Assembly (NCBI RefSeq): GCF_032854445.1
Contig: NC_088295.1
Span: 79,142,028-79,206,027, forward strand
Reading direction: 5' to 3'
DNA from: Liolophura sinensis
Taxonomy: Eukaryota; Mollusca; Polyplacophora; Chitonida; Chitonidae
DNA length: 64,000 bases
Both the position numbers and the translations under genes were made by a program. Under the pieces are notes generated by a model, which searched no databases, was not told the DNA's origin, and saw nothing but the letters and a program-made list of their open reading frames with translations. Every line of letters begins with the position of its first letter. Positions within the stretch are counted from its first letter, which is position 1. Positions 1 through 64,000 of the stretch are shown here, in pieces.

Positions 1-669
1 ACACCAATCAAATAATTTTATTTATTAATGTATATTTATATTATTGTTGCTTAGCTCCCAATTTTTTAACTTCTATGATGACGGTCATTTTAAGGGTGGA
101 CAAAACCAGAGTGCGCGGTGTAAACCACGAAAATGTGTCACGTTACTTACTGACTTGCCCACGCGTGACCGTTTGGCAGCTATCACACTGTCGTCCCTGC
201 TCTGGTTTTACTCTCCATGCTGTACGTCTTGAATGATATTACACATATACACACCTATTCGTGCAACAGCGACCATTCTACGGATTTCTGTCCGATACCT
301 TCCCATTATAATACTGGTCCTAATCGTATAAGTGAAATATTCTTGAATACGGCGTATTAAGTAAGTGGAAGATAAATATTGGTGCATTGCACAATATACA
401 CGTGTTGGTGCAATGCATAATATACACGTGGTCTTTCATGAAGGTCAGAGTGCTCCACGTGCGTCTTCGACAGCTTATTGCCACTAAGGCCTTGCAAGCA
501 GGGAGGGACAAAAATACACATGTACTAAAACAAAACAAAAAAAGTGGTTGTCGACCAATGTATCATTCAACCCTTGTACGTATCATACCATTGCAGTGAC
601 TAAAGTGTTAACGTACTGTTAGGTTTTGCTGCCGTGGTGTGATATTTCTCTTCTTATCTTGCTGACCAG
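1..669. other. Left-edge non-coding stretch (intron of the monooxygenase gene)
   Basis: No exon is recognised here. It is presumed intron, because the exon starting near 670 begins mid-protein after a splice acceptor. It holds a SINE core fragment near 289-362. A stretch near 160-230 (GTTTGGCAGCTATCAC and following) recurs in diverged form near 40480-40545, so it is probably another short dispersed repeat. Confidence 0.5.
289..362 (+). repeat. SINE core fragment (family S)
   Basis: It contains the core shared by about eleven copies in this window: an ATAATACTGG segment, then TAAGTGAAATATTCTTGA. The tRNA-like head and A-rich tail are missing, so this is a decayed fragment. The family is described in full at 58067-58325. 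Confidence 0.6.
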
Positions 670-914
670 CTGACTGGGCCCACCTGAACCTCTACCGGCT
701 GGTGTGGCCTGTGGATCTCCCCCACCCCACGCTGGCCGTGGTTGGTTCCAGCAGTGTCCGGGGCCCGGTCATTCCGGTGTACGAGCTCCAGGCCCGTTGG
801 GTGGCTGGAGTTTTGTCTGGCCGTCTCAGCTTACCCCCCACCAACGTCATGAGAAAAGAGATCACTCAACGAAAATGCGTCCTTACGGAGCGCTACGGCT
901 ATCTTAAAGTGTCG
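670..914 (+). CDS. FMO: Flavin-containing monooxygenase, penultimate coding exon
   Basis: The exon encodes the C-terminal part of a class B flavin monooxygenase, which uses NADPH, FAD and O2 to oxygenate soft nucleophiles (N, S). The reading frame gives LYRLVWPVDLPHPTLAVVG and then PVIPVYELQARW. These match the FMO-family block of form 'LYK.VFPP.L..PTLA(V/I)IG...P..PI.ELQ.RW'. The acceptor is CCAG before 670 and the donor GTAAGT is at 915-920. The exon opens inside a split codon and closes in phase 0, which joins in frame to the exon at 3416. The FAD- and NADPH-binding N-terminal exons are outside the window. The acceptor is the least certain boundary. Confidence 0.85.
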
Positions 915-2280
915 GTAAGTTGTGTTGTATAACTTCTTCTTCTGCCCGGGCTTCCGGATTGTCATCAATCAATATAAACTTCACCACTTCTCTTTTTATG
1001 TAAGGGGCGAAACACCTCCAAGTCTATTGGTATAATTACACGTAAAGCACGATCTCATCCATTTTTTCTCAACGTCTGTGCGGTAATTTCTCAAAACATC
1101 AGCTTTACAGGAAATACACCTCTAAGAGTCTAACAACCTTATTACCGTAAAGGTCACGGAAAAACACAAGTCTGGGAGAATTTGTTATAAGTGAGATGTA
1201 ATGAGCTGCAATGTAAAACGTGCCTATGGTGGTGGGAGAGGGATTAGCATGGTCCAGTAGCGTCTGATATCATACCTCTGGAGGGAACGGTTTTGTGCTC
1301 ATCAGAGATGAGGAACAACATTCCCAAACTGTGCAATGGAATCGGGAAGAAGCCACTTATGGCGTAATACTGATAGAGAAAAAGCCAAGTCTGATTCAAT
1401 GGCTTTTATGTTTCTGTCCATGTCTAAAAATAAAACCCAGAGGAAATAGATATTTGCAAGGTGATTTATAGGTTAGTCTTCTCGTAAATTCTCGGATACG
1501 TGGTACAGTTAGTGAAGCGTGCTCGGAAAAATTTATGAGAAGTCAAAGGAAATTCAGACAAATAGCAGTAGTCGAGCGCTAAAATATCTGGATGATGGAT
1601 TGTATGTGTTGACAATCAATCATCTTTCCTCACCAATCAACCTCATTATTTTCAGATCCTATATTTATTTTTTTTTTGTAACGGAAAAACTCAAATAGCT
1701 TTCTTGACCTTTAAGCATAACCATATCGGGTGCTTTTCCTTATATGTAGTGTGTTGAATTGCAAACCGCCACCATAGATAGAGAGGTGTATATCACAGGG
1801 CCGAGCCTGCTCGTATTTAATTAGGAGTTTTAAATAGACAACCTTGGTACCATTTTTCCATCACTAAGCACTCAATCATAAGGAAGAGGCCAGTGAAGTG
1901 CAGGTCTCTTGTGTCAATATACTGTGACTTGGTGGTGTTTCGTTTGTGTCTGACGTCCTCGGCATAGCATTCCCGTGAGGCAGCACCTCCCATATGTCGG
2001 CATTGAAACCAACCGTCGCTATATGACCGACTGACTTTTAAATTACATACAAGTGTAGGATGAGGCCAAAGAAATGAATTATATCAAGTTTTACGGTCCC
2101 TTGGCAGGTCAGGCAAAAGTGGGTTAGTTGAGGGTGAAACATTGTCTTGCTGAGGTGAACATTCGTTTGTTGGGAGCGAACAATAATATGTTGTCAGTGG
2201 AAAATATCTTCTTGATATTGATTTCTTCAGGTGAAAATTCGCTAGGTGATGGTGAACACTGGCTTGATGGAGAGAACATT

Positions 2281-2569
2281 GTTGAGAATGAGAAATGATA
2301 TGCTGAAAACGGACATTTCCTTGTAGAGAATGTAAAATGGTTTGTTGAAAGTGGACGTTATCTTGTTGAGAATGAATAATGGTATGTTGAAAGTGGACAT
2401 TGTCTTGTTGAGAATGAAAAATGGTATGTTGAAAGTGGACATTGTCTTGTTGAGAATGAAAAATGGTATGTTGAAAGTGGACATTGTCTTGTTGAGTGAG
2501 TGAGTGCTTGGGGTTTAACGTCGTACCATTGTCTTGTTGAGAATGAACATTGTAGTGTTGAAAGAGAAT
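2281..2569. repeat. 42-bp minisatellite, about 7 units, one carrying a foreign insert
   Basis: Units begin with GTTGAGAATG at 2281, 2323, 2365, 2407 and 2449. The last two full units are identical and the earlier ones diverge progressively. The next unit (2491-2535) has its middle replaced by GAGTGAGTGAGTGCTTGGGG plus TTTAACGTCGTAC, the end of the dispersed family also seen at 28278-28609. 42 is a multiple of three, which explains the spurious long reading frames. Confidence 0.9.
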
Positions 2570-2996
2570 ATACAACTTTCTGGTTGACGATGACTATTGC
2601 CCTATATAGCTATTAAGGATGATATGCTAACCTGTGCTAAGTGTACCATCTTCTCACTCCTCCTACTCCATCGAATTTAGATGTCGTTATAATTGAAAAT
2701 GAGGTGTATGGTTTTTAGTGCGATTAAATTAACAAGTTCATTTTATTTTTATTTTAATGTTTTTCAAACCGTTTTCTGTCAGTTTGTAGCTCTGTCCCAA
2801 AACCAGTTTGCACTCGATAATTTATGTGGACGTGGTATAGCATGTGGACATCTGCTGTCGTTATCGATAATTGAAATCTGTGTAGACAAGGTAAACTTGT
2901 GTCGAAGAAGACGACGGAGTTTAGTAATTGTTCACAGTTAAGACCACTGCTTCGGTAATATGTTACTCACGACTGTTGTCCATGACACACAAGGCC

Positions 2997-3148
2997 CAAG
3001 CATCTGCGAAAGGCGAAGTTACTGAGAGATTTTGATCAAGCCAAGCGAGCCCACTAGACGGCTCATCACCCACAAGCATCTGCGAAAGGCGAAGTTACTG
3101 AGAGATTTTGATCAAGCCAAGCGAGCCCACTAGACGGCTCATCACCCA
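2997..3148. repeat. Perfect 76-bp tandem duplication
   Basis: Two adjacent identical 76-bp copies (2997-3072 and 3073-3148) each start CAAGCATCTGCGAAAGG and contain GATCAAGCCAAGCGAGCCC. No differences were seen, so the duplication is recent or is kept identical. Confidence 0.9.
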
Positions 3149-3415
3149 CATATGTGATACGAATAATCATAAGGATACAAAGAATGAGTAACTTTCTTTC
3201 TCAAATGACGATCACCGACCTGATAGAAAGCACCATAGGCTCCGTTTCGTATTTATACCGTACAATTTTACTGCATTTCATGAAAACAAAATGTGTAAAA
3301 TACAACCTTGGTGTGCAGAAAAGATAGTTGAGCTAAATATTTCCCACATCGTATGAACTGAGAGAAAAGACGTACAGTTGTATAATGTATCCACTAAATA
3401 GTAAATCTGTTTCAG

Positions 3416-3670
3416 GTTGACAGTTTGCCATACCAGGATGAGCTAGTTGAGGAATTAAATCTGAAGCCCTCTTTTTTCTCCATGCTCTTAACGTGTCCGT
3501 CGGATATCATCAGGTGGTACTTGGGTCCGTCATTCCCCATGCTTTACCGGCTATATGGCGAGCATTCCTGGAGCGGTGCTAGATCAGCCTTGGACAAAGC
3601 TTTGGCAAACGCTCGTGCTGACCAGATGAAAGCAGCCAAGAGACGCAGTGAAAGTGGACGAAAACCGTGA
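3416..3670 (+). CDS. FMO: Flavin-containing monooxygenase, last coding exon
   Basis: The exon starts in phase 0 after TTTCAG and reads VDSLPYQDELVEELNLKPS, then LGPSFPMLYRLYGEHSWSGA. This matches the FMO C-terminal block '(V)DY.PYMDELA...G.KPN' followed by 'GP..PYQFRL.GPG.W.GAR'. The TGA stop is at 3668-3670. Many vertebrate FMOs end in a hydrophobic membrane-binding tail; this one ends in a basic hydrophilic stretch (KAAKRRSESGRKP) with no such segment. The stop codon lies inside the first unit of the minisatellite that forms the 3' region. Confidence 0.88.
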   Translation, partial: VDSLPYQDELVEELNLKPSFFSMLLTCPSDIIRWYLGPSFPMLYRLYGEHSWSGARSALDKALANARADQMKAAKRRSESGRKP

Positions 3671-4417
3671 TGCTAACAATCAAACAAAAACACCGTGTTT
3701 ACTTTATTGCATGCAATGTAATGTTGTATGGACAGCAACCTCTCGTGGAAAGAAACAATTGCAATGAGATGGAACGAAAACAGTGAGGGTAAAAGTGAGA
3801 CAAAATACATTGAGTTTACATGATTTTAGGCTTAGAGAAACAAAATCAAATGGAAAGAAACAGGCGTAAAAGGGATAGGACGAAAATCGTCAGGCTAAAA
3901 GTAGAACAAAGCACATTGTGTTTACATCATATCTAGACATAGAGAAACAACTCAGAGGGAAAGAAAGAGGTGTAAATGAGTTAGGACGAAAATCGTTAGG
4001 CTAAAAGTAGAACAAAGCACATTGTGTTTACATCATATCTAGACATAGAGAAACAACTCAGAGGGGAAGAAAGAGGTGTAAATGAGGACGAAAATTGTTA
4101 GGCTAAAAGTAGAACAAAGTACATTGTGTTTACATCATATCTAGACATAGAGAAACAACTCAGAGGGAAAGAAAGAGGTGTAAATGAGATAGGACGAAAA
4201 TCGTTAGGCTAAAAGTAGAACAAAGCACATTGTGTTTATATGATATCTAGACATAGAGAAACAACTCAGAGGGAAAGAAAGAGATGTAAATGAGATAGGA
4301 CGAAAATTGTTAGGCTAAAAGTAGAACAAACACATTATGTCTAATAACCAATTATGCAATGTAAAGAAGTATGGACAGAAAACTCGACAGGAAAGAAAAA
4401 AGGTTTAACCAGACGGG
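3658..4417. repeat. ~106-bp minisatellite starting inside the FMO stop-codon context
   Basis: Seven units begin with ACGAAAA at 3658, 3774, 3880, 3986, 4088, 4194 and 4300, with lengths 116, 106, 106, 102, 106 and 106, then a diverged last unit. The inner units are nearly identical. The outer two are diverged and share TATGGACAG and GGAAAGAAA. The FMO stop TGA is part of unit 1, and the array would form the proximal 3' UTR. Confidence 0.88.
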
Positions 4418-6967
4418 TCAATCACAGCTAAAATAGAAAATACTTGTATTATTATTGCTTCGTGCTACACATATCACGTTACTCTTACAGCTAGTATCTT
4501 CTGCTTTTTTTCCTCATGTTATGCAGAACATTGGATACCAAAGACTTTCTCTTATGTCAACAGGTGTGCATATAAAGACTGAAAGGTGGTGTAGAACCAG
4601 AAGGGTTACACTCTGTCTAACACACCGTAGAATGAAATTGTTACTGAGTTTGCAAGAATGGTGACTTTAATTTGTTATTTATTAACAATATCGCCGCAAT
4701 ACAGCGGAAATCCTGCTAATGTGAACTTTAACCGCAGCCGGTCATTCTATAGCAATTGGTCGATCAAGGGCTACACGTCCTAAACTATTTCTGGAAATTA
4801 TTTTCCCTAAATTACCAAACATTTGTCAAAATATTAAAATTTATGCTGTTGGATTGTCAAGAATTTTCTGAAAATAAATAAGTTACAGTTCTGTTTAATT
4901 ATATTCTCAGTTCGAATTCGATCTTCTTTCACATGGGTGTAGTTAACTAGCCTGAGAGAGCGTTTAACTTCCCCGTGTCGATCACTCAATTCCTGACGCA
5001 TGTGTGAACAGCAGTAGAAGGGAGACTACTCTAACATGGTTAATATCACAACCCCTAACAAAGCTGTTTGATTCGGATTCGTTCTGCCAAATCGTTTCGC
5101 TTTCCAGCATCCGAAGAGTAAAAAAGTAAATAAATATAAAAAGATAAAGGGACACAGTACTAGCATCTCATTTTTCTTTGATGAAACGTAGACCACAAAA
5201 ATGGTTGGTTTTGCTGGGGCCTGTGCAACATACCTGTTAAATTAGTTCCAGGTTGCTGTAACCAAACACATCAGAACTGTCTCGACGAGATCGTTGGATG
5301 TCCGAATAGAATTGTTATTTATTTATTTATAGGTAAAACCCAGAAGGAGCCCGATAAATGCTCTATACAAAACATAACTCATGGTAACAATAAAAAACAC
5401 ACCTGACCCAAGTTAAATCCTGGTCTGAGGACCTAATCTAGAGATAAAAATATCCCGATCAGTAGATTGTAAAAAGGCATTACTTAGGCAAACGCCCTAT
5501 TAAAATGAGTATTTACAAACATCAAGACACTATCAAGATTATAAAAACAACTGTTGTTGAGGCTTCTCCGGACTGTTAACGCCAAACTGAAGTGTCTTTC
5601 ACTTACATTGTGGGCAGAGGGAAAAGAGGTGACTGGTGATAAGCTACAAAAGGACTTTCCCTCGTGTGGCGTACAGAAACAGGTACGTACATCATATTGT
5701 TTAAAGGCAAGTTGTCTTCTGCGAACGCCATACGGTACACATGCAGCAAGGGCGTCGTCGACCGCACAGTGAAACCAAAGTCTCAATAACAGTAAGATTG
5801 GCGGAAATGTACAAATTCCTAATGCTGGGATTAAATCGACATAGGGCGAGCAAGTTCCTGCACCACATAGCCATGGCCCGCCCTCTTATAAACCTTTCAT
5901 TTTGTATATTTAACCCGATTTCCTCAACATACGAGATTGTTCGTTTTATACATGCAATAATCACTACAGTACATATGATGCAGTTAAAATTTAACAGTAT
6001 CACAAACTCTGTCTGTACTGACATCTTGGCCAGGGAAGAATACTGATAATGATGGTAATGATATTAGGCCAAATAATACATTTCTAAGTTTAGATGAACC
6101 CTAGGTTTATCTCACGTGGCTTGATTATGCAGGATTACTTTAGCTACACGCACGTTGCATAAGGTATATTTTTATCAGACTATAACTGAAGTAATATTTG
6201 GCCATACAATCCAACTTTAGCCTAGGCTTGCTTATCGCACACTGCATCCAATCATTCAGCATCATTGCATCCATGTAATATAGGAATTCTTTTGTGCAAT
6301 TTTATATTTTTGATCTGTTGAATGTTAAAAATTAATGCTTTGTATAAGTCATGTTTTCTTAGATATGCATATAAATATGATGTTAGTTTCATCTTGCGGC
6401 TAAAAGAGCTCCCTGGTTTCATATAGGTTTTATACTGTTGCTGGATTGTTTTAGCTTTTACCCTTGTTGGAGGGTTTAATGGTTGAGGACATCGGTTAAA
6501 ACGTTCCTCTAGGCCTCTCGCAGTTTGTATGAAAAGGCTATATAACAAAAATAGCTTGGCGTTTACTATGACGCTTAATTACAAAACAGACGTATGATCG
6601 AATTCGTCTTGAAAACATTGAAAATATAAATGTTTCCATTGTATGAATATTGTGCCGGATTCTCGACAGACGTTTCAAACCGTCTGTATTATCAGGTTAG
6701 GTGTACAACAGGTGTTCGGGCCTTGTCGCGACCCCATCCATCATCTGTTCCATGCGCACTCTTAGCAGGGTTGGTGTGGGTATCTAGAGACACAGGCAGT
6801 GTCAGCCAATGACTGGGTCAGCATAATACTTAGATGGAGATTAATTCTTGGGCCGTCCATTCACATTGTGATGTGTACACGGGCTTTTAACGTTGAAAGC
6901 CTCACCCGCCATGAATGGGAGAGAAAGGGAACGATAGAAAAGGTCAAGGCAAGGGATAAAGTGACTA

Positions 6968-6995
6968 GGGGAGCGGGGCTGGCGGGGGGTGGGGG
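6968..6995 (+). other. G-rich tract, candidate G-quadruplex
   Basis: Four G-runs of four or more lie within 28 bp (GGGG, GGGG, GGGGGG, GGGGG) with short loops, which fits the usual quadruplex pattern. No gene is recognised next to it. Confidence 0.6.
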
Positions 6996-9900
6996 TTTAG
7001 TTATTATGGGGAATACATGAGTGACTCCCTGGGGTAAGGTTTTAAGTAGCATTATTATACTTATCCGGGATTATACATGTACGTTTCTGACGTTTCAAAA
7101 CGAGCAAAAATAAGGTTCGCGGGAAACTACGATTGACTGAATTTCGAAACTGCCTTTTAGCTATAAGAACACCAGTGTCATCTAGCCCATAGTCATGCAT
7201 AACTGAGTGATGACGTCATTTCCTGAACGCGTCATGCATTGTATATCAAATTGGAATAGGTGTTAACTAAACGTTGGTGAGGAGAGGTCAAGGCTCGAAA
7301 AAATGCAGAGAAGTGGAAGTAAAGAAAGGCAAATAACGCTTCTTAGCCCCGCCAAACAAAGGGAGCGATCACGTGGGATTGATTTTCTATTTCATTTAAA
7401 ATAAACAGTGAACTGTCGACGCACGGGAGCCTGTGCATAGCTTTAGCATGGACAGTTGGATTTGATGCCTTCACGCTGGCATAGTGCATAATTCCGCCCA
7501 ACCTAGCCCGTATATCTGCAATGTTAAGGTAGTTCAATGCACACTGGTTGAAGAAATTTCTTTTCTTTCGCTACCATTCCAGCTCATTTTTTTAACAATT
7601 TTGCCATCTTTAGATGTATCGTTGTGTATAACACTAGACATTTTGACAGGTGTCACAAGAGCTAAGCTGTTACTCCACATCATATCCCGTGATGCATAGC
7701 GCGACCTTGTAACAACTGCATTATGCAATGAGTTTAACACCAACTGCTGTGTTATTTGTTCACGCCCCCATGCCAGCAATAGGTCTACCCATTGTGAGAC
7801 GAAGGTGTCTCCAGACAGTATTTTACCTCAAAGCTATGTGCTGATTTTATTTAAACAATAGACTATTCTACATCAAAATTCCAGACATGTTTAAATAGGC
7901 TGTACTGAGTGCGATGCGCCGTGATCCAAGACATTTCACACAACAGATCTGGAAACTTTGCCTATTCACACGTATTGATGTTGAGAAGCCTTACAGGTTA
8001 GTGCCGCCGCAATGTAATACAGAGGTGTTTCAATTTTGCAAGTTTTTATGAAGTAATATATATTGTCAATCATTATCATCTTCAGTGGCCAATGCTGAGC
8101 AATGTGAAAAACGTGTCCATTCCTTGCGATACATATACGACTCAGCACAGTTCCTATTTGAGATTTATCGGGTCAGTGTAGGCTTCGGCAAGTTTAAGCT
8201 TCTATGCAAACTTTCTCTGTTGAACTTCTTCGGCAACTTCATCCACTGTTGTCCGAACGGGTATATCGATCGCTATTTAGAATGCCTCTGAGCTGTGACC
8301 TCAACTACTGGAGCTCTTTATGTGACAATTTAAGCAACCTATGAAATACCGTTTTCTGCATGTGTTTGCTTATAGGATTAACATGTGAACGTTATGTAAC
8401 TGCCAGCATGCTGGAGAGGAACACCGTCTTGTAGCACTCAGCTGAACGGAACACCTGGAAATAGCCCGGCGACTCCTCCCGTCTTCAAGCCGGTTAACCC
8501 TTGTGCTATCTATTACACACACGCACTGCATCTGGGATTATCTAACAGATCAAGCGCGTCCTTTACTTACATGGATACCAATAGGCCTGGTCACAGACTA
8601 GGGAAGCTTACTGAACTAGAACGCGAGAGGAAATTCGAACGGAATTCGAAATTCTATAACCTGACCTTGGCCTAGTAAAGGTCAGTCCCTGTGATTTTAA
8701 GGACGATAGCTGCACCCAGCCGTGCAGGGCTCAGCCCAGTCCCTGCGCGCCATGACATGGGAACCATACCTACGTCCTCGGTGCTGGAATATACGTACCA
8801 CGCAAGATCTAAATTATGGTGAGCTCAATATACTTTTTGTAGTTAAGAAGGAATATATTTTTTATGCTACAAATATGTTATGTCCTCATCATACTATGTT
8901 TTTCTCTCCACTGTGAAAAGGAAACACTTGCTTTTTATTTTTCATATTTCGTGTGTAATGTTAACGTATCACAGCTACATTGTCTATACCATGTCCTATT
9001 GCAAGTCTTTTTTCCATAGCCTTATTGTAACAAGTGACAGTGAAATTTATATTTAAATCACTCCTATAGTTTTTAAGGGGAAAAACCTGCTAAATGACAA
9101 CATTTCAAGCTGGTGAAATGTCTCGGATTAGAAACAATCATTTAGTTCGGCCCAAAATAACCTCGACGTAAGAAGACATTGTCTGGAGACGCTTTGAGAG
9201 GATGCGGTCCTGACGAGTTCTGTCTGGCAAAATGAATGGCTATTAGCGCCATATTGTTCTCGGGGAATTTACAGGTGTGTACAGAAGATTGAGTGAGTTG
9301 AGTAATGAGTGTTAATGCTAGTCCATGATTGCATGGCATAAATGCACGTGGTAGTGACTGTAACAACCAAGGTTGGGCGTTTACCATTTATTGCCGCGTT
9401 TGAAACACTACGATTAAGTGTGCTATAATGATATCTGATCCTCGTATCACTTTGCAATGTGAATACGGAGAGACACTGTGCAACTTTCACGTAGTGTACC
9501 TTGTCTGTATAACGCCGTGACAGCTTATGTACATCGCATGTTGGGTTTTTACCGTATCGTGGCAACTTGCTCGAACAATGCCTTTTTGTCCCAATTTAAA
9601 ATGGCATTGAAACTCCCAGACAGTTGAATTGTTTTGAAATATATGTGTGCAGAGTACCTCAACGACTACCTCTCAGTATATCACGAATTTCACATTTGTT
9701 AAGGTTGTTTAAAATTTGTACACCTGAAGCTGAAATCAACCTTTCCCAGCCTTCGCTGTCCTACAGTGTGTATTTGTTTGTGCATGTATGTGGTCAGCAC
9801 ATGTACGGTATCTAATGCAAATCCGAACGTTTGAGCTTCACTCCTTGAAAAGGGGTATTTCTTGACAAACGTGTGTTACACAATGGTGTCGCTCCTACCA

Positions 9901-10796
9901 CAACTTTGACATTTCTCTTCGGAGTAAACAAGAACCAAGAACAACAGGTGACTTGGTTTGTAACAATTAAAGCAAATCTTTATGACTCTAACCTTTTGTT
10001 ACACAGTAAAAGTGCGCTTGCTCTTAGCCTGAGCGAATACCATCGTCTTACACAGGTTTTACGCTAATCAGTATGTCTGACTGTTCGTGCCTAAATTACG
10101 TGGCTGTAATGAATATTCATATTAATTGTCTGATTGACAGCAGTAACAATGTTAGCTTATCAGATATATACTTCGGTCTGAGTAGACACGATCACACGTT
10201 AGTACATGGTGCACTGTTCACATGTCCGTTAAAACCGAATAATCAGATGTCTCGACAGTATGATAATTAACCCAAGAGACAGAGTGAGTGCAAATGACAA
10301 GTAGCCTGGAATTGCATTTTTTAAGTATACTTGCTCCGTTCAACAATGTGCACTGCTTTTATGACTAACAAGTGCTTTTGTTAAGCAGGACATCGAAAGA
10401 ACTATGACTAAGATACCGATATTACATTGTTGCTAGTTTGTTGCTAGTTGTTTGCTCATATATAGTGAAAGTCAGTTACCGGTATGTTATTCACAGACGT
10501 CTGACATATGAGGGATAGCAAGGGATAAACATGTAGTGTTATATGTGTAATTATGTAAGCTAATACAAAAAGTTTTAATGTAAACTTTGCTTTTATGGCA
10601 ATCTAAATATCAAAGACATTGGAAAGAATGTTAAATTATCCGGATGACAGTAGTACAGCACTATACCTTTATATTTATAGTATATATATATATTTGAGAA
10701 ATAGAGAAAGATCCCCTGGTGAGGAGAATTTACGTAGGAAAAAAAAATAATAAAACGCCTTCTTAACTTTCTACATTCTGTTATATTCCAACGGCA

Positions 10797-10962
10797 GTTT
10801 CAAACTTCATGTTATTTTCAAGGAATATGAATAAGAATGTCCACCGAGGTCTTTACATAGGATATGTGTTACCAGTAACTAAGGAACATGTTACGTACAT
10901 GTCAAAACATGTGGACATTCATATTCATATCCCTTGCAAATAACATGAAGCTTGAAAGTATT
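10797..10962. mobile_element. Foldback (MITE-like) element with ~47-bp inverted arms
   Basis: The left arm (about 10798-10844) holds CTTCATGTTATTTTCAAGG and ATATGAATAAGAATGTCCAC. The right arm (about 10911-10959) is its near-exact reverse complement, with GTGGACATTCATATTCATAT and AATAACATGAAGCTTGAAAG. A central spacer of about 65 bp separates them. No coding capacity and no clear target duplication were seen. Confidence 0.75.
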
Positions 10963-12574
10963 TTTGCTTAAGTAGTAAGTTTTAACATAAGGCATTTATT
11001 GAAACTCTTAAGTGTTTGCTTTATTATGTAACCACGGCAGATAACATTCTCCTAATGCCAGCTTTCTAAATTTAAGACTACGCCATAGAGAGTAAAACCA
11101 CAGTAGCGACGACAGTGCGAAAGTTGACAAATTGTCACACAAAACTGTTGAAATCCGTTGTCTCGTCAGTTTATTTCAGTTAGGCTTTTATTATTAGCGT
11201 TCATGTATGTGAATGGTCACATAATAACAAATTTACATTAAGATTAGCACCATTGCTAATCAGAATTAGGCAAACGATGCAAAAGTACAAAGCTTCGGGG
11301 ATGTTGATTCCTAGAGCGGAATCCTGGTTTTATGCAGTCCATTTAAGTTGTAGATATTATTTGTAGGATGTAGTCGTACGCAAGCCGTGTTCAAACCTAC
11401 ACTGACCGGTATGTTATTAGGACATACCAATGTTGTGATATAAATGCAAGTATCTGTATAACACAGGAAATAAGTGCCCATGCAAACATATGGAATTACA
11501 TAAGCTTTAAAGGGTACACGAAACGCTCAGTTTTTATTTCTTAACGTGAACTTTGGAATGTCGCCTAACATATGGAAGTGAAAAGACAGCTCATGTTTTC
11601 TCCAAGCCCCCAAAATTCCGAGAAGTAAGTAGCCTGCTGTGGTGACGTCAACAACTTTATTGGGGGAAGAGCCCGAATTCGGGGCGCTAAGCGGGTCCTG
11701 CGTGTTAAGTATGTTCAAGTATTGACTTTTTTTCAGTGATTTTTTCTCATTGTTTTGGCATATCTTTCTTTCATTTTTCTTTAAACCATATTCTTCGTTT
11801 TAGAGTACATTTTCACGTAGCCTTTAATTTACCTCGCTAAAATTGTGTCTTTTCTGAGGAATTTTTGTTTTGAATCTCAGTCATGTTAGACTTTCATGAC
11901 CAAACGGAAAATTAGCCTTTTAGCTCAACCTCAGGATATACTACAAGTTAAGATTAAGTATGACTAAAGTCTTAGACAGCATCTGAGATCTGAAGTGGCC
12001 GAGAAAGACAATGTTGAGTGTGTTCAGAAAAGGTTGTTCGTCTGAGTACATCAACCTGTCGGTGAGTTCTATTGTTGTTAAGTTCATGTCATCTTGTCTA
12101 GTGTTGCGTGGGATCGTGACTTGCACTTTAATCAGTAGATCTGGATTCTGTAGGTAATATTTCTGTCATACTTTCTGTATCTGTTGTCTTGCTTCATACA
12201 CCAGTGTAATATTTTTCTATTTGAAATTCAGTCTTAATATTATGGATAGATATTACGTTTTGCTTGCTATAAACCCCACCGCCTCTTTGGTGGGAGCCGG
12301 AATAGTCAGTTATGCTGGACTAGACGAAACCAGACTGCAGGATTTCTAGAATACTGGCACATGTTAGTAATACGTAAACAAACTGTGCTATATAGCAAAA
12401 CAAAACATTTTGGCTGACGCCAATCGGGTCACATCTGCTGCTTAAAGACTGACATTTTGTGTATCCAACTTTCTGGCGTTCAGTGTAAGACAGCTAAGAC
12501 ACGATATGGCTGAAGTGTATCTTACTTTCTCGCTTCGATCCCAGTGCAAGAGCATATAATACGATTTCTGTAAC

Positions 12575-12632
12575 CACGCTATGGCAGCAATATTGCTGAA
12601 GTGGCTTTAAGCCATACTTTATTATTCATATT
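12575..12632 (-). repeat. Short dispersed repeat (family R3), minus copy
   Basis: Its reverse complement contains GGCTTAAAGCCACTTCAGCA and ATATT, similar to GGCTTTAACGCCTCTTCAGC followed by AATATT at 31599-31664. Two diverged copies in opposite orientation indicate a dispersed family not otherwise identified. Confidence 0.5.
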
Positions 12633-12935
12633 CCAAAACTGAACTTCGATGTGTCGGAAGACCATTGCTGTTTCATCTTAAACTTCCAGCTAAGCAAAAA
12701 TAAAATTTAATCTTTGTACTGGAATCTTCTTGATAAAACCCACGAAATCTTTAATCGTATAAAACCCCAACAAACAATCAAACCAAACAGCACATGAATC
12801 AAATGAGGCCTTAGAAATCCAATATCCTTCATTCAACATGTCTCACATCAAAGCTTGGGGCTATGTGAAGTGTAACGTGTAAACTATTCGAAATTTTTTT
12901 TTTCAAGTAGACAAAACCTACAATGCAATAATCTT

Positions 12936-12962
12936 GGGGGGGCGGGGGGGGGGGGGTGGTGG
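12936..12962 (+). repeat. Poly-G run
   Basis: G7, one C, then about G14 and TGGTGG. A homopolymer of this length is prone to length error and polymorphism, and it could form a quadruplex. Confidence 0.8.
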
Positions 12963-13300
12963 TTCTAAACTGTTGCGAACTAAATTTGTCCAATTTTAGC
13001 AACTTATTTTCATCAGGTATATGGAGACATTATGTGAAGATGTACGTGTAGGCTCTATTAACATATATAGGCTCTTCGGATGACCTTTAACCTCTCTGCG
13101 TCACCAGTTATACTCTGTCTCTCCAGGTGTCTAAGTGAAATTAAGCCCAGATTAAGTGTTCATCATGATCTATTTTAGCATCAGGGCTGTTTGTCAAGGT
13201 TTCCTTGACAGATTAGGCTATTTTTGTAGCGTTGAGATGAAGAGTTTGCGTGTTTCAGGCGAGCGGAATAGAAGTTCACTGTTTTAGGCGATTCGCTGTC

Positions 13301-13663
13301 GTGCAGTTAAACGCATTATGTACCTTTATTAATTGGCCCATCTGTAGTACAGTTAAATGCATTATGTACCTTTATTAATTTGTCCATCTGTAGTATAGTT
13401 AAATGCGTTATGTACCGTTACTGATTTGTCCATCTGTAGTACAGTTAAATGCATTATGTACCTTTATTAATTTGTCCATCTGTAGTACAGTTAAATGCAT
13501 TATGTACCTTTATTAATTTGTCCATCTGTAGTACAGTTAAATGCATTATGTACCTTTATTAATTTGTCCATCTGTAGTACAGTTAAATGCATATGCACCT
13601 TTATTAATTTGTGCATCTGTAATACATTTAAATGCGTTATGTACCTTTATTAATTTGTCCATC
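13301..13663. repeat. 46-bp minisatellite, about 8 units
   Basis: The unit starts GTACAGTTAAATGCATTATG and continues TACCTTTATTAATTTGTCCA and TCTGTA. The middle units are almost identical and the edge units are diverged. Short reading frames here are repeat artefacts. Confidence 0.9.
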
Positions 13664-16027
13664 ATAAGGATCCATTTTCGACCAGAAAGACGGTCGTATT
13701 CTCTCCAAAGCTATGTTTTGTTAAACACAAAAGAGCGAGACGCCTTTTACGTGATAACAATGTACTTACGTTGAGTTACTGTCATAGCAGTATGTATTGG
13801 TCCACACTTATATTTGACTGTAAAAGGAAATATTCCGTAAAATAAGATAAGGGTCATTAGGCCTGTATAAAGAAAAAGCACTGTTTCACAGCCATTTACA
13901 CAGCCTGGTTAACATTAACATAATGGAATTCTGAAGCAAGCCACGGTTGCCTGATTAATTCTACGTTATAATATGTAACAATGTAATCGAAAAATAATAT
14001 TTAATGGTTGTTTTGAAAGAAAGCTGATATATGCAGCAGGCTTTAGATTTTTGTTATTTGAACCATGTCGCCGGTTTTTGGGTGCTCAAACGTCACATCA
14101 AGATTGTCCTCTCACCTGACGCATCTTTTAATGTTGGAATACCTCTTATTACCCACAGATGAAAGTTTACTTTCATCTACAGAATTGGGCTCTACTCGAT
14201 TTACCCCGTTCATAAACGCTGCCGGCGTCATGCAGAGAAATGTTTTTGATCAGTGATATAAATGAAAACTTTATACAGCTGATTTATACAATTTCCCAAA
14301 TTCAGTGTGCACGTGGCCACGATGCTGTTTTAGATAAAACATATGTATATATTATCTGTATATTTTTTAAGACAGCGACAATTTATCACAAACAAAAGAG
14401 AAAAAGAAGTGCGGTAATTATGCTGAATTGCAGTAAATTTACTAAACCTTTTAAAGAAATGTGTTTTCATTATACTGGTTTTGTTGTATTGTAAAATTAC
14501 GTTTTACACGAATGCATGGCTGCAGGGGGGTATTTATTTATGTCACGTTGTCTGAGGCTATCAACATACATGTAGACTTTACCTCTACATGGAGAAAAAC
14601 TGTAGGCTATATATCTTCATTATTAAATATTCACATGTGTTATTTTACTAATTCTAGCCAGCTTGCAGTGTTACGGGTAATTGCATATTATGAAAAGATT
14701 GATACAAGTGGGTTAAGCATTTCTATCTTCAGCCTCTATGAGTTTAATAATCAGATACATGTATTACTGAACATTTGAGGTCCACTCATATCATACGTGT
14801 GATATTCTCATTTGCATGTATAAATAGTCTCATAGAGCTCCACATGCTTCACAATGTTGTAAATCAGTGTAGCTTAAGTTAGGAGAAAAACTTTAAACAC
14901 CCCTATCATATTAAAATACTGTCTTTTATTAAGTAAATATGAGCAAATCACGCCAACAAAGCCGTATGTATTAAACAACCAGTTTAAAGCCGACCGAGCC
15001 TGTATGTTGCATAATCTATTAAACTCCTATTTGATATAATAGACTATAAATAGTGCGTCTGGGTCAATGTCCGGTCGCTTCGATGACGAAGAACGGGAAT
15101 CAGTTTTGATTTTCATGTTGTTATTAATCGCCTTATTATGCCCAAATCCGTTTTCATTGCATAACCGATGTTCTCAGTGTATTCCATGCACTAGCTATTG
15201 CTATGGCTAGAGGTAGCCATCTTGTTTCTATCTTAATTGCTGACAGCATACTCATTAGAGCGCGTGTATCGCTCCTTACGTTCGTTTGGCATCAGTGCCA
15301 CCACTGGCAAATTTTGTACAGAACAACGCCGAGGTGTCTGTGATCACGGCGATCACCGTAATGGGACAGAAGGTGAACTCGAAACTTTGTGTCATCCTTT
15401 GCTACCAGTACATTTTAGACATCTGCAACCTCTTATTTCCGAATGTTTATTCAATAATTCCACGAGAGGACACCCGGGGTAAGATTAAGCCTAAGTAAGC
15501 CTACCTGCGTCTCGAAGGCTACAAAGGTCAAGTTTGTGTAATATCAGATGAAAATAAAAGAGTTTTCTGACATAATAACATTAATTATCTATGGCAATGG
15601 TGTAAAGCGAGTGTAGCGGCATACGCGCTGGAAGGAGTATGCCCTGGGGTGTGTTCAGAGAATCGTTATTCTCTCTCAAGAAAGAGTGCGATCTTCCGTG
15701 GGTCAAACAGAAAAAACACACGCTATACATCTGGTCTCTCGTGTATTTTACCCAATGAATAACCAACGATTGTATTGAGGCGTAACAGCAAAGATGTCTG
15801 TCACGGTAACCGGGTAAAAGTCTAGACTCATTCATCACCTGAATGACACAGAGGCTGTTCTTTATACCCCATACATATAAAATCAGTAGGATATGTACAT
15901 AGCGACATGACTGTGCACTTAGACCATATAATGTACCACCTTGGACGTCTTTGAATATGTAGCAAACTTGATTTGAAAAATGATATGTAAAGCTACTCCC
16001 CCCACTTCACACACACAAAGTTGTGAA

Positions 16028-16030
<3 letters not shown>

Positions 16031-16098
<68 letters not shown>
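16031..16098. repeat. (AT)34 microsatellite
   Basis: 68 bp of uninterrupted AT dinucleotide, in an intergenic region. Confidence 0.97.
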
Positions 16099-16100
<2 letters not shown>

Positions 16101-16777
16101 GTTTGGAAATACACGTCGTTTAATCATCAATGCTTTTCTTAAGGTGGCAATTTACTTGTTGTTTATTTCACTTTATATTTAGGCCCAATTAAAATATTTT
16201 ACTTAATAGGTTAGGTTTAAGATCGACTTGGGAAACTGATAAGAGCTCAGAAGAAACTACCGTCCTTGGTATACATGTACGTAAGAAACTCTCGGAGGTA
16301 AGTCCCGGTCGATCAAACGGTCCGTCGATTTCATTGGCCCAGAACTAGCTGCCCTTCTGGTGAACCCAATTTAGAGCTGGGTCAGGTATTGTGTCCCTTT
16401 GTACATTTTAGAAATATAACAGGTATATTGGATTACTTAGTTCACACAGACTTACAGTCAGATATGTTATTACCGTCAAAAGGCTCCTGGCGATACGATA
16501 CACTTAACCATGTTAGATCTACATGTACATTTTTTCAGTATTATTGCATTACGTAAGGCGATAAACACCTTATGGTACCGATTAACACCTTATGGTATAG
16601 GTTTACAAGTAAATTAAATGAAGGGAAAAATCCTTGGATTGCAGGATGCAGTCACTTCACTATGGATTACTGGCTATAGATAACTAGAGTGAATTATTTG
16701 TTAATCGACAAAGAAGCAATGTACTTGACGTGTTTAAAATTTAAATCTGTGATAATTTTTAAAATGGTATCGTATAC

Positions 16778-16862
16778 AGTCATTGACCTAATATAGTAAT
16801 TGACTTAATATAGTCATTGACCTAATATAGTAATTGACTTAATATAGTCATTGACTTAATAT
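16778..16862. repeat. 17-bp tandem repeat, 5 units, alternating variants
   Basis: Five 17-bp units alternate between AGTCATTGACCTAATAT and AGTAATTGACTTAATAT (the last is a hybrid). The order suggests amplification of a 34-bp dimer. Confidence 0.9.
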
Positions 16863-17941
16863 TCATATACATCTGGTTTGTCATTAGTTCCTAACATCAG
16901 ATGAAAATAAAAGATAACAATTTATAACATTAATTATCTACTTCACAAAGTAACTCACACACACCAAGGTATACATATATAAGGGATCAAAAATATATCA
17001 GAGGTTGGTAAAAGGAAATTTCAAAAGGAATCCTGTACGTTTTGCTAAGATGTTCCAAACGACTGAGATGCTGTCCCATCTAGCTTTCTACCTTAGAAAT
17101 ATTAAGTAATCATAAAAAGTATTGTATGTATAGGTAGCAGAAAAGGTAAGTTCAAAGAGCTCTAGCTCAAACATATGCACTGCAGCCCTATGAGATGAAT
17201 GTTCAGCCTGACACTACAGCGCAATGACCCCATCCAGAATATTCGTATATAATTACAAAATTGGAGCACTCGAGACTGGGTGATTCACAGTGATCGAAGC
17301 GGCATACCCGTCCTACAATGCCTGACGCACACTAGATGCAATTCGGAACCCACTTTAGTACACGTGATATCCTCATTTCTTTACACCTGTCACGCTCACA
17401 TGTTGTTCACTTGGCTGAACTTGAGTACCACTGTTGTTATGTGGGACATTAATTTGAGACATGTCTCTTATTACAGAATGCATCAGCATCATGCACTAGC
17501 CTGAGTATATCTATATATACCCCAAAATGCCACAAACCTGGCCTAAAACATTTAAGGGGAGGATGAGTACATGTTAAGTGTAACTGAATAAACGTCATGT
17601 AATATAAAACGCCAGACGAGGCAGACGACGTGACAAGTAACGCAAGTTCTTTTAAGAGAAAACTGGAGAGAAAGGTTATCCCTAAATGAGCGAATCGAAA
17701 TATTTGTCAACCACCGGTCAGTGAACTTCAAGATTACATGATCTACTCCAGCTATGCGATGTGCAAATAAACAACAGAATTACGCATAGAGGTATAGCTA
17801 GAGTCAGAATGAAGGATTTGAGAAACAGAGGTGTAGTGTTATATGATGTAATTATATGTCGTCATTTCCTTATAGATCGGTAGGGATCGCTTTCTCCGCT
17901 TGATTTGAACTTCACAAGGCCTTTTACCACATTGTCTGGCT

Positions 17942-17986
17942 TATATAACAGCTACTTCCATGAAGTATTCATTCTCATTCAACATG
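17942..17986 (+). promoter_or_regulatory. Speculative contactin promoter / 5' UTR exon
   Basis: A TATA-like TTATATAA (17941-17948) is followed about 30 bp downstream by CATTCTCATTCAAC and then by a good donor (ATG|GTGAGC, cut at 17986/17987). The first contactin coding exon is preceded by a strong acceptor (TTGTTTTCTTGTCAG) at 18648. A spliced 5' UTR starting here is possible; only transcript data could confirm it. Confidence 0.2.
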
Positions 17987-18650
17987 GTGAGCGCGGAAGC
18001 AGTTGACTGTGAGAAAGGAATAACTGATTTCCTATTTACACATGATAGATATGTATTTAATATTCCGAACTTCTTTAGACATAACTCCTCTTTGCTTGAC
18101 TGTTGAAAATTCTAGTCCCTTAGAGCGCTGGTCATGGCCTCACAAGCCTCTGCAAATAGTTCGACAGAACACCTGTCGAAATTGATGGTAGTTTTTTGTG
18201 GGTCGTATCCACATCTAGAGCTGGAACCTTAGTGGCCCGATGTATCTCTAAAGCGTTCATCTGAATGTACAATTAATGCCGGAGCAAGTTCAAATTCAGC
18301 TCTCGATGGTTAGAAAATATACGGCTTAAAGTCAAGGAGTTGTCGATAGGAGAAAGGCTATTAATTTGTAGTTCTAGCTCACTTAAGGCTCGTGGGTCTT
18401 TGGCATTACTGTCATACGCCTGGCAAAGATGAATGCAAACAACGAAACCGAAACGGAGCGAGTTGTCGTAACAAATCGCCCGATTCAATTTTAGTCGAAT
18501 TGAAAAAGGGCAAACACTATTTTAGAATGTCTTCAACAAATCGCGTCCTGTGAACGCTGGCTAGGAGACTGAACTCCTCCAATTCCTTCTGCATATGCTA
18601 TGAAATGGTACAGGGCGTTAAGAAGAAAATATTTTGTTTTCTTGTCAGGA

Positions 18651-18753
18651 ATGATGGCCAAACCTGGCGGTGGCAGGGCTCTATGTCAGGTAGGCCGGAT
18701 TGCTTGGATATGCCTACTCTGTATTATCCACGGAAACATCGTGGCCTCACAAG
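18651..18753 (+). CDS. Cont: Contactin exon 1: start and signal peptide
   Basis: Residues 1-34. Two adjacent ATG codons (18651, 18654) are followed by a basic N-region and a hydrophobic core (IAWICLLCIIHGNIVA), which fits a secretory signal peptide. The donor GTAATA at 18754 leaves phase 1. A strong acceptor at 18648 suggests the 5' UTR continues in an upstream exon. Confidence 0.8.
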
Positions 18754-21700
18754 GTAATATTCTGTTTAGAATTTTAACAATCTAGACAAAATACATTCAT
18801 TACGTTTAACTTAACTGAATCGCCATTCTGGGTCAACAAAATAATGGTGTTAAGACCCCGAGGATATTTTACTCTCTTCTGATTCATCTGTTTAGATAGC
18901 TCAGAGCCTGGAATCCAGCTCTCACTGGTCCATTGATGCCTTAACCTTAAGTCAGGGTGTGTGTCAGGTAACTATTGACAGTATTCACCATCCGCAAACC
19001 TGACCCCGTTATAAAAGTGAATAATTCCAACGAAAAAAAACCTGAGGCATTTAACACCAGTGATATAGATGAATCAATCAATTTGAATAAATGTTAATTA
19101 TTTACTTATATGATTTGAGTGTATGCCGCACTCAGGAATATTTTACATACAACAGAGGCTAGCATTGTGGTGGGAGGAAAAATGAATGCGATTGGGTATT
19201 ACTTTTTGTTTTCTAGAATGCCCACTTGACTGGGAATCGTTTGGGCAGAGCTGTTACCGTTTTGTTTTCCATCCTGTCAAAAGCTTTGATGAGGCAAAAA
19301 CAGCTTGTCAGGTAAGTTTAACGATGACTGTGACATGTCTGTCAGCCCTAACTGTCATTCGTGCACATGTTTTTTTTTCTTTGTGCTCTTCTAACACTCA
19401 GTATAAGATTATCCAACGTGACTAATTTTGAAAGTGTGGAAGAACAATGGTGCTCTTACTTTACTTTATAAAGCAGTTAAGCTAAATTATTTATTCTTTC
19501 TTAAAGTTTATGTTATGCATTTATTTCTATTTTATTTATCTGATTATTACTTAACTCTTTGGCTAAATCACTGGCCTTGCCAAGTCGTTGGCATATTATA
19601 TTCAAATGAAACCCGCATTCTGGTGTTTTTGTGTGAAAATGGCACTGTTAAAAATTACTCTCTATTCTCATACCACTTTTTCTGTCCAGATGCACTCGTC
19701 TGCCCTGGTGAGTGTGGATTTCCCGGGGGAGCACGGCTTCATATCCCAGTGGCTAACGCGAACGGACACACGCAAGTAAGTTACATACAGATTGAGGTTA
19801 TAACTTAGCTGTTTATAGATAATATACCTGTACATAACATATTTTGTTACCGTAATGAAGCTATGAAAACTAATGTCTATTGCCCGGAACAATGTACTAT
19901 AACAGAATTGCACGCAATTCCAAATTGTGCTCCTAATTCTTATCGTTATTTAGCAATGATAGATGTGCGTGTACTCAAACTATTGGTTATAACATATATG
20001 CACATTGTCGCCAACACTTGGAGGCCCGTAACAGTTAAATCAGGGACACAGTTATATTATACACATTAGTGTTATTATGACTGATAACACTGATAACACT
20101 AATATTTAGAAGCCATAAAGGAGAACTCTTGTGTAACAGGTAATATTCCTTTGTAACATGGATTATTATACTATTAATTACTCCTGATGATATCATTAGC
20201 TGAAAATGAGCAGTAGTTTTGTTTTATTAAATAATGGGAAAAGAGCACATTTTAAATAAATTCTATGTGTTTTATGGGTCCCATAAAACACGACTTCATG
20301 CATATCATATTATATAACCACACTATTCCGGAATGTAGAGTGCTTCTTTCTCGGTGCATTCCTTTCACTGGGCTAGGGGATGACATGTGTTAGAACTAGT
20401 CTTCTGTATGTTTATTCTTCAGCAGGCGATAATTTTCAAGCTGGCACATAGCCATCGCTAAAGCATGTTGAAGCGACATGGGCTGAAATTAGGGGCTCTG
20501 TGAATGTTTAAAGTTCAAAAAGTAATTACTTTTGATGAAAGTTTGACCCGTCTTTTCTTTGTTTTGCATTATCTTTTCTCTCTGTGGAACAAGAGATTGA
20601 ATAACGCTCATAGCAACCTCTTCAAAGCGAGGTCTAGTTATTCTTGTCGGGCATCAGGTTATTTTGCTCTGCTTACTTTTCTACTGTTACTTTATTTTAC
20701 TTTTCTTGTACATGCGCAGCATTTTCCGCGATTACAAGATCCATAAACAAAATCTCTAAACCATGGCACAGTTAGTCAGACATCAGCTCATTAATTTTTG
20801 TCATTATTTCGTTTCAAAGAAAAGGAAAGGAATGATGTGCACACTAAGACGACATCTAGAATGAGTTCTAAGAGGCATATAGAGGTTGACAGAGTAAGAT
20901 CACAAAGTATCTCTGAATATCAAACCTCGATACATTGTATGAATATTTACAATGCAAATGAAAAATTGACGCCATCGCAATGCTGATACTTTCTGGTCGG
21001 TTTTGTTTTTCAGTTGTGGGTTATTGGTTTTCTGTGTCTAATTAGATGAAACGTCATAATGAATTTCATACTCATAAGGTAGATACAATGCATTATACAG
21101 TTGTGACATCCTAAACTGGCTCAGGTGTGCATGGCGTTCTTCGCTCAAGACATTAATAACCAGGTGTTACAATCCGGATCCAATGCATCTCTCGTTGGTT
21201 TTACCTCAGAATATTTGGGGGATTTTTGGTGAAGGTCAGTGGCTTCGCTATGAATACAACAGCCTTTTCACTATACTTGAAAAATTTCAATTACAGGTTC
21301 CTGAAAAAATTTTAATGTTGTTTTTCAGGAATAACTGGTACACGAGTGGGGAAGAGGACTCCCTGAACCCTGGTGACTTCTGGTGGTCCGGTACGGGAAA
21401 GGCCGTCGATAAGTTGGCCATGCCATGGATCAGCCAAAGTGAGCTGGAGGGCAAGGGACGCGCCGTCGTTTACAAGTTTAATGGTAAAGTTTGCTTATAT
21501 TCAATTTATTGCACACGAATAATGCGTATGGATATATAATTTTGCAATCTAAATTCTACGATGTAGAATTTATACAATAATGTATACACGAATTACCACT
21601 TACGTATTTGCAAGACTAAAAATCTGACCAAAGATTTTACATCATTACGTCAACAAACAATCAACTGAAATTATAATGTTAGTTTCCCGAAAATGTGATC

Positions 21701-24700
21701 GTTGTAAGTAATGATATTTCACGGAATTGACGTGGCGCTACATGACTTTTCATGGTGGATCTCATATAACTTCCAGGTGTAGTGTACGGTTGGGGCAGAG
21801 CCAAACCAGCAAATGAATTCCCTTACATATGCGAAATCGCAAGATCCGAATCTCATCGTATATTTCAGTCTAGGCGAAATTTCTGTGAGTATAAGGTTGA
21901 GTTCTATTGATGCCATATTTAAGAAATACTTTATGTCTACATGGTATTCCGCTCAGATCTGTTGACATTGTTAATTGTCACTGTTTGAATGAGAGAAGCA
22001 TAAATTCCATGTCATTAAATTCGCGGGTCGGCAAGTATCTCCAGCCCTTACGAACTGCCCATTGTTCCATAAGCCTAATGTTTGCATTGTTCCTTAGTAA
22101 TGAAACTGTTATTGAACATTAAATATTGAACTTTTTTTTAGCGTGAAGTAATTCCGACCTGCACTCTGTAGTCTATTATTCAGTCCTGTCTTTTCGATTA
22201 CGTTTTGTGGTGAGAGTGGTAACGTATTTCCCATGCATTTTGAGACAGAACAATGGTGGAACCCATTGTCGTCTTTTTGTAAACACAAAGTAAATCAACA
22301 CAATGTTTTAAATACGGGGTAAATCCGGCTTTTCCTATAATTACACATAAAATTGAAAACGGGTGTAAAAGTTTTGGTTTTCTTCACACAGTTTTTGGGA
22401 CAGACGTCGAGGATATCAATCAGCTAGAAAAAGGTCCACATTTTATAGAAGAACCAAAAGACAAAATTATTATAGGATCTCCCGATCGTACCTATGTAGA
22501 GTGTGTGGCCACTGGCAATCCTCAGCCGGTGTACACTTGGCGGAAACTGACCGGATCACAGTATACACCAATCCCCACAAATACCGGCAGGTACGCCGTC
22601 ACAAATGGACGCTTCAACATAGCATTTCCCAAGGAAGAAACAGAGGCAGGGGAATACCAGTGTGTGGCTGAGAACAAGTTTGGAACAGTACTCTCCAGTC
22701 CCGTGCAGTTGTCATTTGGATGTGCGTAAGAAATAAAAGTTCACCATATTTATAATGAAACATTTCTTCCTCTGATCCAGAAAGCTTTTTTTCCCGCAGA
22801 CCATCTTTTCACAGTATCGTAAATATATATAATCCTTTAATTCCAGTGATATACTGTTTATTTAAATTTCCTACGAAGTTAAATTGTGTTTTGTGCTTTT
22901 GTAAAACATTATCATCCTAACAACAATGAGGATCACAATTCTTATTTTGATGTCGACTGTCACGTATCCATTTGCAGATTTACGCCAGTTTATTAATGTA
23001 CAAAGAGATGCTGTGAGAGTGCTAGCTTTCCAGGGCGCTGCCATAGAATGTGGCTCTCCAGAAAGTAAACCTGGTAAGTTTTCAAAAGAAACACCATCCA
23101 CTTCCTCGAAAACAACGCTCTGTTAGGCATTTTTTGTGTTCAGACATTTTATACTCCTAATAAGGCCAAAGATGTATTGGCCATAGTTGCTGTGTTATGA
23201 ATACATCCCGTGCATATATGTATTTGTTTGGACAACCCTATAACGTGCTAAGAACACATAAACAGAAAAGTAAGGACTCCAGCATTCCCAATGAACATTT
23301 TCATTAATTTCAAGAAAATTGAAAAAGTAAATGTTTCTTCTACCCCCATTTTCTTGTTGTTGAAAACTGTCGGCCATTATACTTTCAGGGCTTGTGTATC
23401 AATGGTACAAAGACAGTGCCCGGAACTTTCTTCGGCCATCGCTACAAAAGTACTTGTTCATCTCCTATAACGGAAAGCTGTACTTCTCTGAGGCGACCCG
23501 GGTAGACCAGGGAAACTATTACTGTGTGGTGCAGCTGCGAACTACCGAAAACACGGAGATACGGCAACAGGCCGCACCTAGTGGTACCAGCTTACCCATC
23601 CCTCTCGAGGTTACCGCCAGCCGTAAGTTCTTAGCTTTAAACACGTTTTTGTAAGGATTACAGGTATGATAACTAATGCGGCTGGCATATATTACATTCT
23701 ACATTATTCAGTTCGCTACTGATCTGATTGCCGCTGTTTGCTTTGTCGTTAATCAATAGTCTGTGTTTTACCATAACACATCTATAATATTCAGTCTGAT
23801 GTTGTTATGTTCCAGCACCTTTAGAATGGGGTCCACAGATCCAGGACGACTTTGTAGCGGTCTTCCCCAAATCCCCGCTTCGAGGACAGCGTGTGAGGCT
23901 GGAGTGTTTTGCATACGGCACGTAAGTGCTATTGATTCATTTCTATCAATTAGTGTAAATTGTTATTGGCCTCGGGTGGCGTATAGCACTTATTGTGATA
24001 CGGTATATAGGTAGTTTGGACAAAATAGAAATATATGATATGAAAGCGAATCGTTTTGTTGTTTTCAGAATTACCCTTCTCCCAAAAAAACACGATTTAA
24101 ATTATGGATAGCTCCGGTGTAAAACTTTAATGGAGCGATGGTTATTATCAGATCAGGGGTGTATTTTAGGAGTTGGAAGGTGTTGGGAGCTCTAGCGTTT
24201 GCGTCACAATTTAACCCCTCTTTGCCCGGTCCTATTAGCCTTATATTCATCTTGTTGAACAAGATCAGTTGCAATCAGTGGCAATCAAAGAGCAAATGAG
24301 ATATATGTACATATTAACGATAACTACTAAACTAGCATGGTACAGGATTTTGGATACTGATTGAATTCATTTACCTTTAATACAATGCTTACGTCTTTCC
24401 AACATTACTGAATACTGTTGACTTCTTTTCTTATTTTATGTACTTTCTCAGTCCTGTGATGGTGCGTTGAAGGTATTTTTTGACTTGGCCTGGCGCTAAT
24501 AGACCCGGAAAGTCCATTATGGTTGACAGCTAGTATAAGAGTTCCGACACCTTGATTATCCATATTGCTGTTCTTGTTGACAGCGATCCCCTGTTCTACT
24601 CGTGGAGCCGTATTGACGGCTACCTCCCCTCCAAAGCCCAGCTAGAAGATCACAATAGGGTTCTTATCATCCCAGATGCCCAGCTCGAGGACTCAGGGCA

Positions 24701-27700
24701 ATATAACTGTCACGTGTCCAGGAGACAATCAGCCACGGACGACCAGGCGGTCGATCTCAAAATTGTCGGTAGGTGTGCTCTTGGGTTATAATAATACCAT
24801 GGCAAATCCTTTCCAGATGTGCATATAACTGGTTGTTCCATTCATTAGCTGATTAAGCCGTAGCCTGAATATAAACAAAGAATAGAAATGTAACTTGTTT
24901 TCATGTTATTGTTATTTGAATGTGGTGACTACATAGAAAGTCAGTAATTCCAAACCAGTGACGTTTAACAAATTGCTATTTCTGCTTAACCATGGTGGAA
25001 GGGGGCGTAAAAGTTCCTAATATCTAAGCATTTAGTTTACATGAAAAGTGGAAAACCAAAACTCTAACTGGAGGGAAATAAGGAAAGCCCAGTATTTACT
25101 GGCTATGTACATCATTTGTCAAATATCACTTATCCGGTCTTTTTTCGCTGCTGTGGTTTTACTCTGTAGGGTTATATACCAAACTTCTGAAAATGTTACC
25201 GGTTACAGTAATGGTGATTACGAAACGGTGGGTTTTCAGTCTTGATTAATCCATAACCCTAAAGCCCCACAAATCCATGTTTATTACCGTTTAAGTGAGC
25301 AGTAACAATTGTATAATTTATAAAGAGGATCACATAATAACTTTTTGAAACCTTATAGTCATTTTAACACTGTAATTAGCTCAGGTACGAGTTTGACAAT
25401 TACTTGTCATTTGAGTTATAAAGACAGAAAATTTGCCCTGATTAGCGAATATGGATTTTTAAAAAAAGTTTCGGTATAGCCTCTTTAAAAATAGATCTAC
25501 CGCCCTTTTTTGATCAATTCACTCACTGACCAATCCTTCGTGTTTACCTTTAGCGGTTCCTTACTTTACACTACCTCTCGGTAACCAGCACGCTGATAAG
25601 GGTAGCCAACTGACGTGGCGGTGTGAGGCTAAGGCGGTCCCGGAACCAGCGTACACATGGTACAAGAACGGGGAGAAGATACAGTCTATACCTGGTCAAC
25701 TGGAGGTGAACAGAAACGTCCTGGTGATTAAAGCATTGGACCCCCTACAGCACAGTGGAATGTACCAGTGTTCCGCTTCGAACATTTACGGAACGGTATA
25801 TAGTAGCGGACAGCTTCGAGTCATGAGTAAGTCATACAGTGGCAAATTGGTCTGTTTCCATTTGATGAAACGCAATATGCGATATGTTTAGTTGTTTGCT
25901 TGAAGTTTACATTGCTAACAGCTTTATTTTGGCCCCTTCACATTGAATTCTCCACGTAGTCCCACGGGCTTTCCACTATTGTGGTCGGTGTGAGTTCAAG
26001 TCCGTACATGGAAAGGCCTGGCAACATCCTGCGGATGGTCGTGGGTTTCCCCTGGACTCTGTCCAGATTCCTCCCACGATAATGCTGGCCGCCGTCGTCT
26101 AAGTAAGATATTCTTGAGTACAGCTTAAAACACCAGTCAAATAAGTAAATCAAATGAAATAAATCACAATGTCAAAGACACTACAACATGACCTATCACT
26201 CAGTTTTGCTGACAATAGTCAGGCTAAATCCTCGTGCTCACTGCCAATAAAGAAAATGTCAATATTATCAATTTTAAACTCTTGTATTTAAGACATACTG
26301 GCGTGGAGCTGTGGCTTATAATGTCATTAGTCTGATGATCTCACCATTTAGTAAAATACATAAGAAGTTGTTAAGCTAAGAACACAGCATGTTTGAAGTT
26401 TTGATCGCTTTAAATTCATAACCAATTATAGACAAAAATGTATTTTCGTGACAATTGATAATTTAACTCTCTGATAGCAGGTGACATTTTGCTGGATCTT
26501 TTATCAATACTTAGAAAACAGTTTGATCTGTATTGGTCTTAAGAATCTCTCATGACACTATTAATGATTCTTACCTCAATAAACACTTCATCCTCGGTAA
26601 AACGGACCCTCGTTGGTGCAGACGTTTAAAAGGCTGGCTCATTGCAACTTTCAGGCCCTTGAGGTTGAATTCCGTTGTGATGGCTCCCGCTTCGGCCTTG
26701 TCAAGAGGTTTGCCACGCACCTGCCGAATGTCGGTGGTTTACTCCTAGCACTTCGGTTCCCTCCACCCATATACGGCCACGGTCATATAAATGGGAAATG
26801 CTTGAGCAGGTCCTTAAACATAAAATTCATTGAATAAAGTAAAATCACGAACTCATATTCATCTGACCAGGATTGAATTGGATTGTTGGCTTGATTTCAG
26901 CTTTCAAACCTTCCTTCAGGAGAAATCCGTTACAGGCAAATACCGAAGCTGCCATAAATGGCAATGTTACCATCCGCTGTCGCCCAGAGGCTTCACCTTA
27001 CCCGGACTTTAAATGGGCTAAGAATGGGGGCGAGTTGGGACTGATAGCTGGCTCTGAGACAGGACGTGTAAGGTTGGATATTAGTGGAGATTTGCTAATT
27101 ACAGGCGTTCAGCCCGGGGATGCGGGGAGATACACCTGTACTGCGACAAATACAGAAGGGTCGGCTTCTAGTTTCAGCCAGCTAAGAGTAGCCGGTGAGT
27201 GTTGAGGACAATGGCGTTGGAAACATGAAACCACGTTAACTGTGCTTGACATCAGGATACATGTAGTATTAACTTTTTCCAAGTGGAAATATCATGATGT
27301 GTTCCCAGAGAAGCTGTTAAATTCCATCTTCTATGAAGCACGAAGTTCATTTCACCATGTCATCATATACTGTTCCAAAATGCTTCAGCAGCTAACTTGA
27401 TTCATTGGTTCAAATAAAGTACCGGGCCCGGTTGTTCAAGACTGGTTTAAAACTTAATACCAGATTTAATTTTAAGCCAATGTCTTCATCTGATATCAGG
27501 TGACATTTTGCTGGATCTTTTCTCAATACTTAGAAGGCACTTTAATCTGTATGGGTCTTGAGAATTTCTCATGTCTTCAATTTTGTACTTAGCCTAAAAA
27601 TCGTGTAGCAGTTTATTAAATATGAACTAAAACTGTTGCTGTTTTACATGGACTTTGGAGAACTACATTGTCTGCTGAATTTGGCTAAATTTTAAATATA

Positions 27701-30700
27701 AAATATGACCTAATACCAGTATTAGCTAATACACTTTCGCACAACTGGTCCAGGTTGTCTTACAAGTTGTTTACAAGAAAATATGACATCAACATTTATA
27801 CATGTTCACATTTTCGTGTAATGGCTGGTTTAGGACAATGTTTGAAATGTAAGTTAGTGTAACTACTCATTTATAATTGTTTAACTTTGCAATGCACTGC
27901 TTATGTACAATGTTATCAGCTGTAAGTCTTTTAGCACTGATATATGCATCTTTGCATCTCTATTAATTAATCTGTTTCAGAGGGTACCCGGATTTTTCGA
28001 TCGCCTGATTCCACATCTACAGTAGTGAACAGCACGGCCTTCCTCTATTGCCAGGCGTCACATAGCAGAGACCTGGATTTGGTCTACATGTGGTTCTTCA
28101 ATGGCAGACGAATTGATTTGAAAAACAACCCCTATTTTGGTGCTGTAAGTATTAACATGTAGTCTTAAAGGAGATCCCCAACGACTTTATTTTCACACTA
28201 AATGTTTCCGAGAGACAATATCTATGCCATGTTAATCTGTAAACTGCATATTATGTTAACTTGTTCCATTAAAAATACGGGACCGGTAGATCCAAGATCA
28301 ATCCTTGATCGAGTCACACCTAAGACTTTAAAAGAGGAAGTTGTAACTTCCTCGCTTGGCGTTCAGCATGAAGGGGATAGCGCAACGACTGGTTGACCCG
28401 TATCAGTATAATGGCTCGGGCGGGGCGGCTTACTTGCCTTCGGTAAGTCGTCTCAGTGAAGCAGCACTAAATAAAAGAGCGGTGAAAATCCGTCCTGCAA
28501 TAAGGAGGCACATTACACGTACATGCATCCTAAGGATTCCTTCGTCGTCATATGACTGAAAAATTGTTGAGTACGACGTTAAACCCCAAGCACTCACTCA
28601 CTCACTCACTCCATTAAAAATAAACACACACTAAAGTTGGACCCTCTGTCCATCTCCACGGCCACCGTGACGTCATGCCATGAAGCCCAGTCGGGATTAA
28701 GTAATGAAAAGCCTTGCAAAGCATTGACAATCCATTCATTATCCACTGTGTGCTTTTCTAAAATTATAACCTTGAAAAGCGTGTACAGCATTGTGACTGG
28801 GTTATACGATGACCAATTTTCGCTCACATACTTGCCATTTTTGACCACCCGAGTCAAATTTCTCATCATTGTGCGCATAGGATTAATGATTAAGCAAACT
28901 TGGCTATTGATTGTGTTATGGAAAACAAGGCCTGGCTTAGTGTTTGTCATTTACACATTTTCTAGTCAGTTTATTCATTGGACTGGTATTAGAGGCTGCA
29001 CTCACGTTTACTTGTCTTTACGAGGATTGCCAGGTACTACTGCTCGGAAGATACTGGTACCTGAAAAGTATCTTGATCGAGCAAAATCTAGCTCTAAATC
29101 TGCAACAACTTTATTAGGACCTGAGTGTCTAAGGCATGGCCAACGTAAAAAAACATCCTTTTAAGGTTCCCATTAAAGCAAGACATTTTAAACAAATGCC
29201 ATATTTTATAAAAATTCCTATAAGTATTTTCACTGTACGGTTTGTTATCTATAACCACTAGAATTGTTTGCAATTTAATAGTCATCTTAGCTTTAGTTTT
29301 CATTAAACTCACTAATATACTAATACAATTATACATAATACTCTTTTAAAACATTATGCATTATTCAAATGATCTGCTGAAGCGCGTACTTTTTTATTTT
29401 CGACTTTCAAGGGAAATGCTGAAAACCCCGGAGGCATATACATTCGAAATGCCCAGCTGATTCACATGGGCGAATACGAATGTTTGGCGCAGACTCCTTT
29501 AGACAAGGCTACTGCTCGAGCTTTCCTCACCGTGGAAGGTAACGCTGTGGTTATGACTCACGCACCATACATACCGTTAGTCAGGTTGAGAAGAATTTGT
29601 AACGTGGACTTTAAAATTATGTAGTCGACAAACAAAACCATTGCTGAAGTAAGGCCATTGTTATTCTTAAGTTAAAAGCACTTTGAATGCATATATTATT
29701 TTTATATGTGAAGTGACAGAGTGACATGCACCTCCTGTTCTTTTCTCCACAGAAAAGCGGTTGTTAAAAGTTTCACATAGATGTTTGTAAACATGTACAA
29801 TACATACTTATGTGTCCCTGACAGACATGGCTGATGGAGATACATTTGTTAAGGTTACAGTGTTTATAGACTGTGTGCTTACATAACTTGTGAGCGGAAA
29901 AAGGAAAAAAAACTGACACGAATAATGCAGTAGCTGGAATTGTTTGCAACAAACATTCATGACTATGACTGTCTAAATGGACGTGAAATATTAATATTAT
30001 GATGTGGCATTGTTTCTCAGTAGGATGGCTATAGTATGAAAATATCCACATTGTAAGTCATGTAGTTTATACATTGTGAAACTACTCTTTAATATGCCTG
30101 GGATGATAGAGATGCGATGTTGCTCATAGCAATGAACAGTGCAAAACCTATCTAAAAGTTTATCCCCAGCAACATCTAAGTGTGGAATGGTATGGGATTT
30201 ATTTAGTATGGAATATTGTGGAGTTCAGATCTTGACAAATCATTCAGATGAGATCTTATTGTAGACTGATTAGAAAGGATATCAAGCGTTTTAAGACAGT
30301 TTGGACGCGAAACAGTTTGAGACGGGTTAGGCTTTTTAAACATGCTCTACTCCTGAGAATGTACGAAACCGCCTGAGTTAGAAACACACGATCCCATAAC
30401 TTCAAAACCTTCAACGTTGCCGGTTGGAGGTCATGTTATCATGCTTGTGGGTTTTTTATACAAACTTCACAAAGTGACTTTTCCGCCTTCAAGATTAAAA
30501 ACTCTGTAATTGTTCATGTTTGAATTAACAAAATAGAGGCTTAAAGTGTGTGTCTCCAATATGCATAATTTATGGATCTTGCTTTCATACCAATATGCTT
30601 CATTCTGGTTTGTAGGACCCCCGCCTGAAATGGCCGGTGTGTACGTAGATAGGCTGTCTATCACCAGTTATTCCATGAGGGTCAAGTGGACAGTGACCGG

Positions 30701-33700
30701 TGACAATGACTTACCCATCACTGCATTTATAATAGAGGCGCTGACCAAGTACAATACAAGCTGGCAGCTGGTAGCCAAAGGTGAGTGCGACTTTATGAAT
30801 ACTTCACTATATGGTGCGAGCTCGGACTGAGGGATACCTAGGCATACACGCTAACGTGATCCATTTAGTTACAATATTTTACAAACACTGTACTTGTGTT
30901 ATGCCATCGTTTATTCGGCTAAGACTGTAATTATGTCAGGAGGTTTGTGAGTTACTTGCCGAAGGGCGATGGTTTACTTAGACTTCCTCTTCTCACAAAC
31001 CTGAGAATAAATACATATACCTCGCCACTGATAAGCTAGTTCTAAAACATGCATTCTGTGTAAAAGAAGAAAACAAATGCAAACCTTTTTTAAAATTCTT
31101 AAAAACGATAAGATTTGAATTCAGAACGTATAGAATTGGAGTACTAGTACAAATGACATGACATTTCAGAACACACATTGATAGATTAATAGTTGATAGA
31201 TTAATTATTTTAACAATTACCTGTGGATAAACGTTCTTGGTATGCATGAAACCTTATCTGTTTGTAATATACATGCACAAAATGTCCATATATAGATCAC
31301 AGGTGCAAGGAAACATGGTTTATTAAAATACTGCACCCAGAAAAAAATATACCCAGATAAAAGACTGTGTGACCACCGATATCCACATGTCAGTTGACAT
31401 AAAATAGATATCATTATCTGTCATGTCTGCTAATGATCTGCTGATGGCTAGCGATCATATCGATCTTACCCACAGATTTGTGGATAGAAAGAATGAATCT
31501 GGAGGAAATGAAAGTTTCAGTTTATTCTCTTATTCGTAATTGCATAAGAACATCACGTAAGTTATATGTATACATGCGAACCTTATTTAATGAATGAAGG
31601 ATTCTGGCTTTAACGCCTCTTCAGCAATATTTCAGTCATATAACATGGCGACACGTCTATACCAGTAGACAGTAGATCTCCTTAATGTATATACATGCCT
31701 TTGTGTAGCCTGATACCAATTAATGGTTTTAATACACACGATCGGTGTGTCTTCCTAATTAGTTACCGGGTTAAAATCCTGTAATCTGAAAAAGGATGTA
31801 TTTTAGTAGGGTAAGTGAAATATTCTGAGGTAGCAGTAAAATCCAAGTCAAATTAGTATATAGGTTTTGCTTATACTATACATACTCCTCCTTCTTATAC
31901 TGTAGGCCTACACACTCCTCCTTATACTGTACACACGCCTTCTTCTTATACTTGACACACTCCTTCTTATACTTGACACACTCCTTCTGATACTTTACAC
32001 ACTCCTTCTGATACTTTACACACTCCTTCTTCTTATACTATACACACTATTTCTACTTCATGTGTTTCAGAGCATCTTAAACCCAACAGAAAGAAGCTCG
32101 CCAATTTATACAGAGAATTACTGTGACTGTATCTCTCACGGTACCGACTGCAGAGAGAAAATGCTGAACAATAATTTTAACACTGTATATTAGTATCAAA
32201 GGTCGGTCTTGAATAAGATACTATTCGTATTTGGGTATCAAATGTGTATCTAACAAGACCTACTCAAATATCTGCTCAAATTATGCACTGAGTATTGGCC
32301 TGGATGCATTTTGTACATTTGGTGTTTTACAGATATCTCTTTTGGAGAGACGCTGAACGAGAACGATGATAAAAGCTCATTTGTTGTCTATGGCTTGAAG
32401 CCTAACGTTGGCTATTCATTCCGTGTGTTAGCTGTAAATAACATAGGTATCAGCGCCCCTAGCCAACCTTCAGGTAAGTCAGCCTACATTACGCTAGCTA
32501 CGTAGCCAAACTTTTCACATAGTGCTGAACATTGTAGCATTAAATGTAAGTCAGGACCTAACCTGGTACACTTGTACTCGGCAAAATGACCCATATATAT
32601 TGGTACTAAATTTGGAGTTCACCATTAATGGACGAATGCGTTAAATTGAAATTGTATCTTAATTGACATATCCTCTGCTAGATCTTCTTCACCTGTACAG
32701 CTATGACTATTTGAATCATCTGTGCTATTTAATTATTATCTTGAATATGCCAAGTGTAAAATATTTTATCGACATATACAGTTGTACTGAAAGAAAGACA
32801 TGTATTTACCTCATTGCCTCGTTTTCCCCTGATTTGATTGGTCTTAAATATGCTCATTGTGATGTTATAGTCTATGATTCGTATGACGGATCACCCAGTG
32901 TATTGTCGTTTGTGTTTCCTCAGATGAATATTATACCCCAGGGGCTCCCCCTAATGTTGCCCCACAGATGGTGGGAGGAGGCGGAGGCTCCGTGGGTCTT
33001 CTGACCATGACTTGGGAGGTATGTAATATGAAAACTGAGGTCCCCCCTGACTGCACTCTGGTACCGATTGACTAAAGTAATTCAGTGTGAAGAGTACATC
33101 ATGCACCTAGTACACGCAAACTGAAAAGGCTGCATACATATCGTGCACTGCTTTTCATGTGAGTTAATGTACTACGTTATTGAGAATAATATATACCTTA
33201 GAGAGATATGATCCAGCCAATACACATCACATCATAAACCCTAATCATTTCTGTGTGTGCTCAGAAAATATGATTTTATTTACAATATCTTATATTCACT
33301 GCTGTTGCTGCTTGCACAAAAAACATCCGTTGTATATGTTCATGTATTCATGGCATGTTGAGATAAGCATATGCATGCCAGTGGTAAGTTTAGATGTACC
33401 TTCTGTGTACGCAAATGGGGTAATATATGCATATGTTCTTGAGTATGGCGTTGAGCAACAATCAAAAAGTAATAATAATAAAAAAAATAAATAGTATACA
33501 TGCACCCTGAAGACAATATCTTGTTGCTTTCAGCCGTTGCCCCCTATAGACGCTCACGGTGCTGAGATCGGGTATGTTGTGTACTGGCGTCGACCTGGAC
33601 CCAGCCTGACCTGGGACAAGGTGAATACATATCAACAATACACTCTTATAATTTAATTTATGCAGTCTTAAGGTCGTAAGGCATATACAAGCGCTTATAT

Positions 33701-36700
33701 CGTTTATGGAGTACAGGCAATACCAGACGGATGCATAGGCTTGGACTCCAATGTCTGAAGGTTAAAGAACCTGGTATGGAATCGGCCCTAGGGCAAGAGA
33801 CTGTGCGCCTCAAGAAGTTAAGCAGACCATAGCTCTGATTGACAGCTGCTGACACACTCAGAAGGCTATTTCTTTTTTTTTCGGTTCTGTTTTTTACTTT
33901 TATTTTCCTGCTATATGGTAAGCATGCATTCAAGCAATGTGTTTGTCATAAAATCGAAAAACGCAAGCCTGCTCCGGTCACACTGGAATATCTTTGCATT
34001 AGGCACTGTAGAAAAAATAATTGCACTACAATGGGAAAAACCACTGCACCATAAATGTAACTTTGTGAAAATTCTTGAGCAAGCAGTCAATTAAATAAAT
34101 ATATAACAAATGTAACTTTCAGCCTTATACTTCCGCTATGCATACCATGTTAATGTTAATAATATCTAGAGGACCGCATGTGCTCTCAACCAGGATTCAC
34201 TTATGATTTCGCTATAGTTGGTGGGATATTCATCTGATACGTTACGTAATACTATGGCTTAATAATTATCCACTCTAACTCATGATAAAACTTATTTAAT
34301 TCAAGATATATCGTTACTCACGCAAAAAGTATGTTGCTGAAGAAAAAATTTGTTAGCTCACTGTACTATGAAAGATGCCTATTAGTGTACTGCATGAAAT
34401 ACGGATTTTAAACTTGCCAAAATATGACAAAACTGATCACATTATAAAGTTTATTTTTTAGACATGAAGACAAAGGTTAACCAATACGAAACTTTGACAG
34501 TACGTAGAAATACACACATGAAACTTTCAGTAAATATATCTGTCTGGTTAACGTTGATCTTCATACTGTAAATTAAAGACAGTCCCTCGTTTGAACGAAA
34601 AATTGGCGTTTTTGATCGATTGTGTATTTTTAGCGAGTTAGTACTAAACATCCATCTCTTTTATGAAATTTGCACTTTCTTATCGTACCTCTATGAGGCC
34701 GAGTTTCCGCCTTACCGTATCGGGTCTTTTTCATCTAATTACGTGTTTACTAATAGGCCAAAGGGGAGACAAATACTTAATTTCTACCCTTCCGGCATCA
34801 TTACAAATTGTGATTTACCATTAGTGACCTAACAGAGAACTTAACGCATGAAGCTCAATGATCCATCTATCCAATAAAGAAATGACCTTCATCACCTCAT
34901 TCCAAGTGACGACGTTTTTTTTTTTTGTCTTGCAGGCCACGGTGTTTGGTAATGTGGGCAAGTACGTTACTCATGTAGGACTGGACAATTTTTACCTGGA
35001 GTATGAACTAAAAGTTCAGGCCAGAAACGAGTACGGATCTGGACCAAATTCGTCTGTTGAAATAATATTCTCCGCGGAAGGCAGTAAGTTCAATTTTCGT
35101 ATACAGCTAATTTGTAGTGTACAACATGACAAGACTCCATGTATGGCAAAGCAAATGTTAATATCCCAATCAAATGTTACTCAGCATATCCCAAACATAA
35201 CAACTGTCAAATTGTTCAGTACTTGTTGCCCTGTGCTCTATATAAATATATACGCATTCCTCGACTGAGATGTACAGGATTAGACGTACAGTGTGGGTGC
35301 GCTCATGAACAACTCGGTATCTTTCTCAGAAACACTTTTGAAGCGTACCATTTACGTTCGATTAGAACTCGATGGGACATTGACAAAGATCTTGTTTATT
35401 GAAGAATTAATGAGACATTGTCTTGCACTTGAACAGAGATCTCCACACCAACGTCACTTCGAACAAAATTGGCTTTATTAAATGAATTTAATTGTAAAAA
35501 TATTTTCCAAGCGGTTTATGTCATTTTTTAAAATGACGGGCCATTGTGCTTTTTTTGAGTGTGCTTTTCAGTTGTTTTTAATAATTTTGACGACGCCGTA
35601 TATTTTGGTTTGATACTATAAAGTATACACCAAAGTTAAACAACAGGAAACAGATAAATAAATAATGCCTCACAATATATTTATTTATTTGCTTTTTAAT
35701 GCCATAGTCAAGAATTTTTCTAGAAATAATCCCATGAGAGCCAGTTTCACGGATGGAGGAACAGAGAGTGTCGTCAGTAACCAGCAATGGCAAGTTAGCG
35801 GCTAACTATTGATGAGAAGCTACTTCCAGGTTTGAATGTTTCCAACTTCATTGGTGACGCATATTGTTTTGCGCTGTGTCCCAGGCATTTTTTTTTCTTC
35901 CAGTCCCCGTGGGTATGTTAGCCGGATTCGATCTCTCGTCCGTCAACGGTACGGCCATGGACGTCAGCTGGGATCCCCTAGAAGAGACAAGGGAGAGCAT
36001 CAAGGGCAAAGTGCTCGGATACTGGGTACGGTGTATGCGTTCATTTTCATGCAGGCATGTGTTGCCTATCTGGTAAAATGTATGAGATCTATTGGAGTTG
36101 AGCACTTCATGCTGATCCTAGATAAGACATTACCGGTTCCTCCACGACTGAACTTCCCAGTGTATACACTGGGGATTCAATTTTCAGTAGGCACGCTATG
36201 ACAATAAAATGAATTTTGTTGAACCAGGAATTTGCCCGATTAAAGTCAGTCTAGCGTTAAAACTCTTACCGCGACTAAGCTTGTGGTAAAATTAACGTTT
36301 CCGTAGTCATTTAAATGATCTTAGCCTACCATTTAAAGATGTAAATGTAAAGATCAATTCGTTTGGTCTTAGATACCATTTACATGTAAAGATTAGTTCA
36401 TTTGGTCTTAGCATAGCATTTACCTGCTGTAAAAATATGCTTTTTCTGATAATCCAAGCAGTTGTAGCCTAAGATTTACTCGTTGTAAAGTTACGATTCC
36501 ACAGTAATTCGAATGATTGTAGCCTAAGAGTTGCATGTTGTAGAGATACATGTACGATGGTCTGATAATTCAAATGATCTTGATAGGCCAAGCTTTACAT
36601 GTTGTAAAGATACATGTACGTTTGTCTGATAATTAAAGTGATCTCAACAGGCCAAGATTTACATGTTGTAACGATACATGTATCTTTCTTTGATAACTCA

Positions 36701-38809
36701 AATGATCCTATTAGTCGAAGATTTACCTGTTGTAAAGATATTGTAATTCTAATGATCTTAGCCTTAGATTTACTTGTTGTAAAGTTACGTTTCCACAGTA
36801 ATTCGAATGATTTTAGGCTAAGCTTTAACTGTTGTAAAGATACTTCTCCGTATGACTTCAAATGACCTGCGCATCATGATACTAGTATATACTTTGCTTG
36901 TATATAATTGAGGTATCGCTTACTATATTTGTAGATCAATTACTGGATAGAACCTTCTCTAAATGACATGGACGAAGATTCGGAGATCATTATGCAGTAC
37001 AAGCCTGTCTATGGACAGGTGGGAGAAACCACGGTTATAGGTCTAGAGCCCGGTACCTACTACATGTTTACCATTCAGGTGTTCAATAGTGCCGGGTTAG
37101 GGCCGATCAGTGAGGATGAGTTCGACGAGACAGATGGACTCGGTAAGCCAGTGTACAATACAAACTAATTTTACACATTCATTTAGCTTATTCGCCGTGC
37201 ATGTAAATACACAGCAAACTATCACCTAGACATACGAATTGGAAACATGCAAAATTTCTCTTAGTTCCTTTTTTTTCTGAAAGCATGAAAGGAAATGTAT
37301 TTGGAACACTTTTATATAGTAAGAAAGTGAATTCTATCATCGCTTTTCCACGATTTAGTGGCCTGAAATAGTTAAATGTTTTGTTTGATGCAGCTCCACA
37401 GTAGACAGACACAAACCATGATTTCCGTGCTTTATTGTTTTAAATATAATGTATGTATTGACAAAATAAGTCAGAAATAATACGGACAACTTCGTTAGCT
37501 TGTCATACATGTGAGATGAAGGTAAAGCAAAGAATTATTTCCTAAGGGTCCTAAAGTTCCGGTGATAATGTCATGTGACGACGTATTGGCATGTTAAATC
37601 GCCGTTTGTTTACTGTCATCCCTTTGGAATCGCTGAATTTGCCGTTATATGAAGAGGACAGCTCATCAGAGTAAACTTTCTGCTCCTACATGTGTAGTAA
37701 TCGAAACAATCGACAAGTCAAAAGACAGCTCCTACCTGTACATGTTGGTGGTCAGCAAAGAGCATACTTTCATTTGATATCATTTATAGCAATGGCATAC
37801 ACAACAATTATTTATTCTTTTATGTCTAATGTATGAATATTACTTGTAGCCCCTTTGAGGTACCCCATGGAGGTGCATGTGTACTCCCACAGCTCTGACA
37901 CAGTTTATGTAACATTTCGGGGAATAACAACATCCATTGACGAGGAACCGTTGCGGGGATATATGGTAGGTATTATACACATCCTCAGGGAGATTTTGTC
38001 TAGAGAATACTGTTTAGAGTCAGTTTGGGTCTTAAATCAAAACTGTGAGAAGAATTTAACCTGTTAAAGGGAGTATCCAGATAGCATCAGTATTAGTGTT
38101 ATCGAGAGACTATTAATAAATTAAGAATTTTGCTCTCCCAAAAAAGGTACGGCAACTTTTTCGTGATTTAAAGATTTTCACATATTATTTGTTACACTTT
38201 TTTCATTGAAGTTCTTAATTGTATTACTTTATTATTATTTATAGCAGCATACAGGTGCATAAAGTGTCATTTTTTGTCCACAGTTACGTTATTGGGTCTA
38301 TGGAAACACCATCGAGTCTGCTATTGACGTGGACTTAGAAATGGAGACATCTGGCTATATCAGCGGGTTAGAGAAGAACAAAATGTACGAGATGCGTGCC
38401 CTGGGTTATAGTGCCGGGGGATTTGGCAAGCAAAGTCCTACCACATTATTCACACTAGGTAAGTTAGACGCTGCGAAACTAGATTTTCCAAAAATGCCTC
38501 GGTATAATGATGTAAAATAGCTAACAGCATGGCCGAAATGTCACCATCATGCAAAGCATGACAGCTTTTTTTTTGTTTTGTTATTTGGCATTTTTCTTTG
38601 GCATATTTGGCCCTATACAATCACATGTGTTACAAGGACACTGCGTATGTAGTTACGTTATCTTATCTGTTCCAGGCGGGCAGGTAGTCTTGGACTCCAC
38701 AGTGACTGAACTTCTGGCTGCTGGAACGATGTGGAAAGCGAACATGTGGTTGACTGTCTTCAGCTTGCTGTGCGTTTATGTTCTTAAGCACATATTTCAT
38801 GACAGATGA
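18651..38809 (+). CDS. Cont: Contactin-like cell adhesion gene, whole locus (24 coding exons)
   Basis: Contactins are extracellular Ig/fibronectin adhesion proteins of neurons and glia that organise axon-glia and septate-type junctions. Twenty-four exons, each with GT donor and AG acceptor and matching phases, sum to 3747 nt and give one uninterrupted frame of 1248 residues. Domain order is signal peptide (~1-34), C-type lectin-like domain (~35-178), Ig1-Ig6 (~198-785), FNIII 1-4 (~786-1205), and a hydrophobic C-terminal segment (~1228-1241). An N-terminal lectin domain before six Ig and four FNIII domains is the architecture known for Drosophila Contactin and is absent from vertebrate contactins. 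Exons are listed separately below. The first ATG is the main uncertainty: the upstream in-frame ATG at 18600 would add 17 residues. Confidence 0.92.
19217..19311 (+). CDS. Cont: Contactin exon 2: C-type lectin domain, part 1
   Basis: Residues 35-66. It reads ECPLDWESFGQSCYRF and then FDEAKTACQ. This is the typical CTLD opening (C-P-x-x-W ... CY-F ... A--C) and supplies the first three lectin cysteines. The acceptor is TTTTCTAG and the donor GTAAGT; the exon ends in phase 0. Confidence 0.9.
19690..19775 (+). CDS. Cont: Contactin exon 3: C-type lectin domain, part 2
   Basis: Residues 67-95. SALVSVDFPGEHGFISQWL matches the CTLD 'A-LVS(I/V)---E---FI' helix-strand block. The acceptor is CTGTCCAG and the donor GTAAGT; the exon ends in phase 2. 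Confidence 0.9.
20267..20291. repeat. 25-bp perfect palindrome in a contactin intron
   Basis: GTGTTTTATGGG, one central T, then its exact reverse complement CCCATAAAACAC. It lies in the intron between exons 3 and 4. No function can be assigned. Confidence 0.8.
21329..21483 (+). CDS. Cont: Contactin exon 4: C-type lectin domain, part 3
   Basis: Residues 95-147. NNWYTSGEEDSLNPGDFWWS and PWISQSELEGKGRAVVYKFN cover the long-loop region of the fold. The EPN/QPD and WND calcium-sugar motifs of sugar-binding lectins are absent. The acceptor is TTTTTCAG and the donor GTAAAG; the exon ends in phase 1. Confidence 0.88.
21777..21884 (+). CDS. Cont: Contactin exon 5: C-type lectin domain end and linker
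   Basis: Residues 147-183. GWGRAKPANEFPYICEIA ends the lectin domain with the conserved YICE. It is followed by a basic linker (RSESHRIFQSRRNF). The acceptor is CTTCCAG and the donor GTGAGT; the exon ends in phase 1. Confidence 0.87.
22392..22721 (+). CDS. Cont: Contactin exon 6: Ig domain 1
   Basis: Residues 183-293. GPHFIEEPKDKIIIG opens the domain. The Ig core is visible as VECVATGNPQPVYTWRK and EAGEYQCVAENKFGT (cysteine, tryptophan, D/G-x-Y-x-C). The donor is GTGCGT at 22722 rather than the nearby GTAAGA; only this cut keeps phase 1 and gives the contactin junction SFGYLRQF. Confidence 0.9.
22978..23073 (+). CDS. Cont: Contactin exon 7: Ig domain 2, part 1
   Basis: Residues 293-325. LRQFINVQRDAVRV and GAAIECGSPESKPG match the contactin Ig2 opening (YLREF---RD-V-V, then cysteine and PG). 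The acceptor is TTTGCAG and the donor GTAAGT; the exon ends in phase 1. Confidence 0.9.
23389..23622 (+). CDS. Cont: Contactin exon 8: Ig domain 2, part 2
   Basis: Residues 325-403. LVYQWYKDS holds the core tryptophan and VDQGNYYCVVQ the second cysteine. FISYNGKLYFSEATRVDQGN is close to the contactin Ig2 signature. The acceptor is CTTTCAG and the donor GTAAGT; the exon ends in phase 1. Confidence 0.9.
23816..23921 (+). CDS. Cont: Contactin exon 9: Ig domain 3, part 1
   Basis: Residues 403-438. PQIQDDFVAVFPKSPLRGQR and VRLECFAYG begin Ig3; the PKSPL-GQ-V-LEC motif is characteristic of contactins. The acceptor is TTCCAG and the donor GTAAGT; the exon ends in phase 2. Confidence 0.9.
24584..24768 (+). 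CDS. Cont: Contactin exon 10: Ig domain 3, part 2
   Basis: Residues 438-500. DPLFYSWSRIDGYLPSKAQL gives the core tryptophan and LEDSGQYNCHVSR the closing cysteine. The acceptor is TTGACAG and the donor GTAGGT; the exon ends in phase 1. Confidence 0.9.
25554..25826 (+). CDS. Cont: Contactin exon 11: Ig domain 4
   Basis: Residues 500-591. A whole Ig domain in one exon: LTWRCEAKAVPEPAYTWYKN, then HSGMYQCSASNIYG. Ig1-Ig4 form the ligand-binding horseshoe in contactins. The acceptor is ACCTTTAG and the donor GTAAGT; the exon ends in phase 1. Confidence 0.9.
25955..26161 (+). mobile_element. SINE (family S) in contactin intron 11
   Basis: It has a B-box-like GTGAGTTCAAGTCC near 26000, then body, then core (CCTCCCACGATAATGCTGGC; AGATATTCTTGAGTA), then ACACCAGTCAAATAAGTAAA and an A-rich tail. 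The 5' A-box part is mostly missing. It lies in the sense direction within the intron between exons 11 and 12. Confidence 0.8.
26901..27194 (+). CDS. Cont: Contactin exon 12: Ig domain 5
   Basis: Residues 591-689. NVTIRCRPEASPYPDFKWAK and GDAGRYTCTATNTEGSA define the domain, which has the D-A-G-x-Y-x-C signature. The acceptor is GATTTCAG and the donor GTGAGT; the exon ends in phase 1. Confidence 0.9.
27981..28144 (+). CDS. Cont: Contactin exon 13: Ig domain 6, part 1
   Basis: Residues 689-743. STAFLYCQASHSRDLDLVYM followed by WFFNGRRIDL supplies the first cysteine and core tryptophan. The acceptor is TGTTTCAG and the donor GTAAGT; the exon ends in phase 0. Confidence 0.9.
28278..28609 (+). 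mobile_element. SINE-like element (family D2) with target-site duplication
   Basis: About 330 bp ending in TTAAACCCCAAG and (CACT)n. It is flanked by an 11-13-bp direct repeat (CCATTAAAAAT at 28266-28276 and 28611-28621), the mark of retrotransposition by a LINE endonuclease. A reversed, diverged copy lies at 59743-59965, and a fragment sits in the minisatellite near 2494-2527. It lies in the contactin intron between exons 13 and 14. I know this family only as a repeat common in molluscs, by recall. Confidence 0.8.
28622..29411. other. Rest of contactin intron 13, with an unassigned reading frame
   Basis: A 175-codon plus-strand reading frame (28637-29164) overlaps a 114-codon minus-strand one. 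Neither shows a motif I can place. They may be chance or the remnant of a retroelement; I make no functional call. Confidence 0.3.
29412..29538 (+). CDS. Cont: Contactin exon 14: Ig domain 6, part 2
   Basis: Residues 744-786. GGIYIRNAQLIHMGEYECLA closes the last Ig domain, and FLTVE leads into the first FNIII domain. The acceptor is CTTTCAAG and the donor GTAACG; the exon ends in phase 1. Confidence 0.87.
30616..30780 (+). CDS. Cont: Contactin exon 15: fibronectin III domain 1, part 1
   Basis: Residues 786-841. GPPPEMAGVYV and SMRVKWTVTGDNDLPITAFI fit the FNIII start (G-PP, V-W). The acceptor is GGTTTGTAG and the donor GTGAGT; the exon ends in phase 1. Confidence 0.9.
31599..31664 (+). repeat. 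Short dispersed repeat (family R3), plus copy
   Basis: GGCTTTAACGCCTCTTCAGC and AATATTTCAGTCATATAACA pair with the reversed copy at 12575-12632. It is located in the contactin intron between exons 15 and 16. Confidence 0.45.
31893..32055 (+). repeat. Pyrimidine-rich ~22-bp tandem repeat in contactin intron 15
   Basis: Repeats of ACACTCCTTCTTATACT and variants (TGATACTTT, TTATACTTG) run up to an unused acceptor-like TTTCAG at 32070. The true acceptor lies 262 bp further on. The CT-rich strand is in the transcript and could bind polypyrimidine-tract factors, which is inference. Confidence 0.75.
32333..32473 (+). CDS. Cont: Contactin exon 16: fibronectin III domain 1, part 2
   Basis: Residues 841-888. 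VYGLKPNVGYSFRVLAVNNI and GISAPSQPS give the tyrosine corner and the strand F/G block typical of FNIII. The acceptor is GTTTTACAG and the donor GTAAGT; the exon ends in phase 1. Confidence 0.9.
32924..33018 (+). CDS. Cont: Contactin exon 17: fibronectin III domain 2, part 1
   Basis: Residues 888-919. YTPGAPPNVAPQMVGGGGGS followed by LLTMTWE matches the contactin FNIII-2 opening, including its glycine-rich insert before the W-E. The acceptor is TTTCCTCAG and the donor GTATGT; the exon ends in phase 0. Confidence 0.9.
33534..33620 (+). CDS. Cont: Contactin exon 18: fibronectin III domain 2, part 2
   Basis: Residues 920-948. PLPPIDAHGAEIGYVVYWRR is followed by PGPSLTWDK. The acceptor is GCTTTCAG and the donor GTGAAT; both ends are in phase 0, so skipping this exon would keep the frame. 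Confidence 0.9.
34936..35083 (+). CDS. Cont: Contactin exon 19: fibronectin III domain 2, part 3
   Basis: Residues 949-998. YELKVQARNEYGSGPNSS is the closing FNIII block (Y-x-x-x-V-A-N--G-GP-S). The acceptor follows a T-run (TTTTGTCTTGCAG); the donor is GTAAGT and the exon ends in phase 1. Confidence 0.9.
35904..36025 (+). CDS. Cont: Contactin exon 20: fibronectin III domain 3, part 1
   Basis: Residues 998-1038. TAMDVSWDPLEETRESIKGK and VLGYW match contactin FNIII-3 (V-W-P ... I-GK-LGY). The acceptor is TTCTTCCAG and the donor GTACGG; the exon ends in phase 0. Confidence 0.9.
36260..36870. repeat. Degenerate ~45-65-bp tandem repeat in contactin intron 20
   Basis: About nine diverged units carry AGATTTACNTGTTGTAAAG, then TACG/TACATG, then AATTCAAATGATCTTA. 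Spacing varies between about 45 and 66 bp, so it is an old decayed minisatellite. It ends about 65 bp before exon 21. Confidence 0.8.
36935..37142 (+). CDS. Cont: Contactin exon 21: fibronectin III domain 3, part 2
   Basis: Residues 1039-1108. GLEPGTYYMFTIQVFNSAGL followed by GPIS is the FNIII tyrosine-corner and strand-F block. The acceptor is TATTTGTAG and the donor GTAAGC; the exon ends in phase 1. Confidence 0.9.
37850..37965 (+). CDS. Cont: Contactin exon 22: fibronectin III domain 4, part 1
   Basis: Residues 1108-1146. APLRYPMEVHVYSHSSDTVY and a following strand start the fourth domain; IDEEPLRGYM replaces the usual proline-rich C-strand entry. The acceptor is TACTTGTAG and the donor GTAGGT; the exon ends in phase 0. 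Confidence 0.88.
38284..38458 (+). CDS. Cont: Contactin exon 23: fibronectin III domain 4, part 2
   Basis: Residues 1147-1205. LRYWVYGN, GLEKNKMYEMRALGYSAGGF and GKQSP complete the fourth FNIII domain. The acceptor is TTGTCCACAG and the donor GTAAGT; the exon ends in phase 1. Confidence 0.9.
38676..38809 (+). CDS. Cont: Contactin exon 24: C-terminal tail and stop
   Basis: Residues 1205-1248; the TGA is at 38807-38809. A small-residue stretch (LLAAGTM) precedes a hydrophobic segment (MWLTVFSLLCVYVL) and a short polar end (KHIFHDR). Contactins are normally GPI-anchored. The small residues before the hydrophobic segment fit a cleavage and anchor site, but a charged end after the segment is unusual for a GPI signal and could instead be a transmembrane anchor with a tiny cytoplasmic tail. 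Confidence 0.88.
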
Positions 38810-39984
38810 TAAAACAATCTGTGGTGTTTGTCATTTATCCTAATGGTCATGCATCATTTATCACATGGCTAAAATCTTACCCGGTTACCTAAAGCAAAAT
38901 CCTGTGTTACATAATCCTCTCAGAGTTATCCCCCTTGATTTACATTATTTTGACAAACGTTTTAGTGATGCCACAGAATATTCTTACTTGATAACGCAGA
39001 TCCAAATATTCAAAGTACTCCACAAGTACAGCAACGCCTGTAGTGGACGTTACTACAAGGTTCGTGAGGTATGTTACTTGAAAAAAAGAAATCTGGACAA
39101 CAGTTTGGACTGGTTGCCATGCAATAGTAGGCCTACATAGACAGTTTCATTACTAAAACCAGAAGCCCATTACCTAGAAGAATGCAAGTTCCCTATAGCT
39201 AGTCTCCACGGCACAGTACACATGTTACGTCATCCGCAGAAGCTTACGCCACCTGGTGGAGAAATATACCAACCTCATGGGTGGAAATTGTGAACTGAAT
39301 CATGGGAAATCTAATTGTAAACTTCTGCTAGAAGAGCTGGTCAAACCTTGAAACCGAAACTCCGTATTTAAAAACTGCCATATCGCTGATCGTTCTCGCT
39401 ATACAGTTAAGTACCCATTGCCCATTTTTATATTTGCAAGCAGCCATAAAACAATTACTATTAAATACATTGTTGGCCTTTTACCAAAATTTGCGTTGTA
39501 ATTTTACCTCATTAAAACGACAGAACCATCAGTAGCGGATTTGCGTCTCATCAATGCACAGCCCCGTGGAACACCTCTTTGTTAGTAGCACGAAAGGGAC
39601 GGCGATCAAGTACATGGTAATCATTGAAATTCAAGCTTGAGTAGAGACATGTGCCTTAAAATGTGTCATTTACATTCGCGGTGAACAAGTGCGGCTCAAT
39701 CACATTTAACGTGAAGTTGTATATGTATATCCACTGTCATTTTAATCTTGTCGTGTATATTTCTTTGTCACCGGTGTCTCACATCTCACCTGAACATCAT
39801 TTTTTTTTGTTTTTTTGAGCCCTCATTCAACGCTCGATTTGTTTGACTTTTTTATTTTCGATTCGGTGATCACTTTTTCATCATGCTTTTAATAGTGCAT
39901 GTATGAGCATTTCTTCTTCGTTTTAGGCTAACTTAGTATGCTTACATCGTTATATTTATGCATATAATATTTCATAATGAATAC

Positions 39985-39990
39985 AATAAA
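39985..39990 (+). terminator. Candidate contactin polyadenylation signal
   Basis: AATAAA (in ACAATAAATAAACC), 1.18 kb after the contactin stop. It is the clearest canonical hexamer on the plus strand in this stretch. Use of it is inference. Confidence 0.35.
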
Positions 39991-40873
39991 TAAACCTATT
40001 TTAATATTATATACCATGGTGTTTCTAACGTTTTTGATCTGTTACGCCAATGACAGGTGTTTGGGATTCATTGTCCACCTCTCGCCTGCATTATTTTCAG
40101 CCGGTGTATAGGTGTGTGATCGTTGACTTACAAGCCACGCCTTACTATCCTCGTGCAGAGGTTCGAAGCCTTGGAGAGAGCACCGATGTCTCAGTTGACT
40201 CAGTTGGCAATCCCGTTGCCTTTTGGCTGGCGAGGACAAAAAAAATTATCACTAGCTAAAAAATTAACAGATTGGTGTGGCGATGTCTTTTTTTGTGTGT
40301 GTTGTCAACCGTTTCAACTCGCTGTTTTTCACTGGCGATAATGTGAGTTTCTAGAATAATTTTGCTTAAGCCATGGTGCTAGGAGTAAATTGCTACTATT
40401 TATACATTTAAATGAACAGTTAGAATGAGACAATGACTGAGGTAAACTGAAAAGAGAACGTATTTCGCCGGTTACGTGTGACCATTTGACAGCTATCACT
40501 CTCGTCGCTGCTCTCGTGTCTCTCTATGACGTATGTCTAATTAAATTCATCCGTTGATTTTTTTCGGCTGTTGATAATGTGGGTGTGTTTTTCTGTTACC
40601 AGCCTCTTTAATTCGTTTACTTTTGGCTGGTGATGATGTGGATATGTTTTTGCGATATCAGTCCGTTCAACCCGATGATTTTGCGGCTGAACGAAATGAC
40701 AAGTGGGCAGAGCATGTGTTTGCAAACTCTTGTTCGAAGCTAAAGATCATAATACTCAATAGTTGCCTGAAATACCATAGCTGCTAGAAACTGTCATAGT
40801 GATTGACAGCTAAGAACGTGTTCAGTGACATAAGACATCATGAGAAAAATTCCATAACTGTCGGATTCTTTTA

Positions 40874-41238
40874 TAGTCTATTTCTTTTAACCAGTCGCCT
40901 ATATTCAGCCAAAGTTGCCTTTCGTGAGTGACACGTAACAACACAAGCTCTACACATCGATGTGTTGCAAGACCATATTCTTGCACAGTATAATGTGACT
41001 CTCCTACATGAATTTCATTTTATATCTTCTAATATATGATCTCACGTCGGCATGATTTTAAAGTCCGATTGTCGGAAATTTCATTATATGAAAAAACAAT
41101 ATAGTCTATTCGCTGAGACAGTAATGTAGACTGTGTTTACTGCGTGGAGTTATCGTTTACGAAAGGCAATTTTGGTAGCCAGTATGACTGATTTTACAGA
41201 CTGCTGAAAATAGGCGACTTTCGAAAAGAAATAGACTG
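40874..41238. mobile_element. TA-flanked MITE, copy 1 (365 bp)
   Basis: It starts TAGTCTATTTCTTTT and ends with the near reverse complement AAAGAAATAGACTG, with TA on both sides, as for Tc1/mariner-type insertions. Inverted similarity continues inward (GTCGCCTATATTCAGC against GCTGAAAATAGGCGAC; GGCAATTTTGGTAGCCAG against AAAGTTGCC). There is no coding capacity. The same family occurs at 49647-49971. Confidence 0.8.
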
Positions 41239-41596
41239 TACGTACCTATTTTGCGTCGTTTCGAGATTGTATTTCTAGTAACATGGGATCAACGGAAGGT
41301 TTCTTTTCCATGAAATAAAACCATTTGGCCAACACGGGTGGCCGGGGGGGGGAGGGTAATGGTACATGCATTTATGACCTATTGGGAGCTATCCTATGTT
41401 TGTGTACATGTAAATTGGACAGGAGCGGCTTTTTACTCTATATTTTGCTATTTCCTCGCCATATTAAACAAATATATGTACCCAGATTTGAATTACTACA
41501 GTACAGTTATCACACGTGATGCTCTGAAAGTAAAAAAAAATTTTATACGTATCGTATAAAAGGGTTTGTACTGCCCGCCTTTATGAGATCCTTGAA

Positions 41597-41722
41597 TTTA
41601 TTTATTCAATCGATTGATGTTTTACGTCGTACTCAACAGTATTTCACTGATACGTCGTCGGCCAGCATTATAGTGGGAGGAAACAGAGCAAAGACCGGGC
41701 AAAACCCACGGCCATCCACAAT
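41597..41722 (-). mobile_element. SINE (family S), 3' part, minus strand
   Basis: Reading plus-ward: A/T-rich tail, GATTGATGTTTTACGTCGTA, then CAACAGTATTTCACTGATAC and GGCCAGCATTATAGTGGGAG. This is the reverse of the family core. The tRNA head is absent. Confidence 0.75.
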
Positions 41723-42982
41723 TTATCGGCTCCTTGAATAAAGAGGAAAAGCATGCTCTGGTATGATCTGCACAAGGAGGAGAAATTATCCGCAAAGGAT
41801 CCGAAAAAAAAAATAAACATACCCACAATGAGCGGATGGTTTTACAGCACACCAAACGCGTGTTCATTTTTTTACCTTTTTATTAATTTTTCTTAATCCA
41901 AATATAAATAAAATATACAAAATTTTGCAGGAGAATAAAACTCAAAGACTTTAGGAACAACAAACAATGATTCAGCGAAAAATTAACAAGAGTGATTCTT
42001 GTCATGAAAGCGCTTAAAAAGGAAATCATGAAGGATTTAAGATTAATCCGAGGACAACAAAATGAATTTACCACTAACTTTTGATAGACATACACTCGAT
42101 TTTTCGAAATACTCCGAAACATTGTTGGTAGTTTGACAACTGACGACATGAACAAGACCGTCCGTCTACAGAACTACATGTGTACTCGTCGCGGTTCATT
42201 TGTCTTATATAATAAGATCTGTTGCCATGTACATTATTTCTGCTGATGTCATATTTGTGGGTATTGTCATATACAGAAGTCGTGTTGAATTAATGGCATA
42301 ATTTGGGAGAAACAGGTAACGATGTACGATGGTCAGTTTGAAAAACTGTTCAACCCAGTATAGAACTGGGAGAATTCCATGTTTTAGTCTAAATAAGGGA
42401 AATGTGTAGTAAGTGTGCGATAAGGCAATGGTAAGAAATGATACATTTTTTATAACATTCCTAATAGGTATATACATAGATATACACGTATATGACATTA
42501 TTTCCCCATGGTAATTAAGTTTCCCCTTTTTATATATGGATTAAAATATAAGAGAGTAAGAAGTTTGCTTTATTAATTACATGTACACAGATGAAGAATG
42601 ATATTGTATTAGTCCAATTTACACCATGCATTGTTTAAAACATGTTCGCATTCTATAATGTGCTATTTGTCTTTTCAATCTCGTCACAACATATTTTTAA
42701 GTAAGGAACTTGCTAGCTTATTTTTTATTTTGTGGCAAAATTATCATACATTTAGTCTCCTTAGTGTTGAATGAGAGGGGATCTAGTGCAAACCATTGAT
42801 GTATTTTCCTAAGCCCTGATTACTGTAATTTTGCCGTACTTTCATGTATAAAGGGCCTACTAGTGTATCAAAAAATGGAACATTGAACTGGTATCATCGA
42901 CAAGAGTATAATGTGGAGACTATTGCTGGGGTGAGAAGACACAACACAATATTGTATGGTTCTAGGATGTTTCCTTTTAAAA

Positions 42983-43188
42983 TTAGACCCCACTGAGTTC
43001 TTCTTGTAGCTTTGTATCAGGGTTCAGCCGTGGGATGGGACATCTGATAGCCACGCATAATCTACTCCAAGACCACTCGTACAGATCGGTTCTCGTGAGG
43101 TTTATGGGGCTGACGGGGTAGAGCTCGGGTGGAAAGCCCTGGGGCAGGGTCTCCGTGATCACGGGGATAATCTTCTTCTTGTTGTAGG
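42983..43188 (-). CDS. MYD88: MyD88-B exon 4: TIR box 3 and stop
   Basis: Reads YNKKKIIPVITETLP, then LTRTDLYEWSWSRLCVAIR and CPIP. This corresponds to the box 3 region, normally FW-RL. The phenylalanine between the two tryptophans is serine. TAA at 42983-42985 follows a short tail (LQEELSGV), much shorter than the Ser/Asn-rich tail of MyD88-A. The acceptor is CCCTTCAG. Confidence 0.8.
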
Positions 43189-46100
43189 CTGAAGGGACAA
43201 ATGGAACAAGTTAACTGTGCCACAAATAACACAGAGTGTAAGTCTCGCCTGAACACTCGCGATTTCTGATGACATTCATTAGGCACGCTCTGCTGTCATC
43301 TCCGCTGTTTTTTTATGGTTTAAGCTTTTTTATTAAGTCACACATAATCGTATCTCTAGGACTCTTGTTACATGCAGTAGTGTACATGTAAATAGGAAAA
43401 CTTCTACTGTACCTGGAGATAAAGCATGAGCAAATTTCAGTTGGAATTCACAGCCGGGACTTCTGAGGAAATTCTTTGATAAAACAACAATGCACGTCTT
43501 ACACCTGAAGAATAAGTAAACACCAACGTTAGTTATCTTAGTTATCTAAACACCAACGTTAGTTACCTTAGTTATCTAAACACCAACGTTAGTTATCTTA
43601 GTTATCTAAACACCAAAGTTAGTTATCTTCAAGTCAATATGCATAGAACATATAATATCGTATACAATGAGAAATACTCAAAACACAGTATCTTGTGGTC
43701 GCTATGAATAGAACATATCATATCGTATGCAATGACAAATACACACAGTATCATGTGATCAATATACACACATGTACATAGAACATATCATACCGTATGC
43801 AGTGACAAATACTCAACACAGTATCATGTGATTGATATACACACTTGTACACAGAACATATCAAATCGTATGCAGTGAGAAATACTCAAATCACAGTATC
43901 TTGTGGTCGCTATGATTAGAACATATCATACCGTATGTAGTGACAAATACTCAACACACAGTATCATGTGATCAATATACACATATGTACATAGAAGATA
44001 TCATATCGTATGCAGTGACAAATACTCAACACACAGTAACTTGTGATCGATATACACACATGTACACAGAACATATCATACCGTATGCAGTGACAAATAC
44101 TCAAAACAGTATCTTGTGGTCGCTTGGAATAGAACATATTATATCGTATACAGTGACAAATACTCAACACACAGTATCATGTGATCGATATACACATATG
44201 TACATAGAAGATATCATATCGTATGCAGTGACAAATACTCAACACACAGTAACTTGTGATCGATATACACACATGTACACAGAACATATCATACCGTATG
44301 CAGTGACAAATACTCAAAACAGTATCTTGTGGTCGCTTGGAATAGAACATATTATATCGTATACAGTGACAAATACTCAACACACAGTATCATGTGATCA
44401 ATATACACATATGTACATAGAAGATATCATATCGTATGCAGTGACAAATACTCAACACACAGTAACTTGTGATCGATATACACACATATACATAGAACAT
44501 ATCATACCGGATGCGGTGACAAATACTCAAAACAGTATCTTGTGGTCGCTTGGAATAGAACATATTATATCGTATACAGTGACAAATACTCAACACACAG
44601 TATCATGTGATCGATATACACATATGTACATAGAAGATATCATATCGTATGCAGTGAGAAATACACAAAACACAGTATCTTGTGATCGATATACACACAT
44701 GTACACAGAACATATCATACCGTATGCAGTGACAAATACTCAAAACAGTATCTTGTGGTCGCTTGGAATAGAACATATTATATCGTATACAGTGACAAAT
44801 ACTCAACACACAGTATCATGTGATCGATATACACATATGTACATAGAAGATATCATATCGTATGCAGTGAAAAATACTCAACACACCGTAACTTGTGATC
44901 GATATACACACATATACATAGAACATATCATACCGGATGCGGTGACAAATACTCAAAACACAGCATCTTGTGGTCGCTTGGAATTGAACATATTATATCG
45001 TATACAGTGACAAATACTCAACACACAGTATCATGTGATCGATATGCACACATGTACATAAAACATATCATATCATATGCAGTGAGAAATACACAAAACA
45101 CAGTATCTTGTGGTTGATATGAATAGAACATATCATACCGTATGCAGTGACAAATACTCAACACACAATATCTTGCGATCGATATACACATATGTGCACA
45201 GAACATATATCGTATGCAGTGAGAAATACCCAAAACACAGTATCTTGTAGTCGCTATGAATAGAACATATCATACCGTTTGCATTAACAAATGTTCGACA
45301 CACCGTACCATGTGGTCGATATACACATACACATGTACAGAGAACACATCATACCGTATAAAAATGACAAATACTCAACGCACGGTATCATAAAGTGAAT
45401 ATACACACGTGTACATAGAACGTATCATACCCGTATACAGTGAGAAATACTCAACACACAGTATAATGTGGTCGATGTGAATAGAAAATATCACACCGCA
45501 TACAGTGGTAAATATGTGGTTGATATGCCCAGAACGTACAACATAGGCCTCCATACTCAACACACATGAAATAAGGACATTGTACATGTACCATTAGTAT
45601 GCGAATTCTTGTGGATGCCGTTATATGATCATCTGCCTATAAAACGTCACTACCTCGGAAGTTGATCATCACCACTGATGTAGCGTGTATCAATAAATAA
45701 ATCAATAATAAATAAATAAATAAAAAAAACGTCGGAACCTCAGGCACCTTGCGTCTGGCTGTCGGCAGTATGAACTTACGTGGGGATAACTGTTCATGTA
45801 CAGCCTTTACAAACGAGTATTTGTGACTGCATATCTTTTTACCTTTTTGCTATCAGCGCAGCTGTTGTGGAGTGAGTCGAAGCTCCGGGCAAACATGTCT
45901 CTGTCGGGTATGCAAATTTTTAAACTGGATCTTCTGACTTCAGTTCTTTCTCCAAAATTTAGCGCCACGGATATATCATCAACTGAGTGGACGAGAATTG
46001 CATGGTAGTACTGCGGCTGACCTGTTTCTACTAAATCAGAAAAAGAGACAGAAATTAGCGACATCTATATGTAAATGTGAATCTTACGGTGGCTTATTAG

Positions 46101-47197
46101 TGCCATGCAATAACATTTGAATTCTGGCAGTTTTGTACAAATACTTGCCAGAAAGGCGGCTTATCAAGCTGTTTTATCAGTAACGTTAGTTAATCCCTTT
46201 ACATTTTAGCGAAGAAAGTTCTATTTCACAATAGTAGTCCGTTTTATACACAGAGAATCACTTTTATGAAGAAATCGTTTTTTTGCGAGGAAATTATTTT
46301 CTCACATGAAAAATACCGCGGTGGATATCACTTTCGCCGCGGTGGAAATATTCTTCAGGTGAAAAAGTAATTCCCTGGCCGACAAATAATTTCTTCGTAA
46401 AAAAAAGTAATTTTCTCGAAAAAAAATGATTTTCCATGTAAAAACACAATTTCCTCGTGAAAAACAATTTCCTGTGTGAAAAATAACGCTTAGAACCACC
46501 GTTGAATCTAGCGAGTAATCTGAGGATGATTGTCGGTTTAATTTCCTTCTATAATAATGCTGGCCGCCGTCAAAAAAGTGAAATACTCATGAGAAAGCCT
46601 ATGGCGTAAAAATCAAATAAATAGCCCAGATAATTGCGTGCTAAGTAAAGTCTATGGCAAATAATTTAGATGGTAAGGGCATGCGCGGCTGCCACTCTCT
46701 TCACTCGCTTTACAACACTGCCACCACCAGACAAGACTGAGCCTTTGAGCCTATGCGACCCACTCAAGCTTTATCTTACCACTGTTATTCTCGCGCGGAC
46801 CTGCAATCAGCATTCATTAGTAAACAAAATTCAGATGTGGGTTATAGAATCATGGTGTGGTTGCCTTTAATAACGAGAATGCATTTTGTATCAAGTAATA
46901 TTGTTTGAGTGTTGAGCTTTGTGTTTTCTGACCCCGTATCCTGTCTCATCACTGTGACCACTGTGACGTTGGCGTTGTTCAAGATTTCTGCACAAAATTT
47001 GCTATATATGCATCAATGTAAAGCAGACTTTGTGAGTGGCTCATGCACCGGAAGGAGTGTGATCACGAAACGCTTGAAAAACAATACCTACCATCATCTA
47101 TTGTCATGTATTCAAACTCGTTGGCATGGTGATCGGTGTCGCTCCACGTGCTCTGTGAGATAGTGCCATCTTGTATAAGCGGAGGACTAGATGCCAT
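42983..47197 (-). CDS. MYD88: MyD88-B: MyD88-like TIR gene without a death domain (whole locus)
   Basis: Four minus-strand exons (47092-47197, 45843-46030, 43413-43504, 42983-43188) encode about 196 residues: a short intermediate-domain remnant followed by a TIR domain like that of MyD88. Intron phases (1, 2, 1) and the 92-nt third exon equal those of MyD88-A. The first exon opens with ATG in a good context (AAAATGG) and reads MASSPPLIQDGTISQSTWSD. No death-domain exon was found between it and MyD88-A. The TIR1 exon has one extra base at 45887-45889 that breaks the frame. Its TIR is more diverged than that of MyD88-A, with WSW replacing the WFW of box 3. It may be a truncated functional paralog, a decoy, or a decaying copy. 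Confidence 0.75.
43413..43504 (-). CDS. MYD88: MyD88-B exon 3: TIR core
   Basis: 92 nt, the same length and phases as in MyD88-A. CKTCIVVLSKNFLRSPGCEF is followed by QLKFAHALSPG, corresponding to the MyD88 'C--MVVVVS--YL-S-EC-FQ-KFA-SLSPG' block. The acceptor is TATTCTTCAG and the donor GTACAG. Confidence 0.85.
43518..43629. repeat. 30-bp tandem repeat next to the MyD88-B exon 3 acceptor
   Basis: Three and a half units of AAACACCAACGTTAGTTATC + TTAGTTATCT lie 14 bp from the exon boundary. On the coding strand they sit just upstream of the acceptor, where a branch point would be. Confidence 0.85.
43640..45560. repeat. Satellite-like array with 213-bp higher-order unit in MyD88-B intron 2
   Basis: About 26 monomers share GAACATATCATACCGTATGC and AGTGACAAATACTCAA. 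Between about 43930 and 45010 they are arranged as a trimer of two 75-bp and one 63-bp monomers (213 bp) repeated about five times with near identity. The flanks are more diverged single monomers. 213 is divisible by three, so one frame stays open for 356 codons on the plus strand; that frame is an artefact of the array. Confidence 0.92.
45843..46030 (-). CDS. MYD88: MyD88-B exon 2: TIR boxes 1-2, frameshifted
   Basis: After acceptor TCTGATTTAG it reads GQPQYYHAILVHSVDDI, then SLKICIPDRDMFA, parallel to MyD88-A. At the GGG of 45887-45889 (CCC on the coding strand) one extra base shifts the frame. Beyond it the alternative frame gives GASTHSTTAALIAKR, which matches MyD88-A, and only that frame meets the donor (GTAAAA) in the expected phase 2. 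The exon is 188 nt against 187 in MyD88-A. Helix A is strongly diverged. Confidence 0.7.
46240..46490. repeat. Degenerate A/T-rich short repeats in MyD88-B intron 1
   Basis: Repeated GAAAANNNAATTTCCT(C/G) patterns about 20-25 bp apart (AAGTAATTTTCTCG, AATGATTTTCCATG, ACAATTTCCTCGTG, ACAATTTCCTGTGTG). It looks like a decayed short tandem repeat. Confidence 0.5.
46526..46624 (+). mobile_element. SINE (family S) 3' part in MyD88-B intron 1
   Basis: CTATAATAATGCTGGCCGCC, then GTGAAATACTCATGAGAAAG and AATCAAATAAATAG, the core and tail of the family. It lies antisense to MyD88-B. Confidence 0.7.
47092..47197 (-). CDS. MYD88: MyD88-B exon 1: start codon and intermediate domain
   Basis: 35 codons plus one base (phase 1); the donor is GTAGGT. 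QDGTISQSTWSDTDHHANEF aligns without gaps to QDETVSQSSRSDTDHNVDQF of MyD88-A up to the same splice point. The ATG is at 47197. Reading further upstream in this frame stays open only to a TAG immediately before a possible acceptor, so initiation here is the simplest model. Confidence 0.7.
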
Positions 47198-47433
47198 TTT
47201 GTCGACGGATCCCGATTTTTTGTACGTGTGTAATTTCTACAACAGTTTAATTATAGAAACATTGTAATATCTGTAATACCATCTTTCCAAGCGGAAATCT
47301 TCCTGGACGTGTTGCCCTCTTCCGGGCTGGGGCTGTGTGTTGTAAGGAGGAACTAAAAGGCTGAAATGATCTGTAAATAGACAAACAGGGCGTTTCCTTA
47401 GTCCATAGCATCAGCAAATACAGCAACGGCTAA

Positions 47434-48082
47434 AGCTGAGATTCCATATACGCGGTATGCGGTTTGCGGTATACGGCACGCGGTACGCGGATACGGCATG
47501 CGGTATGCGCTTTCTCTGATTCCATTTATGCGGTAACCTGTGCGTTTTCTTTCTTTCATGGTGCGTTTTTATCAGAGCAAACATGTCGCATTCCTCCATT
47601 TCACGACGTGTGGCTTTAGAGCAAGATTCAGACCTTGCCATAATAGCAATGTCATATAAGTTCTTTCAACTAAAGAAGCGTAAAAAGAGAAAACACCGAT
47701 GGTGGGTCCACAGTATTTTGCGGCAAAGAGCTCAGTAGGGAGCTTTCCATAACTTGGTCTCGGAATTGCAGCTGTATGGAGAAAAATTCCAACGGTACTT
47801 TCGTCTAACCAGAGAACAATTTAAACAAGTTCCGACCACGTGTCGGGGAAACACCCCACCAGTGACGTCATTTCTTGGGATACCCTGTCCGGTTTTGAAA
47901 ACGCATACCGCACCGATCGCTACATGGTGCGATTGATTTTGCCGTATAAGTTTCCGCATGAAAAAACGGATCCGCGACCATACCTATGGAATCATTGCAA
48001 CTTATTTTAACTATTTCGATTTTTTGCCGCGTACCGCTTACCGCGTACCGTATACCGCTACCGCATGTAAGGAATCTCAGCT
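47434..48082 (+). mobile_element. PIF/Harbinger-type element, 649 bp, TAA target duplication
   Basis: Terminal inverted repeats begin AGCTGAGATTCC at both ends and are flanked by TAA at 47431-47433 and 48083-48085, the Harbinger-type three-base duplication. Behind each end lie repeated GCGGTA/TACGCGG motifs, candidate transposase binding sites. Inside, a plus-strand frame from ATG 47583 encodes the N-terminal part of a Harbinger-like transposase (HRWWVHSILRQRAQ, then GAFHNLVSELQLYGEKFQRY and FRLTREQF). It is interrupted by one TAG at 47736-47738. The DDE catalytic part is missing, so the element is non-autonomous. It lies 236 bp upstream of the MyD88-B start codon. Confidence 0.85.
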
Positions 48083-48624
48083 TAAGGACATAGTTTGCGG
48101 GAGCGATGACGTCATCCGTGGTGTCTATTAAAATTACTACTTATACAATATTTATGGACACGGACTGAAGTGAAACACACATATCCCATTATTTACGGCT
48201 TTACATTCACCACACATGACCTAACACTAAAATGAAGCTTCCCTTCTATCAACTTGGGTAGCTACACAAATGTAACTGTTCGAGAATGCTCAAAATAAAA
48301 GAGAAAAATTGTCGGAAATGACATGCCTGTTTTTGTGTCGGGTTGGCAAGGGGAATAAATCTAGGGGTGTAAACAATGGATTTAGAGTCACTTCCCCTGA
48401 ACTGCTCATTTACTGTATGTGCATCATCTAAAACTGACGGCCAAAAGAAACTTTACAAAGAGTTCAAATCATTTTATTTTGCCAAAGCAAAGAACAGGAT
48501 GAGTGAAGTTTAATATGTTGAAAAGGCCAATAGCTCTAGATATTGAAAGTCTTGAGTAAGAACGGACAAAGCAGCCCTCAAACCATTTTAACAATGGGCA
48601 GAGTATACAAAAAGTTGATTACTT

Positions 48625-49385
48625 TTAAAATCAATCAATGACAAAACCAATCAATATTACGTGTGGCCACCCCTTGCTTCAATGCATGCATAGAAAAAGT
48701 CAGTAGTCTGATGAGATGACGTGGGATTCGTTGCCATTCGTCTTGGAGAGCGAACGCCAGTTCTTGTCGGTTGACTGCAGGGTGTGGTTGTTGTCTAACT
48801 CGACGACCCATGATATCCCAAAGGTGCTCATACCTGGAGAACATACCTGGAGAACGTGTAGGCTACGTTGGCGTAGTTGGCGAGCTGTATGGGCTCTGGC
48901 GTTGTCATGCTGGTACAGGACACCACGTGCCTGCTGTTGAAGGAATGACAGGACAACAACAGGACGTAGAATTTCATCCACATAATGTTGAGCTATTAGA
49001 TTCCCGTATATGATGACAAACGGGGTCCGTTCCTCACCCCACACAATCACGCTGCCGCCACCAAACGGTACCACCTCCTGGACGCATGATGTAGCCGTTC
49101 ATTCGCCTCTTCGACGATAAACTCGCTGTCTGCCATCGGCTTAGAACAGACAGGAGCGACTTTCATCCGTGAAAACAACACTTTGCTAATCACGTCGCTG
49201 CCAACGGCGTACAATTCGAGCCCATCGCAACCTCTGGCGACGATGTTCGGCTGTCAACAACTGCCCTCTGAATTGTCGATAGGCCCTAATTCCGTGGGCC
49301 ACGAGTCTCTGGACACGGTCTGCCGACTGGCCCGGTGACCTAAGGCATTGATTGACGATGACCTCACTGTCATATATCAGGTCTA
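48625..49385 (-). pseudogene. Tc1-type transposase relic
   Basis: Minus strand. FGGGSVIVWGEERTP, YVDEILRPVV and LYQHDNARAHTARQL are the Tc1 DDE core; a downstream frame gives YEHLWDIMGRRVRQQP and LQDEWQRIP. Upstream pieces (ASRQTV, WQRRD, YRRRGE) match the N-terminal and early catalytic part. Several frameshifts and stops break it, including one at an apparent 13-bp local duplication (ACCTGGAGAACAT / ACCTGGAGAACGT, near 48830-48860). Terminal repeats were not found. It is inactive. Confidence 0.88.
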
Positions 49386-49424
49386 CTCTTAATATTTAAA
49401 ACCAAGGTCATTATATTAATTGTA

Positions 49425-49542
49425 CATGTACATTTATTTATGTAATTGAGTGGCGTTTTACGCCGTGCTCAAGAATATTTCACTTATACGACGGCGGTCA
49501 GCCACGGGGAGGAAAGCCACGACCATCCTCTGCTCTAAAAGC
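49425..49542 (-). mobile_element. SINE (family S), 3' part, minus strand
   Basis: TTTATTTATGTAATTGAGTG, GCGTTTTACGCCGTGCTCAA, GAATATTTCACTTATACGAC and GGCGGTCAGCC are the reverse of the family tail and core. It abuts the Tc1 relic. Confidence 0.75.
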
Positions 49543-49646
49543 TCACAAAACTCATGGCTAAAATAATATAATGCAGAATGACTAATTGATGGAAACTACC
49601 TCATCGTCAGCCGAAACATGGCGTTGTTGAAAGGTTACTCTGACTA

Positions 49647-49971
49647 TAGTCTATTTCTTTCAGCAAGTCGCCTTTTTCAGCTGTTTGTAAAATCAGTCAT
49701 GCCCGCTTCAAAATTTGCTTTCAGTCAGTGTCAGGTAACAACCCAAACTCTGCATATCAATATGTTGAAAATTCATATCCTTACAAACAAAATAAAATTA
49801 TAACACTTTTTCTAATTCATAATGTTAGACTGCATAAACAGTTTCGACGGCAAGAACCCAGTGTCTTGGGTGACATCTTAATTATTCAAAAACCAGTGGC
49901 AAAGCAATTTTGGTAGCGAGTATGACTGCTTTTACAGACAGCTGGATACATGCAACAAAAGTAATAGACTA
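49647..49971. mobile_element. TA-flanked MITE, copy 2 (325 bp)
   Basis: It starts TAGTCTATTTCTTTC and ends AAAAGTAATAGACTA with TA on each side. Subterminal inverted blocks (CTGTTTGTAAAATCAGTCAT against ATGACTGCTTTTACAGACAG) pair with each other and match copy 1 at 40874-41238. Confidence 0.85.
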
Positions 49972-50565
49972 TAAACGAAGCGGGAAGGTTAATGTCCGCC
50001 AAATATCACGAAATTGGTCCATAGGGATCGAATTTTAAGTAAGGGAACCATTTATGATTCAGCTGTGGGGTATCATGACGCCAGGTATTGCTGGCGTTTT
50101 CATATCGTTGAAAATGTGAGATTCGACAGTCAACACCCTGCCTGTGTAAACATATACATGTAAGTTATTTGAACTTTACGTTCGATCAATGAAAATTTAT
50201 ACTCGTATGCTAAGGTACTTTGCGGTGCGGGGCGTACATTTTACAATACAGATCACGTCGCTTTTCATTCCCCTCAGAAAACAAACAGGGAGTCTCTTGA
50301 CAGAGCCTTGGGTTGTTAAATTTGGACGGTCAAGAGTGTAATCATTGATTCACTATATACAGCACCTTTTCGATGGCACACGTTTTCCTATTGTATCTGT
50401 TTCCTATTGTAGATGTTTATATATGTATATATTGTACATTTCTGTATGCACACTGGATTACATTCAACAGTCACCACAGGTTTCTTACCAACGGTAATTA
50501 AAACCTGGTATATAGTGTGTAGAAGTTGTGACTACTGACAGTTAACGTCACACTTTCTTACACTG

Positions 50566-50742
50566 ACGCGGACTCCGTGGTTGAGATGGTCAGTATTCCA
50601 GCGCGGCGCATTGACCCAGGAGTCTGTCACCAATGCGATCGCTTTGAGTTCTAGTCCACCATAATGCTGGCCGCTGTTATATAAGTGAAATATTCTTAAG
50701 TATGACTTAAAACACCAATCAAATAAATAAATAAATCAAATC
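50566..50742 (+). mobile_element. SINE (family S), near full length
   Basis: A tRNA-like head (ACTCCGTGGTTGAGATGGTC with an A-box-like TGGTTGAGATGG; B-box-like GAGTTCTAGTCC) is followed at once by the core (ACCATAATGCTGGCCGCTGT; AAGTGAAATATTCTTAAGTA) and ACACCAATCAAATAAATAAA. The middle body is deleted relative to the copy at 58067-58325. Confidence 0.85.
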
Positions 50743-51686
50743 TTACAAACAGGCATACTGAATGATGTGAACTTATATCTTAATAAAAAATATATACTAA
50801 CAGAGTTGTATGATACAGTATAGTGTATTTCTGAGGTTGCTCTTTTGTCAACATACATCATTTCATTGATTAGATAAAAAAAATTCAAAAAGAAATAAGA
50901 TATGTCAACAAGCTAATGCAAAATGTAATCTTCATAGCACTTCTCACAAGTGGGCCGTCTATAAAAATCTGCAATCTGCAATCATTTCCCACAAAAGCAT
51001 CATTAAACTACTAGATACATATCAACTACTGTGCAATACCCGGCCTCTAGACTTATTTTCCTTGCCTCCATTGAAAAAAAAAATTCACTGAAATACGTGT
51101 ATATGCATAACAGCATCTTCCTGGACTGGACCATCAAATAACATTTGCTGACAGGAAGCTATCCTTTGCGACTGGTATTATTTCTTATCACGTAACGAAA
51201 CACTGATATCATGACATTACACGATTGCAAAATGTAACTAAAAAATTCTGCATACAATTGTACACGCGTTATGCTCCAACTATTTAGTTCCACCGCGACG
51301 CTGCCCATCATACAACTTGCTCACTCAGTATGCTTACATTTCAACATAAAATGACAATTAAATGGAAACGCGAAAAAGTATCTCAGCACGTATAATCTAT
51401 GGGTTTTATTTGATTAGTTTTTGGATTAATGATTAACACCGTCCTTAAGAATAAATGTGCAGAATTTTCGACAGGGGACACCGTCGAGTAAATTCCACCC
51501 CCTTGCCTGGTATATAATAAATTCGCTCAATTCGTAGTTTGACCTGAATAACCAACACATCGGTTTGGCCAGTCCATGCATGTTTCACGATGACAGCTAA
51601 GTATAGGCCTGTCCTATCTAGCGGTCAGCTTCCGACACCAATGCGATCAGGACACATGTCGGATTCAAAATTTTACAAATATGGCT

Positions 51687-51786
51687 TTATATTTGTTTAT
51701 TTATGTATTTATTTGATTAATGTTTTAGGCCATACTCAAGAATATTTCACTTACACGATCGCGGTCAGCACAATGATGGCAAATTC
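51687..51786 (-). mobile_element. SINE (family S), 3' part, minus strand
   Basis: TATTTATTTGATTAATGTTT, CATACTCAAGAATATTTCAC and GATCGCGGTCAGC are the reversed tail and core; truncated. Confidence 0.75.
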
Positions 51787-52052
51787 GGCTTTAAAAATAT
51801 TTTATAGGTCGTATGTCAGTCAACAGCGTCAGTGTTCCATTAACCACTGATATACAATATATGTAGAGGTACATACAGACTGCTAATCAGTCAACCTTGG
51901 TCGTTTTTCCCCGTTAAATCCAAAAACTTGAACTATTGATCGCTATGAAAAGTGAATTAAATGGACTGTCTATTCATATTTGTGGTTGAAATACCTGCAC
52001 GTTAAATAAAGTCATATACATAACTTAGACTTGCTTTCTCATTTTTTGTAAA

Positions 52053-52140
52053 CACAATGCATGTAGGTCTATACACGCGACCCCCGATAAACCGGCCACA
52101 ATGCATGTAGGCCTATATACGCGACCCCTGATAAACCGGC
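52053..52140. repeat. 44-bp tandem duplication
   Basis: Two copies of CACAATGCATGTAGGTCTAT + ACACGCGACCCCCGATAAAC + CGGC (52053-52096, 52097-52140) differ at a few positions. Confidence 0.85.
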
Positions 52141-53765
52141 CGAATGTCAAAACCGACATTTTTATTAGTCCCGAGCAAGGTCGATTTTCACAGGTGTGAC
52201 TATATATATATATGCACGCTTGTATAATGAGCTGTACTGAGTGCAGTATATTATAAACATCCTTTTCTGGTAATTAACACGTGGAGGGGGCAAACAGACC
52301 TCATACATCCGCGTTAGCAGAGTGTGCTACTTTTATGTTCCCCTCGTGACCTGTATATATTACCATGACATCTATCACTCCCAACCCACCTTAATTCACT
52401 ACAGACAACACCGCATTCAATGGCTGTGGGGTCTTGGTGGCAATAAGCCGTCGACGCCCTTTGATCGATTTGCCATTTCCGCAGTCTAAGCCTCAATAAA
52501 GACCACCTGTCTTCCACGAACAAAGTGTCCAGATCTTCAAGCACACGAGTTCATGATGAAATGCTCTTTCAACATTTTTTGTGATATCATCTCGTGTTGT
52601 GTAGCAACAGATCAACAAATAAAGCCTTTGATACACTTGACAGTGCGTCTTTCACAAAGCTCTTCGTCCCACCTATTATCTCTATCTCTTATATGTATAA
52701 TATTATAGATTTCAAGAACCGAACGACTCTCAGCAAACAATTAAACCACTGTGTAATTCCGGAACCGTCTTTGGTTTCGGTGTCCAAGCTCCAGGAATAC
52801 CCAGTCTGGTCCGTCTTTGATTACAACATCTGTGACAAAAGACGGCCTCAGGATTATAGCTTGAATACCTCAACCTCAGACGGTAACTGTTACAGGGACA
52901 CACAACCGACACTGATTGGCTGAGAGTAGAGATTGGGTTTCTCCGGTTAAATCATCAAGCCTTGGTCACGCTTGAATAAATCTACCACACCTAAGCTTCA
53001 GCTAAGGCTAGGGCATAGCCTTAATTTGCCCATCTGTCACACCAGCCAATCAGAATCGATTCTGTATCCATTTAAAAGCAACGAAAACACTAACCTGAAG
53101 TATATAACACAGGCCATTAAATTTTTTTTCAGCCTTGTAACACGCATTTGAAAGTTTGAATTCTAGTGGCCTTTTCTGACAATAGTGACGTCACATCAGG
53201 TTTTTGCCACTTAACACACAAAAACTACATATACATGTATATGTTGATTTATGAATAAATTTATCTAGTGGACCTTAAAATAAGCTATATGTAATTCAAG
53301 CAAAAAAATCTTGATGGGACGTCACTGATACCCTCTAGTTCACTACGGCTGCGATTCAGTAGACAACAAGACGCTTGTGTATTTAATTTGAGTGGTTTAA
53401 AATACTGGGAAAATGGACGAGAAGTATTTTTGAAAATATGTAAAAGTTTCTCGGAAGCTTGAACGCGATAGTCCTCAAAACACGTAAAATGCGTTTGGTG
53501 AGCTGTGCATATGGCGACCGTGATTGTCTCTATCTTCTTCGACCAACAAGGAAAAGAATAAATGATTCAGAAAAAAGTCGTTTTTGAAAAATTTGCATAT
53601 GTATTTTACCTCTCTCACAGACAACCTTATATAATATCCACTAACAATTATGGTAGGATAAACTCAACAAGGGGACACAGATAAAAACTTAATCCTCAGA
53701 CACATAAATGCAGAACTCAATACTGTGCAATAATGTGACTAAACCCACATGTTCTGTGCAACTAT

Positions 53766-54014
53766 ACACTCAAAAAGTTAATCTATTCATTTTAAAAGAA
53801 AGTCTATTGTCTCAGTGATGCTAGAATGTATTCTGTTATCATAACACAATTCTGTCATATTCAACATAAAATTCTGTTAGTTTACTAACATCTTTATGTT
53901 GATAAATGTATGTTATATATAACAAAATAATCTGCTGTAATAGCAGAATACATTCTTTTACCACTCAGACAACAGGCCCTCTGTTAAATTTAACATATCG
54001 TTCTTTTCAGTGAA
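53766..54014. mobile_element. Long foldback element (~120-bp arms)
   Basis: The left arm (CACTCAAAAAGTTAATC, TCTATTGTCTCAGTGATG, GAATGTATTCTGTTAT, TTCAACATAAAATTCTGTTA) pairs with the reverse complement of the right arm (TCACTGAAAAGAACG, CCTGTTGTCTGAGTGG, GAATGTATTCTGCTAT, ATCAACATAAAGATGTTAGT). The arms meet near 53883 with little spacer. There is no coding capacity. Confidence 0.75.
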
Positions 54015-56263
54015 CAAGTAACATGGTAACACTACTTTTCAAAATAGCTACTCATATGATGATAGGCACATTGAAGATACCGCCTGCGGTATCAATGACT
54101 CCTTACCAGAAGACATGTTCATGTCAATGAGCAAAACTCTTCAAACGATCGACAAGCCGTTACAATTTGTTGAAATAGTTCAATGGTCTGATGCGGAAAA
54201 AATAGGAACATATTCTACAATTACAGTACACAATGACATATACTAAAACAAGAACATGAAATACAAAATCTTTCCAATATTTTTGACAAAATTTCGAGAT
54301 GCGTTGTACATAAGTAGTATGCCTAGTATCGAAAGTTTTCAAAAATACAAACTTACCTATGGATAAAACCAAGTTCATGACATAAAATCAGTCACAACTT
54401 CTTTCTTCTATCTCAGAATGAAAGCTCGGAATCGGGAATTTTTATGACTAACTTACTTCCTGTATTTAACGAGGTCACGAGGCTAAACCCAGGCCCTAGG
54501 TGTTCAGTGAAAAGCGCGGGCTCATATAGCATTATTTGGGAGAGCTATGACCTACAAGTTGACGGCATGGCGGCTCCCGTGAACCCCGCCTGTGACAAAG
54601 GGACTCCCCGTGCACAGAATCGACACTTACACGTCATACAGTCACATTACAGCAGCACGCAAACCAATTGTATTTCTTCCCTGCGTGCAATGTGCGAAAT
54701 CAACCAATTATTTTATCCACCTAGCTAACAGGGCCTCCAAACTATCAATATCAAAGATTCAGTAAGATTTAAATTTTAATCTCCGGTTAAACCCGAAATA
54801 TAATAATTCATTTTGAATAAAATTTTCGCAGGAGTGATAGACATACTGCAGAATGACATCATCACAAAATTACGCAGTCTACTATGAGCGTTCTTTCACA
54901 GTAAAACGTGCGACAGCCAGCCGCAGGGAGTGAAACGCCATCACACCTATGATACCATAACCTATGGTATTCACATGCTTAGTATCGTTATGTATACATG
55001 TACCATTTTGTCCCTTGTCATGCAAGTGTCGTAAAATCCATGGAATTATGAAAATAGGTATAAATCTTAACAAATGTACCCGGAGCAGCATAATCTATAT
55101 TAATATGAAGAGAACAATTCTACATGTAGGGGGATACAACAACCCTCAGTAAAACACATATAACGACAGATAGAAATTTTGTCTTTGTCTCACGGGGAAA
55201 CAGAGCAAAGTGTGGCAACATTTGAAGAGGTTATACCTAAGATTTTGTGTGCACTATATATATTCCATAATCAAATTTTCTCTATTTACTTAGCTCAAAT
55301 TACTGCCATTCAGAAAATATCAGGCTCATACCTGCACTATTTACAGTGGTAAAATGACTTAAGTTTGAAAAAGTGATTATAAACGCTATGAACTTTATTA
55401 ACTATTTTGAACGGCTACAGGTGCACAAACGAGGCGGATAAAGATTAAGATTAAACACTGATTACATAAAGTTTTGAGGAAAGAGTGTGAAAAATTAGTT
55501 GTAAATGTGGTCTTCAGTAGTTTGTTGGATTTTTTTTTATACAGAAGAAGATACCAGCAAATAATTTTTGTATGGTGGGTATTTGGGGCCACCTCTTAGC
55601 ACATAGTGTCTTTGTGTAATAATGATATGAGGATGTAGAACATGCTTAATAAATCTATTTGCTCTAGAATTTGGTCTTTTGAGCTCACAAATGCCTTCAA
55701 TCTGGACTTTGATCATACTTATACCCTAACATATCCATAAATATTATCACCAATAAGATTAAATGCATATGTTTGGACGTTCAGGTAAATTTACAAGACA
55801 TCCATCCCATATTAATTCAGAAAAATTATAATGCAAAGGTGATATATACCAAAAGGTAGTCCCAAATACCCTCCATACAATAGTATTTTCAAATACCCTT
55901 TTCTCCAGTAATAAAAAAAAAAACAAAAAATATTAAAGAAAATATTTGCAAATATGTTTTCAGGCTCTTTCACATGATTTTTTTCTTTAAAGGTGATTGT
56001 GTGTGCTATTCTAAATTAATCACACAAATTCCAAAGGAATTGAGCTGATCAATTTTTGTCAAAAGTCTCTGGTATAGTCTCTTTAACTTCTTTCAGTGGC
56101 ATGTCTATGAAGAACTTCATGGTTTACTCATCAGTTTCGCGCTGTTTCAGGTGTTGACTGATATTATTCAGACACCAATTAAAAAACCAAGTGATAAGAG
56201 GTTCCCCGATAAATACCTATTCCTGCTTTCGAAAGGTGGATGGTACTCAAAGAGACATTGCAA

Positions 56264-56420
56264 GTGTTTATTTATTTACTTGATTGGTGTTTTACACAGT
56301 ACTCAAGAATATTTCACTTATATGGCAGCGACCAGCATTATGGTGGGAGGAAACCGGGCATAGGCCGGGGGAAACCCATGAGCATCCGCAGGTTGCTGTC
56401 AGACCTTTCCATGTGCGACA
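56264..56420 (-). mobile_element. SINE (family S), 3' half, minus strand
   Basis: TTTATTTACTTGATTGGTGT, TACTCAAGAATATTTCACTT, CCAGCATTATGGTGGGAGGA, AACCCATGAGCATCCGCAGG and TTGCTGTCAGACC. It has a well-preserved core and part of the body. Confidence 0.85.
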
Positions 56421-57418
56421 CTGCAAGTAACACTCTTTACAAATACAGCAAAAGACTATAACTGGACCTTCAGACATAACAAACTAAACATACATGCATA
56501 TAATTCAGGAAAAACAACCTCAAAGACAAAAAACATAACAAATAATTTTTTCGATCCTTAACAAACTAGAGGTCCAAAATATATGCGTACATGTATTTTG
56601 TTTCAATGTGTAAAATGTGTATTCTTGAAGAAAGAAAATGTAGTACTCTGTAAACAGAGTTTCTATTGAAACTTACAGTACAAAAAAAGGTGAAAGATTA
56701 AATTTAAAATATACATTAAGATATTCTGTTGAATGATCATAGTATTCTATGTACTAGCTACCAGGATACACAAATACCACACCTGACACCTTATCTATCA
56801 TCTGCTATGCTAATACTCCTATTACAAATTGAGACGGTTAAAGTGTTTTTCGCATAAATGAGAACTGATAAGCTGAGATTTAAGAATTCCTAAAGACAAT
56901 GCTCCGTTAACAGTTTCCACTTCACACAATAACTGAAATAACCATAATAAAATGTAACTAATTTTTATAAATAACCATCAATTCATTTATGTTCAGAACA
57001 TAAATCAGAATGTAGTCATGCTTGAGAAAATACATACATATTATGATGAGTACAAAATATTCTGATATACTGATGCCAGAGGCTAGGTACAAATTATGCT
57101 TAAGTTTCGTGATAAAATATAATTAGATCTATGAATTAAGTCTGAAAAATTCCATAGACCACTACAGTGTTGACACTGGTGAAAAATAAAGCAACAGTGT
57201 AGTGTTTTGCTTAACACCTTTCAAATACACCTTTCCATAACTGCTAACAGTTTAAAAAGAAGTCTTTAGAAAACCTTAAAATGAATAAATGTAAACTCAG
57301 CTCTTTATACAAAAAATCGGTGGACATTGTGAAACTATCAGTTAACCCTGATTCACCAAAGACAACTCAGGAAGATTTTAATTATTTGATGAACAAACAG
57401 GGACCAGGTCACTACTTC

Positions 57419-57780
57419 TTAACAGCGACTGGAATGGATGGCTGACCGAGTGGATGAATGACTAGCTGAGTTATTGGATGAGCGAGTAGATGAATGACTG
57501 TTATTTGAAGAGCTGCTGGTTTCACTTTCATTTTTAGGCCATATGTTACTAGAAGATGGAGAGGATTCAATTTTAAAATGAACTTGGCTCAGACGCTGTC
57601 TGTCCAGAGCATCTGTGGCAGGTGATGTATCTACAGGCATTTGGATGGCTCTCGCAAGTCTATCCCAAAACCATTCCTTCAGATCTCCCTTGGTGAAGTC
57701 ACAAATCGTGATGTGTCTGAGGATAGATGGGAGTTGACACAACTCCTTCAGCACAGGAATCACCTTCTTACTTCTCGATC
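57419..57780 (-). CDS. MYD88: MyD88-A last exon: TIR box 3 and Ser/Asn-rich tail
   Basis: KKVIPVLKELCQLPSILRHI and TICDFTKGDLKEWFWDRLAR with AIQMP complete the TIR domain, including the box 3 FW-RL. About 66 further residues follow, low in complexity and rich in Ser, Asn and His (for example SETSSSSNNSHSSTRSSNNS), ending SSRC and TAA at 57419-57421. The acceptor is CGTTTTCAG. The tail is not part of the usual MyD88 fold and could be a phosphorylation platform, which is inference. Confidence 0.92.
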
Positions 57781-60700
57781 CTGAAAACGTCAACCAAATA
57801 ACAGTACAGATGACCTGTTGCACATGGTAAGGTTTGAAATGATAGCTGCCTATTTACAGCATACATAAATATCCCCTTCACCAAACTTAGTTTTGTGGAT
57901 TGAATGGTTTATGCCATCCCCAAGGCCTTACAAGCCAGGTACCAAACAGTCAACTTCATGTGCAGAACCCAGGAAAGACATCACATCTTGTAGAATGCCT
58001 ACTAAACCTTCTAGGTTTGAACATAAAACATCATCATGGACAATAAGTCTGCACAGCAGCACATTGGATTAATTTATTTATTTATTTGATCAGTGTTCTA
58101 CACCATACTCAAGAATATTTCCCTTATGCCCCAGTGGCCTGCATTATGTTGGGGGCAAACTGGGCAGAGCGTGAGGGAAACCCATGGGTTGCTGACGGAG
58201 CTGTCCACGTAAGGCCGCAGAGGAAGCCAGCATGAAATCACAATGACTGCATTGGTGGGAAGCTCCTGGGTCATTGCACTGTGCTGCCGTGCTAACACCC
58301 TTGGCCACGGAGGCAACCACATGAAATTAATCAAGTGTTAAGCTAGTATACGCAATCAAAGTAAAATCTACTTTAAATAAATGCCACTGTACGTAAAAGA
58401 CACCTATCAATAGTAAACCAATTCTAATGACTGTACCTGGAGACACTGCATGGGCAAATTTGATCTGAAAATCACACTGAGGACTTTTGAGGAAGTTTGG
58501 AGACACAATGGCAACCATCTTTTTACACCTGTAATTAGAGGTACATGTAGCTCATATATTCACTATTAAGGTATGTACAGCATATTTAGAGAAAGTACTG
58601 CAGTCAACTGTGTCATTAATGTCAGAGTTATACTTGATAAGAGCTTTGATAACAACTCAGGTCAACCACTTCATACAGTTTGGGCAGATTTAAGGGTAAA
58701 ATCACAAAATTAAAGTGAATTAACACATTACTGGTATTAACTTTTGTTTACAAAGTTTGAAAACAGTCGTCACAAAATGCCAACATAATTGTGTCCTTAT
58801 TAATATAGTTGGATAGTTTGAACAAAGAAATAAAACAGAAGTTTTTTGGTTGTACGCCACATTAACACCATTTCTACTACATTGTGACCCAGTCTATGGG
58901 TACTCACACGCTGTCTAATACTACAAGAGGAGCCTCAAGAGACTTCAATTGTGAAACTCTTCAAGAGAGGGAAAGGAAATTATGAAGAATTTTGGTGAAA
59001 TGAGGAATATTGCTCATTCAAATCTTAACAGTCAGCCAATCAGCTTTCAGATCACAGTGCCATTTTTACGCTTACACTTCAACCCCATTATTTTCTAAAA
59101 CAACATCACTTATTTGCTAGAAGACATCAAAGCTTTCTAAATATATCGAATGTCCACTCATTGGTATTATGCTTCCCCCAAAAAGAGGGGCAAAATTTCT
59201 ACAGTGAACTGGAAGCTGCCATAAAATAAGGAAAATGAACATGTTGAAGATGATGAAGAAGAGAAGCCCTTTCACTGCACCAGCATTCCATGATTTGACT
59301 GAACCTGCCACCTGGCCCATCAGATAAAGGGCATTATGATTACACTTGGGCAGTTTTGCCCGCAGTCTCCCACATGTGTGCATATAGTGCTGTGTGTGCT
59401 GCAGTTGAACTGTGGAATGTTTGATCCACCAGTTGTGAATGTTTGACTTGGCTTCAGTGTTGTACAAAAATATCAAGCCCTTACCTCTCCTCAATCAACC
59501 TGGCTGAGATAGTGTGGTACGACCCTCCGGCCAGCATGTCACGCTCAGGTACACACAATTTAAGATTGTGCTTGCTGGACTCAAGGTGTGAAATCATCTC
59601 TTTTACAAATGCGATGTCATCAATGGAATGACAGACAAATGCGTCGTAGTACTGTGGTGCCCCGTGAGCCACTGGAAAGGAAAAAAAATGATACACAAAA
59701 TCTATATCTATTTAGTAAAGGATTTGAAGAATCTGTATGTATGCTTGGGGTTTAACATCATATCTTTCAGTCATATGACGACGATGAATCATTAGGTGCG
59801 TGTACATAAACTGTGACTTCTTGTGGCAGGACGAGTTCATGCTGCCGCCACTGACATATCAAGCCGAAGACACCAGACATGACACCGTACCCAGTCACAT
59901 TATACTGACACACAGCTAACCAGTCCTGTTTCCTTGCATTAATCTCTCAGTGTTGAGCATCAAGTGAGGCACCAATAAGTACCATTCATGAATGACTTGA
60001 AGGCAGTTGCTCTGACCAAAGCATTCAAGGATTTGAAGAGTTAGTATAACTAAGACAATAGCACTATATTTAGCGTATGTACATGAGCAACAGGCCACAT
60101 ATCTCATTGGAGAGATACTCCCAAGATGCCGGTGCTCCCCATGGTCAATTAGCACCCTCATGCTATTAGTTAGTTACATGGTTACTCAGTGAGAGGATAC
60201 ACAAATATGGGGTGTCAATAATCCTCATACTGGGTGAGGCGTCACCATATCCTATCACTGAGTAACCATGTAAAGAATTTATCCTGCAAAGATCCATCAA
60301 TTCAGTGCAGAAGACAAATGTATAGGTGAATCGCTTAAGCTATGTGACCATTGATGGATACTAACAAAGGGAGATAACCTACTCAGCAGACATATTTGAC
60401 GTCATCTGAAGGATTCGAGAATATATCGGTACCCCACGTGACCATTATTGTCCAATGACAAGCGAAGCATTTTGTCTGATGCTGCATAGAAGTACATATG
60501 TATCATCCCCATTGTCAAGTAGCACCCTAATACAGATCCATATCAATGAATCTAACATTGTCAAAATGAACCGTTATACATTGCTTTATACATTTATATA
60601 TAGATATATAGATACAACATACTTACCATCGCCATTTGTCATGTACTTGAACTGATCAACATTGTGATCGGTGTCAGACCTGGAGCTCTGGGACACAGTC

Positions 60701-61985
60701 TCATCCTGGACAATCTGATAACTCTTAAGCTGTTTCTGATTCTCCTCCCATACGTGGATGTCATTTTCTACAATTTTATCAGAAAATCCCATATTACAAA
60801 ATATTTCACAATTTTTTTGCTGTTTCTTTAAAACACATGCATACACAATTCTATCATTAACAATTTCCAGTAGTACTGAGTTCATTTATATCAGTATTAC
60901 ATCTCCACCTTGCACATACATGCATGTATTGACTTTGAATATGCTTTACTTTACAAGTGGTACTCTAAAAATAGGCTGTGTAATAAAAAGAATACATATA
61001 CAGTCTATTTCACCAAAAAGTGTGACAAACTTATTAGAAATTGTTATATATATAAAAAATTCTAACTAAAGCAGAATTAACAGCTGGCAACTTGCAAAAC
61101 TCATATACTTCATCTGTGTGCCAGATTTCCTCCCATCATAACTCTGGCCGCCGTCACATAAGTGAAATATTCTTGTGTATGGCGTAAAACACCAATCAAA
61201 TAAGTAAATCAGTAAAATCTGATCAGTGCTTTACACCGTATTCAAGAATATTTGACCATGGACATTATGTTGGGAGCCAGCTTGCAAAACATAGCCTATA
61301 TTTGTATATCTGGTAAGAGTAGCTACAGATAATGAGAGTGTGTTAAGTCTCATCGCAGGCAAATATGGGAGGTCACAGACAAAAATCCTTTATTTTATTT
61401 TAAAATGAAAGTGAAAGTTCTTGGCTTAATGCACACTTTATAACAATACAAATTATGAATGCAAGAAGATGAAGCCAAAAGAAAATGCAGTAAGGTCTTG
61501 TTAGAAAAATCCTTTACAGTATGAATATTTGCTTATCCTGAAAACAACAAAAATACATGGTTATAAACAAAATGGTTAAAGTTTGTACACTGTTTGATCC
61601 ACAAAACACTCCACCCAAATACTACCTCCACCACCTCCACTCTCTACACAGCACAGAAAAATTACAAAACACAGATTTCAGAATCCAGGAGGTGAAGTTC
61701 TGTAAGCATGCCATGGTGGCATGGAAGATTCTGGGAGACCAATACTGTTTGGCTTACCTATAACAGGCAAAACTGAGGTCAGCACATCTACTCTGCCCAA
61801 CTCCTGTAGGATTTTGCACAGTTTGCCCACAGTGGCATTTAGGACGAGTCCCGCTACCCCAGTCATCCAAAAGCGTTCCCATAGGATCAGCACTTCTCTC
61901 AAAATTGCATGTCTCCAAATACTCATAACCGATTAGTTCTGCGAACCCGGTGAAGTCTGGCATATAATAAACTTTCAGTAGGCAC
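57419..61985 (-). CDS. MYD88: MyD88-A: MyD88 adaptor with death and TIR domains (5' incomplete)
   Basis: MyD88 is the cytoplasmic adaptor that couples Toll-like/IL-1-type receptors to IRAK kinases through TIR and death domains. Five minus-strand exons are visible: 61758-61985 (death domain), 60627-60767 (intermediate domain), 59485-59671, 58437-58528 and 57419-57780 (TIR plus tail). Phases match throughout once one extra base at 61838-61840 is set aside. The residue pattern follows MyD88 rather than other TIR adaptors: 'EYLE---E--ADP---LL-DW', then TIR with 'DAF-CH' and 'FW-RLA-A'. The exon for the N-terminus and first death-domain helix was not found up to 64000. A Ser/Asn-rich tail extends the C-terminus. 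Confidence 0.88.
58067..58325 (-). mobile_element. Full-length tRNA-derived SINE (family S) in a MyD88-A intron
   Basis: Read on the minus strand: head GCCTCCGTGGCCAAGGGTGT (A-box-like), GCAATGACCCAGGAGC, B-box-like GTGATTTCATGCTGG, body (GGCCTTACGTGGACAGCTCC; CAACCCATGGGTTTCCC), core (CAACATAATGCAGGCC; AGGGAAATATTCTTGAGTAT) and tail GATCAAATAAATAAATAAAT. This is the reference copy for the family in this window. It lies in the MyD88-A intron before the last exon, in the sense direction. Confidence 0.88.
58437..58528 (-). CDS. MYD88: MyD88-A exon: TIR core
   Basis: 92 nt. CKKMVAIVSPNFLKSPQCDF is followed by QIKFAHAVSPG, the central strand and helix of the TIR fold. The acceptor is AATTACAG and the donor GTACAG. 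Confidence 0.92.
59485..59671 (-). CDS. MYD88: MyD88-A exon: TIR boxes 1-2
   Basis: PQYYDAFVCHSIDDIAFVKE is box 1. LKLCVPERDMLAGG is box 2 and the BB loop, then HTISARLIEER. The BB-loop proline found in most TIR domains (RD--PG) is alanine here and also in MyD88-B. The acceptor is CTTTCCAG and the donor GTAAGG; phases 1 and 2. Confidence 0.9.
59743..59965 (-). mobile_element. SINE-like family D2, diverged minus-strand copy
   Basis: GCTTGGGGTTTAACATCATA, TCAGTCATATGACGACGATG, CATTATACTGACACACAGCT and AACCAGTCCTG correspond to the reverse complement of the element at 28278-28609. It lies in the MyD88-A intron between the intermediate-domain and TIR exons. Confidence 0.75.
60177..60270. repeat. 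94-bp imperfect palindrome in a MyD88-A intron
   Basis: CATGGTTACTCAGTGAGAGG at the left end pairs with CCTATCACTGAGTAACCATG at the right end, with one mismatch over 22 bp. Pairing continues loosely inward (AATATGG and CCATAT). It could form a hairpin and may be a small foldback element. Confidence 0.75.
60627..60767 (-). CDS. MYD88: MyD88-A exon: intermediate domain
   Basis: 47 residues, beginning ENDIHVWEENQKQLKSYQIV and ending DQFKYMTNGD. The intermediate domain links death and TIR domains and in mammals is needed for IRAK4 recruitment. The acceptor is AATTGTAG and the donor GTAAGT; phase 1 at both ends. It aligns without gaps to the MyD88-B start exon. Confidence 0.85.
61125..61283. mobile_element. 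Two SINE (family S) 3' parts, head to head
   Basis: The plus-oriented part (61125-61212: CCTCCCATCATAACTCTGGC, AAGTGAAATATTCTTGTGTA, ACACCAATCAAATAAGTAAA) is followed directly by a minus-oriented fragment (61217-61283: TCAGTGCTTTACACCGTATT, CAAGAATATTTGACC, CATTATGTTGGGAGCC). It lies in the MyD88-A intron after the death-domain exon. Confidence 0.75.
61758..61985 (-). CDS. MYD88: MyD88-A exon: death domain, with a +1 frameshift
   Basis: The first frame reads MPDFTGFAELIGYEYLETCN, then RSADPMGTLLDDW. The second gives ATVGKLCKILQELGRVDVLT and SVLPVI. Together they match the MyD88 death domain ('W--LAE-M-FEYLE---LE--ADPTG-LLD-W', then 'VG-LLELL--LGR-DVL--L'). The switch needs removal of one base, most simply one A of the AAA at 61838-61840 (TTT on the plus strand). 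The exon is 228 nt; 227 would satisfy both splice phases. The acceptor is CTCAG|GTGCC (weak pyrimidine tract); the donor is GTAAGC. Confidence 0.82.
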
Positions 61986-64000
61986 CTGAGATTTGAGATT
62001 GAGGAACATGGACAAAGTTCTTCTAGCTCTGTTCCTGAGTACAGTCACAGAAATATGATCATAGCAGGAAGAAGTCAGGAAGGCATGGGTTTAGATGATA
62101 TAGGGAGATGAGCTGCAGCCATCATGAAAGTCTGTCACACCAAAAGTACCTCCAAATGCTGAAAGACACAGAAAAGCTATACAATGACCGTTTATCCACT
62201 CTTTCAAATGTAAAAAGAGCATTAATTCTTCATTTCAAGTCAATATGCCAATGTACCTTAAGTTTGAGATCCAGTAAAAAGGACAATCATGATTAAGAGG
62301 ACTGGATAGCAGCAAACCGGTGATAAATCAGCCAGCATACGACTTCCTGCTACACATTTGTTTTGTGCAGATAAGATGCGGTGCACAAAAGGGAAGCTTA
62401 TAATACATGCATATGTACCTACATGAACTCCCAGTGGTGAGGTCAAAATTGCATAAAACTATATATACCAAAGTTCTATAAACACTGTTTTGTGAAATAT
62501 ATCTGAACAAATAACACTTGAGCTTATCAGGCTATCAGGGTACCAGGCTATTCAGCTGTCAGACATTATACGTTATTAAGAAATCTAAGTTTTCAGAAGT
62601 ACAGATTCTGAATTCACTATGGGCCTTAAGAGCTCATGACTTCACACTTGACCTACCAGTATACACTGGATACATAATGATTTTAAGGAAGTTGGAGCAG
62701 TTCACAACTTCTTTTTTGTCTGGTACTGGGACACTAAATTCCACCTAACATCCACATTATAACTCCTTACAAAATAACCACATACTTTGTTGGGAAACAA
62801 TATGAACTACGCATGAGCTAAGGTACAGTGTAAAGTACCTGTGCTTTGTTATGTACATATGTACAAGCTTATAGTACATGTACTACAGCATTTGCTAAAT
62901 GGTACATGTGATTACCCTGTACACAAATTACCCATCACACTTGCCTCAGTAACATACTTATTTTTTAAACGATTATACTTTGTTAATTTACTGCTGGTTT
63001 TCAATCATGAACGTATTTATTCCTCATATATACTTTAAGAAATTATGTTATATGAAGAAAATAAATTCTGTTTAGACTTTAATAACCTTAACATGCTATA
63101 AGATTGATGGTTAAACTTGCTCTGTATTGTAGGATGTGAATTGAGGTATGGGGCAAACTATAACTAACTTGATATACGATATATGATAGCTTATCAGCCT
63201 CTTTGTACAGGATGACAGACTGCTGTATTGTTTACTACTGAACAACACATTTACTGACAATAAGCTCCAAGGCTTATCATAATAAAGCAATGAAACCATC
63301 AGTACAGAAAACAAATAATAAAAATCAAATGCTTTTGTTAAAGAATCAATAGTGCGCAATCTACACTTCAAAGATAACCAAAAATTTGGCCATGGAGAAG
63401 GAGAACTCCCTAGTTTTTCCACTGGATCTCTGAATACAGAAGTACATGTAGTACAAGTATGTGTTATTCAGGAATTTTAATAGTTTTCAAATAGAAGGGT
63501 TTGGGGCTTAATGGACAAAGCCAGCCTGACATCCTACTATCTCAGAATAAAGTACTCACATACTGTATTTTAGTCCTACCACCTTAACAGAGTGCATGCT
63601 TAATGATGTCATCACACTATTTCTGTTTTAAATCCTATGATTTAAAGTGAAAATAAAAAAAGTATGTATCGGTGGAAGTCCACACCAATCTTTATCCAAA
63701 ACTACCTTTATTTACTTTCACATTTCTGTTTCCAATGTAATGACAAAATACAGTCAACTGTTGGAATTCTATTTAAAGGAGGAGGTGTGTGTGGGTGGGG
63801 GGTGGGGGTGGGGGTGGGGGGGTGAAGGGGGGGGAAGTGAGTGGGGGGGGTGCTCAACCTGTTAATTTTGGTGCCAATGACAGCACTATAGCAGCTCATA
63901 GGCCAAGGCTCAAATTGATGCTTTCATAGGGACTTTTACACTCTTATTTATCCTTCAATGAGTACCATGGATCTTTATCTAGATGTCTAGTTAGAGGAGA
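61986..64000. other. Right-edge stretch upstream of the MyD88-A death-domain exon
   Basis: I searched the minus strand for the N-terminal MyD88 exon (start codon, first death-domain helices) and recognised none; it probably lies beyond 64000. The only notable structure is the G-rich tract at 63779-63851. Confidence 0.5.
63779..63851 (+). other. Long G-rich tract, candidate G-quadruplex cluster
   Basis: About 73 bp with at least eight runs of four to eight G separated by T, TG or GAA. It exceeds the minimal four-run quadruplex pattern. It lies on the strand opposite to MyD88-A, in what is probably its first intron or upstream region. Confidence 0.75.

Follow-up and report, generated by a model that had tools for sequence, protein, structure and literature searches.

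Two head-to-tail MyD88 loci in the chiton Liolophura sinensis: a paralog lacking a death domain, and frame changes in both copies as assembled

The window analyzed here, a 64,000-nucleotide stretch of the Liolophura sinensis genome, carries two MyD88 loci arranged head-to-tail on the minus strand, MyD88-A (62.0–57.4 kb) and MyD88-B (47.2–43.0 kb; Table 1). Our tentative reading of the sequence is that MyD88-B arose by an old tandem duplication of MyD88, was formerly constrained, and recently had its frame broken by a +1 change. Because its TIR is broken by this frameshift as assembled, the built-in decoy proposed in the initial annotation is not demonstrated: a paralog without a detectable death domain and with conserved intermediate-domain (ID) and second TIR exons (pn/ps between the loci 0.30 and 0.35, respectively) is indeed present, but the frame is broken inside the assembled BB loop and, with the conserved splice sites, the product stops at 99 aa.

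The presence of two minus-strand MyD88 loci in tandem, as first annotated, holds, with PDB E-values far beyond chance. The spliced TIR of MyD88-A matched human MyD88 with E = 3e-43 (next family TIRAP, 3e-11), and MyD88-B, taken in a 207-aa reading, matched MyD88 with E = 6.6e-16 (next TLR1, 5e-4), i.e., both TIRs were closest to the MyD88 TIR. As judged from sequence comparison, MyD88-A is a MyD88 ortholog and MyD88-B is a diverged MyD88 paralog. One such pair was found in the chiton genome, and MyD88-A was the only full-length MyD88 recovered in genome searches.

Table 1. Positions in the window of the exons and associated features of the two MyD88 loci
Feature	Position	Strand	Remarks
MyD88-A death-domain exon	61758..62039	-	Uncertain 5' limit; phase-1 donor following 61758
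MyD88-A ID exon	60627..60767	-	141 nt, both ends in phase 1; acceptor ...ttgtag, donor gtaagt; frame open
MyD88-A TIR exon 1	59485..59671	-	187 nt, donor phase 2
MyD88-A TIR exon 2	58437..58528	-	92 nt, donor phase 1
MyD88-A terminal TIR exon	57419..57780	-	Serine-rich tail, runs to stop codon
MyD88-B ID exon	47092..47236	-	145 nt from an acceptor like that of MyD88-A; last 28 codons conserved
MyD88-B TIR exon 1	45843..46030	-	188 nt when spliced at the counterpart of the MyD88-A donor
MyD88-B alternative weak donor	45811 (last exonic base)	-	Keeps frame open to 207 aa
MyD88-B TIR exon 2	43413..43504	-	92 nt
MyD88-B terminal TIR exon	42983..43188	-	Runs to stop codon
Tandem repeat array	43645..45378	.	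213-nt unit, 8.2 copies; most of the MyD88-B intron between TIR exons 1 and 2

In agreement with the initial annotation, tblastn (E ≤ 10) detected no credible death-domain exon near MyD88-B, only short chance-level matches, and a hidden exon between MyD88-B and MyD88-A was likewise discarded, as nothing credible was obtained there. When the MyD88-B ID exon is entered at its acceptor in the phase used by MyD88-A, it runs into a stop; the candidate start is an ATG at 47197 (A at -3, G at +4), which bears out the earlier claim of a well-placed ATG inside the intermediate domain. Another ATG, at 46064, immediately ahead of TIR exon 1, was set aside as the poorer candidate, since the sequence there reads as the pyrimidine tract before an acceptor homologous to that of MyD88-A. 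At the scale of the genome, the only MyD88-type death domain found was that of MyD88-A, and a second one, or a duplicate contig, was rejected: three of the four matches in a protein search were pieces of MyD88-A and the fourth had E = 0.32, and DNA searches gave one place each, with the proviso that weak matches can escape such searches.

Evolutionarily, synonymous sites between the two loci are saturated (ps 0.70), with a pn of 0.36 overall and 0.23–0.24 in the ID and TIR2 exons. MyD88-B has thus not been neutral since duplication, and its pn/ps would fit a pseudogene only if death was recent. The second TIR exon is of the same length in both loci, as annotated, but not of identical sequence (67 of 96 alignment columns), and the ungapped alignment of the intermediate domain was retained for the last 28 codons (16 identical) but not for the whole exon (141 vs. 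145 nt). Three donor–acceptor pairs are still in common. MyD88-B retains 39 of the 67 sites common to MyD88-A and human MyD88, and matches the human TIR at 47 of 139 aligned residues vs. 67 of 137 for MyD88-A, which suggests a faster evolution, as under relaxed constraint. Past the +1 change, MyD88-B resembles MyD88-A in the old frame only (BLOSUM62 score of 28, reached by 1 of 100,000 shuffles, vs. -16 and -14 in the new frame), which indicates past selection on the old frame. Together, the saturated synonymous sites and the persistence of many conserved residues, including those in the old frame past the break, indicate that MyD88-B was long coding, and that either the break is recent or the assembly is wrong.

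The break itself lies in TIR exon 1, where one base more than in MyD88-A (188 vs. 187 nt) brings the homologous donor to phase 0 instead of 2, contradicting the annotated sharing of phases 1, 2, 1 by the two loci. This extra base shifts the frame by +1 within the BB loop, near 45887–45896: the preceding residues fit human MyD88 in one frame and the LPG that follows fits it in another, the BB-loop LPG surviving in the shifted one. When spliced at conserved sites, the 99-aa reading meets a stop at the next exon junction (43501–43499) and keeps the frame over roughly the first 41 of the 139 aligned TIR residues, no further. As assembled, MyD88-B thus carries a frame disruption in a conserved domain, as a pseudogene would, possibly through an assembly error, and its TIR ORF stays open only with a weak donor and a BB-loop region read out of frame.

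This weaker donor (45811, 32 nt further on) was the only route found to phases 1, 2, 1, and leads to a 207-aa product that contains 15 residues read out of frame and 11 additional ones, and in which the BB-loop region is out of frame. Expression of MyD88-B as this protein, with a remodeled BB loop and different partners, would be in line with the open frame and with a Pfam TIR_2 match just above threshold (29.6 bits vs. a cut-off of 28, covering only residues 106–174, past the break). However, donor 45811 has the weakest predicted U1 duplex of the eight donors tested (-3.0 vs. -6.8 kcal/mol), and the negative scores of the new-frame residues against MyD88-A indicate that past selection acted on the old frame; we regard this reading as very improbable. 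Alternatively, the MyD88-B TIR exons could represent an alternative 3' cassette of a single larger gene, with the death-domain and ID exons of MyD88-A splicing to either TIR set to produce MyD88 proteins that differ in their TIR: both loci are on the same strand with MyD88-A upstream, and both ID-to-TIR1 junctions are in phase 1, which would allow an in-frame join there. Yet MyD88-B possesses a conserved ID exon and a good donor of its own, MyD88-A ends in its own terminal exon, and the MyD88-B frame change would break such a product too, so that we regard this arrangement as very improbable.

In the reading of MyD88-B as a recently broken duplicate, which we tentatively favor, its TIR and ID exons were long under amino-acid constraint, as the comparison with MyD88-A shows, in a locus with no detectable death-domain exon within the window. 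The BB-loop +1 change breaks the frame of the assembled allele, and probably did so recently, given the persistence of the old frame. Splicing at conserved sites would yield the 99-aa product, i.e., the start of the TIR only, with a premature stop ahead of another exon junction; such a product would be expected neither to bind receptors nor to serve as a decoy, and nonsense-mediated decay would be the expected fate of its transcript. Before the break, MyD88-B may have been a short TIR-only competitor similar to those of oysters.

Against this recent break stands the state of MyD88-A, whose death domain, the sole one of MyD88 type found, is broken likewise, twice. The TIR of MyD88-A aligns with that of human MyD88 without frame change, and its death domain requires +1 changes at two places, near 61957 and 61839 (frameshift-aware alignment score of 152 with both vs. 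94 without), the exon being spread over three frames in the assembly so that a single-frame reading is impossible. Read through these changes, the domain matches PDB MyD88 (E = 2.2e-17), shares 43 of 82 aligned residues with the human protein, and shows no other obvious decay. As assembled, MyD88-A therefore lacks an N-terminal death domain in one frame with the rest, possibly because of an assembly error. No in-frame ATG was found between the conserved part of this domain and the first upstream stop, and a tiny intron was rejected as the cause of the frame changes, the only GT-AG stretch seen by eye being 29 nt long and not restoring the frame. The broken frames in both loci had been overlooked in the initial annotation.

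Since the MyD88-A death domain is presumably needed in an animal with many TIR-domain genes, its condition points to a bad local assembly rather than to real breaks. There is a substantial chance that MyD88-B is a living TIR-only MyD88, translated from the ATG at 47197, which binds receptor TIRs and, for want of a death domain, blocks IRAK recruitment, and that the breaks in both loci are local assembly errors. A single cause would then cover all three +1 changes within 16 kb. Moreover, the death domain of the only full MyD88 would be expected to work, as 70 of 103 TIR matches in the genome lie in frames of at least 600 aa, four of these 70 having stops inside the match (matches and not genes are counted, two of which can share one ORF, and the 600-aa cut removes 33 of 103). 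Frame changes aside, the death domain is also about as similar to human (43 of 82 residues) as the MyD88-A TIR (67 of 137), and the LPG kept in the shifted frame, the low pn/ps of the ID and TIR2 exons and the oyster precedent are all consistent with a living gene. A HiFi coverage of only 14X, the good conservation of these two MyD88-B exons and the three donor–acceptor pairs kept similarly weigh against a recent break. Four TIR-only ORFs on C10 (L003, L004, L006, L007) were considered as the true decoys; L003, which was compared with the PDB, matched TLR and MyD88 TIRs about equally and is thus not MyD88-specific.

The frame controls argue against a living MyD88-B. A Pfam PF00531 search gave 32 matches (E ≤ 0.01) from which the MyD88-A death domain was absent, we think because it is split, and since such a search is biased against split domains, HSP70 and actin were chosen as controls. 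No frame split was seen among their 105 matches (35.6 kb), 22 of which contained stop codons, probably from intron run-in; a split gene with one piece left unscored would escape this control. At the control's upper rate, three +1 changes in ~1.3 kb at the MyD88 loci have P ~2e-4, so that any assembly error must be local, and the three sites (61957, 61839 and 45887–45896) are not long homopolymers. With programmed frameshifting or editing in mind, the three sites were also inspected by eye, and no common in-register motif was seen.

It is unlikely that the breaks are real in both loci, which would leave a chiton with many TIR-domain genes but without a working MyD88 death-domain adaptor, signaling otherwise; such an animal would provide a natural test of Toll-like signaling without MyD88. 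If MyD88-B is alive, TIR-only MyD88 competitors would extend beyond oysters to chitons, where a tandem arrangement of one copy each would offer a simple place for testing dose-dependent damping. Should the breaks prove to be assembly errors, they represent a warning to check frame integrity before calling a truncated paralog a decoy.

In a search of mainly open-access literature, none of the papers listed for chitons was, judging by its title, about chiton MyD88. In the oyster Crassostrea gigas, CgMyD88s is reported to bind CgTLR, and its overexpression to inhibit the activation of NF-kB by CgMyD88-1 or -2 (Front Immunol 2020, PMC7381170). This lends the competitor logic of the initial annotation a reported mode of action, but in the chiton, as assembled, the frame is also lost in the death domain of MyD88-A, the partner expected to signal. 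CgMyD88s resembles MyD88-B in having a MyD88-type TIR and no death domain, in a species that has full MyD88 genes as well; according to the same report, however, it is a 178-aa ORF obtained from cDNA, whereas MyD88-B is known from the genome only, with a frame broken as assembled. Two naturally truncated C. gigas MyD88 variants (Xu et al., 2015, as cited in PMC7381170) are likewise described as TIR-only, expressed, induced by killed bacteria, and inhibitory to MyD88-driven NF-kB activation. The oyster MyD88-like family is described as comprising six Death-TIR and four TIR-only genes, ten in all, which lie in pairs or in groups of three (Sci Rep 2015, PMC4346834); MyD88 genes are paired there as in the chiton, and the TIR-only members have been proposed as competitors, although the oyster family is a multi-gene expansion and in the chiton one pair was found. 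For oysters, the reports cited thus already describe both paired MyD88 genes and MyD88 competitors with a TIR only; the chiton pair belongs to another lineage.

On the evidence of their sequences, both members of the head-to-tail pair are MyD88-type genes, and the pair reported in the initial annotation is real: acceptors and donors are homologously placed in MyD88-A (upstream) and its diverged paralogue MyD88-B, and in PDB searches the TIR of MyD88-A (E = 3e-43) and the 207-aa reading of MyD88-B (E = 6.6e-16) matched human MyD88, with other families far lower. The human MyD88 gene has the same exon order, i.e., death domain, intermediate domain (ID), then three TIR exons.

Features of the MyD88 pair and its surroundings (window coordinates)
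Feature	Position	Strand	Length (nt)
MyD88-A death-domain exon	61758-62039 (ends at 61758)	minus	
MyD88-A ID exon	60767-60627	minus	141
MyD88-A TIR exon 1	59671-59485	minus	187
MyD88-A TIR exon 2	58528-58437	minus	92
MyD88-A TIR exon 3	57780-57419	minus	
MyD88-B ID exon	47236-47092	minus	145
MyD88-B TIR exon 1	46030-45843	minus	188
MyD88-B TIR exon 2	43504-43413	minus	92
MyD88-B TIR exon 3	43188-42983	minus	
213-nt tandem repeat, MyD88-B intron	43645-45378		
Likely Tc1/mariner-like transposase remains	48635-49395	minus	
Neighbour gene	about 22300-37200	plus	

Over the 171 codons compared between the two loci (omitting one base at the frame change of MyD88-B), ps was saturated at 0.70 and pn was 0.36, with pn/ps of 0.30 in the last 28 ID codons, 0.56 and 0.41 in two parts of TIR exon 1, 0.35 in TIR exon 2 and 0.72 in TIR exon 3. 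MyD88-B keeps 39 of the 67 residues common to MyD88-A and human, and its identity to human MyD88 is 47/139, vs. 67/137 for MyD88-A. Together, these values indicate that MyD88-B is old, was translated over a long time and evolves faster than MyD88-A, a divergence that gives no date for the loss of its death domain.

At the donor homologous to that of MyD88-A, TIR exon 1 of MyD88-B is one base longer and ends in phase 0, not 2, so that the phases 1, 2, 1 initially assigned to both loci could be recovered in MyD88-B only through a weak alternative donor at 45811, the sole route found. Splicing at the conserved sites from the ATG at 47197 yields 99 aa, with a stop at 43501-43499. Frameshift-aware alignment to human MyD88 placed one +1 change within the BB loop (score 221 with the change vs. 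181 without), past which the old frame resembles MyD88-A (BLOSUM62 score 28, equalled in 1 of 100000 shuffles) and the actual frame is unlike it (-16 and -14). Donor 45811 keeps the 207-aa frame open; it has the weakest U1 pairing of eight donors tested (-3.0 kcal/mol; the rest -6.8 to -11.0), and in this reading 15 residues, starting at the BB loop, are out of frame, with 11 additional residues after them. Judged from the assembled sequence, MyD88-B cannot make the TIR domain needed for a competitor role.

The frame breaks, above all those in the sole MyD88 death domain found in the genome, are more surprising than the decoy proposed for MyD88-B. As assembled, the death-domain exon of MyD88-A runs through three frames; aligning it to human MyD88 takes one +1 change near 61957 and another near 61839 (score 152 with both vs. 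94 without), and the alignment corrected in this way has 43 identities in 82 aligned residues. No in-frame ATG was found between the conserved part and the first upstream stop, and the gene may therefore have another exon farther upstream or contain a third break. The ID and TIR exons of MyD88-A are open, and its TIR aligned to human MyD88 without a frame change. Across the 609,464,459 bases (632 contigs) searched, this was the only death domain of MyD88 type recovered (three of four matches were pieces of MyD88-A itself, the fourth had E = 0.32), and DNA searches located this death domain and the MyD88-B region once each. The split may reflect error, a null allele or real loss.

The assembly's description (PMC11068029) gives 14X PacBio HiFi data and 609.5 Mb in 632 scaffolds, published as Liolophura japonica, a name later corrected to Liolophura sinensis (PMC12441733). 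As a genome control, matches to HSP70 (n = 49, 20,268 bases) and actin (n = 56, 15,285 bases) models contained no visible frame split, i.e., no two same-strand matches <60 bases apart (n = 105), a control blind to any unscored piece of a split gene. Stop codons occurred within 22 of these 105 matches, presumably where a match extends into an intron or falls on an old copy. Of 103 TIR matches in the genome, 70 lay in frames of at least 600 aa, and four of these 70 had internal stops. Given the upper rate set by HSP70 and actin, three frame changes in ~1,329 bases have P ~2e-4, which makes uniform assembly error an unlikely source. A local stretch of poor coverage at 14X is a possible explanation for all three together; long homopolymers are absent at the three sites. 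The plus-strand neighbour gene served as a weak local control: among nine ORFs tested for Ig domains (four plus five), three held nearly complete domains in one frame (at 22.3-27.2 kb, about 16-21 kb from MyD88-B), four partial ones and two none at the thresholds used. Overall, real and artefactual breaks appear about equally likely.

This neighbour, presumably a contactin or similar adhesion-type gene, contains several exons encoding Ig domains and one, scoring under the Pfam cut-off, that may encode a fibronectin III domain. The tandem repeat comprises 8.2 copies and is overlain by a probably spurious 364-aa plus-strand ORF. The likely transposase remains (one of four ORFs tested matched HTH_Tnp_Tc3_2, E = 6.6e-5, below Pfam's cut-off) lie 1.4-2.2 kb upstream of the MyD88-B ID exon, close to where, by analogy with MyD88-A, a death-domain exon might lie, and may mark how that exon was lost. 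Elsewhere, contig C10 carries TIR-only ORFs with an intronless TIR domain (L003, L004, L006, and L007), by eye in near-identical pairs 60-110 kb apart. These loci ranked next after the window's own in a search with the MyD88-A TIR (37% and 29% identity), and the L003 TIR showed no MyD88 specificity in a PDB search; as a guess, they could be TIR-only regulators.

Truncated MyD88s are reportedly, from the title of a 2022 paper, negative regulators of TLR2 signalling. Should MyD88-B be intact in life, it is best modelled as a short competitor, which would fill receptor TIR domains and be unable to recruit IRAKs. The initial annotation's decoy damping Toll-like signalling is plausible but unproven. 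In the oyster work, CgMyD88s, a TIR-only protein, was reported to bind CgTLR and to inhibit the NF-kB activation that full MyD88 brings about (PMC7381170), and four of ten MyD88-like genes are TIR-only, in pairs or clusters of three, with competition proposed by the authors (PMC4346834). The decoy reading is not new in kind; compared with CgMyD88s, for which this logic is already in print, MyD88-B as assembled is without a complete TIR frame.
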